Virus record (IMG/VR): IMGVR_UViG_3300042888_000094
Location: 1 to 43,491 of that record
Strand: one strand, 5' to 3'
DNA length: 43,491 nucleotides
From: a virus
The notes under the pieces were generated by a model. It ran no database searches. It worked only from the letters and a program-made list of their open reading frames with translations, and was not told the origin of the DNA. Numbering within the stretch: position 1 is the stretch's first letter; every line of letters begins with the position of its first letter. The position numbers were made by a program, and so were the translations under genes. Below, one piece after another: positions 1 to 43,491 of this stretch.

Positions 1-89
1 GCATTGGTAACACCACGTTGTAGTGCTGGAACAATGTCTCGATCTCGAATGACCTTGCTGACTAAGCGATGCTCATTGTCAGATGCCAT
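1..89 (-). CDS. DnaB-like replicative helicase, N-terminal fragment (runs off the window)
   Basis: The reading frame opens with ATG at 87-89 and is still open at base 1, giving 29 complete codons. A strong Shine-Dalgarno sequence (AGAGGGGGC) sits five bases upstream. The translated start (MASDNEHRLVSKVIRDRDIV, then PALQRGVT) matches what I recall of the beginning of phage DnaB-type helicases, where this segment precedes the N-terminal helical domain. It lies downstream of a DnaC-like loader and an initiator-like gene, the expected company for a ring helicase. The ATPase domain is outside the window, so the call rests on the N-terminus and context only. Confidence 0.6.
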   Translation of the reverse strand, partial: MASDNEHRLVSKVIRDRDIVPALQRGVTN

Positions 90-102
90 TTAGTGCCCCC
101 TC

Positions 103-519
103 TTACATATTGTCTATTTGTACTCCTGCTGACCCGTATCGTGCAACTCGTCCTGGTATATCAATGACGCCCCGTAGGTTAGCACGGTATGGGAGACCAG
201 CAACTAACTCATCTGGACTCTCATAGAGTTGCCAGTAGTTAAATGGATTCACTACACGTTTCTCTAACTTGTCAAACGCCTTTTCCAGTAATTCTTCTGT
301 CCAACCTTGGTCTTCGTAACCAGCCAACTCAAGTGAGATGCCGTAATTGTTTGCAAGGTTCCACAGTTTGTTTGCGTTCTGTAAATCAATGTTGCCAATC
401 TTGTACTCGATTTTTTTAGATAAAAGTTTTCTAGTTTCTTCTTCAACTAATGCAATCACTACATCAGTTAGGCACACTACCTGGAGAGAGGAGACATTTG
501 AAATGTCCCCGCCTTTCAT
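103..519 (-). CDS. Hypothetical protein, replication module
   Basis: A 138-residue protein that I do not recognise. Its N-terminal third is a mixed helical stretch with a hydrophobic run (VVCLTDVVIALVEEE). The middle is rich in Asn, Leu and Glu, and the C-terminus has a proline/glycine-rich tail (IPGRVARYG). It has no signal peptide, no convincing membrane segment and no cysteine motif. The start codon overlaps the stop of the SWIM-domain gene, and the DnaB-like gene follows 13 bases later, so it is co-translated with replication proteins and may assist them. The Shine-Dalgarno is weak, so a later start is possible. Confidence 0.6.
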   Translation of the reverse strand: MKGGDISNVSSLQVVCLTDVVIALVEEETRKLLSKKIEYKIGNIDLQNANKLWNLANNYGISLELAGYEDQGWTEELLEKAFDKLEKRVVNPFNYWQLYESPDELVAGLPYRANLRGVIDIPGRVARYGSAGVQIDNM

Positions 520-824
520 ATTACTTCTACTTTAGCGTACTTGACCACGAAGTCACGAAACTTCTTAGGGTCATCGCTTGCCTCTACCGCTAAGTCCTCA
601 GAGATTGCTGTAGGAACAAGTATCGAGTAGTGACCATCATTAAATCGCATCTTGTTCTGAACAAATGCTGCGTGCTTGCATGAGGCTGTCTTACGCCACA
701 CAGGGCAGTTGCATCGTGTTTTCTTTGTTTTAGTATCAACTTCAACTTCAAAAATTCCAGCAGCCTGAGCAGAGATAAAGACTTGAACGGTTCTCCAAGG
801 AGACTCCATACTCATACCTCTCAT
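516..824 (-). CDS. SWIM-type zinc-finger protein
   Basis: A small protein (102 residues from the first ATG) with a SWIM zinc signature: C38-x-C40-x8-C49-x-H51 (CNCPVWRKTASCKH). SWIM domains bind zinc and act in DNA or protein binding. Similar short stand-alone proteins occur in actinobacteriophage replication regions. The first ATG overlaps the TGA of the DnaC-like gene (ATGA), which suggests translational coupling. A third in-frame ATG (at 809) has a better-placed AGAGG seven bases upstream, so the true start could be there, giving 97 residues. A role as a DNA-binding accessory in replication or recombination is inferred from context. Confidence 0.75.
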   Translation of the reverse strand: MRGMSMESPWRTVQVFISAQAAGIFEVEVDTKTKKTRCNCPVWRKTASCKHAAFVQNKMRFNDGHYSILVPTAISEDLAVEASDDPKKFRDFVVKYAKVEVI

Positions 825-1543
825 TGTGCTGCTCGCAGGTCAGAACCAATGATAGGGACTCGGATAAATGCTTCGTGTGCGAAACTTGCCATCGCTTCTT
901 TGTACTCCGATTCCCAATCTTCTAGTCTAACATTTGTAGTTACGATTGTGGGCAGAGCCTTGTCGTATCTTAATCTGAGAATCTCGTCAAAAGAACTGTC
1001 ATCATACTTACTCCCATACTCTTTACCGAGATCATCGATAACAAGTATGCGAACATTAAGGAAGTCCAACTTCGAGCGTCCGTGAAAGCCATCAAGTTCA
1101 TAGATCATATTGCGCTTATCATCGTGATCCGCATCGAAGGTGGACTTTTTACGTGATAAGAACTCAGGGTATGTCATGTAATAAATTGGGCGAGTGCTTA
1201 GTCCATAATCTGAGATAGTCAATCCAAGAATCTTTGCAGCCTCTGCATCGTTATCAGGAAGTCTGCGAACAAACTCCATAGCCGCAACTACTGCATGAGT
1301 CGTCTTACCAATTCCTGGACCACCATCAAATAACAGTCCAACACCATTGATACCGATGTTGCCGATCTGCTTGATGACATGACCACCAACTGAGTCATCG
1401 ATCCACGTCGCAACCTCACTAGGAAATTCTCCAGCCCTGTCGATAATATCTTTTGGCTCAAGGCCAAGAAAACGACGTGGGATATTTGAGTTACGAAGTA
1501 ACCAGTGCTTCTTTATCGCAGATAGCGTGTTGATGTCGTACAT
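821..1543 (-). CDS. DnaC-like AAA+ helicase loader
   Basis: This 240-residue ATPase should load the replicative helicase onto DNA. A Walker A motif is at residues 73-81 (DGGPGIGKT), a Walker B motif with the acidic pair at 166-172 (ILVIDDLG), and a sensor-1-like strand ending in TTN at 199-204. Size and layout match the DnaC/IstB family, although the N-terminal helicase-binding part is short. A strong SD (GAGGGGGG) precedes ATG. It lies between an initiator-like protein upstream and a DnaB-like helicase downstream, a standard phage replication arrangement. IstB-type transposition ATPase is the alternative family name, but no transposase is present. Confidence 0.85.
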   Translation of the reverse strand: MYDINTLSAIKKHWLLRNSNIPRRFLGLEPKDIIDRAGEFPSEVATWIDDSVGGHVIKQIGNIGINGVGLLFDGGPGIGKTTHAVVAAMEFVRRLPDNDAEAAKILGLTISDYGLSTRPIYYMTYPEFLSRKKSTFDADHDDKRNMIYELDGFHGRSKLDFLNVRILVIDDLGKEYGSKYDDSSFDEILRLRYDKALPTIVTTNVRLEDWESEYKEAMASFAHEAFIRVPIIGSDLRAAQ

Positions 1544-1561
1544 GATCCCCCCTCAGGATTG

Positions 1562-1888
1562 TTACTTAGTGAATGTGAAAGCGTTATCAACCTTGAAAGT
1601 CAGTGATCCAGTAAATGCTGCTGGCTTTCCTTTTGCATCTAATGCTCCAGTTGCAACCATCTTGACTGACTTGCGAGGTGTGTGCTTAAGGACTTGCTCT
1701 TTTACCCAACGCTTTGCAGCAGATGCGTTCTTCCATGCGGTGTACTCACTGATGCCTTCTGCAGGTTGCATTGAGTTCACGGACTCGCCAGCAGGGCGTT
1801 GTGCACTGACGATAGCAAGCCATCCGCCAGCCTTCTCTGTGTTGAGTGTGATTGTTGCTACAAATGTTGCTTCAACTTTTTTAGCCAT
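1562..1888 (-). CDS. Small basic hypothetical protein
   Basis: A 108-residue protein whose first half looks like beta strands (VEATFVATITLNTEKAGGWL). A Lys/Arg-rich centre (AAKRWVKEQVLKHTPRKSVK) follows, then a C-terminal strand-rich segment. I do not recognise the family. The position between the initiator-like and loader genes and the basic, strand-rich character are compatible with a small DNA-binding accessory, but no diagnostic motif is visible. Its ATG overlaps the last codons of the upstream 47-residue membrane micropeptide. Confidence 0.65.
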   Translation of the reverse strand: MAKKVEATFVATITLNTEKAGGWLAIVSAQRPAGESVNSMQPAEGISEYTAWKNASAAKRWVKEQVLKHTPRKSVKMVATGALDAKGKPAAFTGSLTFKVDNAFTFTK

Positions 1889-2024
1889 TGTTGTTCTCTT
1901 TCTCCAGTAGGTATTTTATATTTTTACGTAGTTCCATGTTCTCTCGCAAAAATAAGATCATCATTAAACATGATCCAGATAGTGCGATCATGATTCCGAT
2001 CAGTGTCCCTGTATCTAAAATCAT
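1881..2024 (-). CDS. 47-residue single-pass membrane micropeptide
   Basis: A short gene with a good SD (AGGAG, six bases upstream). Its ATG overlaps the TGA of the upstream HNH/initiator gene (ATGA), and its stop lies inside the start region of the next gene. The product begins with a short polar N-terminus and a hydrophobic span of about 20 residues (LIGIMIALSGSCLMMILFL). A basic and acidic cytoplasmic-type tail of about 20 residues follows. The layout predicts N-out/C-in insertion. The function is unknown; small membrane peptides in phage early regions can anchor replication complexes or interfere with host membranes, but nothing here decides between these. Confidence 0.65.
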   Translation of the reverse strand: MILDTGTLIGIMIALSGSCLMMILFLRENMELRKNIKYLLEKENNNG

Positions 2025-3280
2025 TGAGTTGCTCCTAATCTTTTTTCATATCGTTCTAACTGTGCACGACCAGACAATGAGTTCTGGAAGACCTTACCAT
2101 CACTGGCCGTTAGGGTGGAGACCTTAACAGATGTATCGACCTTAGCATTGACTTTGTTCAGCCCCAAATTCTCACGGGCTTGATTCATCTTCTTACCAAA
2201 GGATGCTAGGTACAACTTGTAGAGGTGGGGTGCCTCATCGCCAATGTTCTGGAAGTTGCGCTCATCTGCCATAAACAGTTTGAGCAGTTCCAACTCGACT
2301 AGGGCTGTGGTCTGGTACTGCTTACGAAACTTACTAAGTGCTCCCGACAACTGTCGCACGTTGACTGTGCCTGGAAGGAGCGGGTAGCGTTTACCAACTC
2401 GATATGAGAACTCAGCAGCGACATCCATGGGAGTCCATTCATGATCAGGTCGCTTGCCTCTGGTCTTTGGGTCTGACTTGCGGATCTTCGGCTGAACAGC
2501 ATCCCGCTCCTCAACAAGGCCGAAGCCTGCAAGATTGTCTGAATCATCTTCCCATTTTCTCATAGGCACTCGTATCTCTTTCATTGAAACACCTTCGGTG
2601 TTTCTAATATCTTTTAATTGATTACTATCTTTGCTATTAGGTACTAATGGCTTATTAGTAATATGGCTACGTGACTTATAGTCATGTGAGGTGTGGACAT
2701 TATCAGTGTGGACATTTTCAGTACGGACATTCTTGTCCAGTATTTTGTTGCCTTTTGACAGATTGCACAGTGCGTGTGCTGGACGTAAGTTGTCCTCTGT
2801 GTCTGTACCGTTTTTTGACAGTGGTACTACGTGATCAAAATGCAGTCCTCGTTCCCATCCTGGTAGCCCAGTCTGACGTGTAACTGTGAGGTCGATCTCC
2901 TCATCGCAGATGTGGCATTTGGTTCCGTATTTATCAAGCAGATCTTGCTCAGAAAAATCCCAAGAACTTGAGTTCAATCGTTTAGTTTGAGCAGTCACTC
3001 TTGGGTGTGGGTTTTCTGGGTAATGGACAGAGTAGATGTCCACGCCTCGAAACCCATTTGCTCTTCTAGTGCTTTGACGGCTAACCCACCCATGCCCTTC
3101 TAAAGCCACCAGAGCCCTTCTGACGGTCTTTTCACTTACATTGCCAGTCCATACCTGCAACTGCTCAATAGAGACCTTCAGAGTGCCTTCAGAGCCCGTA
3201 TTTTGACATAGCGATACCAATAGCCTGTACTGATAACTTGACAAGTAAGATGTTTGATCTGTTCTTGGTATCTCTATCAT
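2021..3280 (-). CDS. Replication initiator-like winged-helix protein with internal HNH nuclease domain
   Basis: A 419-residue three-part protein. Residues 10-85 form a winged helix-turn-helix of the kind found in phage replisome organisers (VSEKTVRRALVALEGHGWVS). Residues 120-180 carry an HNH endonuclease signature: C122-x2-C125, D149-H150 in FDHVVPLSKNG, N164, and H169-x2-C172-N173 with K176 (HALCNLSK). A polar linker with short NVHT-type repeats follows (about 183-200). Residues 290-400 form a helical C-terminal domain, perhaps DnaD/organiser-like. The start overlaps the previous gene's TGA. A DnaC-like loader follows two genes later, so an origin-binding role is likely. An HNH homing-type insertion, or a genuine nicking function at the origin, are both possible. 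Confidence 0.75.
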   Translation of the reverse strand: MIEIPRTDQTSYLSSYQYRLLVSLCQNTGSEGTLKVSIEQLQVWTGNVSEKTVRRALVALEGHGWVSRQSTRRANGFRGVDIYSVHYPENPHPRVTAQTKRLNSSSWDFSEQDLLDKYGTKCHICDEEIDLTVTRQTGLPGWERGLHFDHVVPLSKNGTDTEDNLRPAHALCNLSKGNKILDKNVRTENVHTDNVHTSHDYKSRSHITNKPLVPNSKDSNQLKDIRNTEGVSMKEIRVPMRKWEDDSDNLAGFGLVEERDAVQPKIRKSDPKTRGKRPDHEWTPMDVAAEFSYRVGKRYPLLPGTVNVRQLSGALSKFRKQYQTTALVELELLKLFMADERNFQNIGDEAPHLYKLYLASFGKKMNQARENLGLNKVNAKVDTSVKVSTLTASDGKVFQNSLSGRAQLERYEKRLGATQ

Positions 3281-3858
3281 TCTTCATCACCGAATGGGTT
3301 GACATCTTTAGAGTCAAACTCCTGCTCCAGCCGTGATGTGATTGTGTCCATCAAGGTGTCTAAGACCGAAGAGGCTATGTAGGCAGCAAAGACATCGATG
3401 AAACCAACAAGGCTCTCCTGCATTGCATCAAAGAGTTCTTCCGTGGTGTCCTCTGTAAAATCCATCTCGATGGGGTTAAGGGTTCCCTTGATGTTCCACA
3501 TCTCAAGTCCAAAATCTTCCAGGGAGTGGAGAGTCATGTGAGCCTCTTCCGAGTCATCCCACGCCATGGCAAGAATGTCATCTGAGGTAATCAAGTTGAG
3601 TAACTCTTTAATCGGATTAGTGCAGATGGTTATCTGGTCTGCTTCTTCCTCTAGCCCATCCATATCGGTCTCTACATCTAAGTAGATCTTAAAATCTATA
3701 CCCTGCTCTTTAACCGCATTGATTGCGGTCTCTGTAAATACCCCTCTAGTAATTACTGGAATAAGTACTTCACTCACATCTTCTTTGCCGAGTAATTCTA
3801 CAAGCGGGTAGTACACATCAGCACTTGGGTCAAAAGTTAATAAAATCATCCGCTTCAT
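3277..3858 (-). CDS. Acidic Rossmann-like hypothetical protein
   Basis: A 193-residue, strongly acidic protein. It starts with a beta-alpha-beta-looking segment (MILLTFDPSADVYYPLVELL) and has a conserved-looking motif in the middle (ILAMAWDDSEEAHMTLHSLE). I associate that motif with small proteins of unknown function in actinobacteriophages. The C-terminal third is helical and ends in an acidic tail (NPFGDEE). There are no catalytic residues I can assign. The fold impression is nucleotide-binding or SLOG-like, but this is only an impression. The next gene's ATG overlaps its stop (ATGA), so it is coupled to the initiator-like protein. Confidence 0.65.
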   Translation of the reverse strand: MKRMILLTFDPSADVYYPLVELLGKEDVSEVLIPVITRGVFTETAINAVKEQGIDFKIYLDVETDMDGLEEEADQITICTNPIKELLNLITSDDILAMAWDDSEEAHMTLHSLEDFGLEMWNIKGTLNPIEMDFTEDTTEELFDAMQESLVGFIDVFAAYIASSVLDTLMDTITSRLEQEFDSKDVNPFGDEE

Positions 3859-3867
3859 GTTGTGCCC

Positions 3868-4137
3868 CTATAGTCGTGGTAGTCGTTGTTGTACAACCCT
3901 TGGTTTATTTAAGTACTTGCTAAGTAGAAGTGCAACTGTAGCAATAGATGGGACAGCGATTATGTAAGTCTTATCGATTTCGCTTTGCGAAAACAATGCT
4001 GCAAAACTTAATGGCAGAGTAAGAAATTTATTCAGTATAGGAATTCCAATAATCCCTGTTGTAACAAGTTCAATGAACTCTATTACATATGTAACTGCTA
4101 TTCCAGAAAGTACAATTGTGATCAGTAGGTCAGTCAT
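3868..4137 (-). CDS. Small membrane protein, holin candidate
   Basis: Taken from the ATG at 4137, this is an 89-residue protein. It has a first hydrophobic segment at about residues 3-33 (LLITIVLSGIAVTYVIEF and the IIGIPI stretch), a second, weaker one around 38-50, and a clear third at about 60-80 (YIIAVPSIATVALLL). A basic C-terminal tail follows (RVVQQRLPRL). An upstream in-frame ATG at 4227 would add 30 residues reading back through the preceding tail gene, and I reject it. Two to three membrane spans, small size and a charged tail are typical of holins, but no endolysin lies next to it. Another membrane role is equally possible. Confidence 0.55.
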   Translation of the reverse strand: MTDLLITIVLSGIAVTYVIEFIELVTTGIIGIPILNKFLTLPLSFAALFSQSEIDKTYIIAVPSIATVALLLSKYLNKPRVVQQRLPRL

Positions 4138-4147
4138 GCCCCAGAGA

Positions 4148-6328
4148 CTACACCTGTTGGCTTGTGTATTCCACTCCTGCGTAAGTTCGCAATCTCCACA
4201 TGGAGTTTGGTGGAACCCACTCATCAAGGGTTAATCCTATACGAGGAACTTTCAATGGCTTGTTTACGTATAGCCGTGTGTACGAGTTATCGTCTGCGCC
4301 TTCCCACACCGCTCCAAATTCACTTGGAAGTGACCCGTCAAAGTACTCAGAAGCAGAAATTCCACGCTCAAATTGCAGGCAGTCTAAATAGAAAGTTCCA
4401 GAACCTCCAGAAAACACGACTTCGTAAGTAACCGCGTCAACAGCGTCTGATCCCACCAAGTCAGTAGCGGTAAATCTAGACCAATCAGTGAAGGTTCCTA
4501 AAGGGTAAACGTCAATTTCCTCTACTACATCTCCTAAAGAGTCACGTGCAATGAAAGAGACAGTCAAATCCTCGGTTGTCTTTACTAGCCCAGAAGCGGT
4601 GTAGTACGTTCCCAACTTTATTGGGAAAGTGTTTGATGTAAAAGTCCAATCATCTGTTGCAACTATCTTGCAACTTTGAGTTCCTGAGTACGCAATGTCA
4701 GAGACATCAATATCTTGAGAAGCGGTTGCTGATCCATCTAAAGTCCAGTTGTCTGTTACGTTTACTTCAAAGGACGGATTCATAATAAAGTTTGTTTTAT
4801 TTGGTTCAATAAAAATGTCAATAGAACGAGCCTCGTCGTAGAGGACAGTGTCACCTAGTTGAACTGAAATTTGATCAATGTAGTAAGTTCCTGCGGCTGA
4901 CCAAGACAGTTTTAATCCAGCATAAATTGCGTCTGTTTCATTGTTAACTGCAGTTCCCGCCTCAGAGGTTGTTGACGTTCCAGTTTGTGTTCCAGCAACA
5001 CTGAAGGTGTTTGTTGTAACTCCTGTTACTGTTGCACTTGTTTTGTTAAATCCAATTGTAGAAAAACCAGTGATTGTTACAGTAGTTCCAGAAATAAATG
5101 TGTGATTGCTATATGTTGTATACGTAATAGTGGAGCCATCTCCTGTTGCAGAGTTTATTGATTGCGATTCCTTGTGTGGAGCACGTATTGTTTGTTCTAT
5201 TTGTTTCCACGTGCCATCTGCAGAGGTTGATGACCCTGCTATTTCTGTTCCTATGATTGTCCCAGTTTTATCGTAAAAAGATATAGAAGGAGTTATAGAG
5301 CCCGAACTTGGTGGTGATTTAATTTGAGAAGATAAAGTGTAAGTTGCACCTGGTTTTACGGGAATCCCTTTAGTGATAGGGGTTGAATTACCCAAAGACA
5401 TTGCGCCAGATGCGGACGCAACAACTTTACAACTGTATACCTCATCAATAACGTTTGTTCCCGATGCTGCAACCTGTTCGTCACTGGAAGTTATGACTGC
5501 ATTAACAGCAGTCCAATTTCCAATTCCTTTGTAAAAAGTAGAGTCTTGAGAAGTCAGTAGTATGTTAGAAGACACTGTTACTACAGGCGCATAACCAGAT
5601 AACGCTTCAACATAGGTCTCTATACCGCTTTGAGTTCCTTTGTTAGCGTACATGTAAAACGCTTCACGAATTAATCTCTTTTGATTTTTTATGGGAAGAT
5701 TTGGCTCTTGATTAAGACCAACATTCGCTGACTCAATAGGAAGAAGAAGATAGGAAGATATATCTGAGGAATGAGTAGGACGCAGTAAATCTAACTCTGT
5801 TAAAAATTGTTCATAGGTAAATGTCATTCCATCAATGAACTTATAGAGAGGTGATGTTTCATCTGTAATTCCTAGAGGACTTTGAATAAGGCTCGTATAA
5901 ACTTTTGGAATAATGTCCATAGTTCTTTTTTGAGCATCATGACTTCCAGGAACAATGTCTGAAATTTTTCCAGCATTGACCCAAACTTTTTGGTCTGTAA
6001 ATAAGAACATAGAGTAATAAATAGGTCTTCCAGAAACAATAGGAATACTATTTAGGTTGTCTACTCCATCTGTAAAATATGTACGGGAGACTGTTCCTAC
6101 ACTAGCCTCTTCTTCCCAAATAATGACTCCGTCTTCAGATGTTTCTGAGAATCCAATTTGATTTCGAACAAGTCTAATCTTTGAAAAAACTCCTGAAGGT
6201 GAGTACCAAGTTAAGAAGGCTGTAGAGAAAGAAAGTATAACAACATCTAGAGGCTCAACAGAGTAGGCAAGGTTTCTTGACTCTCCATATTTTGCTCCAC
6301 CGTAAACAAAATTACCGTATTTAGCCAC
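4148..6328 (-). CDS. gpI-like baseplate/tail protein with carbohydrate-binding-like domains
   Basis: A 726-residue protein starting at GTG with a strong SD (AGGAGG). Residues about 140-260 resemble the P2 gpI / tail protein I type, which links baseplate wedge to fibres (TSPLYKFIDGMTFTYEQFL and KRLIREAFYMYANKGTQSGI). Downstream are two beta-sandwich segments with the look of CBM4/9-type carbohydrate-binding modules. They lie at about 265-500 and 515-680; the second begins NFIMNPSFEVNVTDNW and ends with a typical 'GTFYLDCLQFE' strand. The protein is last in the baseplate operon, so it probably sits at the baseplate periphery and binds surface glycan. The domain boundaries are estimates. Confidence 0.7.
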   Translation of the reverse strand: MAKYGNFVYGGAKYGESRNLAYSVEPLDVVILSFSTAFLTWYSPSGVFSKIRLVRNQIGFSETSEDGVIIWEEEASVGTVSRTYFTDGVDNLNSIPIVSGRPIYYSMFLFTDQKVWVNAGKISDIVPGSHDAQKRTMDIIPKVYTSLIQSPLGITDETSPLYKFIDGMTFTYEQFLTELDLLRPTHSSDISSYLLLPIESANVGLNQEPNLPIKNQKRLIREAFYMYANKGTQSGIETYVEALSGYAPVVTVSSNILLTSQDSTFYKGIGNWTAVNAVITSSDEQVAASGTNVIDEVYSCKVVASASGAMSLGNSTPITKGIPVKPGATYTLSSQIKSPPSSGSITPSISFYDKTGTIIGTEIAGSSTSADGTWKQIEQTIRAPHKESQSINSATGDGSTITYTTYSNHTFISGTTVTITGFSTIGFNKTSATVTGVTTNTFSVAGTQTGTSTTSEAGTAVNNETDAIYAGLKLSWSAAGTYYIDQISVQLGDTVLYDEARSIDIFIEPNKTNFIMNPSFEVNVTDNWTLDGSATASQDIDVSDIAYSGTQSCKIVATDDWTFTSNTFPIKLGTYYTASGLVKTTEDLTVSFIARDSLGDVVEEIDVYPLGTFTDWSRFTATDLVGSDAVDAVTYEVVFSGGSGTFYLDCLQFERGISASEYFDGSLPSEFGAVWEGADDNSYTRLYVNKPLKVPRIGLTLDEWVPPNSMWRLRTYAGVEYTSQQV

Positions 6329-6341
6329 AGGTCAATACCTC

Positions 6342-6725
6342 CTAAGAAGATAAGTCGCCAGAAAGCAACCATACATCAGAAGCAGTTTTTAATAATCGTG
6401 CTTCCGCGTACCGCCCAGAAAGGTTTACATAACTACTCTTAGAGTTTAAAGTTACTCCAACTGCTGCGGCAATAGTTACTGCACCTGTTCCAATTTGTGA
6501 GACTACAAAAGTTTGTCCTACAGAGAAGTTGTATGTGCTATCTGCTGGAATAGTTATTGTTACTGGACTGCTATTAGTAGTAAGTAGGGCCTTACCAGTG
6601 TCGTTTACCCCTAAGGTATGAGTTGTATTTGTGACAGTTGTAATTCCTCGTTGATGTGTTTGTGGGACAGCAGATGCGACCGCTACCCAATCAGAACCAG
6701 ACCAAACATACGATGCTTTTGCCAT
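6342..6725 (-). CDS. Small tail tip protein with reusable beta-rich domain
   Basis: A 127-residue protein. A short N-terminal 'YVWSGSDWVAV' segment, similar to those that begin fibre proteins here, is followed by a beta-rich domain of about 95 residues. The pattern (VTITIPADSTYNF, then VGQTFVVSQIGTGAVTIAAA, ending WLLSGDLSS) recurs at the C-termini of the 159-aa collagen-like protein (26722-27201) and the 1125-aa fibre (33604-36981). It lies between two fibre-like baseplate genes, so it is probably a small virion decoration or fibre tip. It has no enzymatic motif. Confidence 0.65.
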   Translation of the reverse strand: MAKASYVWSGSDWVAVASAVPQTHQRGITTVTNTTHTLGVNDTGKALLTTNSSPVTITIPADSTYNFSVGQTFVVSQIGTGAVTIAAAVGVTLNSKSSYVNLSGRYAEARLLKTASDVWLLSGDLSS

Positions 6726-6726
6726 G

Positions 6727-7299
6727 TCATGCTCCCATCAACATAAAGGTCTCATTAAAGGTGCTACTCGCAACGGCAGTTGTAGAGATGTCAACATCTA
6801 CCGAAGAGTCTACCCATATAGTTCCAGCAGCAAAAGATGACCCTGTTGGTTGGGTGCTCGCATAAATCACTGGAACTAATTCTTTAGAACGAGTAAAGAT
6901 GTGACCACTTGCACTTACGTAAGTAACTTCTGAGTTACTAGAATTTTTAAATGTTGCAATATTTGCTGTTTGACTTGAAGCGGCTTTTACAGTCAATCCA
7001 ACAACGCTAGTTCCACTAGAAGTGATTACTGATCCACCACTAAGAGAGACAAAGTCTCCGTATATCTTACCTAGACCATATTCAATATTGACAAGACGGT
7101 CTTTTAAAGTATCCCAAGTTATTGTGACTTGATCAAATTCGCCAACCCAACCACTATTAGTACGAATGGAAGTTCCTAGATTTGATGCGATTGCGGTTAC
7201 TTCTTCTTGAAGACTGTTTACGTGCTCGGCAAGTACAGTGTCAGAAAAGTCCACCTTTGCGAGAAAGGGCTTTACCTGCGTTGGGTATGATGCTGTCAC
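6727..7299 (-). CDS. Baseplate-associated fibre-like protein
   Basis: A 190-residue protein with a GTG start and an AAGGA SD. The N-terminal 70 residues (VDFSDTVLAEHVNSLQEEVT) look like a helical baseplate-attachment part. Residues 80-150 are a repetitive beta-rich stretch (SQTANIATFKNSSNSEVTYV) of the type found in trimeric fibres. The C-terminus is a short strand ending TFMLMGA. It follows the gp5-like spike gene and precedes the gpI-like gene. A short fibre or tail-pin role is inferred from position. Confidence 0.6.
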   Translation of the reverse strand: MTASYPTQVKPFLAKVDFSDTVLAEHVNSLQEEVTAIASNLGTSIRTNSGWVGEFDQVTITWDTLKDRLVNIEYGLGKIYGDFVSLSGGSVITSSGTSVVGLTVKAASSQTANIATFKNSSNSEVTYVSASGHIFTRSKELVPVIYASTQPTGSSFAAGTIWVDSSVDVDISTTAVASSTFNETFMLMGA

Positions 7300-7358
7300 T
7301 GTGTGTTTCCTTCCAGACTTGTCAGTCTATTTTCTCTGGTTTGCCCTCTAATTACTTG

Positions 7359-7835
7359 CTAAACCCCATGGCTGTGGGTAATGTCTGCTTTCCCAGGCAT
7401 CTGCTGCTCTAAAGATGTAATGCGTTCTTCGTGATTTTTAAGTTTGTTTGCCATTAGTAGGAGCGTGTCAGTAAGGTCAACTTCCTTAGTTCCGTCAGGC
7501 ATATCATTTATTTTTAAATACGGAGTTAGAGAAGTAACAACTATTGAGTTATCCAAAGGTTTTACAAATATAACTTTGTTATTACCCTGGTTCCTGCCAA
7601 AAGCCCCAAACCACACGGGGTATTCAGGGTCTCCACCTAGGTAAGTTACCCAGACACCTTGCCCAATAACAGGGACCTGAGTGTGAATGCTAGAAGGTTC
7701 CATAGGCCAAGCCCAGTCTGTAATTTCATTACCTGTAGTCTGAACTTGTACTTGTAGACGTCGTTGACTTTCTGGGTCATTATTGTTCTTCACTACACCA
7801 CGATAAACGCCGTAAAGTCGTTTAATTGGGTCCAT
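7359..7835 (-). CDS. Baseplate spike/hub OB-fold protein (gp5/gpV-like)
   Basis: A 158-residue protein beginning with an OB-fold typical of gp5/gpV/VgrG spike bases. Signature pieces are YGVYRGVVKNNNDPESQRRL, DWAWPMEPSS and the G-x-GVWVTYLGGDPEYPVWFG strand pair (about residues 1-85). The rest is a helical linker and a His-containing end (THSHGV). There is no long triple beta-helix needle, so the spike is short or finished by another protein. The start abuts the baseplate J stop, consistent with a co-assembled baseplate core. Confidence 0.8.
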   Translation of the reverse strand: MDPIKRLYGVYRGVVKNNNDPESQRRLQVQVQTTGNEITDWAWPMEPSSIHTQVPVIGQGVWVTYLGGDPEYPVWFGAFGRNQGNNKVIFVKPLDNSIVVTSLTPYLKINDMPDGTKEVDLTDTLLLMANKLKNHEERITSLEQQMPGKADITHSHGV

Positions 7836-9391
7836 TAAAGTTCGCCAAGACTTACGTTTGATTCAGTGAAACGAAATATTTCACTGGCAGTACCAGTAAG
7901 GATATTTAATCCACTACCGCCTTGACGGTAGAGAGTAGTAACTCGTGCAACCTTTACACCAGCAACTTGTGCAAGAACAAACTCAATATCTTGTGGGTAT
8001 ATGGTGTCTTGAAAGTTTACTCCAGTGTAACCAAACTCACTTAACAACTTAGATTTTATACTTAGTTCAAGTTCTGCAGTTGTGTATTGAGCAAGTTTTG
8101 TGTATTGAATTGCGATGATTACATCTACATAAGTAGGTGGCTGTATAGTGACTGTTGTCCCTAATAAAATTTTGTCTGCAAGGTAAGTTTCAACATCTTC
8201 TTTTAGACGAGTGTACTCTAGGGAAGGGTCACCTTCTTCATCAAGTCCTGGTTGTGGGTCTGTGTCTACTGAACTACGGCTTGGTGCAATGTGAACAGTT
8301 ACCGAAGTCCACACATCAGCAATCGCGCTTGCCTTTCCAACACCGCTTACACCTAAACAGAGGTCTGCATAATCTTGAAGAGTTACTGCCCTGTTGTTTG
8401 CACGAAGCGAGATTGGTGCTGAAGTTCTAATCTGGTCTGTGCTTTCTGGATCAGAACCACCGATAGCAGTGAACTCATTTGTTACATCAATTGTGCTCTG
8501 TAATGCAGTGGTTTGTCCCTCTGTTAATCCAGGGACATAAAAGAAGGTCTCAAGGGTGCCCGTGGTTATATTACCTATTTCCCCTCCACCTACTGTGTAC
8601 TTAGCACGAATCTCTGAGTAAGACGTTGGAATAACACCTGATATTCCATCACCAAAATTTACATACACAAAGTTGTCTTCGTCTAAATAAGTAGTAAATA
8701 CAAGGTCAGTTGGACCATAGTCAATCAGATGTTGTACCTCTAACCATTTAGAAAAAACATCTCCATCTTGTACATAGATTTCAATTGATCCGTCTACAAC
8801 GGGCGTCTCTCCTAGTTCAAAAATCATATTTGGTAATCCAGTGGATGTACCAATAAGTTCTCCATTTATGGTTGCGTTGTCAGCAATCAGAATGATAGAA
8901 CGTCCTTCGTATGCAGTTGTGTATGCTATTCCTGCAACTCCTTCTAGTTGCTCTGGTACCGCAATATCATTTGCGGTTGTAAAGTAAACAGTCTCTACAA
9001 TGTCGCCAGTGACTACAGTTCCAGACACAATAGTTCCAGCAGGTATTGTGACTTCGGTTTCCGATGTGTTTGTGAAGGTTAATGTTGTATACGCTTGACG
9101 ATACCCAGCAGGGGCATAGCCGTATGTTTGAGCAATATTTAACACGCTTTGTCGCTGTGTTGCTGTGCTGATAAATGACTCATTAGCATTACGGTCAATG
9201 TAATAAGAAATCAAGTCTCCCATGTAAGCAAAGGCTTCTACAAGAGCAACGCCAAAGTCTGCTGGGTCTGATGCAGTCCATTCAGGTATTCTGTTTTGAA
9301 TACGTGCAATTAGTTCAGAACGAATTGCATAGTAATCACGTCCTGTGTAGTCGATAGATACAGGGATATTAGATGCTGGTGTTACGCTCAC
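7835..9391 (-). CDS. Baseplate wedge protein J (gp6/gpJ-like)
   Basis: A 518-residue baseplate J family protein, normal in length. The N-terminus carries the family hallmark of an R-DY-AIR-E-L motif followed by 'DFGVALVEAFAYMGDLISYYID' (residues about 18-70). The middle contains the repeated beta domain (TIPAGTIVSGTVV), and the C-terminus holds the segment with ISLRANNRAVTLQDYADL. In contractile tails this protein forms the baseplate ring with gp25. It starts at GTG with a GAGGAGA SD and overlaps the gp25 gene by four bases. Confidence 0.9.
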   Translation of the reverse strand: MSVTPASNIPVSIDYTGRDYYAIRSELIARIQNRIPEWTASDPADFGVALVEAFAYMGDLISYYIDRNANESFISTATQRQSVLNIAQTYGYAPAGYRQAYTTLTFTNTSETEVTIPAGTIVSGTVVTGDIVETVYFTTANDIAVPEQLEGVAGIAYTTAYEGRSIILIADNATINGELIGTSTGLPNMIFELGETPVVDGSIEIYVQDGDVFSKWLEVQHLIDYGPTDLVFTTYLDEDNFVYVNFGDGISGVIPTSYSEIRAKYTVGGGEIGNITTGTLETFFYVPGLTEGQTTALQSTIDVTNEFTAIGGSDPESTDQIRTSAPISLRANNRAVTLQDYADLCLGVSGVGKASAIADVWTSVTVHIAPSRSSVDTDPQPGLDEEGDPSLEYTRLKEDVETYLADKILLGTTVTIQPPTYVDVIIAIQYTKLAQYTTAELELSIKSKLLSEFGYTGVNFQDTIYPQDIEFVLAQVAGVKVARVTTLYRQGGSGLNILTGTASEIFRFTESNVSLGEL

Positions 9392-9789
9392 AGGTTCTCC
9401 TCATACGGTGGAAGGTTTCCTCTTACAGTTACTATACCGATGGTGGTATCAACTACAAGATCATTAGGTAACTTATAAACAATTGTCACATTTATTACGT
9501 TTGTGTAAGAGTCAAAAGAACTGCTTACAGAGTCCAATGTTAATAGTGGAAGATGTTGATTAAATGCTTGGGTCGTTTCTATGGAGATCTCTTGCTCCGC
9601 AGCCTCCTGAGTATTGAACACGGAGTAGGGGATATTAGTCCCAAACTCAGGGCGCATTACTCTTTCCCTTAAGAAGGTACCAATAACAGACCGAACACGA
9701 TCAGCCCAAATTTTAGATTGGTCACTTGTCTGTGTAACTTTTCCATAAGGGTCAATAGAAAACGGCAGTGCCATAGTCTTTTCAGCCAT
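9388..9789 (-). CDS. Baseplate wedge protein (gp25/gpW-like)
   Basis: A 133-residue GPW/gp25-family protein that plugs onto the first sheath ring and connects it to the baseplate wedge. Family features are the strand MALPFSIDPYGKV, a helix, then the conserved RERVMRPEFGTNIPYSVF segment (about residues 38-60). A beta meander follows (INVTIVYKLPNDLVVDTTIG). The ATG overlaps the stop of the hub gene (TAATG). Order and size agree with P2-like and T4-like baseplates. Confidence 0.9.
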   Translation of the reverse strand: MAEKTMALPFSIDPYGKVTQTSDQSKIWADRVRSVIGTFLRERVMRPEFGTNIPYSVFNTQEAAEQEISIETTQAFNQHLPLLTLDSVSSSFDSYTNVINVTIVYKLPNDLVVDTTIGIVTVRGNLPPYEENL

Positions 9790-11042
9790 TATCTACCTAC
9801 CCATCTAGTTGGAGTCACTTTAAATCCTCCAGCATTTGCGGTTATCAAAGGTGCTGGAGCATTAAGTTTAGTGTATGTTGGTCGACTTGGAGCACCTGTT
9901 GTTAGTTCTTGGTTAACATTTCGAACAGGCACTAGACCTGCCTGTGTTGGACGAGTAGAACTTGGCTTATTTGCACCGACTCCATCAGTCATACATGTAA
10001 AGTCAACTTGATAACGACCATCAAAAGTTAAAAAATGCATAGAGCGTTTTATGACCCAGAAGCCGTCAGTTGATTCACCCGTTCCTGTTATCTCTATAGT
10101 GCGGTAGGGAGCGATACGTGGGTCTCCTTGACCCGAACCCTCAGCGTAGATTGAGAAACGTGACAGTTGAGCATGAGCATCAACAATGGTCTGTGCCATT
10201 GCAGGACTTGCGGTAATTGAGCCAGGAAGAGTCTCTTTAAAGAGTGGATCACGGGTATCTTTTCGGAGTCCTCGACCAACAGAGTTGGGGGAAGATGTTA
10301 CGGTGTAAGATCTACCTGTTACAGGATCAATACCTGAAAGACTCTTTTCTTTTCTTGTAAATGCACGGCTGTCAGAGAAATCCCCAAGACGTGGCTTGAA
10401 TACGTCTAGCGTTTGAGGTAGTACTTCTGAATACGGATTTCCATAGGAAAGGTTAAAAGACATCACAGGGATGGTGGTCATGAACTTGTCTATCATAATA
10501 TCTATAGGATGAAAATGAAGTTCTGTCTTGTTCATCTGTGCAACATACCCAAGACGAGACGCAAGTTCTTGGATCTTCTCCCAACGAGTATGCCCCGCTA
10601 GAGACTGTTGGTTAAAGATCATCTTGTGCGGAGTTACAAAAGGCTTTAACTTTAGGTTATTAGCAATTTCTGAAACAATGTCTGGTGCTGTCTTTTCTTT
10701 CCAAATCTTATTCCCGCCTTCTTTTAAGGCAAGGGAGGCGCCAATACAGCGAATAATTATAGGTCTAGAAAGACTTTGGTTTGCTGTGCTCATTCCATCA
10801 TAGACGTACCCATAAAAATTTTCTGAGGTCTTATCATTACTCCATTTAATTTCAACAGGCACACCAGTCTTTAAAGATTTTAAATAGAAGTTGCTGAATC
10901 GTGGGTAAGTCAACTCTACGATGTCTTGTTTTCCAGCCTCTTGGTATATCTTTATGCTCTGAGGAGTAACTGTCCAAGTTGGAAAATTTGGAAAAATAAC
11001 TTTAAACTTAGACCCAGTTCTATTTTGGACTGCTCTATTCAC
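9789..11042 (-). CDS. Baseplate hub protein (gp27/gpD-like, late control D type)
   Basis: A 417-residue protein resembling the gpD/VgrG N-terminal (gp27-type) hub. It has an early beta domain (QDIVELTYPRFSNFYLKSLK), a central segment with APDIVSEIANNLKLKPFV and RWEKIQELASRLGYVAQ characteristic of the family, and a C-terminal beta part (DGFWVIKRSMHFLTFDGRYQ). It should form the trimeric ring through which the tube connects to the spike. It has a GTG start with an eight-base overlap with the LysM gene and an AAGGA SD. Confidence 0.8.
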   Translation of the reverse strand: MNRAVQNRTGSKFKVIFPNFPTWTVTPQSIKIYQEAGKQDIVELTYPRFSNFYLKSLKTGVPVEIKWSNDKTSENFYGYVYDGMSTANQSLSRPIIIRCIGASLALKEGGNKIWKEKTAPDIVSEIANNLKLKPFVTPHKMIFNQQSLAGHTRWEKIQELASRLGYVAQMNKTELHFHPIDIMIDKFMTTIPVMSFNLSYGNPYSEVLPQTLDVFKPRLGDFSDSRAFTRKEKSLSGIDPVTGRSYTVTSSPNSVGRGLRKDTRDPLFKETLPGSITASPAMAQTIVDAHAQLSRFSIYAEGSGQGDPRIAPYRTIEITGTGESTDGFWVIKRSMHFLTFDGRYQVDFTCMTDGVGANKPSSTRPTQAGLVPVRNVNQELTTGAPSRPTYTKLNAPAPLITANAGGFKVTPTRWVGR

Positions 11043-11310
11043 GAGGAATCCTTATCTGTGTTCCAGGATTTATTGCAAATGGGTCTAATATTTCTGGGTT
11101 TATATCAAGAATTTGCCACCATAAATCAGATGACCCAAGAAACTGTAAGGCTAGATCATCTAGGCGGTCTGTTTCTACCCAATCATAGTTAAAAAAAGTT
11201 GAGTAGTATGAAGGAAAATTACGTGACACAGTGAGTTGATAAGAGCCATTTCTTGCATCATATGCTTTGTAAATTGTGCCGTCTACATAACGGCTATCTA
11301 GAAATATCAT
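11035..11310 (-). CDS. LysM-like baseplate protein (gp53-like)
   Basis: A 91-residue protein whose C-terminal half reads as a LysM-type domain (LWWQILDINPEILDPFAI followed by PGTQIRIPRE). Such short proteins sit next to the hub in contractile injection systems and in T4-like baseplates (gp53). The N-terminal half (SRYVDGTIYKAYDARNGSYQ) is a beta hairpin with an unusual run of aromatics (SYYSTFFNYDW). In this setting the LysM fold is used for protein-protein contact rather than peptidoglycan binding, although binding is not excluded. Confidence 0.75.
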   Translation of the reverse strand: MIFLDSRYVDGTIYKAYDARNGSYQLTVSRNFPSYYSTFFNYDWVETDRLDDLALQFLGSSDLWWQILDINPEILDPFAINPGTQIRIPRE

Positions 11311-11312
11311 AG

Positions 11313-12671
11313 TTATCGATTACCCGTCAATCCCGCTAATTTTGCTGGGTCTGATATCCCATACAGTTGACCATTAGTTCCGACTCCAGACCCTGTTGTT
11401 GTTTCAGGGCCATCATTCATTCGTGAGCAGGTTATCTTGACGCTGGAGAAGATAGGGACCATTCGGTCGTTAAACATTATGTGGTTAACCGCAAACTCTC
11501 CAATACGAACTCTATAACGCATTGCATTTCCTAAATGTAATTCTACAAATTGTGGACGCATCCATGCACGGTCTGCTGTACTCCCATTTAAACCCGAAAC
11601 AAAAGTTCCAGAAGGACCATTGACAGTCTTAAAGAAGTACTCGAGGTCATACATTGTTCCTTTTTGATAGATTTCTTTCAAGTCTTCTGGACTCACATCA
11701 AGTGGATAAGGGCTTTTTGCAGAAGGTCTTAACCCAGTCTCGTCTAAATAATTAAAATCAGCAATACGATTTAATACTAACTCAAATGACACAGTGCTGG
11801 ACATTAACGCGGTAGACACAACTTGAAACTTATCAAGTTGACTTGCTTGAAAGGTAGGGTCCATAGAATTCATTAGACCCCAAGCCATACTTACAGTGTT
11901 TGGGTTGTAGAGAAACTTAAACCCATACTTCTGTAAATCAAACTTACTATCCGCAAAGTCAGTACTGGTAAATGATTGCAAGAATTTTTTATCCATTTGG
12001 ATAGTTCCACGTCCACCTTGAACTCCTTGCCAGGCTTGTCGTGCATCTGTAAAGTTTCCTTGGTCAACATGATTACCATCTAGTAACCGACTCTGTATAT
12101 TTTCCATTCCAAAATAAGCAGAGTTAACCATAGGTGCGTTGTACTTATAGTCAGCAGAGAATGCTTTCTTTTCTCCTTTTGGCGCTGTTTTGTCTTTCTT
12201 TTTCTTTTCTTCTGCTGTTAACTTCTTTTTAGCCTCAGCCAGAGAAGTAGGAAAAAGTAATGGATTTGCATCTGTAAGTTGTTTTCTTATAGTCTTTATC
12301 TGTGCTTCAGCATTTGAAATTACAAGATTTTTTTTAGCCACTACCGCTTGGTGTGGCGCCAATAAAGATAAGATTTGATTCAAGGTCGTTGTGTCTGATC
12401 CACTTGGATAACCAGGCTCATTCTTATGGGCTCTGACGTAGGCATTATAAGCACTTTGATATTGGTTTACCAAGACCTCGGCTGCAAGCAAGTCTTTTGT
12501 TGCTGGACCAATAATTCTTTGAGTTATGTCAGTTATAGATTTGTTTAGTTGATTGTTTAATGCTTTCTTTTCATCTTCTGCTTTTTTAGCAGCACTACGC
12601 GCATTATCAGCCGCTCTCCATTTTGCAGTGTTGGCTTTATAATTTGCCTCAAATTCAGATTGAGTACTCAC
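11313..12671 (-). CDS. Baseplate/tube-initiator-like protein with N-terminal coiled coil
   Basis: A 452-residue protein. The first 170 residues are a long, very Lys/Ala/Glu-rich helical region with coiled-coil character (AAKKAEDEKKALNNQLNKSI, and KKLTAEEKKKKDKTAPKGEK). The C-terminal part (about 240-430) resembles contractile-injection-system tube/baseplate proteins that pair with a LysM protein (YGFKFLYNPNTVSMAWGLM, VSFELVLNRIADFNYLDETG, and VRIGEFAVNHIMFNDRMVPI). The GTG start overlaps the tape measure stop by one base. It probably connects tube to hub. The long coiled coil is unusual and might contact the tape measure. Confidence 0.65.
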   Translation of the reverse strand: MSTQSEFEANYKANTAKWRAADNARSAAKKAEDEKKALNNQLNKSITDITQRIIGPATKDLLAAEVLVNQYQSAYNAYVRAHKNEPGYPSGSDTTTLNQILSLLAPHQAVVAKKNLVISNAEAQIKTIRKQLTDANPLLFPTSLAEAKKKLTAEEKKKKDKTAPKGEKKAFSADYKYNAPMVNSAYFGMENIQSRLLDGNHVDQGNFTDARQAWQGVQGGRGTIQMDKKFLQSFTSTDFADSKFDLQKYGFKFLYNPNTVSMAWGLMNSMDPTFQASQLDKFQVVSTALMSSTVSFELVLNRIADFNYLDETGLRPSAKSPYPLDVSPEDLKEIYQKGTMYDLEYFFKTVNGPSGTFVSGLNGSTADRAWMRPQFVELHLGNAMRYRVRIGEFAVNHIMFNDRMVPIFSSVKITCSRMNDGPETTTGSGVGTNGQLYGISDPAKLAGLTGNR

Positions 12672-15169
12672 TATGAACTCCCCATTCTTGAAATCTCATT
12701 GTCGTTATCGAGGTAGGTCTTTACTAATTTTGCAAAGTGCATTGCTTCTTGCTCTGTAGCACGCTCAATTTTAAGAGTTACATTTACAGTATTGTTGCCT
12801 TGAGCAACCATTGGTGTAGTTGGCATCGAGGCACCGTAACCAGAAGTTCCTCCTCCACTAGGTCCACGATTAAAGTTGAACTTGTACGGGCTCTTTCCTT
12901 TTTCTCCTTGTACCCATGCAGAATTCTGAATATTCTTGAAGGTATCAGTGTATGGAACACCAGCCTTTAATCCTTCAAGAATAGCAGTGTAACCACGTTC
13001 ATTAGCACGATTTCCTGTTAATGTTGCAAGGGTTGCAGCAACTCCTTGCTGTGAATCTACATATTTCTTTACTCCAACTTTGTTTCTACTGACAGCACCT
13101 GGCATATCAAGGGTTGTGTTTAGTGGGTTGTTGTTAACTGATGGATCAACTCTACCGCTTTCAAAACGAGCCCACTCAGTCATTGCGTAAATGTTGTCTT
13201 TTGTAATAGGTGCACCAGCAGAAGTTAAGAATGCTTTTGCCCATTCAGCCGCTCCTGGGCCCGCTGCACCAACAGCGTTAGTAGCAACAGTTGATTTAGC
13301 CGCTGGGGCTGTGCTTGATGTCCCTGTTTTACTTGATTTACTTGAGGTTGTTCCTAATAAATCTGACGATGTAGGGATGATTGATGCGTAAGCAATATTT
13401 AAAAGAGAGTTTGATGATCCACCAGACAGGTACTTGTTTGGATCTACTGGGTTGTTCTTTCCTTTACGCATTTCAAAGTGTAGGTGAGGCCCATCAACGT
13501 TTCCTGAATCACCTGACTTACCAATTCTTTGACCAAGTTTTACTGCTTCTCCAACTTTTACAGAACGTACACTTAGGTGTGCGTAGATAGTCTGTGTTCC
13601 ATCAGCGTGATCAATCATTACTGAAGTTCCGTAGTCAGCATTTAAATCAACTTGTGAAACTACTCCATCAGCGTAGGCAACTGTTACTGGGGTTCCCTTA
13701 GCAACTGCGTAATCCATACCTGTGTGTGTTCCACCTGTTGACGCCCAAACTCCTGAGTTGTCAGTTGCACCATAGCCAGCACTGACTGCTGCTCCTGCGA
13801 CAGGACTTCCTCCACCACTTCGACCACGGTTACCAACACCAAAAGATGCACCGTAGCCAGTTGTTCCACCGCCTCCGCTTGTAAGAAGTGAGACACCAGC
13901 AGTAGCAGCCGCAACTCCTCCCACTCCTCCAGTAACTGCCCCAATTGCAGGAGAACCAGCAATTAAAGCAACACCAGCGGCTTTCTTCAGGATGCTTGCA
14001 ATTCCAGCACCAGCAGTTCCAATCCCAGCACCTGCGTTTGTTCCACCAACGCCACCAAGATAACCTTTTAGTTGTCCTAAAGGCTCAACAACGTTAGAAA
14101 GTGCCCTATTAAATGCTTCTACTGTGTCTGCTGCGTTTTCAAATCCTTTTATCATTCGATCTTCGGACTTAGTCATCAACGAAGTTTGTGAGGCGTTCAT
14201 GCGACCTGCAGCAGTAAGGGCGGTGTTCTCGTTGCCCTTCATTGGCTTTGCTTTAGATAAGTCAGGATTACGACCAGATGCGATATCAATCATTGACTGG
14301 TACAAGATCTCTTGCTGTGCAGCATCAAAGCCCATAGTAGAAAGGTTGGCTCCTAGAGCACCCTTCTGGTATGAGCGACGCACATCTTCAGTAGAAACTT
14401 TTGCTCCACCAGTCATGTAGTTCATTAATTCTTTAGCAAGTTGACCTGTGGTCTTTTCTTTACCGCCTGCAGTCGTAGTGCTAATTCCATATTGGAATAA
14501 GTTTGCTCCCATACCACCAGACTGAAATCCAGCAATTGCTTGAGTAGCCGCAGCATTTTCCATCCCAAGATATTTATAGGCTCCGCCCACTTGTGCTGCT
14601 ACTTGTTTGTAGTTTGCACTTCCTGGGGTGTACCCACGACCAGCCAGCATCGCAGCAACAACTGAGTCTGACCCAACGCTAGACAATCCGCCGCCCATAG
14701 CGCCAAATGTTGCACGCTCTAGTTGGTTGCGGTTGATCCCTGGAGCACGAAGTCCTGCCTGGTAATAGCCAACAGAACGCTGCAAAGTAAGTGCGACATC
14801 AGGAGTGGCAGCATATGCCCCCGCAGCCATTGAGAAGCCTGCGCCTACTGCACCAGTGGCTATTTGACCACCAGTACTTTGAGCAAAGGAACTGAACTTA
14901 CCCATGCTCCTAGAGATAAGGTTGCCACCACCTGCAGCAGCACCCTCACCAAAATTAGCGCCGTCTGCTCCAGTACCTACTCGGTTGGAAGACTTACCAA
15001 GATTCATAGATCCACCAACGGTGCTTACTGCACCCTTGGCATCTTTGAGCGTCTTTCCTGCAACGATGTTTACTTTAGCAAGTGCTGCGTAGAGTTCGTT
15101 GACGTGCTTGGTTAAGCCAGTTACGCCTTCGGATAACGACTTAATATTCGCTACCATTTTGTTAGCCAT
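12671..15169 (-). CDS. Tape measure protein with M23 peptidase and lysozyme-like region
   Basis: At 832 residues this is the longest tail gene, placed after the tail assembly chaperone as expected. Residues 1-390 are helical, Ala/Gly-rich tape measure sequence. About 395-430 is a hydrophobic Gly/Ala stretch that may insert into membrane. About 470-580 is an M23/LytM metallopeptidase with all zinc ligands visible: HTGMD (H and D near 483-487) and GPHLHFEM near 563. About 640-770 resembles a lysozyme-superfamily domain (YAMTEWARFESGRVDPSVNN, then NPLNTT). The end is a short beta segment. It should fix tail length and cut peptidoglycan during DNA entry. SD AAAGGA precedes ATG. Confidence 0.85.
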   Translation of the reverse strand: MANKMVANIKSLSEGVTGLTKHVNELYAALAKVNIVAGKTLKDAKGAVSTVGGSMNLGKSSNRVGTGADGANFGEGAAAGGGNLISRSMGKFSSFAQSTGGQIATGAVGAGFSMAAGAYAATPDVALTLQRSVGYYQAGLRAPGINRNQLERATFGAMGGGLSSVGSDSVVAAMLAGRGYTPGSANYKQVAAQVGGAYKYLGMENAAATQAIAGFQSGGMGANLFQYGISTTTAGGKEKTTGQLAKELMNYMTGGAKVSTEDVRRSYQKGALGANLSTMGFDAAQQEILYQSMIDIASGRNPDLSKAKPMKGNENTALTAAGRMNASQTSLMTKSEDRMIKGFENAADTVEAFNRALSNVVEPLGQLKGYLGGVGGTNAGAGIGTAGAGIASILKKAAGVALIAGSPAIGAVTGGVGGVAAATAGVSLLTSGGGGTTGYGASFGVGNRGRSGGGSPVAGAAVSAGYGATDNSGVWASTGGTHTGMDYAVAKGTPVTVAYADGVVSQVDLNADYGTSVMIDHADGTQTIYAHLSVRSVKVGEAVKLGQRIGKSGDSGNVDGPHLHFEMRKGKNNPVDPNKYLSGGSSNSLLNIAYASIIPTSSDLLGTTSSKSSKTGTSSTAPAAKSTVATNAVGAAGPGAAEWAKAFLTSAGAPITKDNIYAMTEWARFESGRVDPSVNNNPLNTTLDMPGAVSRNKVGVKKYVDSQQGVAATLATLTGNRANERGYTAILEGLKAGVPYTDTFKNIQNSAWVQGEKGKSPYKFNFNRGPSGGGTSGYGASMPTTPMVAQGNNTVNVTLKIERATEQEAMHFAKLVKTYLDNDNEISRMGSS

Positions 15170-15171
15170 CG

Positions 15172-15297
15172 TTAATCCTTTCTACTGGTGTAACTGGCTA
15201 TCTCTAACCAATTCTTACGTTCTCTGTTAGTTAATTCTTTTATCTCTGTCAAGGTCCAACCCATGTATTCGTTGGTAAGTACTGACCATTCAGCCAT
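15172..15297 (-). CDS. C-terminal extension of the tail assembly chaperone, probably reached by frameshift
   Basis: This short frame lies between the zinc-ribbon chaperone and the tape measure and is +1 relative to the chaperone frame. The 41 codons from the internal ATG encode MAEWSVLTNEYMGWTLTEIK and a following helix (ELTNRERKNWLEIA). Tail assembly chaperone extensions in many phages look like this. The internal ATG has no SD (preceding bases CACCAGCCTA), so independent initiation is doubtful. The frame is open upstream through the chaperone's UUC-UAG end. A +1 slip there would add 49 residues, giving a 319-residue long form. Coordinates given are those of the internal ATG. Confidence 0.55.
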   Translation of the reverse strand: MAEWSVLTNEYMGWTLTEIKELTNRERKNWLEIASYTSRKD

Positions 15298-15319
15298 TAG
15301 GCTGGTGTACGGGACGGTA

Positions 15320-16132
15320 CTAGAATTGAAATAAGGTCCCGAAATTAACGGGAACAGATACCTCGCCTTCGCAATCAGGGCATGTGACCTTGACGTCATC
15401 AAATTGCGGTCCCACTAAACGCTTATTGATTGCCTCATTGATTTTGCGGCGATCTACAAGTCCTAGATTCTGTACTTGCAATTTGCTTAGTACTGGAGAG
15501 TTATCAATCTTCATGACTGTGTTCTCCAACATAATTGTACTTAATTCTGCTGCGCTCTTATCGGAATTAAGAATCATTTCTTTCTGTGTAATTCCTGTTG
15601 GAAGTTGAACAGTGAACGTATTCTTTTTTCCTTGTACTGTAAAAATTCGGTCATTGATTGGGTCTAGCAAAGACTTAACCTTTATGTCTTCATCGATGTC
15701 GATCTCTACTTGCTTTACATCTCCACAGCCAACACAGAACCCTGAGAGTTCTGCAGTCTTACCGAAGGTTGCTTTGAAGATGGCTAGTAGTAACATGTCT
15801 CTATCTCCAGAGAGAAGTTGGTCTAATAACTTCTCATCTGCCTTGTGGTTTCCCACACGAATAACTCCACGCTGCAAGATAGTAAGTACTGCTTTTCCAA
15901 TGTTAGAAGCACGAGCAATCGCTTCTTCATCTGAACCATTAAGTTCTCGTACCTCTGCATCAGTAATGACCTCCCCAGCGGCTGTTAGATAGCCGCCAGG
16001 GAGAGTCAATGATGTGTCTGAAGGAGGAACGATGTTTACTTCTGATTGCTCTGGCGCTTCCGCCAGTGCAGAGTTGATCAAGTTATTAGCCAATGCGGGA
16101 TTAGCCGCTGCACTTATTGTGTTCGTTGTCAT
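15320..16132 (-). CDS. Tail assembly chaperone / baseplate-hub assembly-like protein with zinc ribbon
   Basis: A 270-residue protein between the tube and tape measure genes, the position of tail assembly chaperones. It has a variable N-terminus, then helical segments (EEAIARASNIGKAVLTILQR). Two CxxC pairs, C133-x2-C136 (CVGCGD) and C251-x2-C254 (CPDCEG), probably form one zinc site. Comparable zinc-ribbon proteins occur in T4-like baseplate assembly (gp26-type) and in other myoviruses. An AAAGGA SD supports the start. The C-terminus overlaps a second frame that probably extends it by frameshift. Confidence 0.7.
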   Translation of the reverse strand: MTTNTISAAANPALANNLINSALAEAPEQSEVNIVPPSDTSLTLPGGYLTAAGEVITDAEVRELNGSDEEAIARASNIGKAVLTILQRGVIRVGNHKADEKLLDQLLSGDRDMLLLAIFKATFGKTAELSGFCVGCGDVKQVEIDIDEDIKVKSLLDPINDRIFTVQGKKNTFTVQLPTGITQKEMILNSDKSAAELSTIMLENTVMKIDNSPVLSKLQVQNLGLVDRRKINEAINKRLVGPQFDDVKVTCPDCEGEVSVPVNFGTLFQF

Positions 16133-16144
16133 CTTAGTCCTTTG

Positions 16145-16744
16145 TTAGAATGGTGCTGCTGAAGTAGTTGGGTTTCCTGCCCAGTTGACATCAAAGCCTT
16201 CGTGTACAAGTGTCATTTGTTCTACGAACAAAGCATTGTCACCAGCGTTGAGGTCAGAGTATGCAACTGCTGTTGGCCATGCGTTGTACACATGAAAACG
16301 CATTGCAGTGTGGTCTGTTGTTGAAGCGTTATCTCCTGTACCTGCTGCAGGAATTGGGTGTGATAAAACCTGGATCTCTAGATCGCAACGAAAGTTTTGA
16401 GCGGCAGTACGTGTAGAGCCACCAGCATTTACAGTTGCAAATAGATTACGCATCCAGTCCCAGTTCTGCTGAGTACCGAGGATTACACCACGTTGTAGTG
16501 TGATTGGTGTGAAAGTTGTCTGACCAGGAATCTGGTGGACTGTGGTGTTATACCCACCTTCACGGTAAGGAATAGAGTCAGTAGCAACTGACATTCCTGA
16601 TACTGAAGTAAATCCAAAGGTTGCGGTCTTCAAACCAATGAGGGTTGTGTTACCTGTGTCCTGTGGAATGAATGTAACCAAGAAACGAAAGTTACGTAAT
16701 GGATCTGTAACTAGCGTTGAACGGTTATTGATGATTGTTGCCAT
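16145..16744 (-). CDS. Tail tube protein (gp19-like)
   Basis: A 199-residue tube protein of the gp19/contractile-tube family. It starts with the typical DPLRNFRFLVTF strand, followed by FTSVSGMSVATDSIPYREGG (the family's 'V-G-ξ-E-Y-R-E-G' loop region, here with IPYREGG). Next is ITLQRGVILGTQQNWDWM, a nearly invariant family element, and a final strand with MRFHVYNAWPTAVAYSDLN. It polymerises inside the sheath to form the DNA channel. The gene follows the sheath gene at once, with a GGAG SD. Confidence 0.92.
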   Translation of the reverse strand: MATIINNRSTLVTDPLRNFRFLVTFIPQDTGNTTLIGLKTATFGFTSVSGMSVATDSIPYREGGYNTTVHQIPGQTTFTPITLQRGVILGTQQNWDWMRNLFATVNAGGSTRTAAQNFRCDLEIQVLSHPIPAAGTGDNASTTDHTAMRFHVYNAWPTAVAYSDLNAGDNALFVEQMTLVHEGFDVNWAGNPTTSAAPF

Positions 16745-16764
16745 TTAGGTTTTTCTCCTTCGGA

Positions 16765-18264
16765 TTAGTTCAGCGTCTTTTGGCTGAGGTCGATGACGAT
16801 GAACTCTGCTGGGTACTGAAGTGCTACACCAACTTGGATGTGTACTTCACCATTTGCGATCTGCTGTGCGCTGTTGTTCTCTGCATCGCACTTGACAAAG
16901 AATGCCTGTGCTGGAGTTGCGCCACGAAGACCACCCTGGTTGCGATATTCGTTGAGGAACACGTTGAGGCTTGTGCGTAGTTGTGCCCACAAGCGTTCGT
17001 CGTTGTTTTCGAAGATTGCAAACTCAGTAAGATTCTTGAGGTTCTTACGGATGTAGATAAGTGAACGGCGCATGTTGACGTACTTGTTTGCTGTGCCGTC
17101 TTGCTTTAATGTACGAGCACCCATAACAGAAAGACCAGCGCCAGGAATCTGACGGATTGGGTTTACTGGAGATGTGCTTGCGTTCATATCGTCTAGGTCT
17201 TTTGAAGAGAAAGAACGCTCCATAGCAACGATTCCTTGAATTGCTGAACCGATACCTGCTGGAGCCTTGAACACTCCACGGCTTGCATCAGTTGAGAGGT
17301 AGAGACCTACAACAGAACCTGCTGGACCGATCTTGCGAAGGGCGCCATTTCCACGTCCTAGTGGGTCAGCAATGTACACGTGTGGGTAGTAGACAGCAGC
17401 ATTGCTTGTGTCTGTCAAAGAACCAGCAAATGCAATTGCATTTGTAACTGTTTGATCTGCTTCTGTGTCAATAACAACAAATCCATTGTTACTTTCTGAC
17501 CATGATGTTGCTGCATCAATGATGTCACCATCATTTGTCATGCCTGGTACTCCTGGAAGGAAGAATACAACTGGACGATCAAGAGGAGCAAAATCTTCAA
17601 ATACTGCAGATCCTGTTCCCTTGTAGTCTGTGTAGTCATCGGCTACTGGAGTAGTCCCATTTGTTCCACCTGTCAAAGGATAGGTAGTTGATTCAGGAAC
17701 ACCAGCACCACTATCGCTAACTTCAATGTTTGGTGAAACGAGGTTGATGACTGTTTCTGCAAAGTCTGTAGATGTTGGGTCATTAAATACCACGTTCTCA
17801 TAACGCTCAAGAAGGATATCGTCATCGATGTCACCTGCAACACCTGACTCTTTGAAAAGAGTTATTGTGTATGTTGACGCAACTGATCCAGCAGTAACAA
17901 CAATACGAAGTTTAGTACCATCTGCTCCTGCGTTCTTAGAGGTGATAGTAGCAACAACAGCAGATCCTGATGTAAGGAGGTCTACTGATGCAGAGGTTGC
18001 ATCATCAGCAAGAAGGCGCTTTACATAAAGTTCACGTCCTCCATTTGAAAAGAATGCGCCAACCTGGAAAGTGGCTGGGTATGAGGCGTTATAGCCTCCA
18101 AAGTTCTTAGTAAATTCATACCAAGATGAAACAAGCGTTACGGCTTCTGGTCCTTGTGCAAGAGGTGCAACAACAGCGCCAGCAGCATTAGCAGTAACAC
18201 CACCTGATAGTGGTGCGGGTAGTAGGCGTTCACTGATGTAAACACCTGGGCGGCTATATGCCAT
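16765..18264 (-). CDS. Tail sheath protein
   Basis: A 499-residue contractile sheath subunit, which identifies the virion as a myovirus type. The N-terminus (SRPGVYISERLLPAPLSGGV) is the family's PGVYI-E start. Residues 20-90 include the APLAQGPEAVTLVSSWYEF element and FFSNGGRELYVKRL. The C-terminal domain contains RSLIYIRKNLKNLTEFAIFE and WAQLRTSLNVFLNEYRNQGG, typical of the part that stays next to the tube. The length is within the normal range. AGGAGA precedes ATG. Confidence 0.95.
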   Translation of the reverse strand: MAYSRPGVYISERLLPAPLSGGVTANAAGAVVAPLAQGPEAVTLVSSWYEFTKNFGGYNASYPATFQVGAFFSNGGRELYVKRLLADDATSASVDLLTSGSAVVATITSKNAGADGTKLRIVVTAGSVASTYTITLFKESGVAGDIDDDILLERYENVVFNDPTSTDFAETVINLVSPNIEVSDSGAGVPESTTYPLTGGTNGTTPVADDYTDYKGTGSAVFEDFAPLDRPVVFFLPGVPGMTNDGDIIDAATSWSESNNGFVVIDTEADQTVTNAIAFAGSLTDTSNAAVYYPHVYIADPLGRGNGALRKIGPAGSVVGLYLSTDASRGVFKAPAGIGSAIQGIVAMERSFSSKDLDDMNASTSPVNPIRQIPGAGLSVMGARTLKQDGTANKYVNMRRSLIYIRKNLKNLTEFAIFENNDERLWAQLRTSLNVFLNEYRNQGGLRGATPAQAFFVKCDAENNSAQQIANGEVHIQVGVALQYPAEFIVIDLSQKTLN

Positions 18265-18298
18265 TTCTTCTCCTAACTAGTTGGGTAAGGGTTCCGTA

Positions 18299-18976
18299 TT
18301 ATTCGGGTATAGTGAACTCGATAGGAGTAAACTGATTACGACCAGTAATTTGGCTACCGCCGTCAGTTGGACCTGTGACCTGAAGTTCTTGCACCTTGTA
18401 GAGTTTATTGAAGGTTGATGGAGCGATCTCGCTAGAGATACGAACCGTGATTGCGTTTACAAATAAACGCTTTCCTTGTTCTGTGATATCTCGTTTAGAA
18501 ACATCAAGAACATCCAAGCGTCGATGAGTTCCACTTACAGTGTTTGGACCTGCAAGAAGTACAGCAAAACGCATTGGAATCTTTGTGTATAACAACTGCG
18601 CCAAGATCTGACGATCATGACGGGGTTGACGTGCATAGGTTGTAATTTGATAATCGATATTTATTGGGACAGGAAAATCCATGTCTTTGTCATGAAGATC
18701 AGTATCCCAAGCAGTGTCTACGCCAATAGTGTCAGGGTCTGCATAGTAGGCAGGATTTACTTTGCCACGATGAGCACGAGCAAAATCTTCTGCTATATCG
18801 ATCATATCAATAGTGATATATGGGTAGGTCTGGTCACGAAGTTCTTGGTCAGGTTGCCCAAAATAAACTTGGACTTTACGTTGAGGCCCTTCGTCAGTAA
18901 CAGACTTCTGATCAGTAACACTCATGTCCTTTAATAGATTACGAAGTGCTTCATCTTCATCAAATAAAAAACTCAT
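18299..18976 (-). CDS. Tail terminator / sheath-completion-like protein
   Basis: A 225-residue protein upstream of the sheath gene, where neck and tail-completion genes lie. The N-terminal part (DEALRNLLKDMSVTD, QRKVQVYFGQPDQELRDQTY) and the middle (VPINIDYQITTYARQPRHDR) resemble tail terminators that cap the tube and sheath. The assignment rests on position and general pattern. Its ATG overlaps the stop of the preceding neck gene (ATGA), and the SD (GAGGA) lies inside that gene. Confidence 0.55.
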   Translation of the reverse strand: MSFLFDEDEALRNLLKDMSVTDQKSVTDEGPQRKVQVYFGQPDQELRDQTYPYITIDMIDIAEDFARAHRGKVNPAYYADPDTIGVDTAWDTDLHDKDMDFPVPINIDYQITTYARQPRHDRQILAQLLYTKIPMRFAVLLAGPNTVSGTHRRLDVLDVSKRDITEQGKRLFVNAITVRISSEIAPSTFNKLYKVQELQVTGPTDGGSQITGRNQFTPIEFTIPE

Positions 18977-19290
18977 AGGGAGTCCTCGATATGCTTGAAG
19001 AGGCGGTTAACAAGAAAGTTCTCTGGTTCAGCAGTCCTGTTTGCTGTGCGACGAATTGCAGCATTAGGTTGCTGACTTGGAGTTCCATACTCGTGGTTCA
19101 TTGCCTCTGAATGGTGTGCCTTCTGCACATGAGCATCGAAAGACCCATCTTTGTGTGTCACAGTCATACCGCGAGCAATGTGCTCAGGCCAGTTGCTGTT
19201 GTGTGCTTCTGCACGAAGATGCGCTCCAACAAAGTGAGCGGTCTCGTTGCTTGCCTTGTTAATGGCAGAGAGTAGGTGTTGTTGCTTCAC
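18973..19290 (-). CDS. Neck / head-tail joining-like protein (HK97 gp10-like)
   Basis: A 105-residue His-rich protein (VGAHLRAEAHNSNWPEHIAR, then HVQKAHHSEAMNHEYGTPS) with a C-terminal segment AAIRRTANRTAEPENFLVNR. The 'NHEYGTP...PNAAIRRTANR' motif resembles the HK97 gp10-like neck proteins, where an E-G-T-x-P-x-P-F element is typical. It begins at GTG overlapping the previous stop (GTGA). Position before the tail terminator and sheath supports a neck role. The abundance of His residues is notable but does not form a recognised metal site. Confidence 0.6.
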   Translation of the reverse strand: MKQQHLLSAINKASNETAHFVGAHLRAEAHNSNWPEHIARGMTVTHKDGSFDAHVQKAHHSEAMNHEYGTPSQQPNAAIRRTANRTAEPENFLVNRLFKHIEDSL

Positions 19291-19475
19291 TTCTTTTTCC
19301 TGGCTTTCGCAACGGTTTTGCCAGCAACTTTTCCACCGACATAGCCTGCGATAAGACCAGTAATAATTGGTTGTTTGTCCTTGGGGCGGTAGCCGAAAGC
19401 GCCACGCATAAACTCTTCGACTTCATCTTTGCCGTTCAATTCAGCGGCACGCTCATACCAAGGCTTCCAAGCCAT
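19287..19475 (-). CDS. Small basic protein with Gly-rich hydrophobic segment
   Basis: A 62-residue protein, first gene after the second terminator. The N-terminal half is amphipathic (WKPWYERAAELNGKDEVEEF). The C-terminal half has a Gly-rich hydrophobic segment (IITGLIAGYVGGKVAGKTVA) and ends in a Lys/Arg tail (KARKKK). The Gly-xxx-Gly spacing could let helices pack in or on a membrane. AAGGGG six bases upstream of ATG supports the start. The function is unknown; its place at the head of the neck/tail operon suggests a virion or assembly role. Confidence 0.65.
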   Translation of the reverse strand: MAWKPWYERAAELNGKDEVEEFMRGAFGYRPKDKQPIITGLIAGYVGGKVAGKTVAKARKKK

Positions 19476-19511
19476 AATAAACCCCTTTATCGCAAGTAGT
19501 GGGAACTACAC

Positions 19512-19530
19512 AGAACACGCATGTGTTTCT
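19512..19530. repeat. Imperfect palindrome after the terminator
   Basis: The plus strand reads AGAACACGCATGTGTTTCT, an inverted repeat of AGAA-CAC against GTG-TTTCT with one unpaired base. It lies between the terminator and the start of the 62-residue gene, where a promoter or operator for the neck/tail operon would be expected. No convincing -35/-10 pair was found. Confidence 0.35.
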
Positions 19531-19549
19531 GATACTGCAATGATAAATG

Positions 19550-19571
19550 AAAAAACCACCCGTAGGTGGCT
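19550..19571 (-). terminator. Intrinsic terminator with UACG loop
   Basis: On the minus strand a 7-bp stem (AGCCACC / GGTGGTT, one G-U pair) closes a TACG loop and runs directly into six Ts. The C(UACG)G closing pattern belongs to the extra-stable UNCG tetraloop class. It lies seven bases after the stop of the 83-residue Lys-rich gene, so it should end the transcript that carries the micro-gene chain. Confidence 0.8.
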
Positions 19572-19577
19572 TAGTCA

Positions 19578-19829
19578 TTACTTCTTTTTTGCTTTGGCTT
19601 CTCGTTTATCTTCAGCCTTCTCGCCCTTCTTGCCTTCCTTGGCTTCGTGGGCTTTCTCTTTGGCTTTGATCTTCTTTACATTGGCGACGTCCATCTTGCG
19701 ATCGTCTTCCTGAGACTTAGGCTTGCGGTGCTTCTTGTCCATCTTCTCAAACATCGCCTTCTGCTCTTTGTCTAGACCTTTGGTGGTCTTGGCATCCTGC
19801 TTGGCGTCGTTGGTCTTGTTGTACTTCAT
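19578..19829 (-). CDS. Lys/Glu-rich highly charged protein
   Basis: An 83-residue protein that is more than half Lys, Glu, Asp and Arg, with no hydrophobic core (for example KAHEAKEGKKGEKAEDKREA). It looks intrinsically disordered or a single long charged helix. The ATG overlaps the stop of the preceding gene (TAATG), and a terminator follows the stop. It is the last of five consecutive tiny charged genes. Nucleic-acid binding or packaging of DNA in the head is a plausible guess for such a basic protein; nothing proves it. Confidence 0.6.
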   Translation of the reverse strand: MKYNKTNDAKQDAKTTKGLDKEQKAMFEKMDKKHRKPKSQEDDRKMDVANVKKIKAKEKAHEAKEGKKGEKAEDKREAKAKKK

Positions 19830-19972
19830 TACATGCCCTTTTTCTTGTTCATAGTCATCTTTGGTGCCTGACCTCTTTTGAGGGCTTTGAAGTCAGCGCC
19901 AGTGATCTTGTCTGTTGGCTTTGCAGCCCCAGCGATCTTCTTCTGCTTAGGAGTAAGAGTCTTCTTTATCAC
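19829..19972 (-). CDS. 47-residue basic protein
   Basis: A GTG-started gene overlapping the TGA of the upstream gene (GTGA) and ending in TAATG with the next one. The product begins IKKTLTPKQKKIAGAAKPTD and contains KITGADFKALKRGQ, a short pattern I have seen in small phage proteins of unknown role located near head or neck genes. It is basic, with a central short helix. The overlaps on both sides and the conserved-looking motif argue that it is translated. Confidence 0.6.
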   Translation of the reverse strand: MIKKTLTPKQKKIAGAAKPTDKITGADFKALKRGQAPKMTMNKKKGM

Positions 19973-20094
19973 TTCTTGTCCTTCTTCTTCTTAGTTGGTT
20001 TACTTGTAGCCTTTGCAAATTTCTTATTAGCAGAGGCAAGAGTCTTCATGCCGTGCTTGTCTTTAGGCTTCATGCAGCCACAGGTGGCACACAT
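19969..20094 (-). CDS. 41-residue Cys-rich basic micropeptide
   Basis: The product starts MCATCGCMKPKDKHGMKTLA. Three cysteines in a CxxCxC arrangement plus His14 could bind a metal ion. The rest is Lys/Thr-rich (SKPTKKKKDKK). Its ATG overlaps the stop of the DUF6496-like gene (TAATG), and its stop overlaps the next GTG. The chance of such precise head-to-tail overlaps in five successive frames is low, which supports it being a gene. Confidence 0.55.
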   Translation of the reverse strand: MCATCGCMKPKDKHGMKTLASANKKFAKATSKPTKKKKDKK

Positions 20095-20249
20095 TACTTC
20101 TTCTTCTTTTTCATGCCTGCCTCAGACATCGCAATAGCAACAGCCTGTGACTTCTTTTTAACTATTGGACCTTTTTTAGATCCGCTATGAAGTTTGCCTT
20201 CTTTGTACTCCTTCATAACTTTTTCTACTTTACCTTTTTTTGCTGGCAT
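20094..20249 (-). CDS. DUF6496-like small basic protein
   Basis: A 51-residue protein with the pattern KVMKEYKEGKLHSGSKKG followed by SQAVAIAMSEAG and a Lys tail. This matches what I recall of the DUF6496 family (K-V-M-x-E-[FY]-K-x-G-x-LHSGS ... QAIAIALSEA), short proteins common in phages and some bacteria with no known function. The ATG overlaps the stop of the acidic 40-residue gene (TAATG). Family recognition is the firmest among the micro-genes here. Confidence 0.75.
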   Translation of the reverse strand: MPAKKGKVEKVMKEYKEGKLHSGSKKGPIVKKKSQAVAIAMSEAGMKKKKK

Positions 20250-20371
20250 TAACTATCCTCCCAGTCGGCATCTTCCTCGTCTAGGGCGTGCTTGTCGTAG
20301 TCGAGGTCATCTAATTCTACAGCCTCCTCTTCAAAGAGGTCTGGGTCTAATTCTGTCTCAAAATCTTCCAT
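20249..20371 (-). CDS. 40-residue acidic micropeptide
   Basis: A short gene with AGGA eight bases before ATG. The product is extremely acidic (for example DPDLFEEEAVELDDLDYDKH, ending DADWEDS): about half of its residues are Asp or Glu. It is followed at once by four basic proteins. The contrast suggests a neutralising partner or DNA-mimic-like role, but this is only an inference. It starts ten bases after the stop of the neck-like gene. Confidence 0.55.
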   Translation of the reverse strand: MEDFETELDPDLFEEEAVELDDLDYDKHALDEEDADWEDS

Positions 20372-20380
20372 AGTAATTTC

Positions 20381-20914
20381 CTAGTTTGTAAGGTCCTGAA
20401 ATTGTGGATCATTAACAAGTTCTTCAGCATTAACCTGGTTGCAGTCGATAGTAACAACTGAGTAGCGTTCTTTATAAAGACCACGAGGAATAACACGGGT
20501 AGGAACGAACACGGCGTCGTGGAATACGACACGGTCTTTGATGTGTATTGTTGGGTCTGTGATCATTGCTGGCAGAAGTCTATTGATATCTGTTACAGCA
20601 ATTACTAGGCGCAATGTATCTGTGGTGTAGTAACCACGCTCATTCATTATGTTAGTACCACGAAGTTGTTGCGCCATAATAACTGGCAGTTTAAAGGGTT
20701 CATTCCAGCGACGACCCTTGCCATCTTCCTGGTTAGACACGTCGTAAATCGGATCTACCCAGTTACCGTAGTCTGCAGCAAGGGCGGCATCATCCCAGAT
20801 CCACCAGTTGACCTCTGTACCTACAGGGTCACGGAGTTCGTCAACGATGCCTTCATCCATTGACATAGTCTCGTAGTCGATCTTGAAGCGACCCTGTACC
20901 TTATTACCACGCAT
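20381..20914 (-). CDS. Neck / head-closure-like structural protein
   Basis: A 177-residue protein with a beta-barrel impression: FKLPVIMAQQLRGT, a strand with YYTTDTLRLVIAVTD, then DRVVFHDAVFVPTRVIPRGL and YSVVTIDCNQVN. The sequence is consistent with a head-completion or stopper protein of a myovirus. It falls after the fibre block and before the neck/tail genes. An alternative is a virion protein of the collar. No enzymatic motif is seen. The SD is a weak GGGGAT ten bases upstream. Confidence 0.5.
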   Translation of the reverse strand: MRGNKVQGRFKIDYETMSMDEGIVDELRDPVGTEVNWWIWDDAALAADYGNWVDPIYDVSNQEDGKGRRWNEPFKLPVIMAQQLRGTNIMNERGYYTTDTLRLVIAVTDINRLLPAMITDPTIHIKDRVVFHDAVFVPTRVIPRGLYKERYSVVTIDCNQVNAEELVNDPQFQDLTN

Positions 20915-20963
20915 GGTATGGATTATCCCCTATCGTTACTGAGAAAAAAGTATTAAGGGGCGA

Positions 20964-21239
20964 TTACTCGGAGAGAGGTGCCTCTGCAGCGATACGTGCT
21001 TCCATCATTGCAGTGTTCTCTTGAGATATACCGATCTCATATAGGTAGTCAAGAGTTGGTGGAGTAAACACTCCATCTGCGTAGGTTGAAAACATTGTAG
21101 GAGCGGTTTCCCCTACCCATACAGCATCGTCGTAACCGTGCTCTTGCGCTACAGCGTCAGCAAGTTCTTCATCTTGCGTTGCAAATACAGCAACATTTTT
21201 TACTACGCCGTCTTTAATAAAAGCATAATGTTGTTCCAT
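20964..21239 (-). CDS. Small fibre-partner protein following a glycine-rich adhesin
   Basis: A 91-residue protein with AAGGAG upstream. It starts HYAFIKDGVVKNVAVFATQD. That opening has the same 'A-F-hydrophobic-D-x-x-x-V-x-x-V' pattern as three larger small proteins in this block, and it also resembles phage tail-fibre assembly (Tfa-like) and related 'YAFI-dg' proteins. The middle carries a 'GVFTPP' element like the 'AFIPPK/VFIPPQ' element of those proteins. It lies directly after the 323-residue glycine-rich gene (11-base gap). Chaperone or cap for that adhesin is the inferred role. Confidence 0.55.
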   Translation of the reverse strand: MEQHYAFIKDGVVKNVAVFATQDEELADAVAQEHGYDDAVWVGETAPTMFSTYADGVFTPPTLDYLYEIGISQENTAMMEARIAAEAPLSE

Positions 21240-21250
21240 AAAATCTCTCC

Positions 21251-22222
21251 TTATGTCCAGTAGGTAACTCGTGCATAGCCTGACCCACCTGCACCACCTG
21301 AGAAACCGCTGCCACCAGAGTAGCCACCACCACCACCGCCACCGCCAGTATTTGTAGTTCCTGCTTCTCCAACAGCACCTGACGCGCCATCGCCTCCTCC
21401 TGATGCGCCAGAACCTACAGCGCCAGTTCCACCTGTACCAGAGTAGCCACCACCACCACCGCCTCCATACCCATTTATTCCAGCACCACCATTACCAGAG
21501 AAATATGCACTGTCCATACACCTTCCTCCAGCACCTCCTTGAGAACCTTTTCCTCCCTTTCGGCCTGCGGTTGATCCTGATATTTGCGGGTTTTGTGCTG
21601 TATCAAGAGGTGTTTGTCCTGCTCCACCGCCTCCAGCACCAGCCGCTGAGCCACCACCGCCACCGCCTGAGCCACCGTTATTTCCAGCAGTTAAATAAGT
21701 TCCACCTCCACCGCCACCGTAAGCGATTGCTAGTGATCCAAAACTTGTGTTTCCACCATTACCGCCATTTGAAGAGTTACCACCGCCGCCAGCAGCAGCG
21801 ACAGTCACCGTGTAAGTTGTACCAGCAGTTACAGCAATAGTCTTCCAAAGAACTCCGCCACCGCCGCCACCGCTACCTGATGAGCCTCCAGCAGAGGGAC
21901 CTGCAGCACCGCCGCCGCCGCCGCCTCCACCACCGACAAGGAATACCTCCACAGTTGTGCAGTTAGAAGGAACGGCAAAGGTAGTAGTACCAGTAATTTC
22001 AACTACTTTTTGTGCCTTACCTGTTGCATAAGTTTGGACAGAGGTATTGATGGCGCTAATTGTAGGGACAGCCGCAGCAACAGCAGTTGCATTTTGCGAT
22101 GCCGTTGGAACAGCAGCAGCAACAGCAGTTGCGTTTTGCGATGCCGTTGGTACTACTGCAGCAACGGCCGCAGCGACATCAGAGTTTTGTGGTCCTACTC
22201 CAGGAGTTCTTGATATAGACAT
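21251..22222 (-). CDS. Glycine-rich adhesin
   Basis: A 323-residue protein. The N-terminus has two exact tandem copies of a 15-residue unit ending TASQNATAVAAAVP (about residues 15-50), probably helical. A short beta motif (TTFAVPSNCTTVEVFLVGGG) then leads into about 220 residues of polyglycine-rich sequence such as GGYSGTGGTGAVGSGASGGG, ending in GGSGYARVTYWT. It belongs to the phage glycine-rich domain type, comparable in principle to the polyglycine sandwich of T-even gp38 adhesins that contact host receptors. The start overlaps the preceding small tail gene (TAATG). Confidence 0.75.
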   Translation of the reverse strand: MSISRTPGVGPQNSDVAAAVAAVVPTASQNATAVAAAVPTASQNATAVAAAVPTISAINTSVQTYATGKAQKVVEITGTTTFAVPSNCTTVEVFLVGGGGGGGGGAAGPSAGGSSGSGGGGGGVLWKTIAVTAGTTYTVTVAAAGGGGNSSNGGNGGNTSFGSLAIAYGGGGGGTYLTAGNNGGSGGGGGGSAAGAGGGGAGQTPLDTAQNPQISGSTAGRKGGKGSQGGAGGRCMDSAYFSGNGGAGINGYGGGGGGGYSGTGGTGAVGSGASGGGDGASGAVGEAGTTNTGGGGGGGGYSGGSGFSGGAGGSGYARVTYWT

Positions 22223-22569
22223 TAAGAGATCTCACTTCCAAAAGCCTGAAAAGTTAATGAGCCAGATGTTCCACTTCCACAGACAATGAAGTCAACAGTT
22301 CCAGAGGTACTAGACAAAGTGATTCCCAAAGTAAATGAAGTTGTTGAGTTAGCAGGGCATGCAACAGAATGAGCAATTGCATTTGAAGTTCCTGCAGATC
22401 CCCCACCTTTTACTACGTATAGGAACGCATTCGCAGCCGCACCTGTGGTGTTGGCGATGTTGATCGTTGATACGATAGTCGATGTTGAGGTATTTGGTAC
22501 TTGGTAGAGAGTAGTACTAGTTGAAGTAGTAGGTACTCCTTGACCAAGAATCTTATATGTGGTTGCCAT
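22222..22569 (-). CDS. Small beta-rich tail-accessory protein
   Basis: A 115-residue protein with Ser/Thr-rich beta pattern (STIVSTINIANTTGAAANAF and TSFTLGITLSSTSGTVDFIV). Its pattern, including a strand-turn with 'INIANTTGAAA', parallels the 119-residue protein at 31029-31388, which has 'LSIANINGTAAATVNVSIF'. Both probably are small jelly-roll-like decorations of the fibres. AAGGAG precedes ATG at good distance. No enzyme motif is seen. Confidence 0.65.
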   Translation of the reverse strand: MATTYKILGQGVPTTSTSTTLYQVPNTSTSTIVSTINIANTTGAAANAFLYVVKGGGSAGTSNAIAHSVACPANSTTSFTLGITLSSTSGTVDFIVCGSGTSGSLTFQAFGSEIS

Positions 22570-22582
22570 AAAACTCCTTAAG

Positions 22583-22600
22583 GATAATGTTTAAATTATC
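22583..22600. repeat. Short palindrome upstream of the 115-residue tail gene
   Basis: GATAAT and ATTATC arms separated by six bases lie 14 bases above the start codon and just upstream of the SD. The 62-base gap is one of the few non-coding spaces in the block. It may be an operator or a weak RNA hairpin; the stem is AT-rich and there is no T-run, so it is not a terminator. Confidence 0.3.
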
Positions 22601-22631
22601 GCTTGTTTGCAGGGTTTGTGTTGCCTAAAGA

Positions 22632-23945
22632 TTAGCCGATGTTGACCCATTGAACTACCCAAACTTTATGGCCCATAAACTCAATCAACTTAGTGGCTGA
22701 TTTGCTCTTAGAGGATAAGTCCAGATACCTCTGGTGATAGGGGTACTTACACAGGAAGAGTTTATTATGGCCAAGTGCAAATGGGACCAGAGTAGGAGAT
22801 TCTCCTAGGTACTTGACTAGGCCGTCTAGCACCCCTAGCCAGTGTGGATGCAGGATATCGTCAAGGATGACTACTCCACCATCTGCCACATACCTCTCCG
22901 CTAGTCTCAGATCATTAAGGGTGTGAACCTTGGTGTGCCCACCATCGATCGAGAAGTAACGAATAGAGCCTGCTGGGATTGTTTCCTCTAGTTCATCTTG
23001 GGTCTTGCTGGAAGTAGAATCGCCCTTAATAATTTGGATTCCTTCTCCAGCAAAGGCATCATACTTATCGATGTAGCCTTTGAATATACCTTGGCGTGCC
23101 TTGTTGGTTCCACTGAAATCTACATTGAGATCCTGATCTTCAAAGATATCGATACCGTAAGAAGGCTCCGCCTTGTCGAGCATAGCGCGTAGGAGTAAGA
23201 AGAAGCGTCCCATGTAGACTCCGAGTTCTGCAACTCCTCCTTCTTGATTCCATTCAACATCTTTTATCAACCGCAAAAATTCTGGAAGATCAGCAAGTAC
23301 CCAACCAGGAACAGATTTAAATCCTTCTGTTAAGTATTTGTCAAAAGGGTTGTTCTCTGCAGTTGACTCATAGGACATTCCTAGTCGGTCCATGTTTTCT
23401 TTGATAGCGTTACGATATAAGTCTGGAAGATTCTGCTTGAGTAAATTTTGAAAAATAGTTTGACTTTCATCTTGTCGTCCTACCCACCACGCAGCAACTG
23501 CCTTTTCAAAGGGAAGAACAAAGTCGCCAGCATAATCAACATCAACTGGAAGTGGGAAAAATATAGATGGAAGATTTTGAATACCTACTTCAGCAGCAGT
23601 GTAAGCCTCTTGCCATTTCTGGTTTCGTTCGTAATAACGAGCAAGTAAGAACCACGCCTCTGGACGTTTAGGGCTGTAAGCAATTGCCTTCTCCATTAAA
23701 TTGCGAACAGTATTCTCTCTTCCTTTCTGGTTCTCAAAACAATGTGCAGCCTTTAAAAGAGATGCATAGACATGCTCTCCATGAGTGTAGTAGCCGTACT
23801 CAGCGGTACGAAGATAGAAAGAGACAGCAGAGGCTGTCTGTCCAACACGCTCATACTCCACAGCAATTCTTAGGCTTAACCATGGATTAAATGGGTCATT
23901 TGATAATTTAACAATTAGATCATTTATCGACTCATACTGCACCAT
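22632..23945 (-). CDS. TPR protein fused to class I SAM methyltransferase
   Basis: A 437-residue protein taken from the ATG at 23945, which has AGGAGG nine bases upstream; an earlier in-frame ATG at 23963 has none. Residues about 1-190 look like tetratricopeptide repeats (PEAWFLLARYYERNQKWQEA, then YTAAEVGIQ). Residues about 230-420 form a Methyltransf_24-like domain: motif I ELGVYMGRF near 240, acidic YGIDIFED, RYFSIDGGHTKVHTLNDLRL, and GGVVILDDILHPHW near 365. Such TPR-methyltransferase fusions often act on sugars. It overlaps the GH130-like gene by 14 bases, so the two are co-expressed inside the fibre block. Confidence 0.8.
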   Translation of the reverse strand: MVQYESINDLIVKLSNDPFNPWLSLRIAVEYERVGQTASAVSFYLRTAEYGYYTHGEHVYASLLKAAHCFENQKGRENTVRNLMEKAIAYSPKRPEAWFLLARYYERNQKWQEAYTAAEVGIQNLPSIFFPLPVDVDYAGDFVLPFEKAVAAWWVGRQDESQTIFQNLLKQNLPDLYRNAIKENMDRLGMSYESTAENNPFDKYLTEGFKSVPGWVLADLPEFLRLIKDVEWNQEGGVAELGVYMGRFFLLLRAMLDKAEPSYGIDIFEDQDLNVDFSGTNKARQGIFKGYIDKYDAFAGEGIQIIKGDSTSSKTQDELEETIPAGSIRYFSIDGGHTKVHTLNDLRLAERYVADGGVVILDDILHPHWLGVLDGLVKYLGESPTLVPFALGHNKLFLCKYPYHQRYLDLSSKSKSATKLIEFMGHKVWVVQWVNIG

Positions 23946-24939
23946 AAGAAAGCGCCTCCTCAATCATTGTGGTTACCAATTGCTGTGGTACCTCTAGAAC
24001 AAAAGCGGCATTATCTTGGAAGCCAAATCCAACAACTAAATTATCCTCAACAATTGCTGCTCCACAAACAAACTCAATCTGACCATCAAGAAATGACCAA
24101 GACTCTGGTGATATTCCTATGAGAGTAAATTTCTCATCCCATACACACAGGCGATGACGGTATGTTCCGTTCTTTTGTTTTAGGTAGTTCTTAAACAAAA
24201 CTACCTCATGAGTAATAGCGATGTAATATTTCCCCCACTGCAGAACTTGAGAACCACCACGTTGGTCTGTGGGTGGCTTTACATTTTCAGTAACAAATAA
24301 TTGTTGAGATTTACCTGTCTTTGGGTCTGCCTTGACTACCTCTGTAGGAGAGGTCCACTTGATATATTGAAATGGGCGATCAAGAATTGGCATCCAGTTC
24401 TTTTCGCAGTAGGAGTCTTTATCAATAGGCGCTTCAATACGAATACGAGAGACCTCTTTAGCAGTCCAGTTCTTTTTATCAATCTCTAACTCAGATAATT
24501 CCATACGTCCTTGACCGTTAGTAGTTGTGTCACGGCGAACTCCCGTGGCGTAATACTTACCATGCCATTTAACAAGACGGGCATCTTCTTCTCCAACGAA
24601 TGTCCAGATGGGTTGTACATCTAACTTTGTCGTGTCTATTAGTGTGTAGTCGGTGATGTTGTACTCTTTGTCTAGACGACACAAGAAATTCTGCGTAACA
24701 AGACGCTGGTCTTTCTCAGGATGAAGGTACGACAATGGTCCCCAAATACTTGGAAATCTTTGGGCATTCTCTGAATGGTAGAGGGTGTAATTAATATGGC
24801 GAAGAATGACAAGAAGTTCTCCGTCATCATCTACGAAAGGGGATGGGTTCATTAACCCAGTACCACCTGTTACTGAGGCGGGTATGATTAGAGGGCGAAG
24901 TTTTCCGCCATGTTGTACCGATTTTTGTACCAGATTCAT
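23932..24939 (-). CDS. GH130-like five-bladed beta-propeller protein
   Basis: A 335-residue protein with family-like elements spaced as in glycosidase/phosphorylase propellers. It shows GLMNPSPFVDDDGELLVILR (about 29-48), FVGEEDARLVKWHGKYYATG (about 114-133), an EKNWMPILDRP block (about 181-191), RGGSQVLQWGKYYIAITHEV (about 229) and FGFQDNAAFVLEVP near the end. The ExDxR and KNW-P elements recall GH130 mannoside phosphorylases, but I cannot confirm the full catalytic set. The ATG lacks a nearby SD (CTTCCCCCC precedes it), and no other start exists before an upstream stop. It probably acts on glycans of the host surface or of the virion. Confidence 0.65.
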   Translation of the reverse strand: MNLVQKSVQHGGKLRPLIIPASVTGGTGLMNPSPFVDDDGELLVILRHINYTLYHSENAQRFPSIWGPLSYLHPEKDQRLVTQNFLCRLDKEYNITDYTLIDTTKLDVQPIWTFVGEEDARLVKWHGKYYATGVRRDTTTNGQGRMELSELEIDKKNWTAKEVSRIRIEAPIDKDSYCEKNWMPILDRPFQYIKWTSPTEVVKADPKTGKSQQLFVTENVKPPTDQRGGSQVLQWGKYYIAITHEVVLFKNYLKQKNGTYRHRLCVWDEKFTLIGISPESWSFLDGQIEFVCGAAIVEDNLVVGFGFQDNAAFVLEVPQQLVTTMIEEALSYGAV

Positions 24940-24983
24940 GGGGGGAAGTCTAGCGGTAGTTCTTGTGGCTTGCGAGTTACTCT

Positions 24984-25005
24984 TCCTAAATTGTTCCTAA
25001 ATTGT
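24984..25005. repeat. Tandem 11-bp repeat upstream of the GH130-like gene
   Basis: Two perfect head-to-tail copies of TCCTAAATTGT (plus strand) lie between the stop of the fibre-partner gene and the GH130-like start. The region has no SD and no hairpin. It may have arisen by slippage or may bind a regulator. Confidence 0.5.
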
Positions 25006-25370
25006 CAGGGTTGTTCGATTTCTACCCAACTCAAGGTCGTTTCATCCCAATAACGTGCTTTACCCTCTGTTGGATACGGAATTGGTGGGTCCCATATCCA
25101 GGTGTCTTCGTTAAATGCCCAAGATGGATACGGTTGAGGGGGAATAAAAACATCTTTAATTGGGTCGTAGGTAAAGTTAATTCCTGCGTATTGCTTGCGA
25201 AAATTTCCATTGTATGAAGTTTGTATCCAAGTACCACCAAAAAGATTGACGCAAAAGTCAATACCTTTTTGTTCAGATTCATCTCCATTTTCATCAAGTA
25301 ACTCGTTGTTGTGTACAACAATTACCTGCCGAACTGTATTTGTCTCATCTAATTCTGCGAAGTGTGCCAT
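25005..25370 (-). CDS. Fibre-partner protein, paralog A (tail-fibre assembly-like)
   Basis: A 121-residue protein whose ATG overlaps the stop of the glycine-rich Fn3 protein (TAATG). Sequence landmarks shared with the paralogs at 27201 and 31893 are an initial HFAELDETNTVRQVIVV, the central WIQTSYNGNFRKQYAGI, TYDPIKDVFIPPQPYPSW, and a Trp/Pro-rich end (WDPPIPYPTE, then WDETTLSWVEI). The family is frequent next to fibre genes in environmental phages. A chaperone or tip-cap role for the adjacent adhesin is inferred from the repeated gene pairing. Confidence 0.7.
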   Translation of the reverse strand: MAHFAELDETNTVRQVIVVHNNELLDENGDESEQKGIDFCVNLFGGTWIQTSYNGNFRKQYAGINFTYDPIKDVFIPPQPYPSWAFNEDTWIWDPPIPYPTEGKARYWDETTLSWVEIEQP

Positions 25371-26725
25371 TAGAAAGTTATACTCCCGCTTCCTGTAAAC
25401 TGGTAAATTTTATTTCCATTAGCAGTTGTAAATGTTGGAGAACCAGTTGTTGCAGTAGCGTTTGCTTGTGCAGATGGAAAATAGACATACACAACACCTG
25501 AGCCACCGTTACCGCCACCACCATTGTTGCCAGCACCGCCACCACCAGAACCAGTGTTTACTCTACCCGCTTGTCCTTGTAGACCTGTTCCACCACCAGT
25601 ACCACCAGAATATAAACCTCCAGTAGAACCCTGATAATCTTGTCGGCATCCTCCACCACCACCGCCAGCAAAGTAAATAGTACTTCCGTCTATTGAAGTA
25701 TTAACTACAGGCGCACCTGATGTGAACACATCACCCGCTGACGCTGCTCCACCACCACAACCAGAATAAGTACCAGCACTACCAATACCACCAGTTCCAC
25801 CTGGATACCCTTGAAAAGCACCACCACCTGGGTAACCACCGTAATTACCTACACCAGAACCTGAACCGCCGCCGCCACAGGCGCCATAACCACCCCACGA
25901 AGCGTTTCCTACTGCACCAATACCACCTGCATAGCCTACTGCACCAGCAAATCCAGAGTTTCCACCTCCTCCGCCAACTGTGACAGTGTATGTAGTTCCA
26001 GCCGTAACATTTACGGAACTTGCTGCATAACCACCAGCGCCACCGCCGCCACCGCCAACAATCAATGATGGTGCAATAACTCCGCTTGCTCCACCAGAGC
26101 CACCACCACCAACCAGCGCATAATTAACGCTTCTAGGGGCAACAGGTGTTACTGAGTTAGAAGAACCTGAAACTGCAGATCCGTTTGCGTTAGTTGCCGT
26201 TACAATAAATGTGTATGCAGTTCCGTTAGATAAACTTGAAACTGTAATCGGTGATGCGCCTGTTCCTGTTGCTCCGCCAGGAGATGCTGTTGCTGTATAT
26301 GTAACAGTCTTGCCGCCAGTTGCACCCGCTGTGTAGGCAACTGTTGCTGATGCATTTCCACCAGTAGCGCTACCAATAGTAGGAGCCTGTGGCACTGTAG
26401 TTGCAGTAATGCTTGCAGTTGCGCTAGACGCAGTACTTGTGCCAATAGCATTAGTAGCAGTTACGGTAAATGTGTATGCCGTTGCTGAAGCAAGGCCCGT
26501 AACAGTCAGTGGTGATGATGCACCAGAGGCTGTAAATCCACCAGGACTGGATGTAACTGTGTAAGAAGTAATAGGTAACTTGCCATCAAATGGAGCGGTA
26601 AAAGTTACAGTTGCTGCACCGTTGTTATAAGCACGACTAGTACCCACATCTGTTGCAGTACCAATAGTAGGGGCATTAGGTACTGTCTTAGTTGCAGAGG
26701 CTGCAATAAAGGGACCTAGACTCAT
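25370..26725 (-). CDS. Fn3 plus glycine-rich adhesin, copy 1
   Basis: A 451-residue protein. The N-terminal approximately 195 residues contain two fibronectin type III-like domains (PNAPTIGTATDVGTSRAYNN, SYTVTSSPGGFTASGASSPL; then GGNASATVAYTAGATGG and TYTATASPGGATGTGASPIT). A glycine-rich domain of about 220 residues follows, with repeats such as GGGGAGGYAASSVNVTAGTT. The end is a conserved strand (NKIYQFTGSGSITF). It is a clear paralog of the 457-residue protein at 32231-33604. Its ATG overlaps the collagen-like gene's stop. Host-surface binding is the expected role. Confidence 0.8.
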   Translation of the reverse strand: MSLGPFIAASATKTVPNAPTIGTATDVGTSRAYNNGAATVTFTAPFDGKLPITSYTVTSSPGGFTASGASSPLTVTGLASATAYTFTVTATNAIGTSTASSATASITATTVPQAPTIGSATGGNASATVAYTAGATGGKTVTYTATASPGGATGTGASPITVSSLSNGTAYTFIVTATNANGSAVSGSSNSVTPVAPRSVNYALVGGGGSGGASGVIAPSLIVGGGGGGAGGYAASSVNVTAGTTYTVTVGGGGGNSGFAGAVGYAGGIGAVGNASWGGYGACGGGGSGSGVGNYGGYPGGGAFQGYPGGTGGIGSAGTYSGCGGGAASAGDVFTSGAPVVNTSIDGSTIYFAGGGGGGCRQDYQGSTGGLYSGGTGGGTGLQGQAGRVNTGSGGGGAGNNGGGGNGGSGVVYVYFPSAQANATATTGSPTFTTANGNKIYQFTGSGSITF

Positions 26726-27201
26726 GCAACAAGGTCTCCGCTTACTGTAAAGGTATTAGTCCCAGTACAAATAATTGCCGCCATACTATATTGGGCTCTT
26801 AATTTTAACCCAGGTGTGGAGGTGATAGTCACACCGCTTGCCACAATCGTTGTCTGTCCTGCACCGATCTGTTGAGCATAAATTACTTGACCTGTAGTAA
26901 ATGTTCCAGAAGGTACTGTCAAGTTATTTGCTGTTCCAACGCTCATAGTAACAATCTTATTGACATCTGATGCTTGTATTTCATATGAGGCCGTTTTAGC
27001 ATTAAATACATAGGTAGGAAGAGTTCCAGTAGTGCCTTGAGTTCCTGTACCAGTTGTTCCTTGGACTCCTTGGACTCCTTGAACTCCTTGGGCAGTACCG
27101 ACAGACTGCCATACGGTTCCTGTCCAAATCCAAGTACGTCCTGAATAGGTGTAGGTAGTTACGTCAGGTGTTAACCCCGTTGTTGGAAAATCAATAGGCA
27201 T
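26722..27201 (-). CDS. Short collagen-like tail protein with beta-rich tip
   Basis: A 159-residue protein. The N-terminus has a 'YTYSGRTWIWTGTVWQSVG' segment of the type that opens several fibre proteins here. A short Gly-x-y collagen run follows (GVQGVQGVQGTTGTGTQGTT). The rest is a C-terminal beta domain (LTVPSGTFTTGQVIYAQQIG, ending FTVSGDLVA), shared in outline with the 127-residue protein at 6342 and with the tip of the 1125-residue fibre. It probably forms a short homotrimeric fibre. It overlaps neighbours on both sides by one to four bases. Confidence 0.7.
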   Translation of the reverse strand: MPIDFPTTGLTPDVTTYTYSGRTWIWTGTVWQSVGTAQGVQGVQGVQGTTGTGTQGTTGTLPTYVFNAKTASYEIQASDVNKIVTMSVGTANNLTVPSGTFTTGQVIYAQQIGAGQTTIVASGVTITSTPGLKLRAQYSMAAIICTGTNTFTVSGDLVA

Positions 27202-27599
27202 TATTCTATTCCTGGTCCTACTATGGGCATTTCATCAATGGGACTAGTGGATTCTTTAGGAAGTTCCCAGGTCTGTTCCTGTTCGTTCCATATATAGAGG
27301 TTATCATAATCAGGACGTTCCTTGGGTGCCTTCCACTTACAGGTTTCTTCATCTAAGGTCCAAGACTCAAAAAGTTTTGGAGGTATAAAGGCGTCATACA
27401 CCTCGTCGTAGGTGTACCCAATACCAGCATAGTTCTTTCGAATATTGCCATTGTAAGAAGTTCTAACGCACCTTTGTTCCCGCTCTTGTGAGTAGTACAA
27501 CTCCCAGTCCTCTATCCCATCGATTACTTCGTCTTCATTTCTTCCAACGATAACTTCAACAACAATATTATTTTCATCCAAAAATGCATAATGTGCCAT
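27201..27599 (-). CDS. Fibre-partner protein, paralog B (tail-fibre assembly-like)
   Basis: A 132-residue protein starting in TAATG overlap with the 888-residue lectin/glycine-rich adhesin. Conserved landmarks are HYAFLDENNIVVEVIVGRNE, CVRTSYNGNIRKNYAGIGYT, DAFIPPKLFESWTLDEETCK, and a Trp-rich end (WNEQEQTWELP). Compared with its paralogs it carries an acidic insertion (DGIEDWELYYSQEREQR). It sits directly downstream of its presumed partner, the same arrangement as the other copies. Confidence 0.7.
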   Translation of the reverse strand: MAHYAFLDENNIVVEVIVGRNEDEVIDGIEDWELYYSQEREQRCVRTSYNGNIRKNYAGIGYTYDEVYDAFIPPKLFESWTLDEETCKWKAPKERPDYDNLYIWNEQEQTWELPKESTSPIDEMPIVGPGIE

Positions 27600-30265
27600 T
27601 AGATAGTCACCGTTCCTGTTCCTGCTGTAAATCTATACACCGTGTGTCCAGTAATAGATGTCTTTGTAAAAGTTAGTCCTGCCCCAATAGATGCTAGGTC
27701 TGGGTATGTATTTGGAAAGCGAAGGACAACAATACCAGAGCCACCAGGTCCACCAACATCAGAGTGACCACAGCCTCCACCACCAGAACCAGTGTTTGCT
27801 CCACCTGACCCGCCAATTCCTTGTCCAGTAGCGCCTGCATTTATTGCTGTTTGTGTTGCTGCATTAAGTCCACCAGTTCCAATAACGCCCACTGTTCCTG
27901 ACGCAAAACACCCACCGTTGCCACCGCCACCTTGACCGCCGTTACCACTTCGTGCTGGAGAACCGCCTGCACCTGGGTTATATGCGCCTCCCCCTCCTCC
28001 TCCAGCCCAGTAATAGCCTGTTCCTAGTATGTCTGAATAAATTCCATTGCCAGCATCTCCAGGATAGTTTGCGGTATTTCCAACAGCGTTTGTTGCAGCA
28101 CCTCCACCGCCACCGCCCATAGTCACATCGTTTGGTCTATTTGCTGTGCTTGATGCTCCATTGTTTCCAAAACCACCACTTGCAGAGGTTCGTTGCGTTG
28201 CAAAGCCGCCTCTTGCTCCATTGTTTTGGGATCCACCATGACCACCGCCAGATCCTCCGCTTGCTCCGCTATTGTCGGCATAGTTTGCTCCAGTACCTCC
28301 ACCAATTGCAACTAGGTTATAAGAGTTGCCAACAAAAGAAGAGTTTACTCCGTTTACATTTGTCGCTCCTCCACCACCTACGGTCAAGGTAAAAGATGAA
28401 CCTGTTGTCAAGTTGCTATTTCCTAATATAACTCCGCCACCACCGCCGCCACCACCTACATAAGAACCACCACCTGCGCCACCAGCAACTATTAAGTAGT
28501 CTACTGGTCGTGCAGGAACAAGAGTTAATTCAGGAACAGTGAATGTTCCAGTACCAGCAAGAAAGTGATAAATTTTGTAGTTTCTAAAAAATGTCTTATT
28601 AACAACTAAACCTGCAGAAACAATTAAATCTGGGAAGTATTGCGGGTACCTAATAATGACGGAGCCCGATCCTCCATGACCGCCTTTATTATTGGCGTTG
28701 TAGTGTGATCCACCGCCACCTCCTCCACCAGTTCCTACTCCTCCATTTCCTCCAGGAACATTAGCCCAAGAGTTTATGCCTCCACCAGAAGTGTTTTCTC
28801 CAGCGGTATACCCAGCACCACCAGTTCTTACACCAGTACCGCCTGCACCACCGCCGCCTGCTCCACCGTTACCCCCCTCACGGGAATATCCAGCACCAGC
28901 ACCCCCACCAGCCCAGTAGTAATCTGTTCCTAGTATTGAGTTTAAAATTCCTGCTCCACCATCGGCTTGGTTTGATCCAGACGCTCCAACAGCCCCAGCC
29001 CCACCACCTCCGCCTGAGTAGTATTGCCCACTACATGTTCCTCCAGCATTTCCAAGGCCGTATCCAAAGGTAGAACTTTGATTTGATAAACCATTTCTTC
29101 CAGTATTTCCATCAGAATACCCAGATGCTCCGCCACCAGAACCTCCAGCAGCAGCATAACCATTTAATGGAGCGTATCCAAAATAAGATGAACCACCATA
29201 GCCACCGCCTCTAGCGGTTAATCCTCCAGCAAGTGATCCAAAGAAAGATGAGTTCGAACCACTTGTTGCTGAGATAGTGTATGCATGAGCAGCAGGTTGA
29301 CCATCTGTCCCTGCTGCTGGTGCGCCAGTTCCACCAGCACCGACTGTTACGCTGTATGTGCCTGCTGCAAGGGCTGTGTTACCAGAGACATAACCTCCAG
29401 CACCGCCACCACCGCCCATATCCATTCCACCACCACCACCGCCACCAACAATTAAGTATCCAGCGGGTATTGCATCTAGTCGTCCTTGAGAGGCTGAATA
29501 GTTTTGTGCAACTTCAGTTGCAGAAAGTGGCTTATTGTAAACTTTTACATTGTCTATATTTGCAAGACCTGCAGTGTATGCCTCAAACAAAGTTATTGCA
29601 GAATTTCCTGCAACTTTTGGATTTGTTACAGCAGATGTTCCGATCTGTACACCATTGACGTACATTGTTGCAGTACCACCATTTTTTGTAACTCCAACAT
29701 AATACCAAATATCCATTGCAAACTGTGTTCCACCAGTGTCTGCTGGCGCGTTCTCTGCTAAGTCTGCACTTGAGTTTCCAGCGTCGTATCTCCAGTGTAT
29801 TTTTCTTTCTGATGGGTATCTCCAAAGTCCTGGAGATCGGTCTGTTCCAGCAGGTGAATACCCAAATATTCTTTGCCAACCACCGTCTGTTGCTTGTGGG
29901 TATGTTGTTGTTGAATTAAATTTTATATTAAAAAATAATGAGTGTGTATCTGTATTTAGAATTGATGTTGATGGACTAGACCAAATATTCCCAGAACGTA
30001 GTCCTTGTCCAGGATTTAAAAAGGTTGCATCAGATCCTGTAAAGTTTAATCCACTTGGGCTTAAGTCATACCAGGTTGTTCCATACCCTGGATAGGATGC
30101 TGGATTTGCTGAGTCTAATAAAAGAACAAGACCATCTGTAACAACTTGTGACCAATCCTTGCTTACTGTTAAGTTGTACTTATCATCTGTATCCCAAACA
30201 CCATTTGTTTTAGTGTTATTAGATGAGGAAACTATCTTTGGTCCTCGTATTCCTCCATTTTGCAT
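27599..30265 (-). CDS. LamG-lectin and double glycine-rich adhesin
   Basis: An 888-residue protein. Residues about 35-265 form a concanavalin A/LamG-like domain (DGLVLLLDSANPASYPGYGT, then WYYVGVTKNGGTATMYVNGV and NIDNVKVYNKPLSATEVAQN). Two glycine-rich domains follow (about 270-540 and 585-850), each opening with YLIVGGGGGGG- or VDYLIVAGGAGGG-like sequence. A conserved strand lies between them (NYKIYHFLAGTGTFTV) and another at the C-terminus (TVYRFTAGTGTVTI). The internal repeat suggests duplication of the glycine-rich unit. Lectin plus polyglycine sandwich indicates a receptor-binding protein. It overlaps genes on both sides by one base. Confidence 0.8.
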   Translation of the reverse strand: MQNGGIRGPKIVSSSNNTKTNGVWDTDDKYNLTVSKDWSQVVTDGLVLLLDSANPASYPGYGTTWYDLSPSGLNFTGSDATFLNPGQGLRSGNIWSSPSTSILNTDTHSLFFNIKFNSTTTYPQATDGGWQRIFGYSPAGTDRSPGLWRYPSERKIHWRYDAGNSSADLAENAPADTGGTQFAMDIWYYVGVTKNGGTATMYVNGVQIGTSAVTNPKVAGNSAITLFEAYTAGLANIDNVKVYNKPLSATEVAQNYSASQGRLDAIPAGYLIVGGGGGGGMDMGGGGGAGGYVSGNTALAAGTYSVTVGAGGTGAPAAGTDGQPAAHAYTISATSGSNSSFFGSLAGGLTARGGGYGGSSYFGYAPLNGYAAAGGSGGGASGYSDGNTGRNGLSNQSSTFGYGLGNAGGTCSGQYYSGGGGGAGAVGASGSNQADGGAGILNSILGTDYYWAGGGAGAGYSREGGNGGAGGGGAGGTGVRTGGAGYTAGENTSGGGINSWANVPGGNGGVGTGGGGGGGSHYNANNKGGHGGSGSVIIRYPQYFPDLIVSAGLVVNKTFFRNYKIYHFLAGTGTFTVPELTLVPARPVDYLIVAGGAGGGSYVGGGGGGGGVILGNSNLTTGSSFTLTVGGGGATNVNGVNSSFVGNSYNLVAIGGGTGANYADNSGASGGSGGGHGGSQNNGARGGFATQRTSASGGFGNNGASSTANRPNDVTMGGGGGGAATNAVGNTANYPGDAGNGIYSDILGTGYYWAGGGGGGAYNPGAGGSPARSGNGGQGGGGNGGCFASGTVGVIGTGGLNAATQTAINAGATGQGIGGSGGANTGSGGGGCGHSDVGGPGGSGIVVLRFPNTYPDLASIGAGLTFTKTSITGHTVYRFTAGTGTVTI

Positions 30266-31026
30266 TAGACGCCAAACCTGCCTTTCAATGCTTGAAAAGT
30301 CTGTGCAACTTCTGTATCTGATAGTTCTCGTGTGTATAACAAAAATGCTCCAATATTTCCTTGAAAAGATCCCGCATAACCACTACCTATGTTTGCAGTT
30401 GACACAGAAGTAACTGCAATTGGATATGAGTTTGCAGTAGAGGTTCCTAATACTCCATTTTTATACCACTTAATAAAACTAGGACCTCTTGTTAATGTGA
30501 TTACCGCTGTTTCATTTTGTGCGACTGTAAACGGAGAAATTGTTCCTTGATATGTTGCACCATTTCCCCCACTTGTTCCATGGAAATAATTGAAGTCTCC
30601 ACCAATTTCATGCGTAATAGTTCCGTATCCTGCATACTCATGGTTATACGGATTTCTTCTAACTCCATCTGCCTCTGATGGCATTAAGACCATCACGATA
30701 GTTTGTGCCTGTGCCATATTTAACCCCGTAGTGCTAAACGAACCAACAGAGGTTGATCCATTAAACACCATATTAGGTTTTGAATAGGTGGTAGATGTTA
30801 AGGTCAATGGCCTATTGGAGACGGTGCTGTACCAAGTAGCCCCTGATCCAGGATAACTTGAGACGTTGTCTCCCAGGTACATCACTGCTAATCCAGAGGA
30901 TACAACTTTTGGCCACTCTACTGCAGACTCTAACATCTGCTGTTGTCGTAGAGATACTACCCCTGCGTTGTTATAGGTACCATCCATCCCAATGAAGGAT
31001 CCATATCCACGGTCTTCTTTTGACAT
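30265..31026 (-). CDS. LamG/concanavalin A-like lectin tail protein
   Basis: A 253-residue protein with a single lectin-like jelly roll. Landmarks are SSGLAVMYLGDNVSSYPGSG, SKPNMVFNGSTSVGSFST, FIKWYKNGVLGTSTANSYPI and the closing LLYTRELSDTEVAQTFQALK. The last segment is nearly the same as the 'YNKPLSATEVAQNY' end of the LamG domain in the 888-residue protein. The two genes overlap (TAATG) and are probably related by duplication. A carbohydrate-binding role in the tail is likely; there are no catalytic residues. Confidence 0.75.
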   Translation of the reverse strand: MSKEDRGYGSFIGMDGTYNNAGVVSLRQQQMLESAVEWPKVVSSGLAVMYLGDNVSSYPGSGATWYSTVSNRPLTLTSTTYSKPNMVFNGSTSVGSFSTTGLNMAQAQTIVMVLMPSEADGVRRNPYNHEYAGYGTITHEIGGDFNYFHGTSGGNGATYQGTISPFTVAQNETAVITLTRGPSFIKWYKNGVLGTSTANSYPIAVTSVSTANIGSGYAGSFQGNIGAFLLYTRELSDTEVAQTFQALKGRFGV

Positions 31027-31028
31027 AA

Positions 31029-31388
31029 CTACGCAAGTATTTCATAAGAACACACTGCGTGTAAATAGGAGTTAATTGACCCAGTCACCCTCAGTGAATC
31101 GCCTTCTTCTAAATAAATAGAGTTTGTCTTATCAACAGTAACTAAAGTTGCTCCTGCTGGAACAGAGATCACATGCGCCAGTTTGTATTCAACAGAGGAC
31201 CTAAAGATACTGACGTTTACTGTGGCTGCTGCGGTTCCATTGATATTTGCAATTGACAATGTGTTTATTTTTACAGCAGTTCCGCTACTTCCTGCGTTTG
31301 AAACTATGTCAGTAGGAGTCGTTGTTACCGCCAAGACTGCTGTCTTAGCGGTGAGTGTTGCTATGTTTACTATATTTGGTGCTGCCAT
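31029..31388 (-). CDS. Small beta-rich tail-accessory protein, paralog of the 115-residue protein
   Basis: A 119-residue protein with an alternating beta pattern (VLAVTTTPTDIVSNAGSSGT, LSIANINGTAAATVNVSIFR, then DKTNSIYLEEGDSLRVTGSI). Comparable layout is seen in the protein at 22222-22569. Small proteins of this kind are common among phage fibre genes and are probably structural decorations. One base separates it from the collagen-like gene upstream and two from the lectin gene downstream. Confidence 0.65.
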   Translation of the reverse strand: MAAPNIVNIATLTAKTAVLAVTTTPTDIVSNAGSSGTAVKINTLSIANINGTAAATVNVSIFRSSVEYKLAHVISVPAGATLVTVDKTNSIYLEEGDSLRVTGSINSYLHAVCSYEILA

Positions 31389-31389
31389 T

Positions 31390-31806
31390 TTAGCCTCCGA
31401 GGACTAGTGTCATTGCGATTATTTTACTTGCAGGTTGTAATGCTCCAGACGTTCCTTGTGCTCCATCTGACCCTATAAATCCAGCAGTTCCCTGTGCTCC
31501 CGTTAACCCAATCAAGTTATCATACGGCTCAAACCAAGCAGTTCCGTTATAGATAAATGTACGGCCATCTTCTGTGTTGACCCATGCATCTCCTGAAGAA
31601 GGAGAACTGGGAGCAGTACTAGATAGAGTGTACTTTCCGATAACTCCTTGAAGGCCCTGTAGTCCTTGAGTACCCGCACCTGTAGTTCCTTGAGTTCCTT
31701 GAACTCCTTGGACTCCTTGGGTTCCCGCACCAGTAGTTCCCTGCGCTCCTACCAAAATAGGTAGCCAAGTCGAGGTGCCAGTATCGTAGTACTTAAGTTG
31801 GGACAT
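31390..31806 (-). CDS. Short collagen-like fibre protein
   Basis: A 138-residue protein. It has an N-terminal 'LKYYDTGTSTWLPILVG' segment, a Gly-x-y run of about 14 triplets (GVQGVQGTQGTTGAGTQGLQ), and a 'SPSSGDAWVNTEDGRTFIYN' element with GTAWFEPYD. A second short collagen run and a hydrophobic end (AMTLVLGG) follow. The 'YNGTAW' element recurs at the N-termini of the larger fibres and may be a small virion-contact module. A candidate promoter lies in the 86-base gap before it. Confidence 0.7.
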   Translation of the reverse strand: MSQLKYYDTGTSTWLPILVGAQGTTGAGTQGVQGVQGTQGTTGAGTQGLQGLQGVIGKYTLSSTAPSSPSSGDAWVNTEDGRTFIYNGTAWFEPYDNLIGLTGAQGTAGFIGSDGAQGTSGALQPASKIIAMTLVLGG

Positions 31807-31842
31807 AAACTAGGGTCCTATCTTGACCTGAGGGTATAGAGC

Positions 31843-31886
31843 ATTATACTTCTACTTAAAGTCAATTTTCTTGGTTAATTTGTCAA
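31843..31886 (-). promoter_or_regulatory. Candidate promoter before the short collagen-like gene
   Basis: On the minus strand a perfect TATAAT (31843-31848) lies in the 86-base gap, about 35 bases before the ATG. Upstream are TTGACA (31881-31886) and TTGACT (31860-31865), spaced 32 and 11 bases from TATAAT, so neither is at the normal 16-18. The -10 is convincing but the -35 is not. The gap itself is unusual in a block where most genes overlap. Confidence 0.35.
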
Positions 31887-31892
31887 GGGCGG

Positions 31893-32228
31893 TTACTGGG
31901 TAATCTCTACCCAACTCAAGGTTGCTTCATCCCAGCGATACGGATTGCCATCTGCTGGGTATGGGATTGGTGCTTCCCACTGGCAAATATCTTCATTTAA
32001 TATCCAAGACGGGTATGGTTGAGTTGTATAAAACGCATCAAGAATTGGGTCATAAATAAAACCGATACCAGCAAAGTTTTTACGGATAGTTCCATTGAAT
32101 GAAGTTTTAATCCAAGTGCCACCAAGGTTGTCTATTAACCAAGCGTAACCCTCATCAGGTTCATTGTTATCACCAACAGTTATTCGTATTACGATACTGT
32201 TTTCGTCTATTTCAGCCCAATGTGACAC
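31893..32228 (-). CDS. Fibre-partner protein, paralog C (tail-fibre assembly-like)
   Basis: A 111-residue protein. The GTG at 32228 is chosen because AGGAGG lies six bases upstream and the product then starts SHWAEIDENSIVIRITVGDN, in line with its paralogs. An earlier ATG at 32270 would read back through the end of the upstream gene. Landmarks are WIKTSFNGTIRKNFAGIGFI, AFYTTQPYPSWILNEDICQW and PYRWDEATLSWVEITQ. It sits two bases after the Fn3/glycine-rich gene, the same pairing as the other copies. Confidence 0.7.
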   Translation of the reverse strand: MSHWAEIDENSIVIRITVGDNNEPDEGYAWLIDNLGGTWIKTSFNGTIRKNFAGIGFIYDPILDAFYTTQPYPSWILNEDICQWEAPIPYPADGNPYRWDEATLSWVEITQ

Positions 32229-32230
32229 TG

Positions 32231-33604
32231 CTATCCTCCTACCTGTGACCTTGTATAACGGACTATGCAAATACCTTGGAACCCACTACCTGAATTTTTT
32301 CTAGAGGCCGCGACTCCACCTGCTCCACCACCGCTACCGTAATAAGTAGCATTACTTCCAGCAGCCTGATAGTCACCACCGTTACCACCACCACCTGAAC
32401 CGCCAGTAGTTCCAAAGGTAGAATATCCTGCACCACCGCCACCGCCAGCAAGGGTAAGTCCGAAGAATGTTCCACCAGCGCCGCCATTGCCAGGTACGTG
32501 ACCTGTTGCCGCTGCCCAACCGCCTCCACCGCCGATACCACCGCCGCCACCGCCGTCGCCGTTGTAGCCTTTACCACCACCGTTGCCTTGCCCTGGTGCT
32601 GGGGAACCTCCATAGTTTTCATACGGTCCACTACCGCCACCACCAGAACCACCATAACCGCTTTGACTATTATTTCCGCGTCCACCACCACCACCAACGG
32701 CTGTAGTTACTCCAGTACAACTAGAAGCGTTGCCAGAAATACCACCTCCGTACTCGCCAGGATTGCCACCACCGCCACCTCCAGCACCAATAACAATAGA
32801 TGCGTTAGAAGAAAAAGATGTGTCTCCGTAAACAACTCCTCCTGCACCGCCGCCACCGCCAGCATCACCGCCTCCGCCACCTCCTGCTACAAGGAGAATA
32901 GTTGCTGAAATTGGTCCAGAAACTCCCAAAGTGCCATTGCCAGTAAATGTTCGGTAATAGTAAGTCGCATCAGATGTGAGCGTTCCGCCAGTAACTACAG
33001 GAATAGGAACAACAGGAGTTACAGAGTTAGATGCAGCAGATGCAATTGAGGTTCCATTTGCGTTAGTTGCTGTAACTGTAAATGTATAAGCAGTTCCGTT
33101 TGTAAGACCTGAAACTGTAATTGGGCTTGCACCTGTACCAGTTAATGAACCTGGAGAAGATGTTGCTGTATAAGTAGCAGCCTTGCCGCCAGTTGCGTTT
33201 GCTGTATATGTAACAGTTGCTGATGCATTTCCGCCCGTTGCAGTTCCGATAGTAGGTGCTTGTGGAACAGTTGTCGCGGTAATGCTATTTGATGCAGAAG
33301 AAGCCGCAGATGTTCCTATTGCGTTAGTAGCAGTTACTGTAAATGTATATGAAGTAGATGAAGCAAGGCCAGTAACAGTCAGTGGTGATGAAGCCCCTGA
33401 TGCTGTAAATCCACCAGGTGAACTTGTGGCTGTGTAAGAGGTGATAGAAGAGTTACCGTTATACGAAGGAGCGGTAAAAGTTACAGTTGCAGCGCCGTTG
33501 TTATAGGCGCGAGAAGTTCCTACATCTGTTGCCGTTCCAATAGTCGGCGCTCCAGGTTTACCCTTGCCTGAACTTGCAACAAGGCTTCCTACAACTCCAG
33601 TCAT
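32231..33604 (-). CDS. Fn3 plus glycine-rich adhesin, copy 2
   Basis: A 457-residue paralog of the protein at 25370-26725. Residues about 15-205 hold two Fn3-like domains that are close to the other copy (GAPTIGTATDVGTSRAYNNG; TATSSPGGFTASGASSPLTV). The glycine-rich domain differs in sequence (YENYGGSPAPGQGNGGGKGY) and ends in a strand followed by basic residues (GICIVRYTRSQVGG). The protein therefore keeps a shared stalk and carries a different tip, as expected for receptor-binding proteins under diversification. Its start overlaps the 1125-residue fibre's stop by one base. Confidence 0.8.
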   Translation of the reverse strand: MTGVVGSLVASSGKGKPGAPTIGTATDVGTSRAYNNGAATVTFTAPSYNGNSSITSYTATSSPGGFTASGASSPLTVTGLASSTSYTFTVTATNAIGTSAASSASNSITATTVPQAPTIGTATGGNASATVTYTANATGGKAATYTATSSPGSLTGTGASPITVSGLTNGTAYTFTVTATNANGTSIASAASNSVTPVVPIPVVTGGTLTSDATYYYRTFTGNGTLGVSGPISATILLVAGGGGGGDAGGGGGAGGVVYGDTSFSSNASIVIGAGGGGGGNPGEYGGGISGNASSCTGVTTAVGGGGGRGNNSQSGYGGSGGGGSGPYENYGGSPAPGQGNGGGKGYNGDGGGGGGIGGGGGWAAATGHVPGNGGAGGTFFGLTLAGGGGGAGYSTFGTTGGSGGGGNGGDYQAAGSNATYYGSGGGAGGVAASRKNSGSGFQGICIVRYTRSQVGG

Positions 33605-36600
33605 TAGGTCAGGCCATTTCCGCTAATCATCCAGGTAGTAGATGCGATCTTGACTGCAGTCGCTATGCCGTATGCAGCAAGTGTACGAGAGCCTGTAGTT
33701 CCAGGACCTGCTAGATACATTGTGTCAGAAGTAATTGCGATAGTCGTAGTTGCACCAACGCCAGAAATAAAGGTTAATGCAGTTCCTACTGGTAAGGCTA
33801 GGTTAGTGTTTGAATCAATTGTAATTGTACGAGTAGCAGTTGAGTAGATGTGCTTTCCAGCATCTGCCACTGCGACTGTGTAGGAGCCAGTAGTTGTAGA
33901 GTTTTGAGGCAATCCCATAAACCCGATACCACTGGCGGCTGTAGTTGTTGTTCCATCTACAACTGAATTTGCAGTAATTGTGTTGCTAAAGTTATTTGTA
34001 CCAGTCCAGGTATTGTTGGTGCCTTGTATCGCTGCACCTGAGGTTCCTTGGGCTCCAGTCTCTCCCTGGGTTCCTGTTGCTCCTTGGATGCCTGTAGTTC
34101 CTTGGGTTCCTGTTTCTCCTTGAGCACCTGTAGTTCCTTGAGGGCCAGTCTGAGCATCTGCAGTGGTATCAAGCCATAAGACACTCTGACTAGTGGGGGC
34201 AGTTGCAGCAGAAACTACTCCCTGTAAACCTGTTTCACCTTGAATTCCTGTTTCGCCCTGAGTACCAGTCTCTCCTTGAATTCCTTGTGTGCCTGTAGTT
34301 CCAGTTTCTCCTTGGATACCTTGGGTTCCTTGAATGGAGTACATAACCTGTACTGCTGTAACAATAATTGAAGGAACCGCAGGAGATACAGGGGATGTTC
34401 CTGCTGGTAATGACTCTACTGTTAACTGGGTACTTGTACCTGCCCAATAGATCTGAACTTGCTGTCCTGCTGTCGCTGTTGCTACATAGTTAATAGTAAT
34501 GACTTGACGGTTAGGAATACTCGCTGATTTACGAGGCGGTAAGTCTATCTCTGTGGCTGAATCAGGGTAATCAACATTGTTGGTCTTTAACCAGAAGGTT
34601 GCCCTTTCCACAGAGTTAGCAAGATTTGTAATCTGGATAGAAAATGTAAGGCTGTATGTACCAGCATATGCAAAGGTAATTTGGTTACCATTGACGATGC
34701 TCACGCCATTGTTTTCAGAGGTATTACCGAGTGCAATAACTTGCGCGGTTGTAGCACTTACCAATGGCTGGTCTGTTAAGTCAAAGAATGAGCCGTAATA
34801 CCCTAAAGCACCGCCAGCGCCAGTATTACCTGTTGTACCTTGAACACCTTGAATAGACAGGCCCTGAGTACCTTGTACACCAGTAAGGCCTTGAGTACCA
34901 GTTGCTCCTTGGATGCCAGTTTCACCCTGGGTACCCTCACCTGTAGTTCCTTGTGCACCTGTAGTTCCTTGGGTTCCTGTAGTTCCTTGCGCTACAAACA
35001 GAGTCCACCAAGTACTTTCACTTGGCGCTACTCCATCAATGGTTTGAATACAAAGCCAAGAAGAACCGTTGTAAGTAACAACGTGGTTTACGTAGTATTG
35101 AGTTCCAGCGTTGTACGCTCCCCGTACTGTAATTCCAATTTCACCTTGAGTACCAGTAGTACCCTGGATACCAGTTTCTCCCTGAGTACCAGTTTCGCCT
35201 TGAGTACCTGTAGTTCCTTGAGTTCCAGTCTCGCCTTGCGTACCAGTCGTACCTTGAGCGCCTTCAACGCCCTGTGTACCAGTCTCTCCTTGTGTACCAG
35301 TCTCTCCTTGTGTACCAGTGGTTCCTTGAACTCCAGTTTCACCCTGAGTTCCAGTTGTTCCTTGCGTACCAGTTTGGCCTTGTAGACCTTCAAAACCTTG
35401 AAGTCCTGTTTCGCCTTGGGCTCCAGTAGTTCCTTGTGCACCAACGTCACCTGTGCGAGCAAATGTAAAGAGAAGTTCTTCTCCATTAGTAAATGCTCCT
35501 TGACCAGATACATAACTAACTTCTACATCAAACCAGTTTGGTGCTGAATCTGTAACACCAGAGATTGTGTAGAGAGCAAAAGTAGCCGTATCAAATTTTC
35601 TAGAAACCTTTACGTGACCCTTGATGGTAGATGTTGAATCATCAATAGTGGTTAAAAAGTTAGAGACGTCGTAATTACCGTCAGCAGGATTATCATCTAA
35701 TGCAAGATGTGTAACTAAAGTTGGATTAGCGTTGTTAAAACGAGCATTGTTGTCGCCTGGGTCTGCAAGTGTGATGGTGTCATCATAGTTGTAGATAAGG
35801 GTGATACCACCGAATGAACCTTCGGTTCCTTGAGTACCAAGTTCACCTTGAATTCCTTGAATACCTGTTTCGCCTTGTGCGCCTTGGGCTCCAGTCTCTC
35901 CCTGGGTTCCTGTTGCTCCTTGGGTACCTGTAGTTCCTTGAGTACCAGTCTCTCCCTGTGTCCCTGTTTCTCCCTGAAGGCCAGTTTCACCTTGAGTACC
36001 AGTTTCACCTTGAGTTCCTGTTGTACCTTGAGCACCATCAGAACCGACGTAGCCATCTGTACCTTGTGCTCCTGTTTCGCCCTGTGTACCTGTATCACCC
36101 TGAAGGCCAGTCTCTCCTTGAGTACCTATAGTTCCTTGGGTTCCTTCTGTTCCTTGAACTCCTTGTGCAGCAAGTAATGTCCAGAAAGTTCCTTCTGCTG
36201 GAGTGTCTCCAACGTTGCCGCCATTAGGATTCAGGCGGTACCAAGTCTGCCCATTATAAGTTACTACATCACCAGTTGCGTAGGAGGTTCCACCGCCGTA
36301 AGCGCCAGTAAAGTTCCAGAGGGCATCTGTGCCATCGCTACCGTTGTACCCTTGTACACCTTCAGTACCTTGAGCACCAGTCGTACCCTGGGCACCTTCA
36401 AATCCTTGTAGACCTGTCTCTCCTTGGGCTCCAGTAGTTCCCTGGGCTCCCTCAACACCTTGAGTACCTTCAATACCCTGAGTTCCAGTTTCACCTTGAG
36501 TACCAGTCTCACCTTGAGTACCAGTTTCTCCTTGTGCACCTGTAGTTCCTTGAGTACCGTGAGGTAGGTAAAGATCCCATTCAGCAGCATTTCCAACTGG

Positions 36601-36981
36601 GTCTGCTAGTCCTCCGCTTGCGGTTGCGATGTATAGGTTTCCGTCAGAGCCAGATACAACAGCAATTCCACTAATATAACCATTCCCATTTACATAGTTA
36701 CCTAAGTAAACAAAACCAGTTCCTGTAGTACCTACTGTACCTTGAGCACCCTCTGCACCTTGTAAACCTGTTTCTCCTTGCGTACCAGTTTCACCCTGTG
36801 TACCAGTTTCGCCCTGAGTACCAGTTGCTCCTTGGATGCCTGAAGACACAACCCATTGCGCCCCATCATAGGTGCGTATAACTTGTTGTACTGAGTTCCA
36901 GTAGGAATCACCTGCATTATGACCTGTAGGGTCGCTAGGCAGGCTAAGTAACCCTAGCGGGACTAAGACCTTACGTGACAT
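33604..36981 (-). CDS. Large collagen-like fibre with C1q/TNF-like jelly roll
   Basis: A 1125-residue protein. It has an N-terminal contact segment (DPTGHNAGDSYWNSVQQVIR, YDGAQWVV), then long Gly-x-y collagen arrays dominated by TGTQGETGTQGETG-type triplets. These are interrupted by small globular domains. Two are CBM5/12-like Trp-rich modules near 225-275 (GDVVTYNGQTWYR) and 618-665 (VVTYNGSSWLCIQ). A beta domain is at about 393-505, and a C1q/TNF-like jelly roll is at about 722-880 (NQITFAYAGTYSLTFSIQIT and TATAGQQVQIYWAG). The last 100 residues match the tip domain of other fibres. Expected to form long trimeric fibres that bind surface glycan. Confidence 0.8.
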   Translation of the reverse strand: MSRKVLVPLGLLSLPSDPTGHNAGDSYWNSVQQVIRTYDGAQWVVSSGIQGATGTQGETGTQGETGTQGETGLQGAEGAQGTVGTTGTGFVYLGNYVNGNGYISGIAVVSGSDGNLYIATASGGLADPVGNAAEWDLYLPHGTQGTTGAQGETGTQGETGTQGETGTQGIEGTQGVEGAQGTTGAQGETGLQGFEGAQGTTGAQGTEGVQGYNGSDGTDALWNFTGAYGGGTSYATGDVVTYNGQTWYRLNPNGGNVGDTPAEGTFWTLLAAQGVQGTEGTQGTIGTQGETGLQGDTGTQGETGAQGTDGYVGSDGAQGTTGTQGETGTQGETGLQGETGTQGETGTQGTTGTQGATGTQGETGAQGAQGETGIQGIQGELGTQGTEGSFGGITLIYNYDDTITLADPGDNNARFNNANPTLVTHLALDDNPADGNYDVSNFLTTIDDSTSTIKGHVKVSRKFDTATFALYTISGVTDSAPNWFDVEVSYVSGQGAFTNGEELLFTFARTGDVGAQGTTGAQGETGLQGFEGLQGQTGTQGTTGTQGETGVQGTTGTQGETGTQGETGTQGVEGAQGTTGTQGETGTQGTTGTQGETGTQGETGIQGTTGTQGEIGITVRGAYNAGTQYYVNHVVTYNGSSWLCIQTIDGVAPSESTWWTLFVAQGTTGTQGTTGAQGTTGEGTQGETGIQGATGTQGLTGVQGTQGLSIQGVQGTTGNTGAGGALGYYGSFFDLTDQPLVSATTAQVIALGNTSENNGVSIVNGNQITFAYAGTYSLTFSIQITNLANSVERATFWLKTNNVDYPDSATEIDLPPRKSASIPNRQVITINYVATATAGQQVQIYWAGTSTQLTVESLPAGTSPVSPAVPSIIVTAVQVMYSIQGTQGIQGETGTTGTQGIQGETGTQGETGIQGETGLQGVVSAATAPTSQSVLWLDTTADAQTGPQGTTGAQGETGTQGTTGIQGATGTQGETGAQGTSGAAIQGTNNTWTGTNNFSNTITANSVVDGTTTTAASGIGFMGLPQNSTTTGSYTVAVADAGKHIYSTATRTITIDSNTNLALPVGTALTFISGVGATTTIAITSDTMYLAGPGTTGSRTLAAYGIATAVKIASTTWMISGNGLT
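35120..35450. repeat. Collagen-coding tandem repeats, array 1
   Basis: Degenerate 9- and 18-base repeats encode Gly-x-y triplets of the 1125-residue fibre (plus-strand units such as CCAGTCTCTCCTTGTGTA). Synonymous changes distinguish most units, so the array is coding and not recent slippage. Boundaries are approximate. Confidence 0.7.
35818..36170. repeat. Collagen-coding tandem repeats, array 2
   Basis: A second array of Gly-x-y coding repeats within the same fibre gene, with units such as GTACCAGTTTCACCTTGA. Similar shorter arrays occur at about 34020-34330, 34830-34990, 36340-36560 and 36730-36840. Recombination between arrays could shorten or lengthen the fibre. Confidence 0.65.
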
Positions 36982-37006
36982 AGGGCTGTGCTCCTAACAG
37001 AGGTAA

Positions 37007-38353
37007 TTAAGCCTGGACGACCACTCTGTATGACTGTGTGGTTACTGGAGCGACTGCAAATCCGATGGTTGCTGTAGTTGTGTTAACAAAGAGGATGTCT
37101 GTAATTACTTCTTCTTTTGTTGTTGAATCGTACACAGCAACTTGGACATCTTCAGTTCCAAGGCTGTGGGTGATTGTCCACTGTGTTTGACCTGTTACGC
37201 CACCATTTGTAGATGTTCCAGTAATAGTTGTTGCATATTTGTAAACAACTTTTGTAGTATCAACCGCAAGTTTTCCATCTAAGTCTATAGTCAAACCATC
37301 AGCGTAATTTACCTTGATTCCATCTGCGCCAAGAGCAAGAGTTGAACCATCTAGGTCAACAGTAAGTCCGTCACCAGATGTTGCAAGACCTGAATTTGTG
37401 TCAAGGTTTACTGAAAATTCTGTACCAACAAGGTCAATTCCATCACCAGCAGTGTAAGTACCTGCTCCTGAGAACTGTGTCCAAGTTGAAGGATAGTCAG
37501 CAAGAACCCAACCACAGTTAGTTCCTTCAACAAATGTGAAAGCGCCTTCTGTAAGAGAAGTTCCTGGTACTGCATCTGCAGCACGCTGTAGGTATAGGTC
37601 TCCAGCAACGTCTACGGAAACGTAGATACCGTTCTCTGCTGCAGTGTCCTGACCACGAAGAAGGATACGGTTATTTTCTGCAATTGCAGTGATAGCAGTA
37701 AGGTCTACATCTATGTCAGAATCAGTTTGTACTGAAGGCTTAATATCAAGACCTTGTGAAACAGAGTCTACATAAACTCGTGTAGCAATAACAGTTTCGT
37801 CAACACTTACGGTAACAGCAGCAAGACCATCCCATGTTGTGACAATTCCCACACTATCTGACGCAGTAAGGTTAGCGCCAAATGTAAGAAGTTCATTGGT
37901 GGCAGCAGTAATTGTTCCGCCAGTATCACCTAGGTCAAAGGTAACACCATTGATCTCAATTGAAGAGTTAGTAAGAGACGCATTTGCAATGTTGGAAAGG
38001 GTGTTGTCACTTCCAGAGATTGTCTTGTTAGTAAATGTGTCGCTGCTGTCTGTACCAATACCGATCTGTAACCACGCAGAACCATTATCTAAGTAAAGAA
38101 TTTTTGTGTCGGTTGATGCGTACAACTTACCTGTGTTACCAAAGGCAGGACGGTCTGCGATTACACCATAGTCAATAGAGCCACCAACTGGTTGCCACAC
38201 AGCGCCGTCGTATACACGGACTTCTTTACCGACAGTGTTGTAATACGCATGACCAACACCGTAGGCGGTTGGGTCAGCATCTAAGTTATGGATCTTGAAG
38301 TTTGTTAACTCAAGACCTGTAAGACTGATGGGCGTATAAAATTTACGGGCCAT
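37007..38353 (-). CDS. Tail fibre protein
   Basis: A 448-residue fibre-like protein. The N-terminus (FKIHNLDADPTAYGVGHAYY, VRVYDGAVWQPVGG) parallels the start of the 1125-residue fibre. The middle has beta repeats with DTFTNKTISGSDNTLSNIAN and VYVDSVSQGLDIKPSVQ, a pattern known from prophage tail fibres. A WVLADYP-containing repeat and a run of short beta turns follow (DGLTVDLDGSTLALGADG). The last 80 residues form a beta-sandwich tip (WTITHSLGTEDVQVAVYDST) also present in the 121-residue protein at 38366. It should contact host surface. Confidence 0.75.
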   Translation of the reverse strand: MARKFYTPISLTGLELTNFKIHNLDADPTAYGVGHAYYNTVGKEVRVYDGAVWQPVGGSIDYGVIADRPAFGNTGKLYASTDTKILYLDNGSAWLQIGIGTDSSDTFTNKTISGSDNTLSNIANASLTNSSIEINGVTFDLGDTGGTITAATNELLTFGANLTASDSVGIVTTWDGLAAVTVSVDETVIATRVYVDSVSQGLDIKPSVQTDSDIDVDLTAITAIAENNRILLRGQDTAAENGIYVSVDVAGDLYLQRAADAVPGTSLTEGAFTFVEGTNCGWVLADYPSTWTQFSGAGTYTAGDGIDLVGTEFSVNLDTNSGLATSGDGLTVDLDGSTLALGADGIKVNYADGLTIDLDGKLAVDTTKVVYKYATTITGTSTNGGVTGQTQWTITHSLGTEDVQVAVYDSTTKEEVITDILFVNTTTATIGFAVAPVTTQSYRVVVQA

Positions 38354-38365
38354 TTTTTTATCTCC

Positions 38366-38731
38366 TTATGATAAGTAGGCTTCGCCGCTGAACGGAGAAG
38401 AGAAGGTGACCCGTACAGTGTTCCGATTAAGATACTCTATTTCGCCTTCGCATACTGCTCCAGCAGAGTCCATTGTAGTGATATTTGGGTAGAAATTAAG
38501 GTTATGCGTAATAGTCCATATTGCACTAGAAGCACCTTGTACATGTTGATACGAAACGTCATTAGCGACTCCAGAGATGCCCTGAACTCCCTGAATACCT
38601 TGAACTCCACGAGCACCGCCTTGTCCAGTCCCTACAATGATCTGCGTAGGGGTTGGTACCTGAACAACTATCTCTTGGATTGTGCAAGAGCAGTTATACA
38701 GCACATTGGAGCAGGTAGAACAAACGGTCAT
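38366..38731 (-). CDS. Small fibre tip protein with Cys motif and collagen-like run
   Basis: A 121-residue protein. The N-terminus has four Cys in CSTCSNVLYNCSC, a possible metal or disulphide site. A short collagen-like run follows (GGARGVQGIQGVQGISG). The C-terminal domain IWTITHNLNFYPNITTMDSA ... TFSSPFSGEAYLS is the same tip type as at the end of the 448-residue fibre. Its start overlaps the stop of the adaptor-like gene by four bases. It probably is a miniature fibre or adaptor in the receptor-binding assembly. Confidence 0.65.
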   Translation of the reverse strand: MTVCSTCSNVLYNCSCTIQEIVVQVPTPTQIIVGTGQGGARGVQGIQGVQGISGVANDVSYQHVQGASSAIWTITHNLNFYPNITTMDSAGAVCEGEIEYLNRNTVRVTFSSPFSGEAYLS

Positions 38732-39777
38732 ACTGTTGCCTCTCGTGTCACAAAGATTGCTCCACGCATATACGTCTTTTTGTAAGTAGGCTCCTCAATC
38801 GCAGTTGCTTCAATATCCCAGTAACAACGCTGTGGAAGACCTTCGGTGACACTTGACGGTAGAGAGAGTCGAATTTTGTCTGTGGTGCCTTCAACCTGAT
38901 CGACGATAAACGAAGTAAGATTTGCTGAACTTCCAAATACCTTAACAATATCGGCACGGAAGGTGTAGCCAGTCACATCAAATGGGAAATCAAGAGTGAC
39001 TTCAAATGAGTCACCCTGGTACATAACGAGGTCTTGGTTAGGAACGTCAGACGGAGTAGCAACAGACCCGTAGTTGGGTATAGAGATGTGTGCTCGCTGA
39101 GCGTATGACCGATCGTCAATTTCTTGAGGAATAAATACTGGAACATAATGATTGGTTGTTTTTGAGATTCGTCGCAATGTAAAGACGTCGATCTTGTAAA
39201 GACCAATACCAAGTTGTGAGCAGAGTTCTTTGTATTGGTTCTTACGAACATCAATCATCTGCATTAACTGGCGATAGCGTTCAGAGCGAGGAATCATTAC
39301 CCCATCTGGCGCTTGGATATCAATGTCAAAAGAAGCATCTGTAGCAAGAGTGTATAGAGCCATGGTAGAGGCGTAGATGACTACGGGGTACTCTTCGATA
39401 CCAGGAAGATTTTGAACGGTAACTGCACGTCCAAATGAGTCTAGATGGTTAGTAGAATGTTGAGCAAATGCGTCAATTACATACTGACAAATTTCTGGGG
39501 TTGTAAAATAACGGAAGTATGTTCCAGCAATGACAATTAGATCCCCATCTTCAGGAATCACGTCAAAAGTAATGTACCCAGTCTGCTCTTCTACCTCGAC
39601 AGTGGTAGACACATCTGACCCATTTTGAGTAACTACAAGGTTAGCCCCATCTGAGGGAGAGTAAGGAATTAGGAAGCGGTTGGTAGTACCGTCAGCAATG
39701 AACTGGTGGACAAAGGATTTACCAAAGTCACCAATTTCAGACCGTAAACGATCTGCAAGGCTTGAAATTGTAGCCAC
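38728..39777 (-). CDS. Connector/adaptor-like structural protein with C-terminal Ig-like domain
   Basis: Start taken at GTG 39777 (GGAGG four bases upstream), giving MATISSLADRLRSEIGDFGK; a longer frame begins at 39810 without SD. The 349-residue protein has a first beta domain (TTNRFLIPYSPSDGANLVVT), a helical part (TPEICQYVIDAFAQHSTNHL, ERYRQLMQMIDVRKNQYKEL) resembling head-tail adaptors, and a C-terminal Ig-like beta domain (MYQGDSFEVTLDFPFDVTGY). It is the first gene after the head-operon terminator and stands before the fibre genes. It may link the neck or baseplate with fibres. The exact role is uncertain. Confidence 0.55.
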   Translation of the reverse strand: MATISSLADRLRSEIGDFGKSFVHQFIADGTTNRFLIPYSPSDGANLVVTQNGSDVSTTVEVEEQTGYITFDVIPEDGDLIVIAGTYFRYFTTPEICQYVIDAFAQHSTNHLDSFGRAVTVQNLPGIEEYPVVIYASTMALYTLATDASFDIDIQAPDGVMIPRSERYRQLMQMIDVRKNQYKELCSQLGIGLYKIDVFTLRRISKTTNHYVPVFIPQEIDDRSYAQRAHISIPNYGSVATPSDVPNQDLVMYQGDSFEVTLDFPFDVTGYTFRADIVKVFGSSANLTSFIVDQVEGTTDKIRLSLPSSVTEGLPQRCYWDIEATAIEEPTYKKTYMRGAIFVTREATV

Positions 39778-39813
39778 ATAACCTCCGTAAAAAATTACTG
39801 TGCTTATCATCTC

Positions 39814-39832
39814 GTGTAATTGATAATTACAC
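39814..39832. repeat. Palindrome downstream of the head terminator
   Basis: The plus strand reads GTGTAATTGATAATTACAC, perfect 8-base arms around a 3-base centre. It lies between the terminator T-run and the next gene's SD, the place where a promoter and operator for the fibre operon should be. The symmetric sequence suggests a dimeric protein site; an RNA hairpin is the alternative. Confidence 0.45.
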
Positions 39833-39837
39833 AGTGC

Positions 39838-39892
39838 AAAAAAGGTCCAACCCCCAACTGGGAGGAGGGCGGGAACCAGTTGAGGGTCGGAC
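39838..39892 (-). terminator. Strong intrinsic terminator of the head operon
   Basis: Two 17-base arms (39845-39861 and 39876-39892) around a 14-base loop pair completely when transcribed from the minus strand, because the two non-Watson-Crick positions become G-U pairs. On the plus strand the same positions would be A-C mismatches. Six Ts (39838-39843) follow after one base. Orientation and form indicate Rho-independent termination after the 123-residue head gene. Confidence 0.9.
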
Positions 39893-39911
39893 TACTTGTG
39901 ACGTCTAGTGT

Positions 39912-40283
39912 TTAGTTAGGACGCCAAATATATCCGAGTTGCTCAAGGTAAGCCGCAAGACCTGATGGGACTCGATACTTAACGCCAGCCTTAAAGGTGT
40001 AGGAATTTCCTACGCCGTAAGTCATATCTTCAATGTCAGTGATTGTACGGATGACGACCAAGTCACCTGCAGTTGATACTCCAACATTTTCAATCTCGTC
40101 TAGTACGAGTGGGGCATCTGGATTCTTAGGATCAAAAACATCCTTCTCCAGACTCTCTGCCTCAAGTTGCGTTGCAATTGAGATTTCTTCTGCACGCTTC
40201 TTTAACTCTGTTGCGTTCTTCTTTGTTGCTTGCTCTTTAGCACGACCTGTTGCGTCTAAAGGACTTACTGGTGTATTTGCCAC
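39912..40283 (-). CDS. Head-associated hypothetical protein
   Basis: A 123-residue protein directly after the capsid gene. The N-terminal half is a charged helical region (GRAKEQATKKNATELKKRAE). The C-terminal half is a beta domain (STAGDLVVIRTITDIEDMTY, YTFKAGVKYRVPSGLAAYLE) ending YIWRPN. Proteins in this position may be capsid decorations or completion factors. It has a GTG start with AGGAG ten bases upstream. The last gene before the terminator, it belongs to the head operon. Confidence 0.6.
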   Translation of the reverse strand: MANTPVSPLDATGRAKEQATKKNATELKKRAEEISIATQLEAESLEKDVFDPKNPDAPLVLDEIENVGVSTAGDLVVIRTITDIEDMTYGVGNSYTFKAGVKYRVPSGLAAYLEQLGYIWRPN

Positions 40284-40320
40284 GGTATGTATTCTCCTAA
40301 GTTAGTTTTTATGATTATGC

Positions 40321-40353
40321 CCTGGGAGCCAAAGAAGGGGTATGGCTCCCAGG
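40321..40353 (-). other. Perfect 11-bp RNA hairpin after the major capsid gene
   Basis: CCTGGGAGCCA and TGGCTCCCAGG arms are separated by 11 bases in the 94-base gap after the capsid stop. There is no T-run on either side (GCATAATC follows on the minus strand). It may protect the 3' end of the capsid message, act as a processing site, or partly reduce read-through, so capsid protein is made in excess over downstream genes. Confidence 0.65.
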
Positions 40354-40377
40354 ACAGAATCGGGGAAAGATTGGCTA

Positions 40378-41505
40378 TTAGTTTGTGTAAACCTTAACGA
40401 TAGCCTGGTCGGTGATAACACCTAGACCCCAAATTGCGTACCAAGCAAGAGCGTGCTCACGACCGAAGTCAAGAACGCCACCATCACGAAGTTCAACTGG
40501 GAGAGAGATTGCGTGACCGAATGCATTGTCACCAATCATGATTGATTCGTAAACTTCAGCACCGTTACCTGTTGCTGATGTTAGGTAACCCTTTTCTGCA
40601 GTGAAATCTGCAGACTCTGGGTTTCCACCTGAACCTGGGGCTGTGTTAGCCTTAACAGGAACGCTGTACTGATCTGCTGGAGTTCCAACAGCAGTTGAAG
40701 TTGTGTATGCAGCGTTAACTGCCAACTTCTTAACCTGTGTTGTTTCGATGAATACTACGTCGTATAGACGACCGATTTCACCGAGCATGAAGTTACCTGG
40801 AGCAGCGTACTTTGTAACTTCGATGAACTCTGGGTTCGAACGAATGTCACGTGACTGCTTTGGGTGTACGAACTGTACATATGTCTCACCTAAGCGAGGG
40901 ATGTTCTTACCAGCAAGGGTAAGAGCAGCATCCTTAACAGCGCCAGTTGACAACTTGAAGTTACCATCTAGGTCTGAGATCTGTGTTGCTGCTGTTCCTT
41001 CGTTGTACCAGTCGTTAACACCTTGAACGCCTGAACGGTCGTAACCGAACACTGCTGATGTTGCTGCTGATAGTGTGTTGCGAGCCTGTACATCTAGGTA
41101 CTGCGCCATGTGGCGACCTAGAAGACGTGATGCTGACGCCATAACGTCATCAAATGATGCGTTAAGAAGTAGTTCAGAAACCGCTACTGCGTAGCCGTGT
41201 TCTGCAACTGTGATTGCGATCTGCTCTGCTGTTAGAGCGTTGGTTGTCATACGAACACCTTCAGTTAGAGGTGTTGGATCGATACCAAAGTTCTTGTAAC
41301 GGAGGAAGTTAACGCGAAGACCAGGTGCTACACCTAGTTCTGTCTTCTTAACTGCGAATTGCTCGAAGCGAAGAATTGGCATTGCCTGGAACAAGATTTC
41401 CTTGCTCCAGATTGTTTGAATTGCTTGGTTCAAAGATGAGTTTGAACCTGAGTATGCTGTAGGCGCTCCTGCGAGTTGCCCAGTACCTGTAATTGCACTT
41501 GCCAT
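40378..41505 (-). CDS. Major capsid protein (HK97 fold, N4-gp56/P22-coat-like family)
   Basis: A 375-residue capsid protein. The N-terminal region (QTIWSKEILFQAMPILRFEQ, then GLRVNFLRYKNF and PLTEGVRMTTNALTAEQIAI) and EHGYAVAVSELLLNASFDDV follow the N4-gp56-type capsid family. RLGETYVQFVHPKQSRDIRS and ALAWYAIWGLGVI in the C-terminal half are consistent with it. It follows the scaffold gene, and a hairpin lies after its stop. AAAGGA ten bases upstream supports the ATG. The shell of the virion consists of many copies. Confidence 0.9.
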   Translation of the reverse strand: MASAITGTGQLAGAPTAYSGSNSSLNQAIQTIWSKEILFQAMPILRFEQFAVKKTELGVAPGLRVNFLRYKNFGIDPTPLTEGVRMTTNALTAEQIAITVAEHGYAVAVSELLLNASFDDVMASASRLLGRHMAQYLDVQARNTLSAATSAVFGYDRSGVQGVNDWYNEGTAATQISDLDGNFKLSTGAVKDAALTLAGKNIPRLGETYVQFVHPKQSRDIRSNPEFIEVTKYAAPGNFMLGEIGRLYDVVFIETTQVKKLAVNAAYTTSTAVGTPADQYSVPVKANTAPGSGGNPESADFTAEKGYLTSATGNGAEVYESIMIGDNAFGHAISLPVELRDGGVLDFGREHALAWYAIWGLGVITDQAIVKVYTN

Positions 41506-41544
41506 TTAGGTCAAGTCCTTTCTTAATTGGTTAGTTGGAAGGGA

Positions 41545-42318
41545 TTACTGATCGAACAGTCCCTGACCACGATTGCTGGCGGCAGTGCCAAGTAACTTGG
41601 CTCTTTGTTTCGCATAGTCGGCCATTGTCATGTCCCGAATTGCATCGGGTGTATACGATTGTTGTGACGAGTCATTATCGAGGGGTCCTGAGGCAGGTGC
41701 GGTAATTCGAGTACCTGCCATTTGTTGCTTCGCAGATTGCATTGCTGCTTGCGCAGATTGCAAAATACTTGAAGACTTATCTTTGAGAGTAGCGATGCTG
41801 CTCTCAACTTCATCGGGAGTATTACCTTGAATCAGATCAATCAGTTCAGGAACGATATTGTCCCGCTCTTGTTCCAAACGATTCTGACGGTAATTCATTA
41901 GTTCTTGGAACCTGCGCTCTTGCTCTAGTAGAGCAAATGCACGTTCTCTTTCAAGACGTTCGTTCTCTAATTGAGAACTAAATTCTTGCTCCTTCTTTGC
42001 GAGGAGTTCTTTGAACGATAGGTTGTCTTCCTCTTCTTGCTTACGCTTTGCCTCTGTTTCTTTTTCAAGAACAACACGGAGGTTTTCACGCTCAGCCTCT
42101 TTGGCTGCGGCATCTTCTGCCCGAGCCTTTGCTGCTGCAAGTTCTTCTTTCATCTTTTCCATCTGAGGATATAACTTTGCTTTTTCTTGCTCACGAGCCT
42201 TAGCAATGTCATCTGCGGTATACACAGAACTCACCTCATTCTGAAAAACTGTTTGTGCTGTAACTGCTTCTGCTAGTTGCGGAGACAGTAGGTCAGCGGT
42301 TTCTACTTGGTTTTCCAT
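41545..42318 (-). CDS. Scaffolding protein
   Basis: A 257-residue protein from the ATG at 42318, which has AGGTGA at proper distance. A GTG three codons earlier lacks an SD and is rejected. Residues about 45-145 form a very long Glu/Lys/Arg/Ala-rich helix with coiled-coil character (EEEDNLSFKELLAKKEQEFS, ERAFALLEQERRFQELMNYR). The C-terminus is flexible (GTRITAPASGPLDNDSSQQS) with a short helix (MADYAKQRAKLLG) that may bind capsid subunits. Position between portal and capsid is the classic scaffold place. No protease motif is seen. Confidence 0.8.
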   Translation of the reverse strand: MENQVETADLLSPQLAEAVTAQTVFQNEVSSVYTADDIAKAREQEKAKLYPQMEKMKEELAAAKARAEDAAAKEAERENLRVVLEKETEAKRKQEEEDNLSFKELLAKKEQEFSSQLENERLERERAFALLEQERRFQELMNYRQNRLEQERDNIVPELIDLIQGNTPDEVESSIATLKDKSSSILQSAQAAMQSAKQQMAGTRITAPASGPLDNDSSQQSYTPDAIRDMTMADYAKQRAKLLGTAASNRGQGLFDQ

Positions 42319-42383
42319 AGTAATCACCTATATTTTCTGGGTCTTTGTCCGAATGCCTTGCGGCGTGCCACTGGGTTTTATTA

Positions 42384-42443
42384 CGAGATAATTGCATTAC
42401 ATTTTAATGCAAATGTCTCGATATACTCTGATTTTTTATCAGA
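42384..42443 (-). other. Two RNA hairpins between portal and scaffold genes
   Basis: In the 130-base gap, TCTGAT/ATCAGA arms around five bases lie at 42427-42443. A longer element at 42384-42420 has perfect 8-base arms (TTGCATTA/TAATGCAA) around five bases, an internal 3x3 loop, and outer 5-base arms (CGAGA/TCTCG). No T-run follows on the minus strand, so they are not ordinary terminators. They may process or stabilise the portal/scaffold message. Confidence 0.45.
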
Positions 42444-42448
42444 ATCTT

Positions 42449-43491
42449 CTATTCCTTATCAACCGTTCTGCGCTGTGGGAGTTTAGTTCCATAGGCATCG
42501 GTGACAAGTTTATTGCGGAGATCGGCTTCAGCCTGGACTTCAATTCCCTTAGTCTCTTGGCTGGCAGGGTTCTGCGGGTTGGTTGGGTCCTGTGGTCCCA
42601 TCATGCCGTCACCCATAATGTCGCCATCGCCTAGTTGCATTGGCTGCATCGGGATAGCGGAGTTGCCATCAGGTCCTGGCATCATGCCAGTCATGTCCAT
42701 GATCTGCTTCTGGATCTGGATCTTTACAAGTTGTAGTGCGCCATCTGCCTCAGCATCAGAAATAAGTTCTTGACGAATCTCCTCTAACTTCTCCTCTGGG
42801 AATTCTTCACCAAGAGTACGAAGTGCACCTTCCTTAGACTCAAGTCCCATACCCAATTTAGTCTGGATTTCATTAAGAGCAATTAACTTATCAAGAGGAA
42901 GTGGTTGTGGGAAGTGAGCATAGTTCATGTAAGAAATTGGGTCATTAGGATCAAGCATTGGTAGTTGACCCTCTTTAATTGGGCCATCTACATCTGGGTT
43001 GTAGATCATCGTCTCTGGTTCCTTGAGGTAGAGAGTACGAAGTGCTAACTCATTAATTCTTTCAATACCTTTACCATATTGAGCAACCTTCTGTGAATAG
43101 CGGTTCATCAATGGCTGGTACTGGATAGAAAGTGCAACACCTGAAGTGTTAGAGATTGCTTGAACTTGTCCCAGTGCGGTTTCTGGGATGTTCATAAGTT
43201 CGTGCATTGAGCGCTTTAGAAGTTCGAGATACTTTAAAGCACCATCAATACCTTGGGCGCCGCCTTCAAGATTGAAGACCTGAGCATCTTTTGGAAGACC
43301 GCCCCAAACCTTCTTAGCACCCTTTTCCAAGTTAGAGGCTTTAGCACCCACGATCACCGTTACTGGTGATGCGTGGTAGTTAATGATGTCAGCGACATCA
43401 GTGCTAATTTCGTTATATGCACGGTTGATAGTGATGATGTCGTGTGCGTCCGAGAGACCCCACGGCGATCCTGAAACAGGAACATTAGGTA
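42449..43491 (-). CDS. Portal protein, C-terminal part (5' end outside the window)
   Basis: The frame is open to the end of the window, so the first 134 bases are read as part of it (PNVPVSGSPWGLSDAHDIIT, then EISTDVADIINYHASPVTVI). The visible 347 or so residues include GAKASNLEKGAKKVWGGLPK, LLKRSMHELMNIPETALGQ with SGVALSIQYQPLMNRYSQKV, and a Met/Pro/Gly-rich flexible end. These correspond to the clip/stem and crown of dodecameric portals. It forms the DNA gate of the head. The N-terminus and the terminase must lie beyond the window. Confidence 0.85.
   Translation of the reverse strand, partial: PNVPVSGSPWGLSDAHDIITINRAYNEISTDVADIINYHASPVTVIVGAKASNLEKGAKKVWGGLPKDAQVFNLEGGAQGIDGALKYLELLKRSMHELMNIPETALGQVQAISNTSGVALSIQYQPLMNRYSQKVAQYGKGIERINELALRTLYLKEPETMIYNPDVDGPIKEGQLPMLDPNDPISYMNYAHFPQPLPLDKLIALNEIQTKLGMGLESKEGALRTLGEEFPEEKLEEIRQELISDAEADGALQLVKIQIQKQIMDMTGMMPGPDGNSAIPMQPMQLGDGDIMGDGMMGPQDPTNPQNPASQETKGIEVQAEADLRNKLVTDAYGTKLPQRRTVDKE

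Follow-up and report, generated by a model that had tools for sequence, protein, structure and literature searches.

Gene pair and its surroundings

The window, i.e. the whole stretch of 43,491 bases that was analysed, corresponds to IMG/VR record IMGVR_UViG_3300042888_000094 and belongs to a contractile-tailed phage, in which tail sheath, baseplate wedge and major head protein were recognised. Two genes on its minus strand, one for a putative propeller enzyme and one for a TPR-methyltransferase protein, lie among genes for glycine-rich, FN3, collagen-like and lectin-like phage tail proteins. The following features were delimited:

24947..24952, minus strand: TAGACT, a -10-like element 13 bases ahead of the propeller start, without Shine-Dalgarno sequence
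24939..23932, minus strand: putative propeller enzyme gene, 335 aa, ATG start
24583..24585, minus strand: codon of D119 in the G-E-E-D-A-R motif, counterpart of the GH130 catalytic Asp
23955..23960, minus strand: AGGAGG, Shine-Dalgarno sequence of the TPR-methyltransferase gene, within the 3' end of the propeller gene
23945..22632, minus strand: TPR + Methyltransf_24 gene, 437 aa, ATG start
23382..23945, minus strand: TPR domain, about residues 1-188, which relatives retain
22854..23228, minus strand: Methyltransf_24 core, residues 240-364, with SAM motif I, SIDGGH and LDD

Counted from the ATG at 23945, nine bases upstream of which AGGAGG is found, the second gene overlaps the first by 14 bases; the open reading frame list gives a longer form with a TTG start at 23963. 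Both this overlap and the setting among fibre-type genes, as described in the initial annotation, were confirmed, with both reading frames in place and neighbours of tail type. In the propeller, GEEDAR occupies residues 116-121 and EKNWMP residues 179-184. The pair is not a chance product of open reading frames, because other viral contigs contain homologues at 84% identity and dN/dS is ~0.05. Compared with locus L001, the propeller had a dN/dS of 0.059 and the TPR-methyltransferase one of 0.048; dS is near saturation, so both values are rough. Strong purifying selection acts on both proteins, which are hence maintained, and the gene pair is real, conserved and, judged by its conservation, functional.

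Three further observations concern the same phage. Two phrog_7759 paralogues of unknown function (25005-25370 and 27201-27599, minus strand), each directly downstream of a Gly_rich_2 gene region, are possibly fibre-assembly helpers duplicated along with their fibres. A 1125-aa collagen-like tail protein (33604-36981, minus strand) contains 8 collagen stretches and two chitin-binding-type CBM5/12 modules (E 6e-9), and may be a collagen fibre binding a polysaccharide. An 832-aa protein (12671-15169, minus strand) with an endolysin/metallo-endopeptidase-type domain in its middle is probably a tail-associated cell-wall hydrolase.

Fold and active site of the propeller

No Pfam, PHROG or NCBIfam family was convincingly matched by the window propeller alone, and PDB sequence searches with the single protein or its profile gave nothing significant. 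An AlphaFold2 model, built with 63 homologues of 20-84% identity, was a five-bladed propeller (pLDDT 89, pTM 0.89). Its best Foldseek matches were GH130 entries, headed by the beta-1,2-mannobiose phosphorylase 7fir (E 6e-10, TM 0.62/0.67), and GT108 mannosyltransferases of Leishmania were matched as well (6q4x, E 4e-8). Comparison of the propeller profile with 18 cellular GH130 proteins gave an alignment of 259 columns with E 1.1e-5 and a moderate probability of 82%. For Pfam PF04041, the window propeller was below detection and 24 of 64 members matched weakly (E up to 0.1, best 2.8e-4); PF04041 was found neither in the record itself nor in the five genomes whose contigs hold homologues. The earlier description as GH130-like thus holds at the level of the fold, by model and Foldseek, but not at that of curated families, none of which was matched by the window protein alone.

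Residues N31, R47, E118, D119, R227, H244, Y260 and D309 were invariant across 64 homologues. In the GH130 profile alignment, N31, R47, E118-D119-x-R121 and D309 were paired with conserved N, R, E-D-P-R and D. In BT3780, N74, E141, D142, K199 and D363 bind substrate, and mutants have lowered or abolished activity (PMC4599007); N31, E118, D119 and D309 are the counterparts of N74, E141, D142 and D363. The catalytic Asp, whose retention had been proposed as a check, is therefore kept, as D119 is invariant and aligned to the Asp of GH130 EDPR. By manual motif alignment rather than structural superposition, the profile alignment being poor in mid-protein, K180 (EKNW) corresponds to K199, the beta-1,2-mannoside Lys of BT3780, and K194 and R227 are basic where GH130 hydrolases carry glutamates; R227 and H244 lie at sites where phosphorylases have basic residues and a YHG motif.

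A virion protein that retained the fold but has no catalytic function, serving in sugar binding or structure instead, would suit the position of the gene among tail genes and a weak, non-significant likeness to a Photorhabdus lectin (E 0.12). Given the invariance of the catalytic residues in 64 homologues and fusions to FkbM and to TPR in relatives, this explanation is considered very improbable.

TPR-methyltransferase protein

Both domains of the 437-aa protein passed their Pfam cut-offs, TPR_17 with E 1.4e-7 (31.6 vs 24.4 bits) and Methyltransf_24 with E 9.4e-14 (52.6 vs 26.3 bits), and ELGVYMGRF is motif I of the latter, so that the proposed SAM-binding methyltransferase behind TPRs was borne out. 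The TPR part was modelled as a helical solenoid of ten helices, the fold of which resembles the TPR of O-GlcNAc transferase (OGT) and SPINDLY. For the whole protein, pLDDT was 85 but pTM 0.58, which makes the relative domain placement unreliable. Fold matches of the methyltransferase include CalS11, a TDP-rhamnose 3'-O-methyltransferase, which is only suggestive of a sugar as substrate; a PDB sequence search with the methyltransferase profile gave nothing significant. GG-x2-E-x-G-x3-G, D78, D146 and D174-D175 (A4 numbering) were invariant in 11 sequences, the acidic residues being metal-site-like. Neither enzyme has thus lost its catalytic or SAM-binding residues.

Modification of phage DNA by the cassette, through base hypermodification or methylation, could be read from the PHROG label 'DNA methyltransferase' on related methyltransferases (phrog_2675). 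This label is annotation only, however, the domain belongs to Methyltransf_24 and its fold matches include a sugar O-methyltransferase, and no DNA-binding domain was seen; a role in DNA modification is accordingly given very little credence.

The cassette in relatives

Searching a viral collection with the window protein yielded at least 599 matching stretches, of which 597 were confirmed. The same search with the copy of Synechococcus phage DSL-LC02 also yielded at least 599, a set that may overlap the first. Of 184 propeller copies, redundant ones counted too, 171 had a TPR gene at most 1.5 kb downstream. Following reduction of the propeller loci at 90% identity to 88 representatives, the TPR gene directly followed the propeller, within 150 bases, in 77 (four of these cut by the contig end), and a TPR protein was found within 1.5 kb of the propeller in four more. 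In 21 of the 88, the TPR gene stood alone within 3.5 kb, without any of the sugar enzymes that were modelled.

In the domain tally, the TPR protein stood alone in some loci; in others it carried Methyltransf_24 (as in the window), FkbM, or both, one at either side, or it was followed by separate Methyltransf_24 and GT25 genes. Bigger versions of the cassette contained GT2/GT7C, GT17, GT25, FkbM and WavE domains, and RMNT_CmcI was also among the partners. Single-protein fusions were of the propeller-TPR (L134), propeller-FkbM (L138) and TPR-propeller (L175, L169) types. The window propeller is 84% identical to that of L001, whose TPR carries Methyltransf_24, and 78% identical to that of L005, whose TPR carries FkbM and which has a GDP-mannose dehydratase/epimerase-type gene upstream. 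From these comparisons, what is conserved is the combination of propeller and TPR, and the enzyme on the TPR is exchangeable. Of the coupled propeller and methyltransferase proposed at the outset, the linkage to the TPR gene was upheld; the methyltransferase is not a fixed partner, being swapped or absent in relatives.

Several loci showed peculiarities of their own. L033 carries two diverged cassettes on opposite strands, at 8001-10311 (plus) and 91-2341 (minus); Methyltransf_24 is present in one of them and FkbM in the other. The TPR-FkbM protein of DSL-LC02 (L093, 9959-12112, plus) runs on into a radical SAM + SPASM domain. The TPR protein of Synechococcus phage S-SCSM2R (L092, 9962-11827, plus) has DUF6445 at its end; it is annotated as 'cytochrome c-type biogenesis protein', probably wrongly and on account of its TPR.

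The cassette is carried by hundreds of phages from lakes and the sea, within or close to their tail-fibre genes. When 84,980 species genomes were scanned, with two short patterns only and not exhaustively, ten candidates were returned. Nine lie in MAG or bin contigs and are probably phage DNA binned with hosts; the tenth is a short weak match in Streptomyces. Among cyanobacterial genomes, 3 of 386 matched, two of them distantly. In BFVD, the closest viral folds outside phages were uncharacterised proteins of pithovirus-like and other giant viruses, suggesting wider use of similar propellers; proteins named fucosyltransferase, WcaK and LicD were also matched. In the literature searched, no paper on a propeller + TPR cassette was found, and the main text of the DSL-LC02 genome paper mentions neither mannosyltransferase nor FkbM.

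Expression signals

The propeller gene lacked a Shine-Dalgarno sequence in 33 of 34 loci of the window clade; such sequences were commoner in TPR genes (32/71). A sigma-70 consensus scan having given fewer sites than shuffles, a shared element was found by comparison of loci: TAnnnT stood 11-14 bases before the propeller start in 29 of the 34 window-clade loci, against 3.6 +/- 1.8 after shuffling, a comparison that overstates independence, the loci having a common ancestry, even if many of the genes around them are different. The propeller was the only one of 42 genes in the window with this element, and in the other propeller clade it was not characteristic (6/44). TAnnnT resembles a leaderless promoter, from which the cassette would be transcribed separately. 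Leaderless promoters are known from Actinobacteria, and the element could hint at an actinobacterial host. A T4-type late promoter upstream of propellers was also considered and discarded as weak (TATAAATA 4 vs 2.0 expected, NATAAATA 13 vs 5.8).

Glycan building or trimming

The direction of the propeller reaction was approached through a cyanobacterial relative, P0001 (L215, 55-2241, plus strand; 729 aa), which consists of an N-terminal GT2 glycosyltransferase followed by TPR and propeller. Its TPR matched the phage TPR profile (E 1.8e-10) and its propeller part the phage propeller family (E about 2e-23). This propeller part passed the cut-off of Pfam BMT (GT91, PF12141) with 30.7 vs 28.3 bits, over the stretch with KNWMPF, RGGSQ and HEV, and the same motifs are conserved in the phage propellers. 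The phage propellers themselves gave no BMT match, and the link to GT91 is thus a transitive one at the sequence level, via P0001. A BMT search of 386 cyanobacterial genomes gave one match only.

Because of the GT91/GT108 relationship, the basic residues at hydrolase glutamate sites, the GT2 fusion and the partner domains, glycan building is favoured over trimming. We infer that the propeller is a putative nucleotide-sugar-dependent transferase, the favoured activity, with phosphorolysis possible too; that the pair builds glycans, whatever the target, is likely. Trimming or salvage of glycans by the propeller as a mannoside phosphorylase or mannosidase, with the methyltransferase acting separately, would agree with the identity of the best single fold match, the weak GH130 Pfam matches of 24 of 64 members and the position of K180. 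Against it stand the partner domains, the GT2 fusion and BMT match of P0001, the lack of hydrolase-type glutamates at the motif positions of R227 and K194, and the sequence itself, in which no secretion signal is apparent, so that outer glycans would be out of reach. Such an activity is unlikely, and the degradative reading was not kept as the main one, the partner domains being glycan builders. Of the two activities first suggested for the pair, trimming or methylation of glycans, methylation is in line with the sugar-O-methyltransferase-type domain, and trimming gives way to assembly.

Proposed mechanism and acceptor

The pair is best explained as a cytoplasmic glycan-assembly cassette, for which we infer the following order of steps. 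The TPR protein would act as a scaffold and bring the acceptor, to which the propeller, as a GH130-superfamily inverting sugar transferase of the GT108/GT91 type, would add a sugar, the donor most likely being of the GDP-mannose type. The methyltransferase domain would then cap the added sugar by O-methylation. In other phages, the same propeller + TPR core carries different glycosyltransferases or sugar O-methyltransferases. As acceptor, the phage's own tail-fibre or adhesin proteins, encoded around the cassette, are favoured. Taken as a whole, this explanation, including the adhesins as favoured acceptor, is put forward tentatively, at a little under even confidence.

Tail-fibre-type genes were present near 20 of 26 window-clade loci; tail-fibre genes flank the DSL-LC02 cassette on both sides, and the S-SCSM2R cassette adjoins an annotated baseplate gene. 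In mycobacteriophages Che8, Corndog and Myrna, phage-encoded glycosyltransferases decorate virion proteins, according to the relevant passage of PMC12363180. On the tail-gene neighbourhood, the OGT-like TPR and this precedent, a virion acceptor is given a slightly better than even chance, provided that the pair builds glycans. In 8 of 20 loci, every tail-type neighbour had the orientation opposite to that of the cassette, which, together with the cassette's own promoter element, would also fit host takeover.

The same enzymes could instead act on the host surface polysaccharide or its precursors and close the receptor to other phages (superinfection exclusion). Besides the leaderless-type promoter element and the opposite orientation, such a target would be in keeping with the partner families GT25 and WavE, which are LPS-synthesis families, and with the similar interpretation of cyanophage glycosyltransferase clusters (PMC7824862). 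However, no membrane anchor or lipid-carrier glycosyltransferase was seen in the cassette, the OGT-like TPR suggests protein acceptors, and the tail-gene neighbourhood persists. If glycan assembly is granted, a host-envelope acceptor is a serious candidate at less than even chance; superinfection exclusion as an overall explanation is doubtful.

GXX (collagen) repeats were frequent in the flanks, amounting to about 3-7% of bases and occurring within 5 kb in 34 of 78 loci, and did not peak near the cassette. Collagen as substrate, an idea prompted by GT25, was for that reason kept only as a possibility.

Meaning and comparison with known systems

Most of what is known about glycosylation by phages concerns DNA modification, O-antigen conversion and a small number of actinophages with glycosylated virions. 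What would be new here is phage glycan modification resting on a propeller enzyme family absent from the libraries and related to GH130, GT108 and GT91. This family has no curated phage family of its own and occurs in very many aquatic phages. A broader and rather speculative proposal, which we regard as possible but unlikely, is that these phage-enriched, undescribed propeller glycosyltransferases and their TPR adaptor form an exchangeable glycan-writing platform, in which domains swapped between phages vary the glycan coat of the fibres. Should the glycosyltransferase reading of the propeller be confirmed, phages would gain a propeller-fold glycosyltransferase family and a source of tractable beta-mannosyltransferase-like proteins would become available, and it could be tested directly whether phages mark their own attachment fibres with sugar codes.

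Phage-encoded sugar enzymes are common to the window phage and the mycobacteriophages with glycosylated virions; the virion target is a proposal for the former, and the passage of PMC12363180 on the latter does not mention a propeller enzyme, a TPR scaffold or an exchangeable cassette. With GH130 (PF04041), the window propeller shares the five-bladed fold and the active-site N, R, E-D-x-R and D, but it has KNW.P and RGGSQ motifs and travels with TPR, methyltransferases and glycosyltransferases. The GT108 enzymes of Leishmania (MPT-1/2/4) have the same fold (6q4x, 6q50) at about 9-13% identity, and we know of no TPR partner for them; GT108 enzymes unite transferase and phosphorylase activity (PMC8476585). 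As to the fungal beta-1,2-mannosyltransferases of GT91, the BMT cut-off is passed by the cyanobacterial propeller relative and not by the phage members. TylF/CalS11-type sugar O-methyltransferases resemble the window methyltransferase by Pfam and fold match, with SAM motif and acidic pair kept; the window enzyme differs in its fusion behind TPR and in having no PDB match by sequence. In OGT and SPINDLY, as in the window protein, a TPR solenoid is joined to a glycan enzyme, but in the window it is a methyltransferase that is attached to the TPR, with a separate gene for the putative glycosyltransferase.
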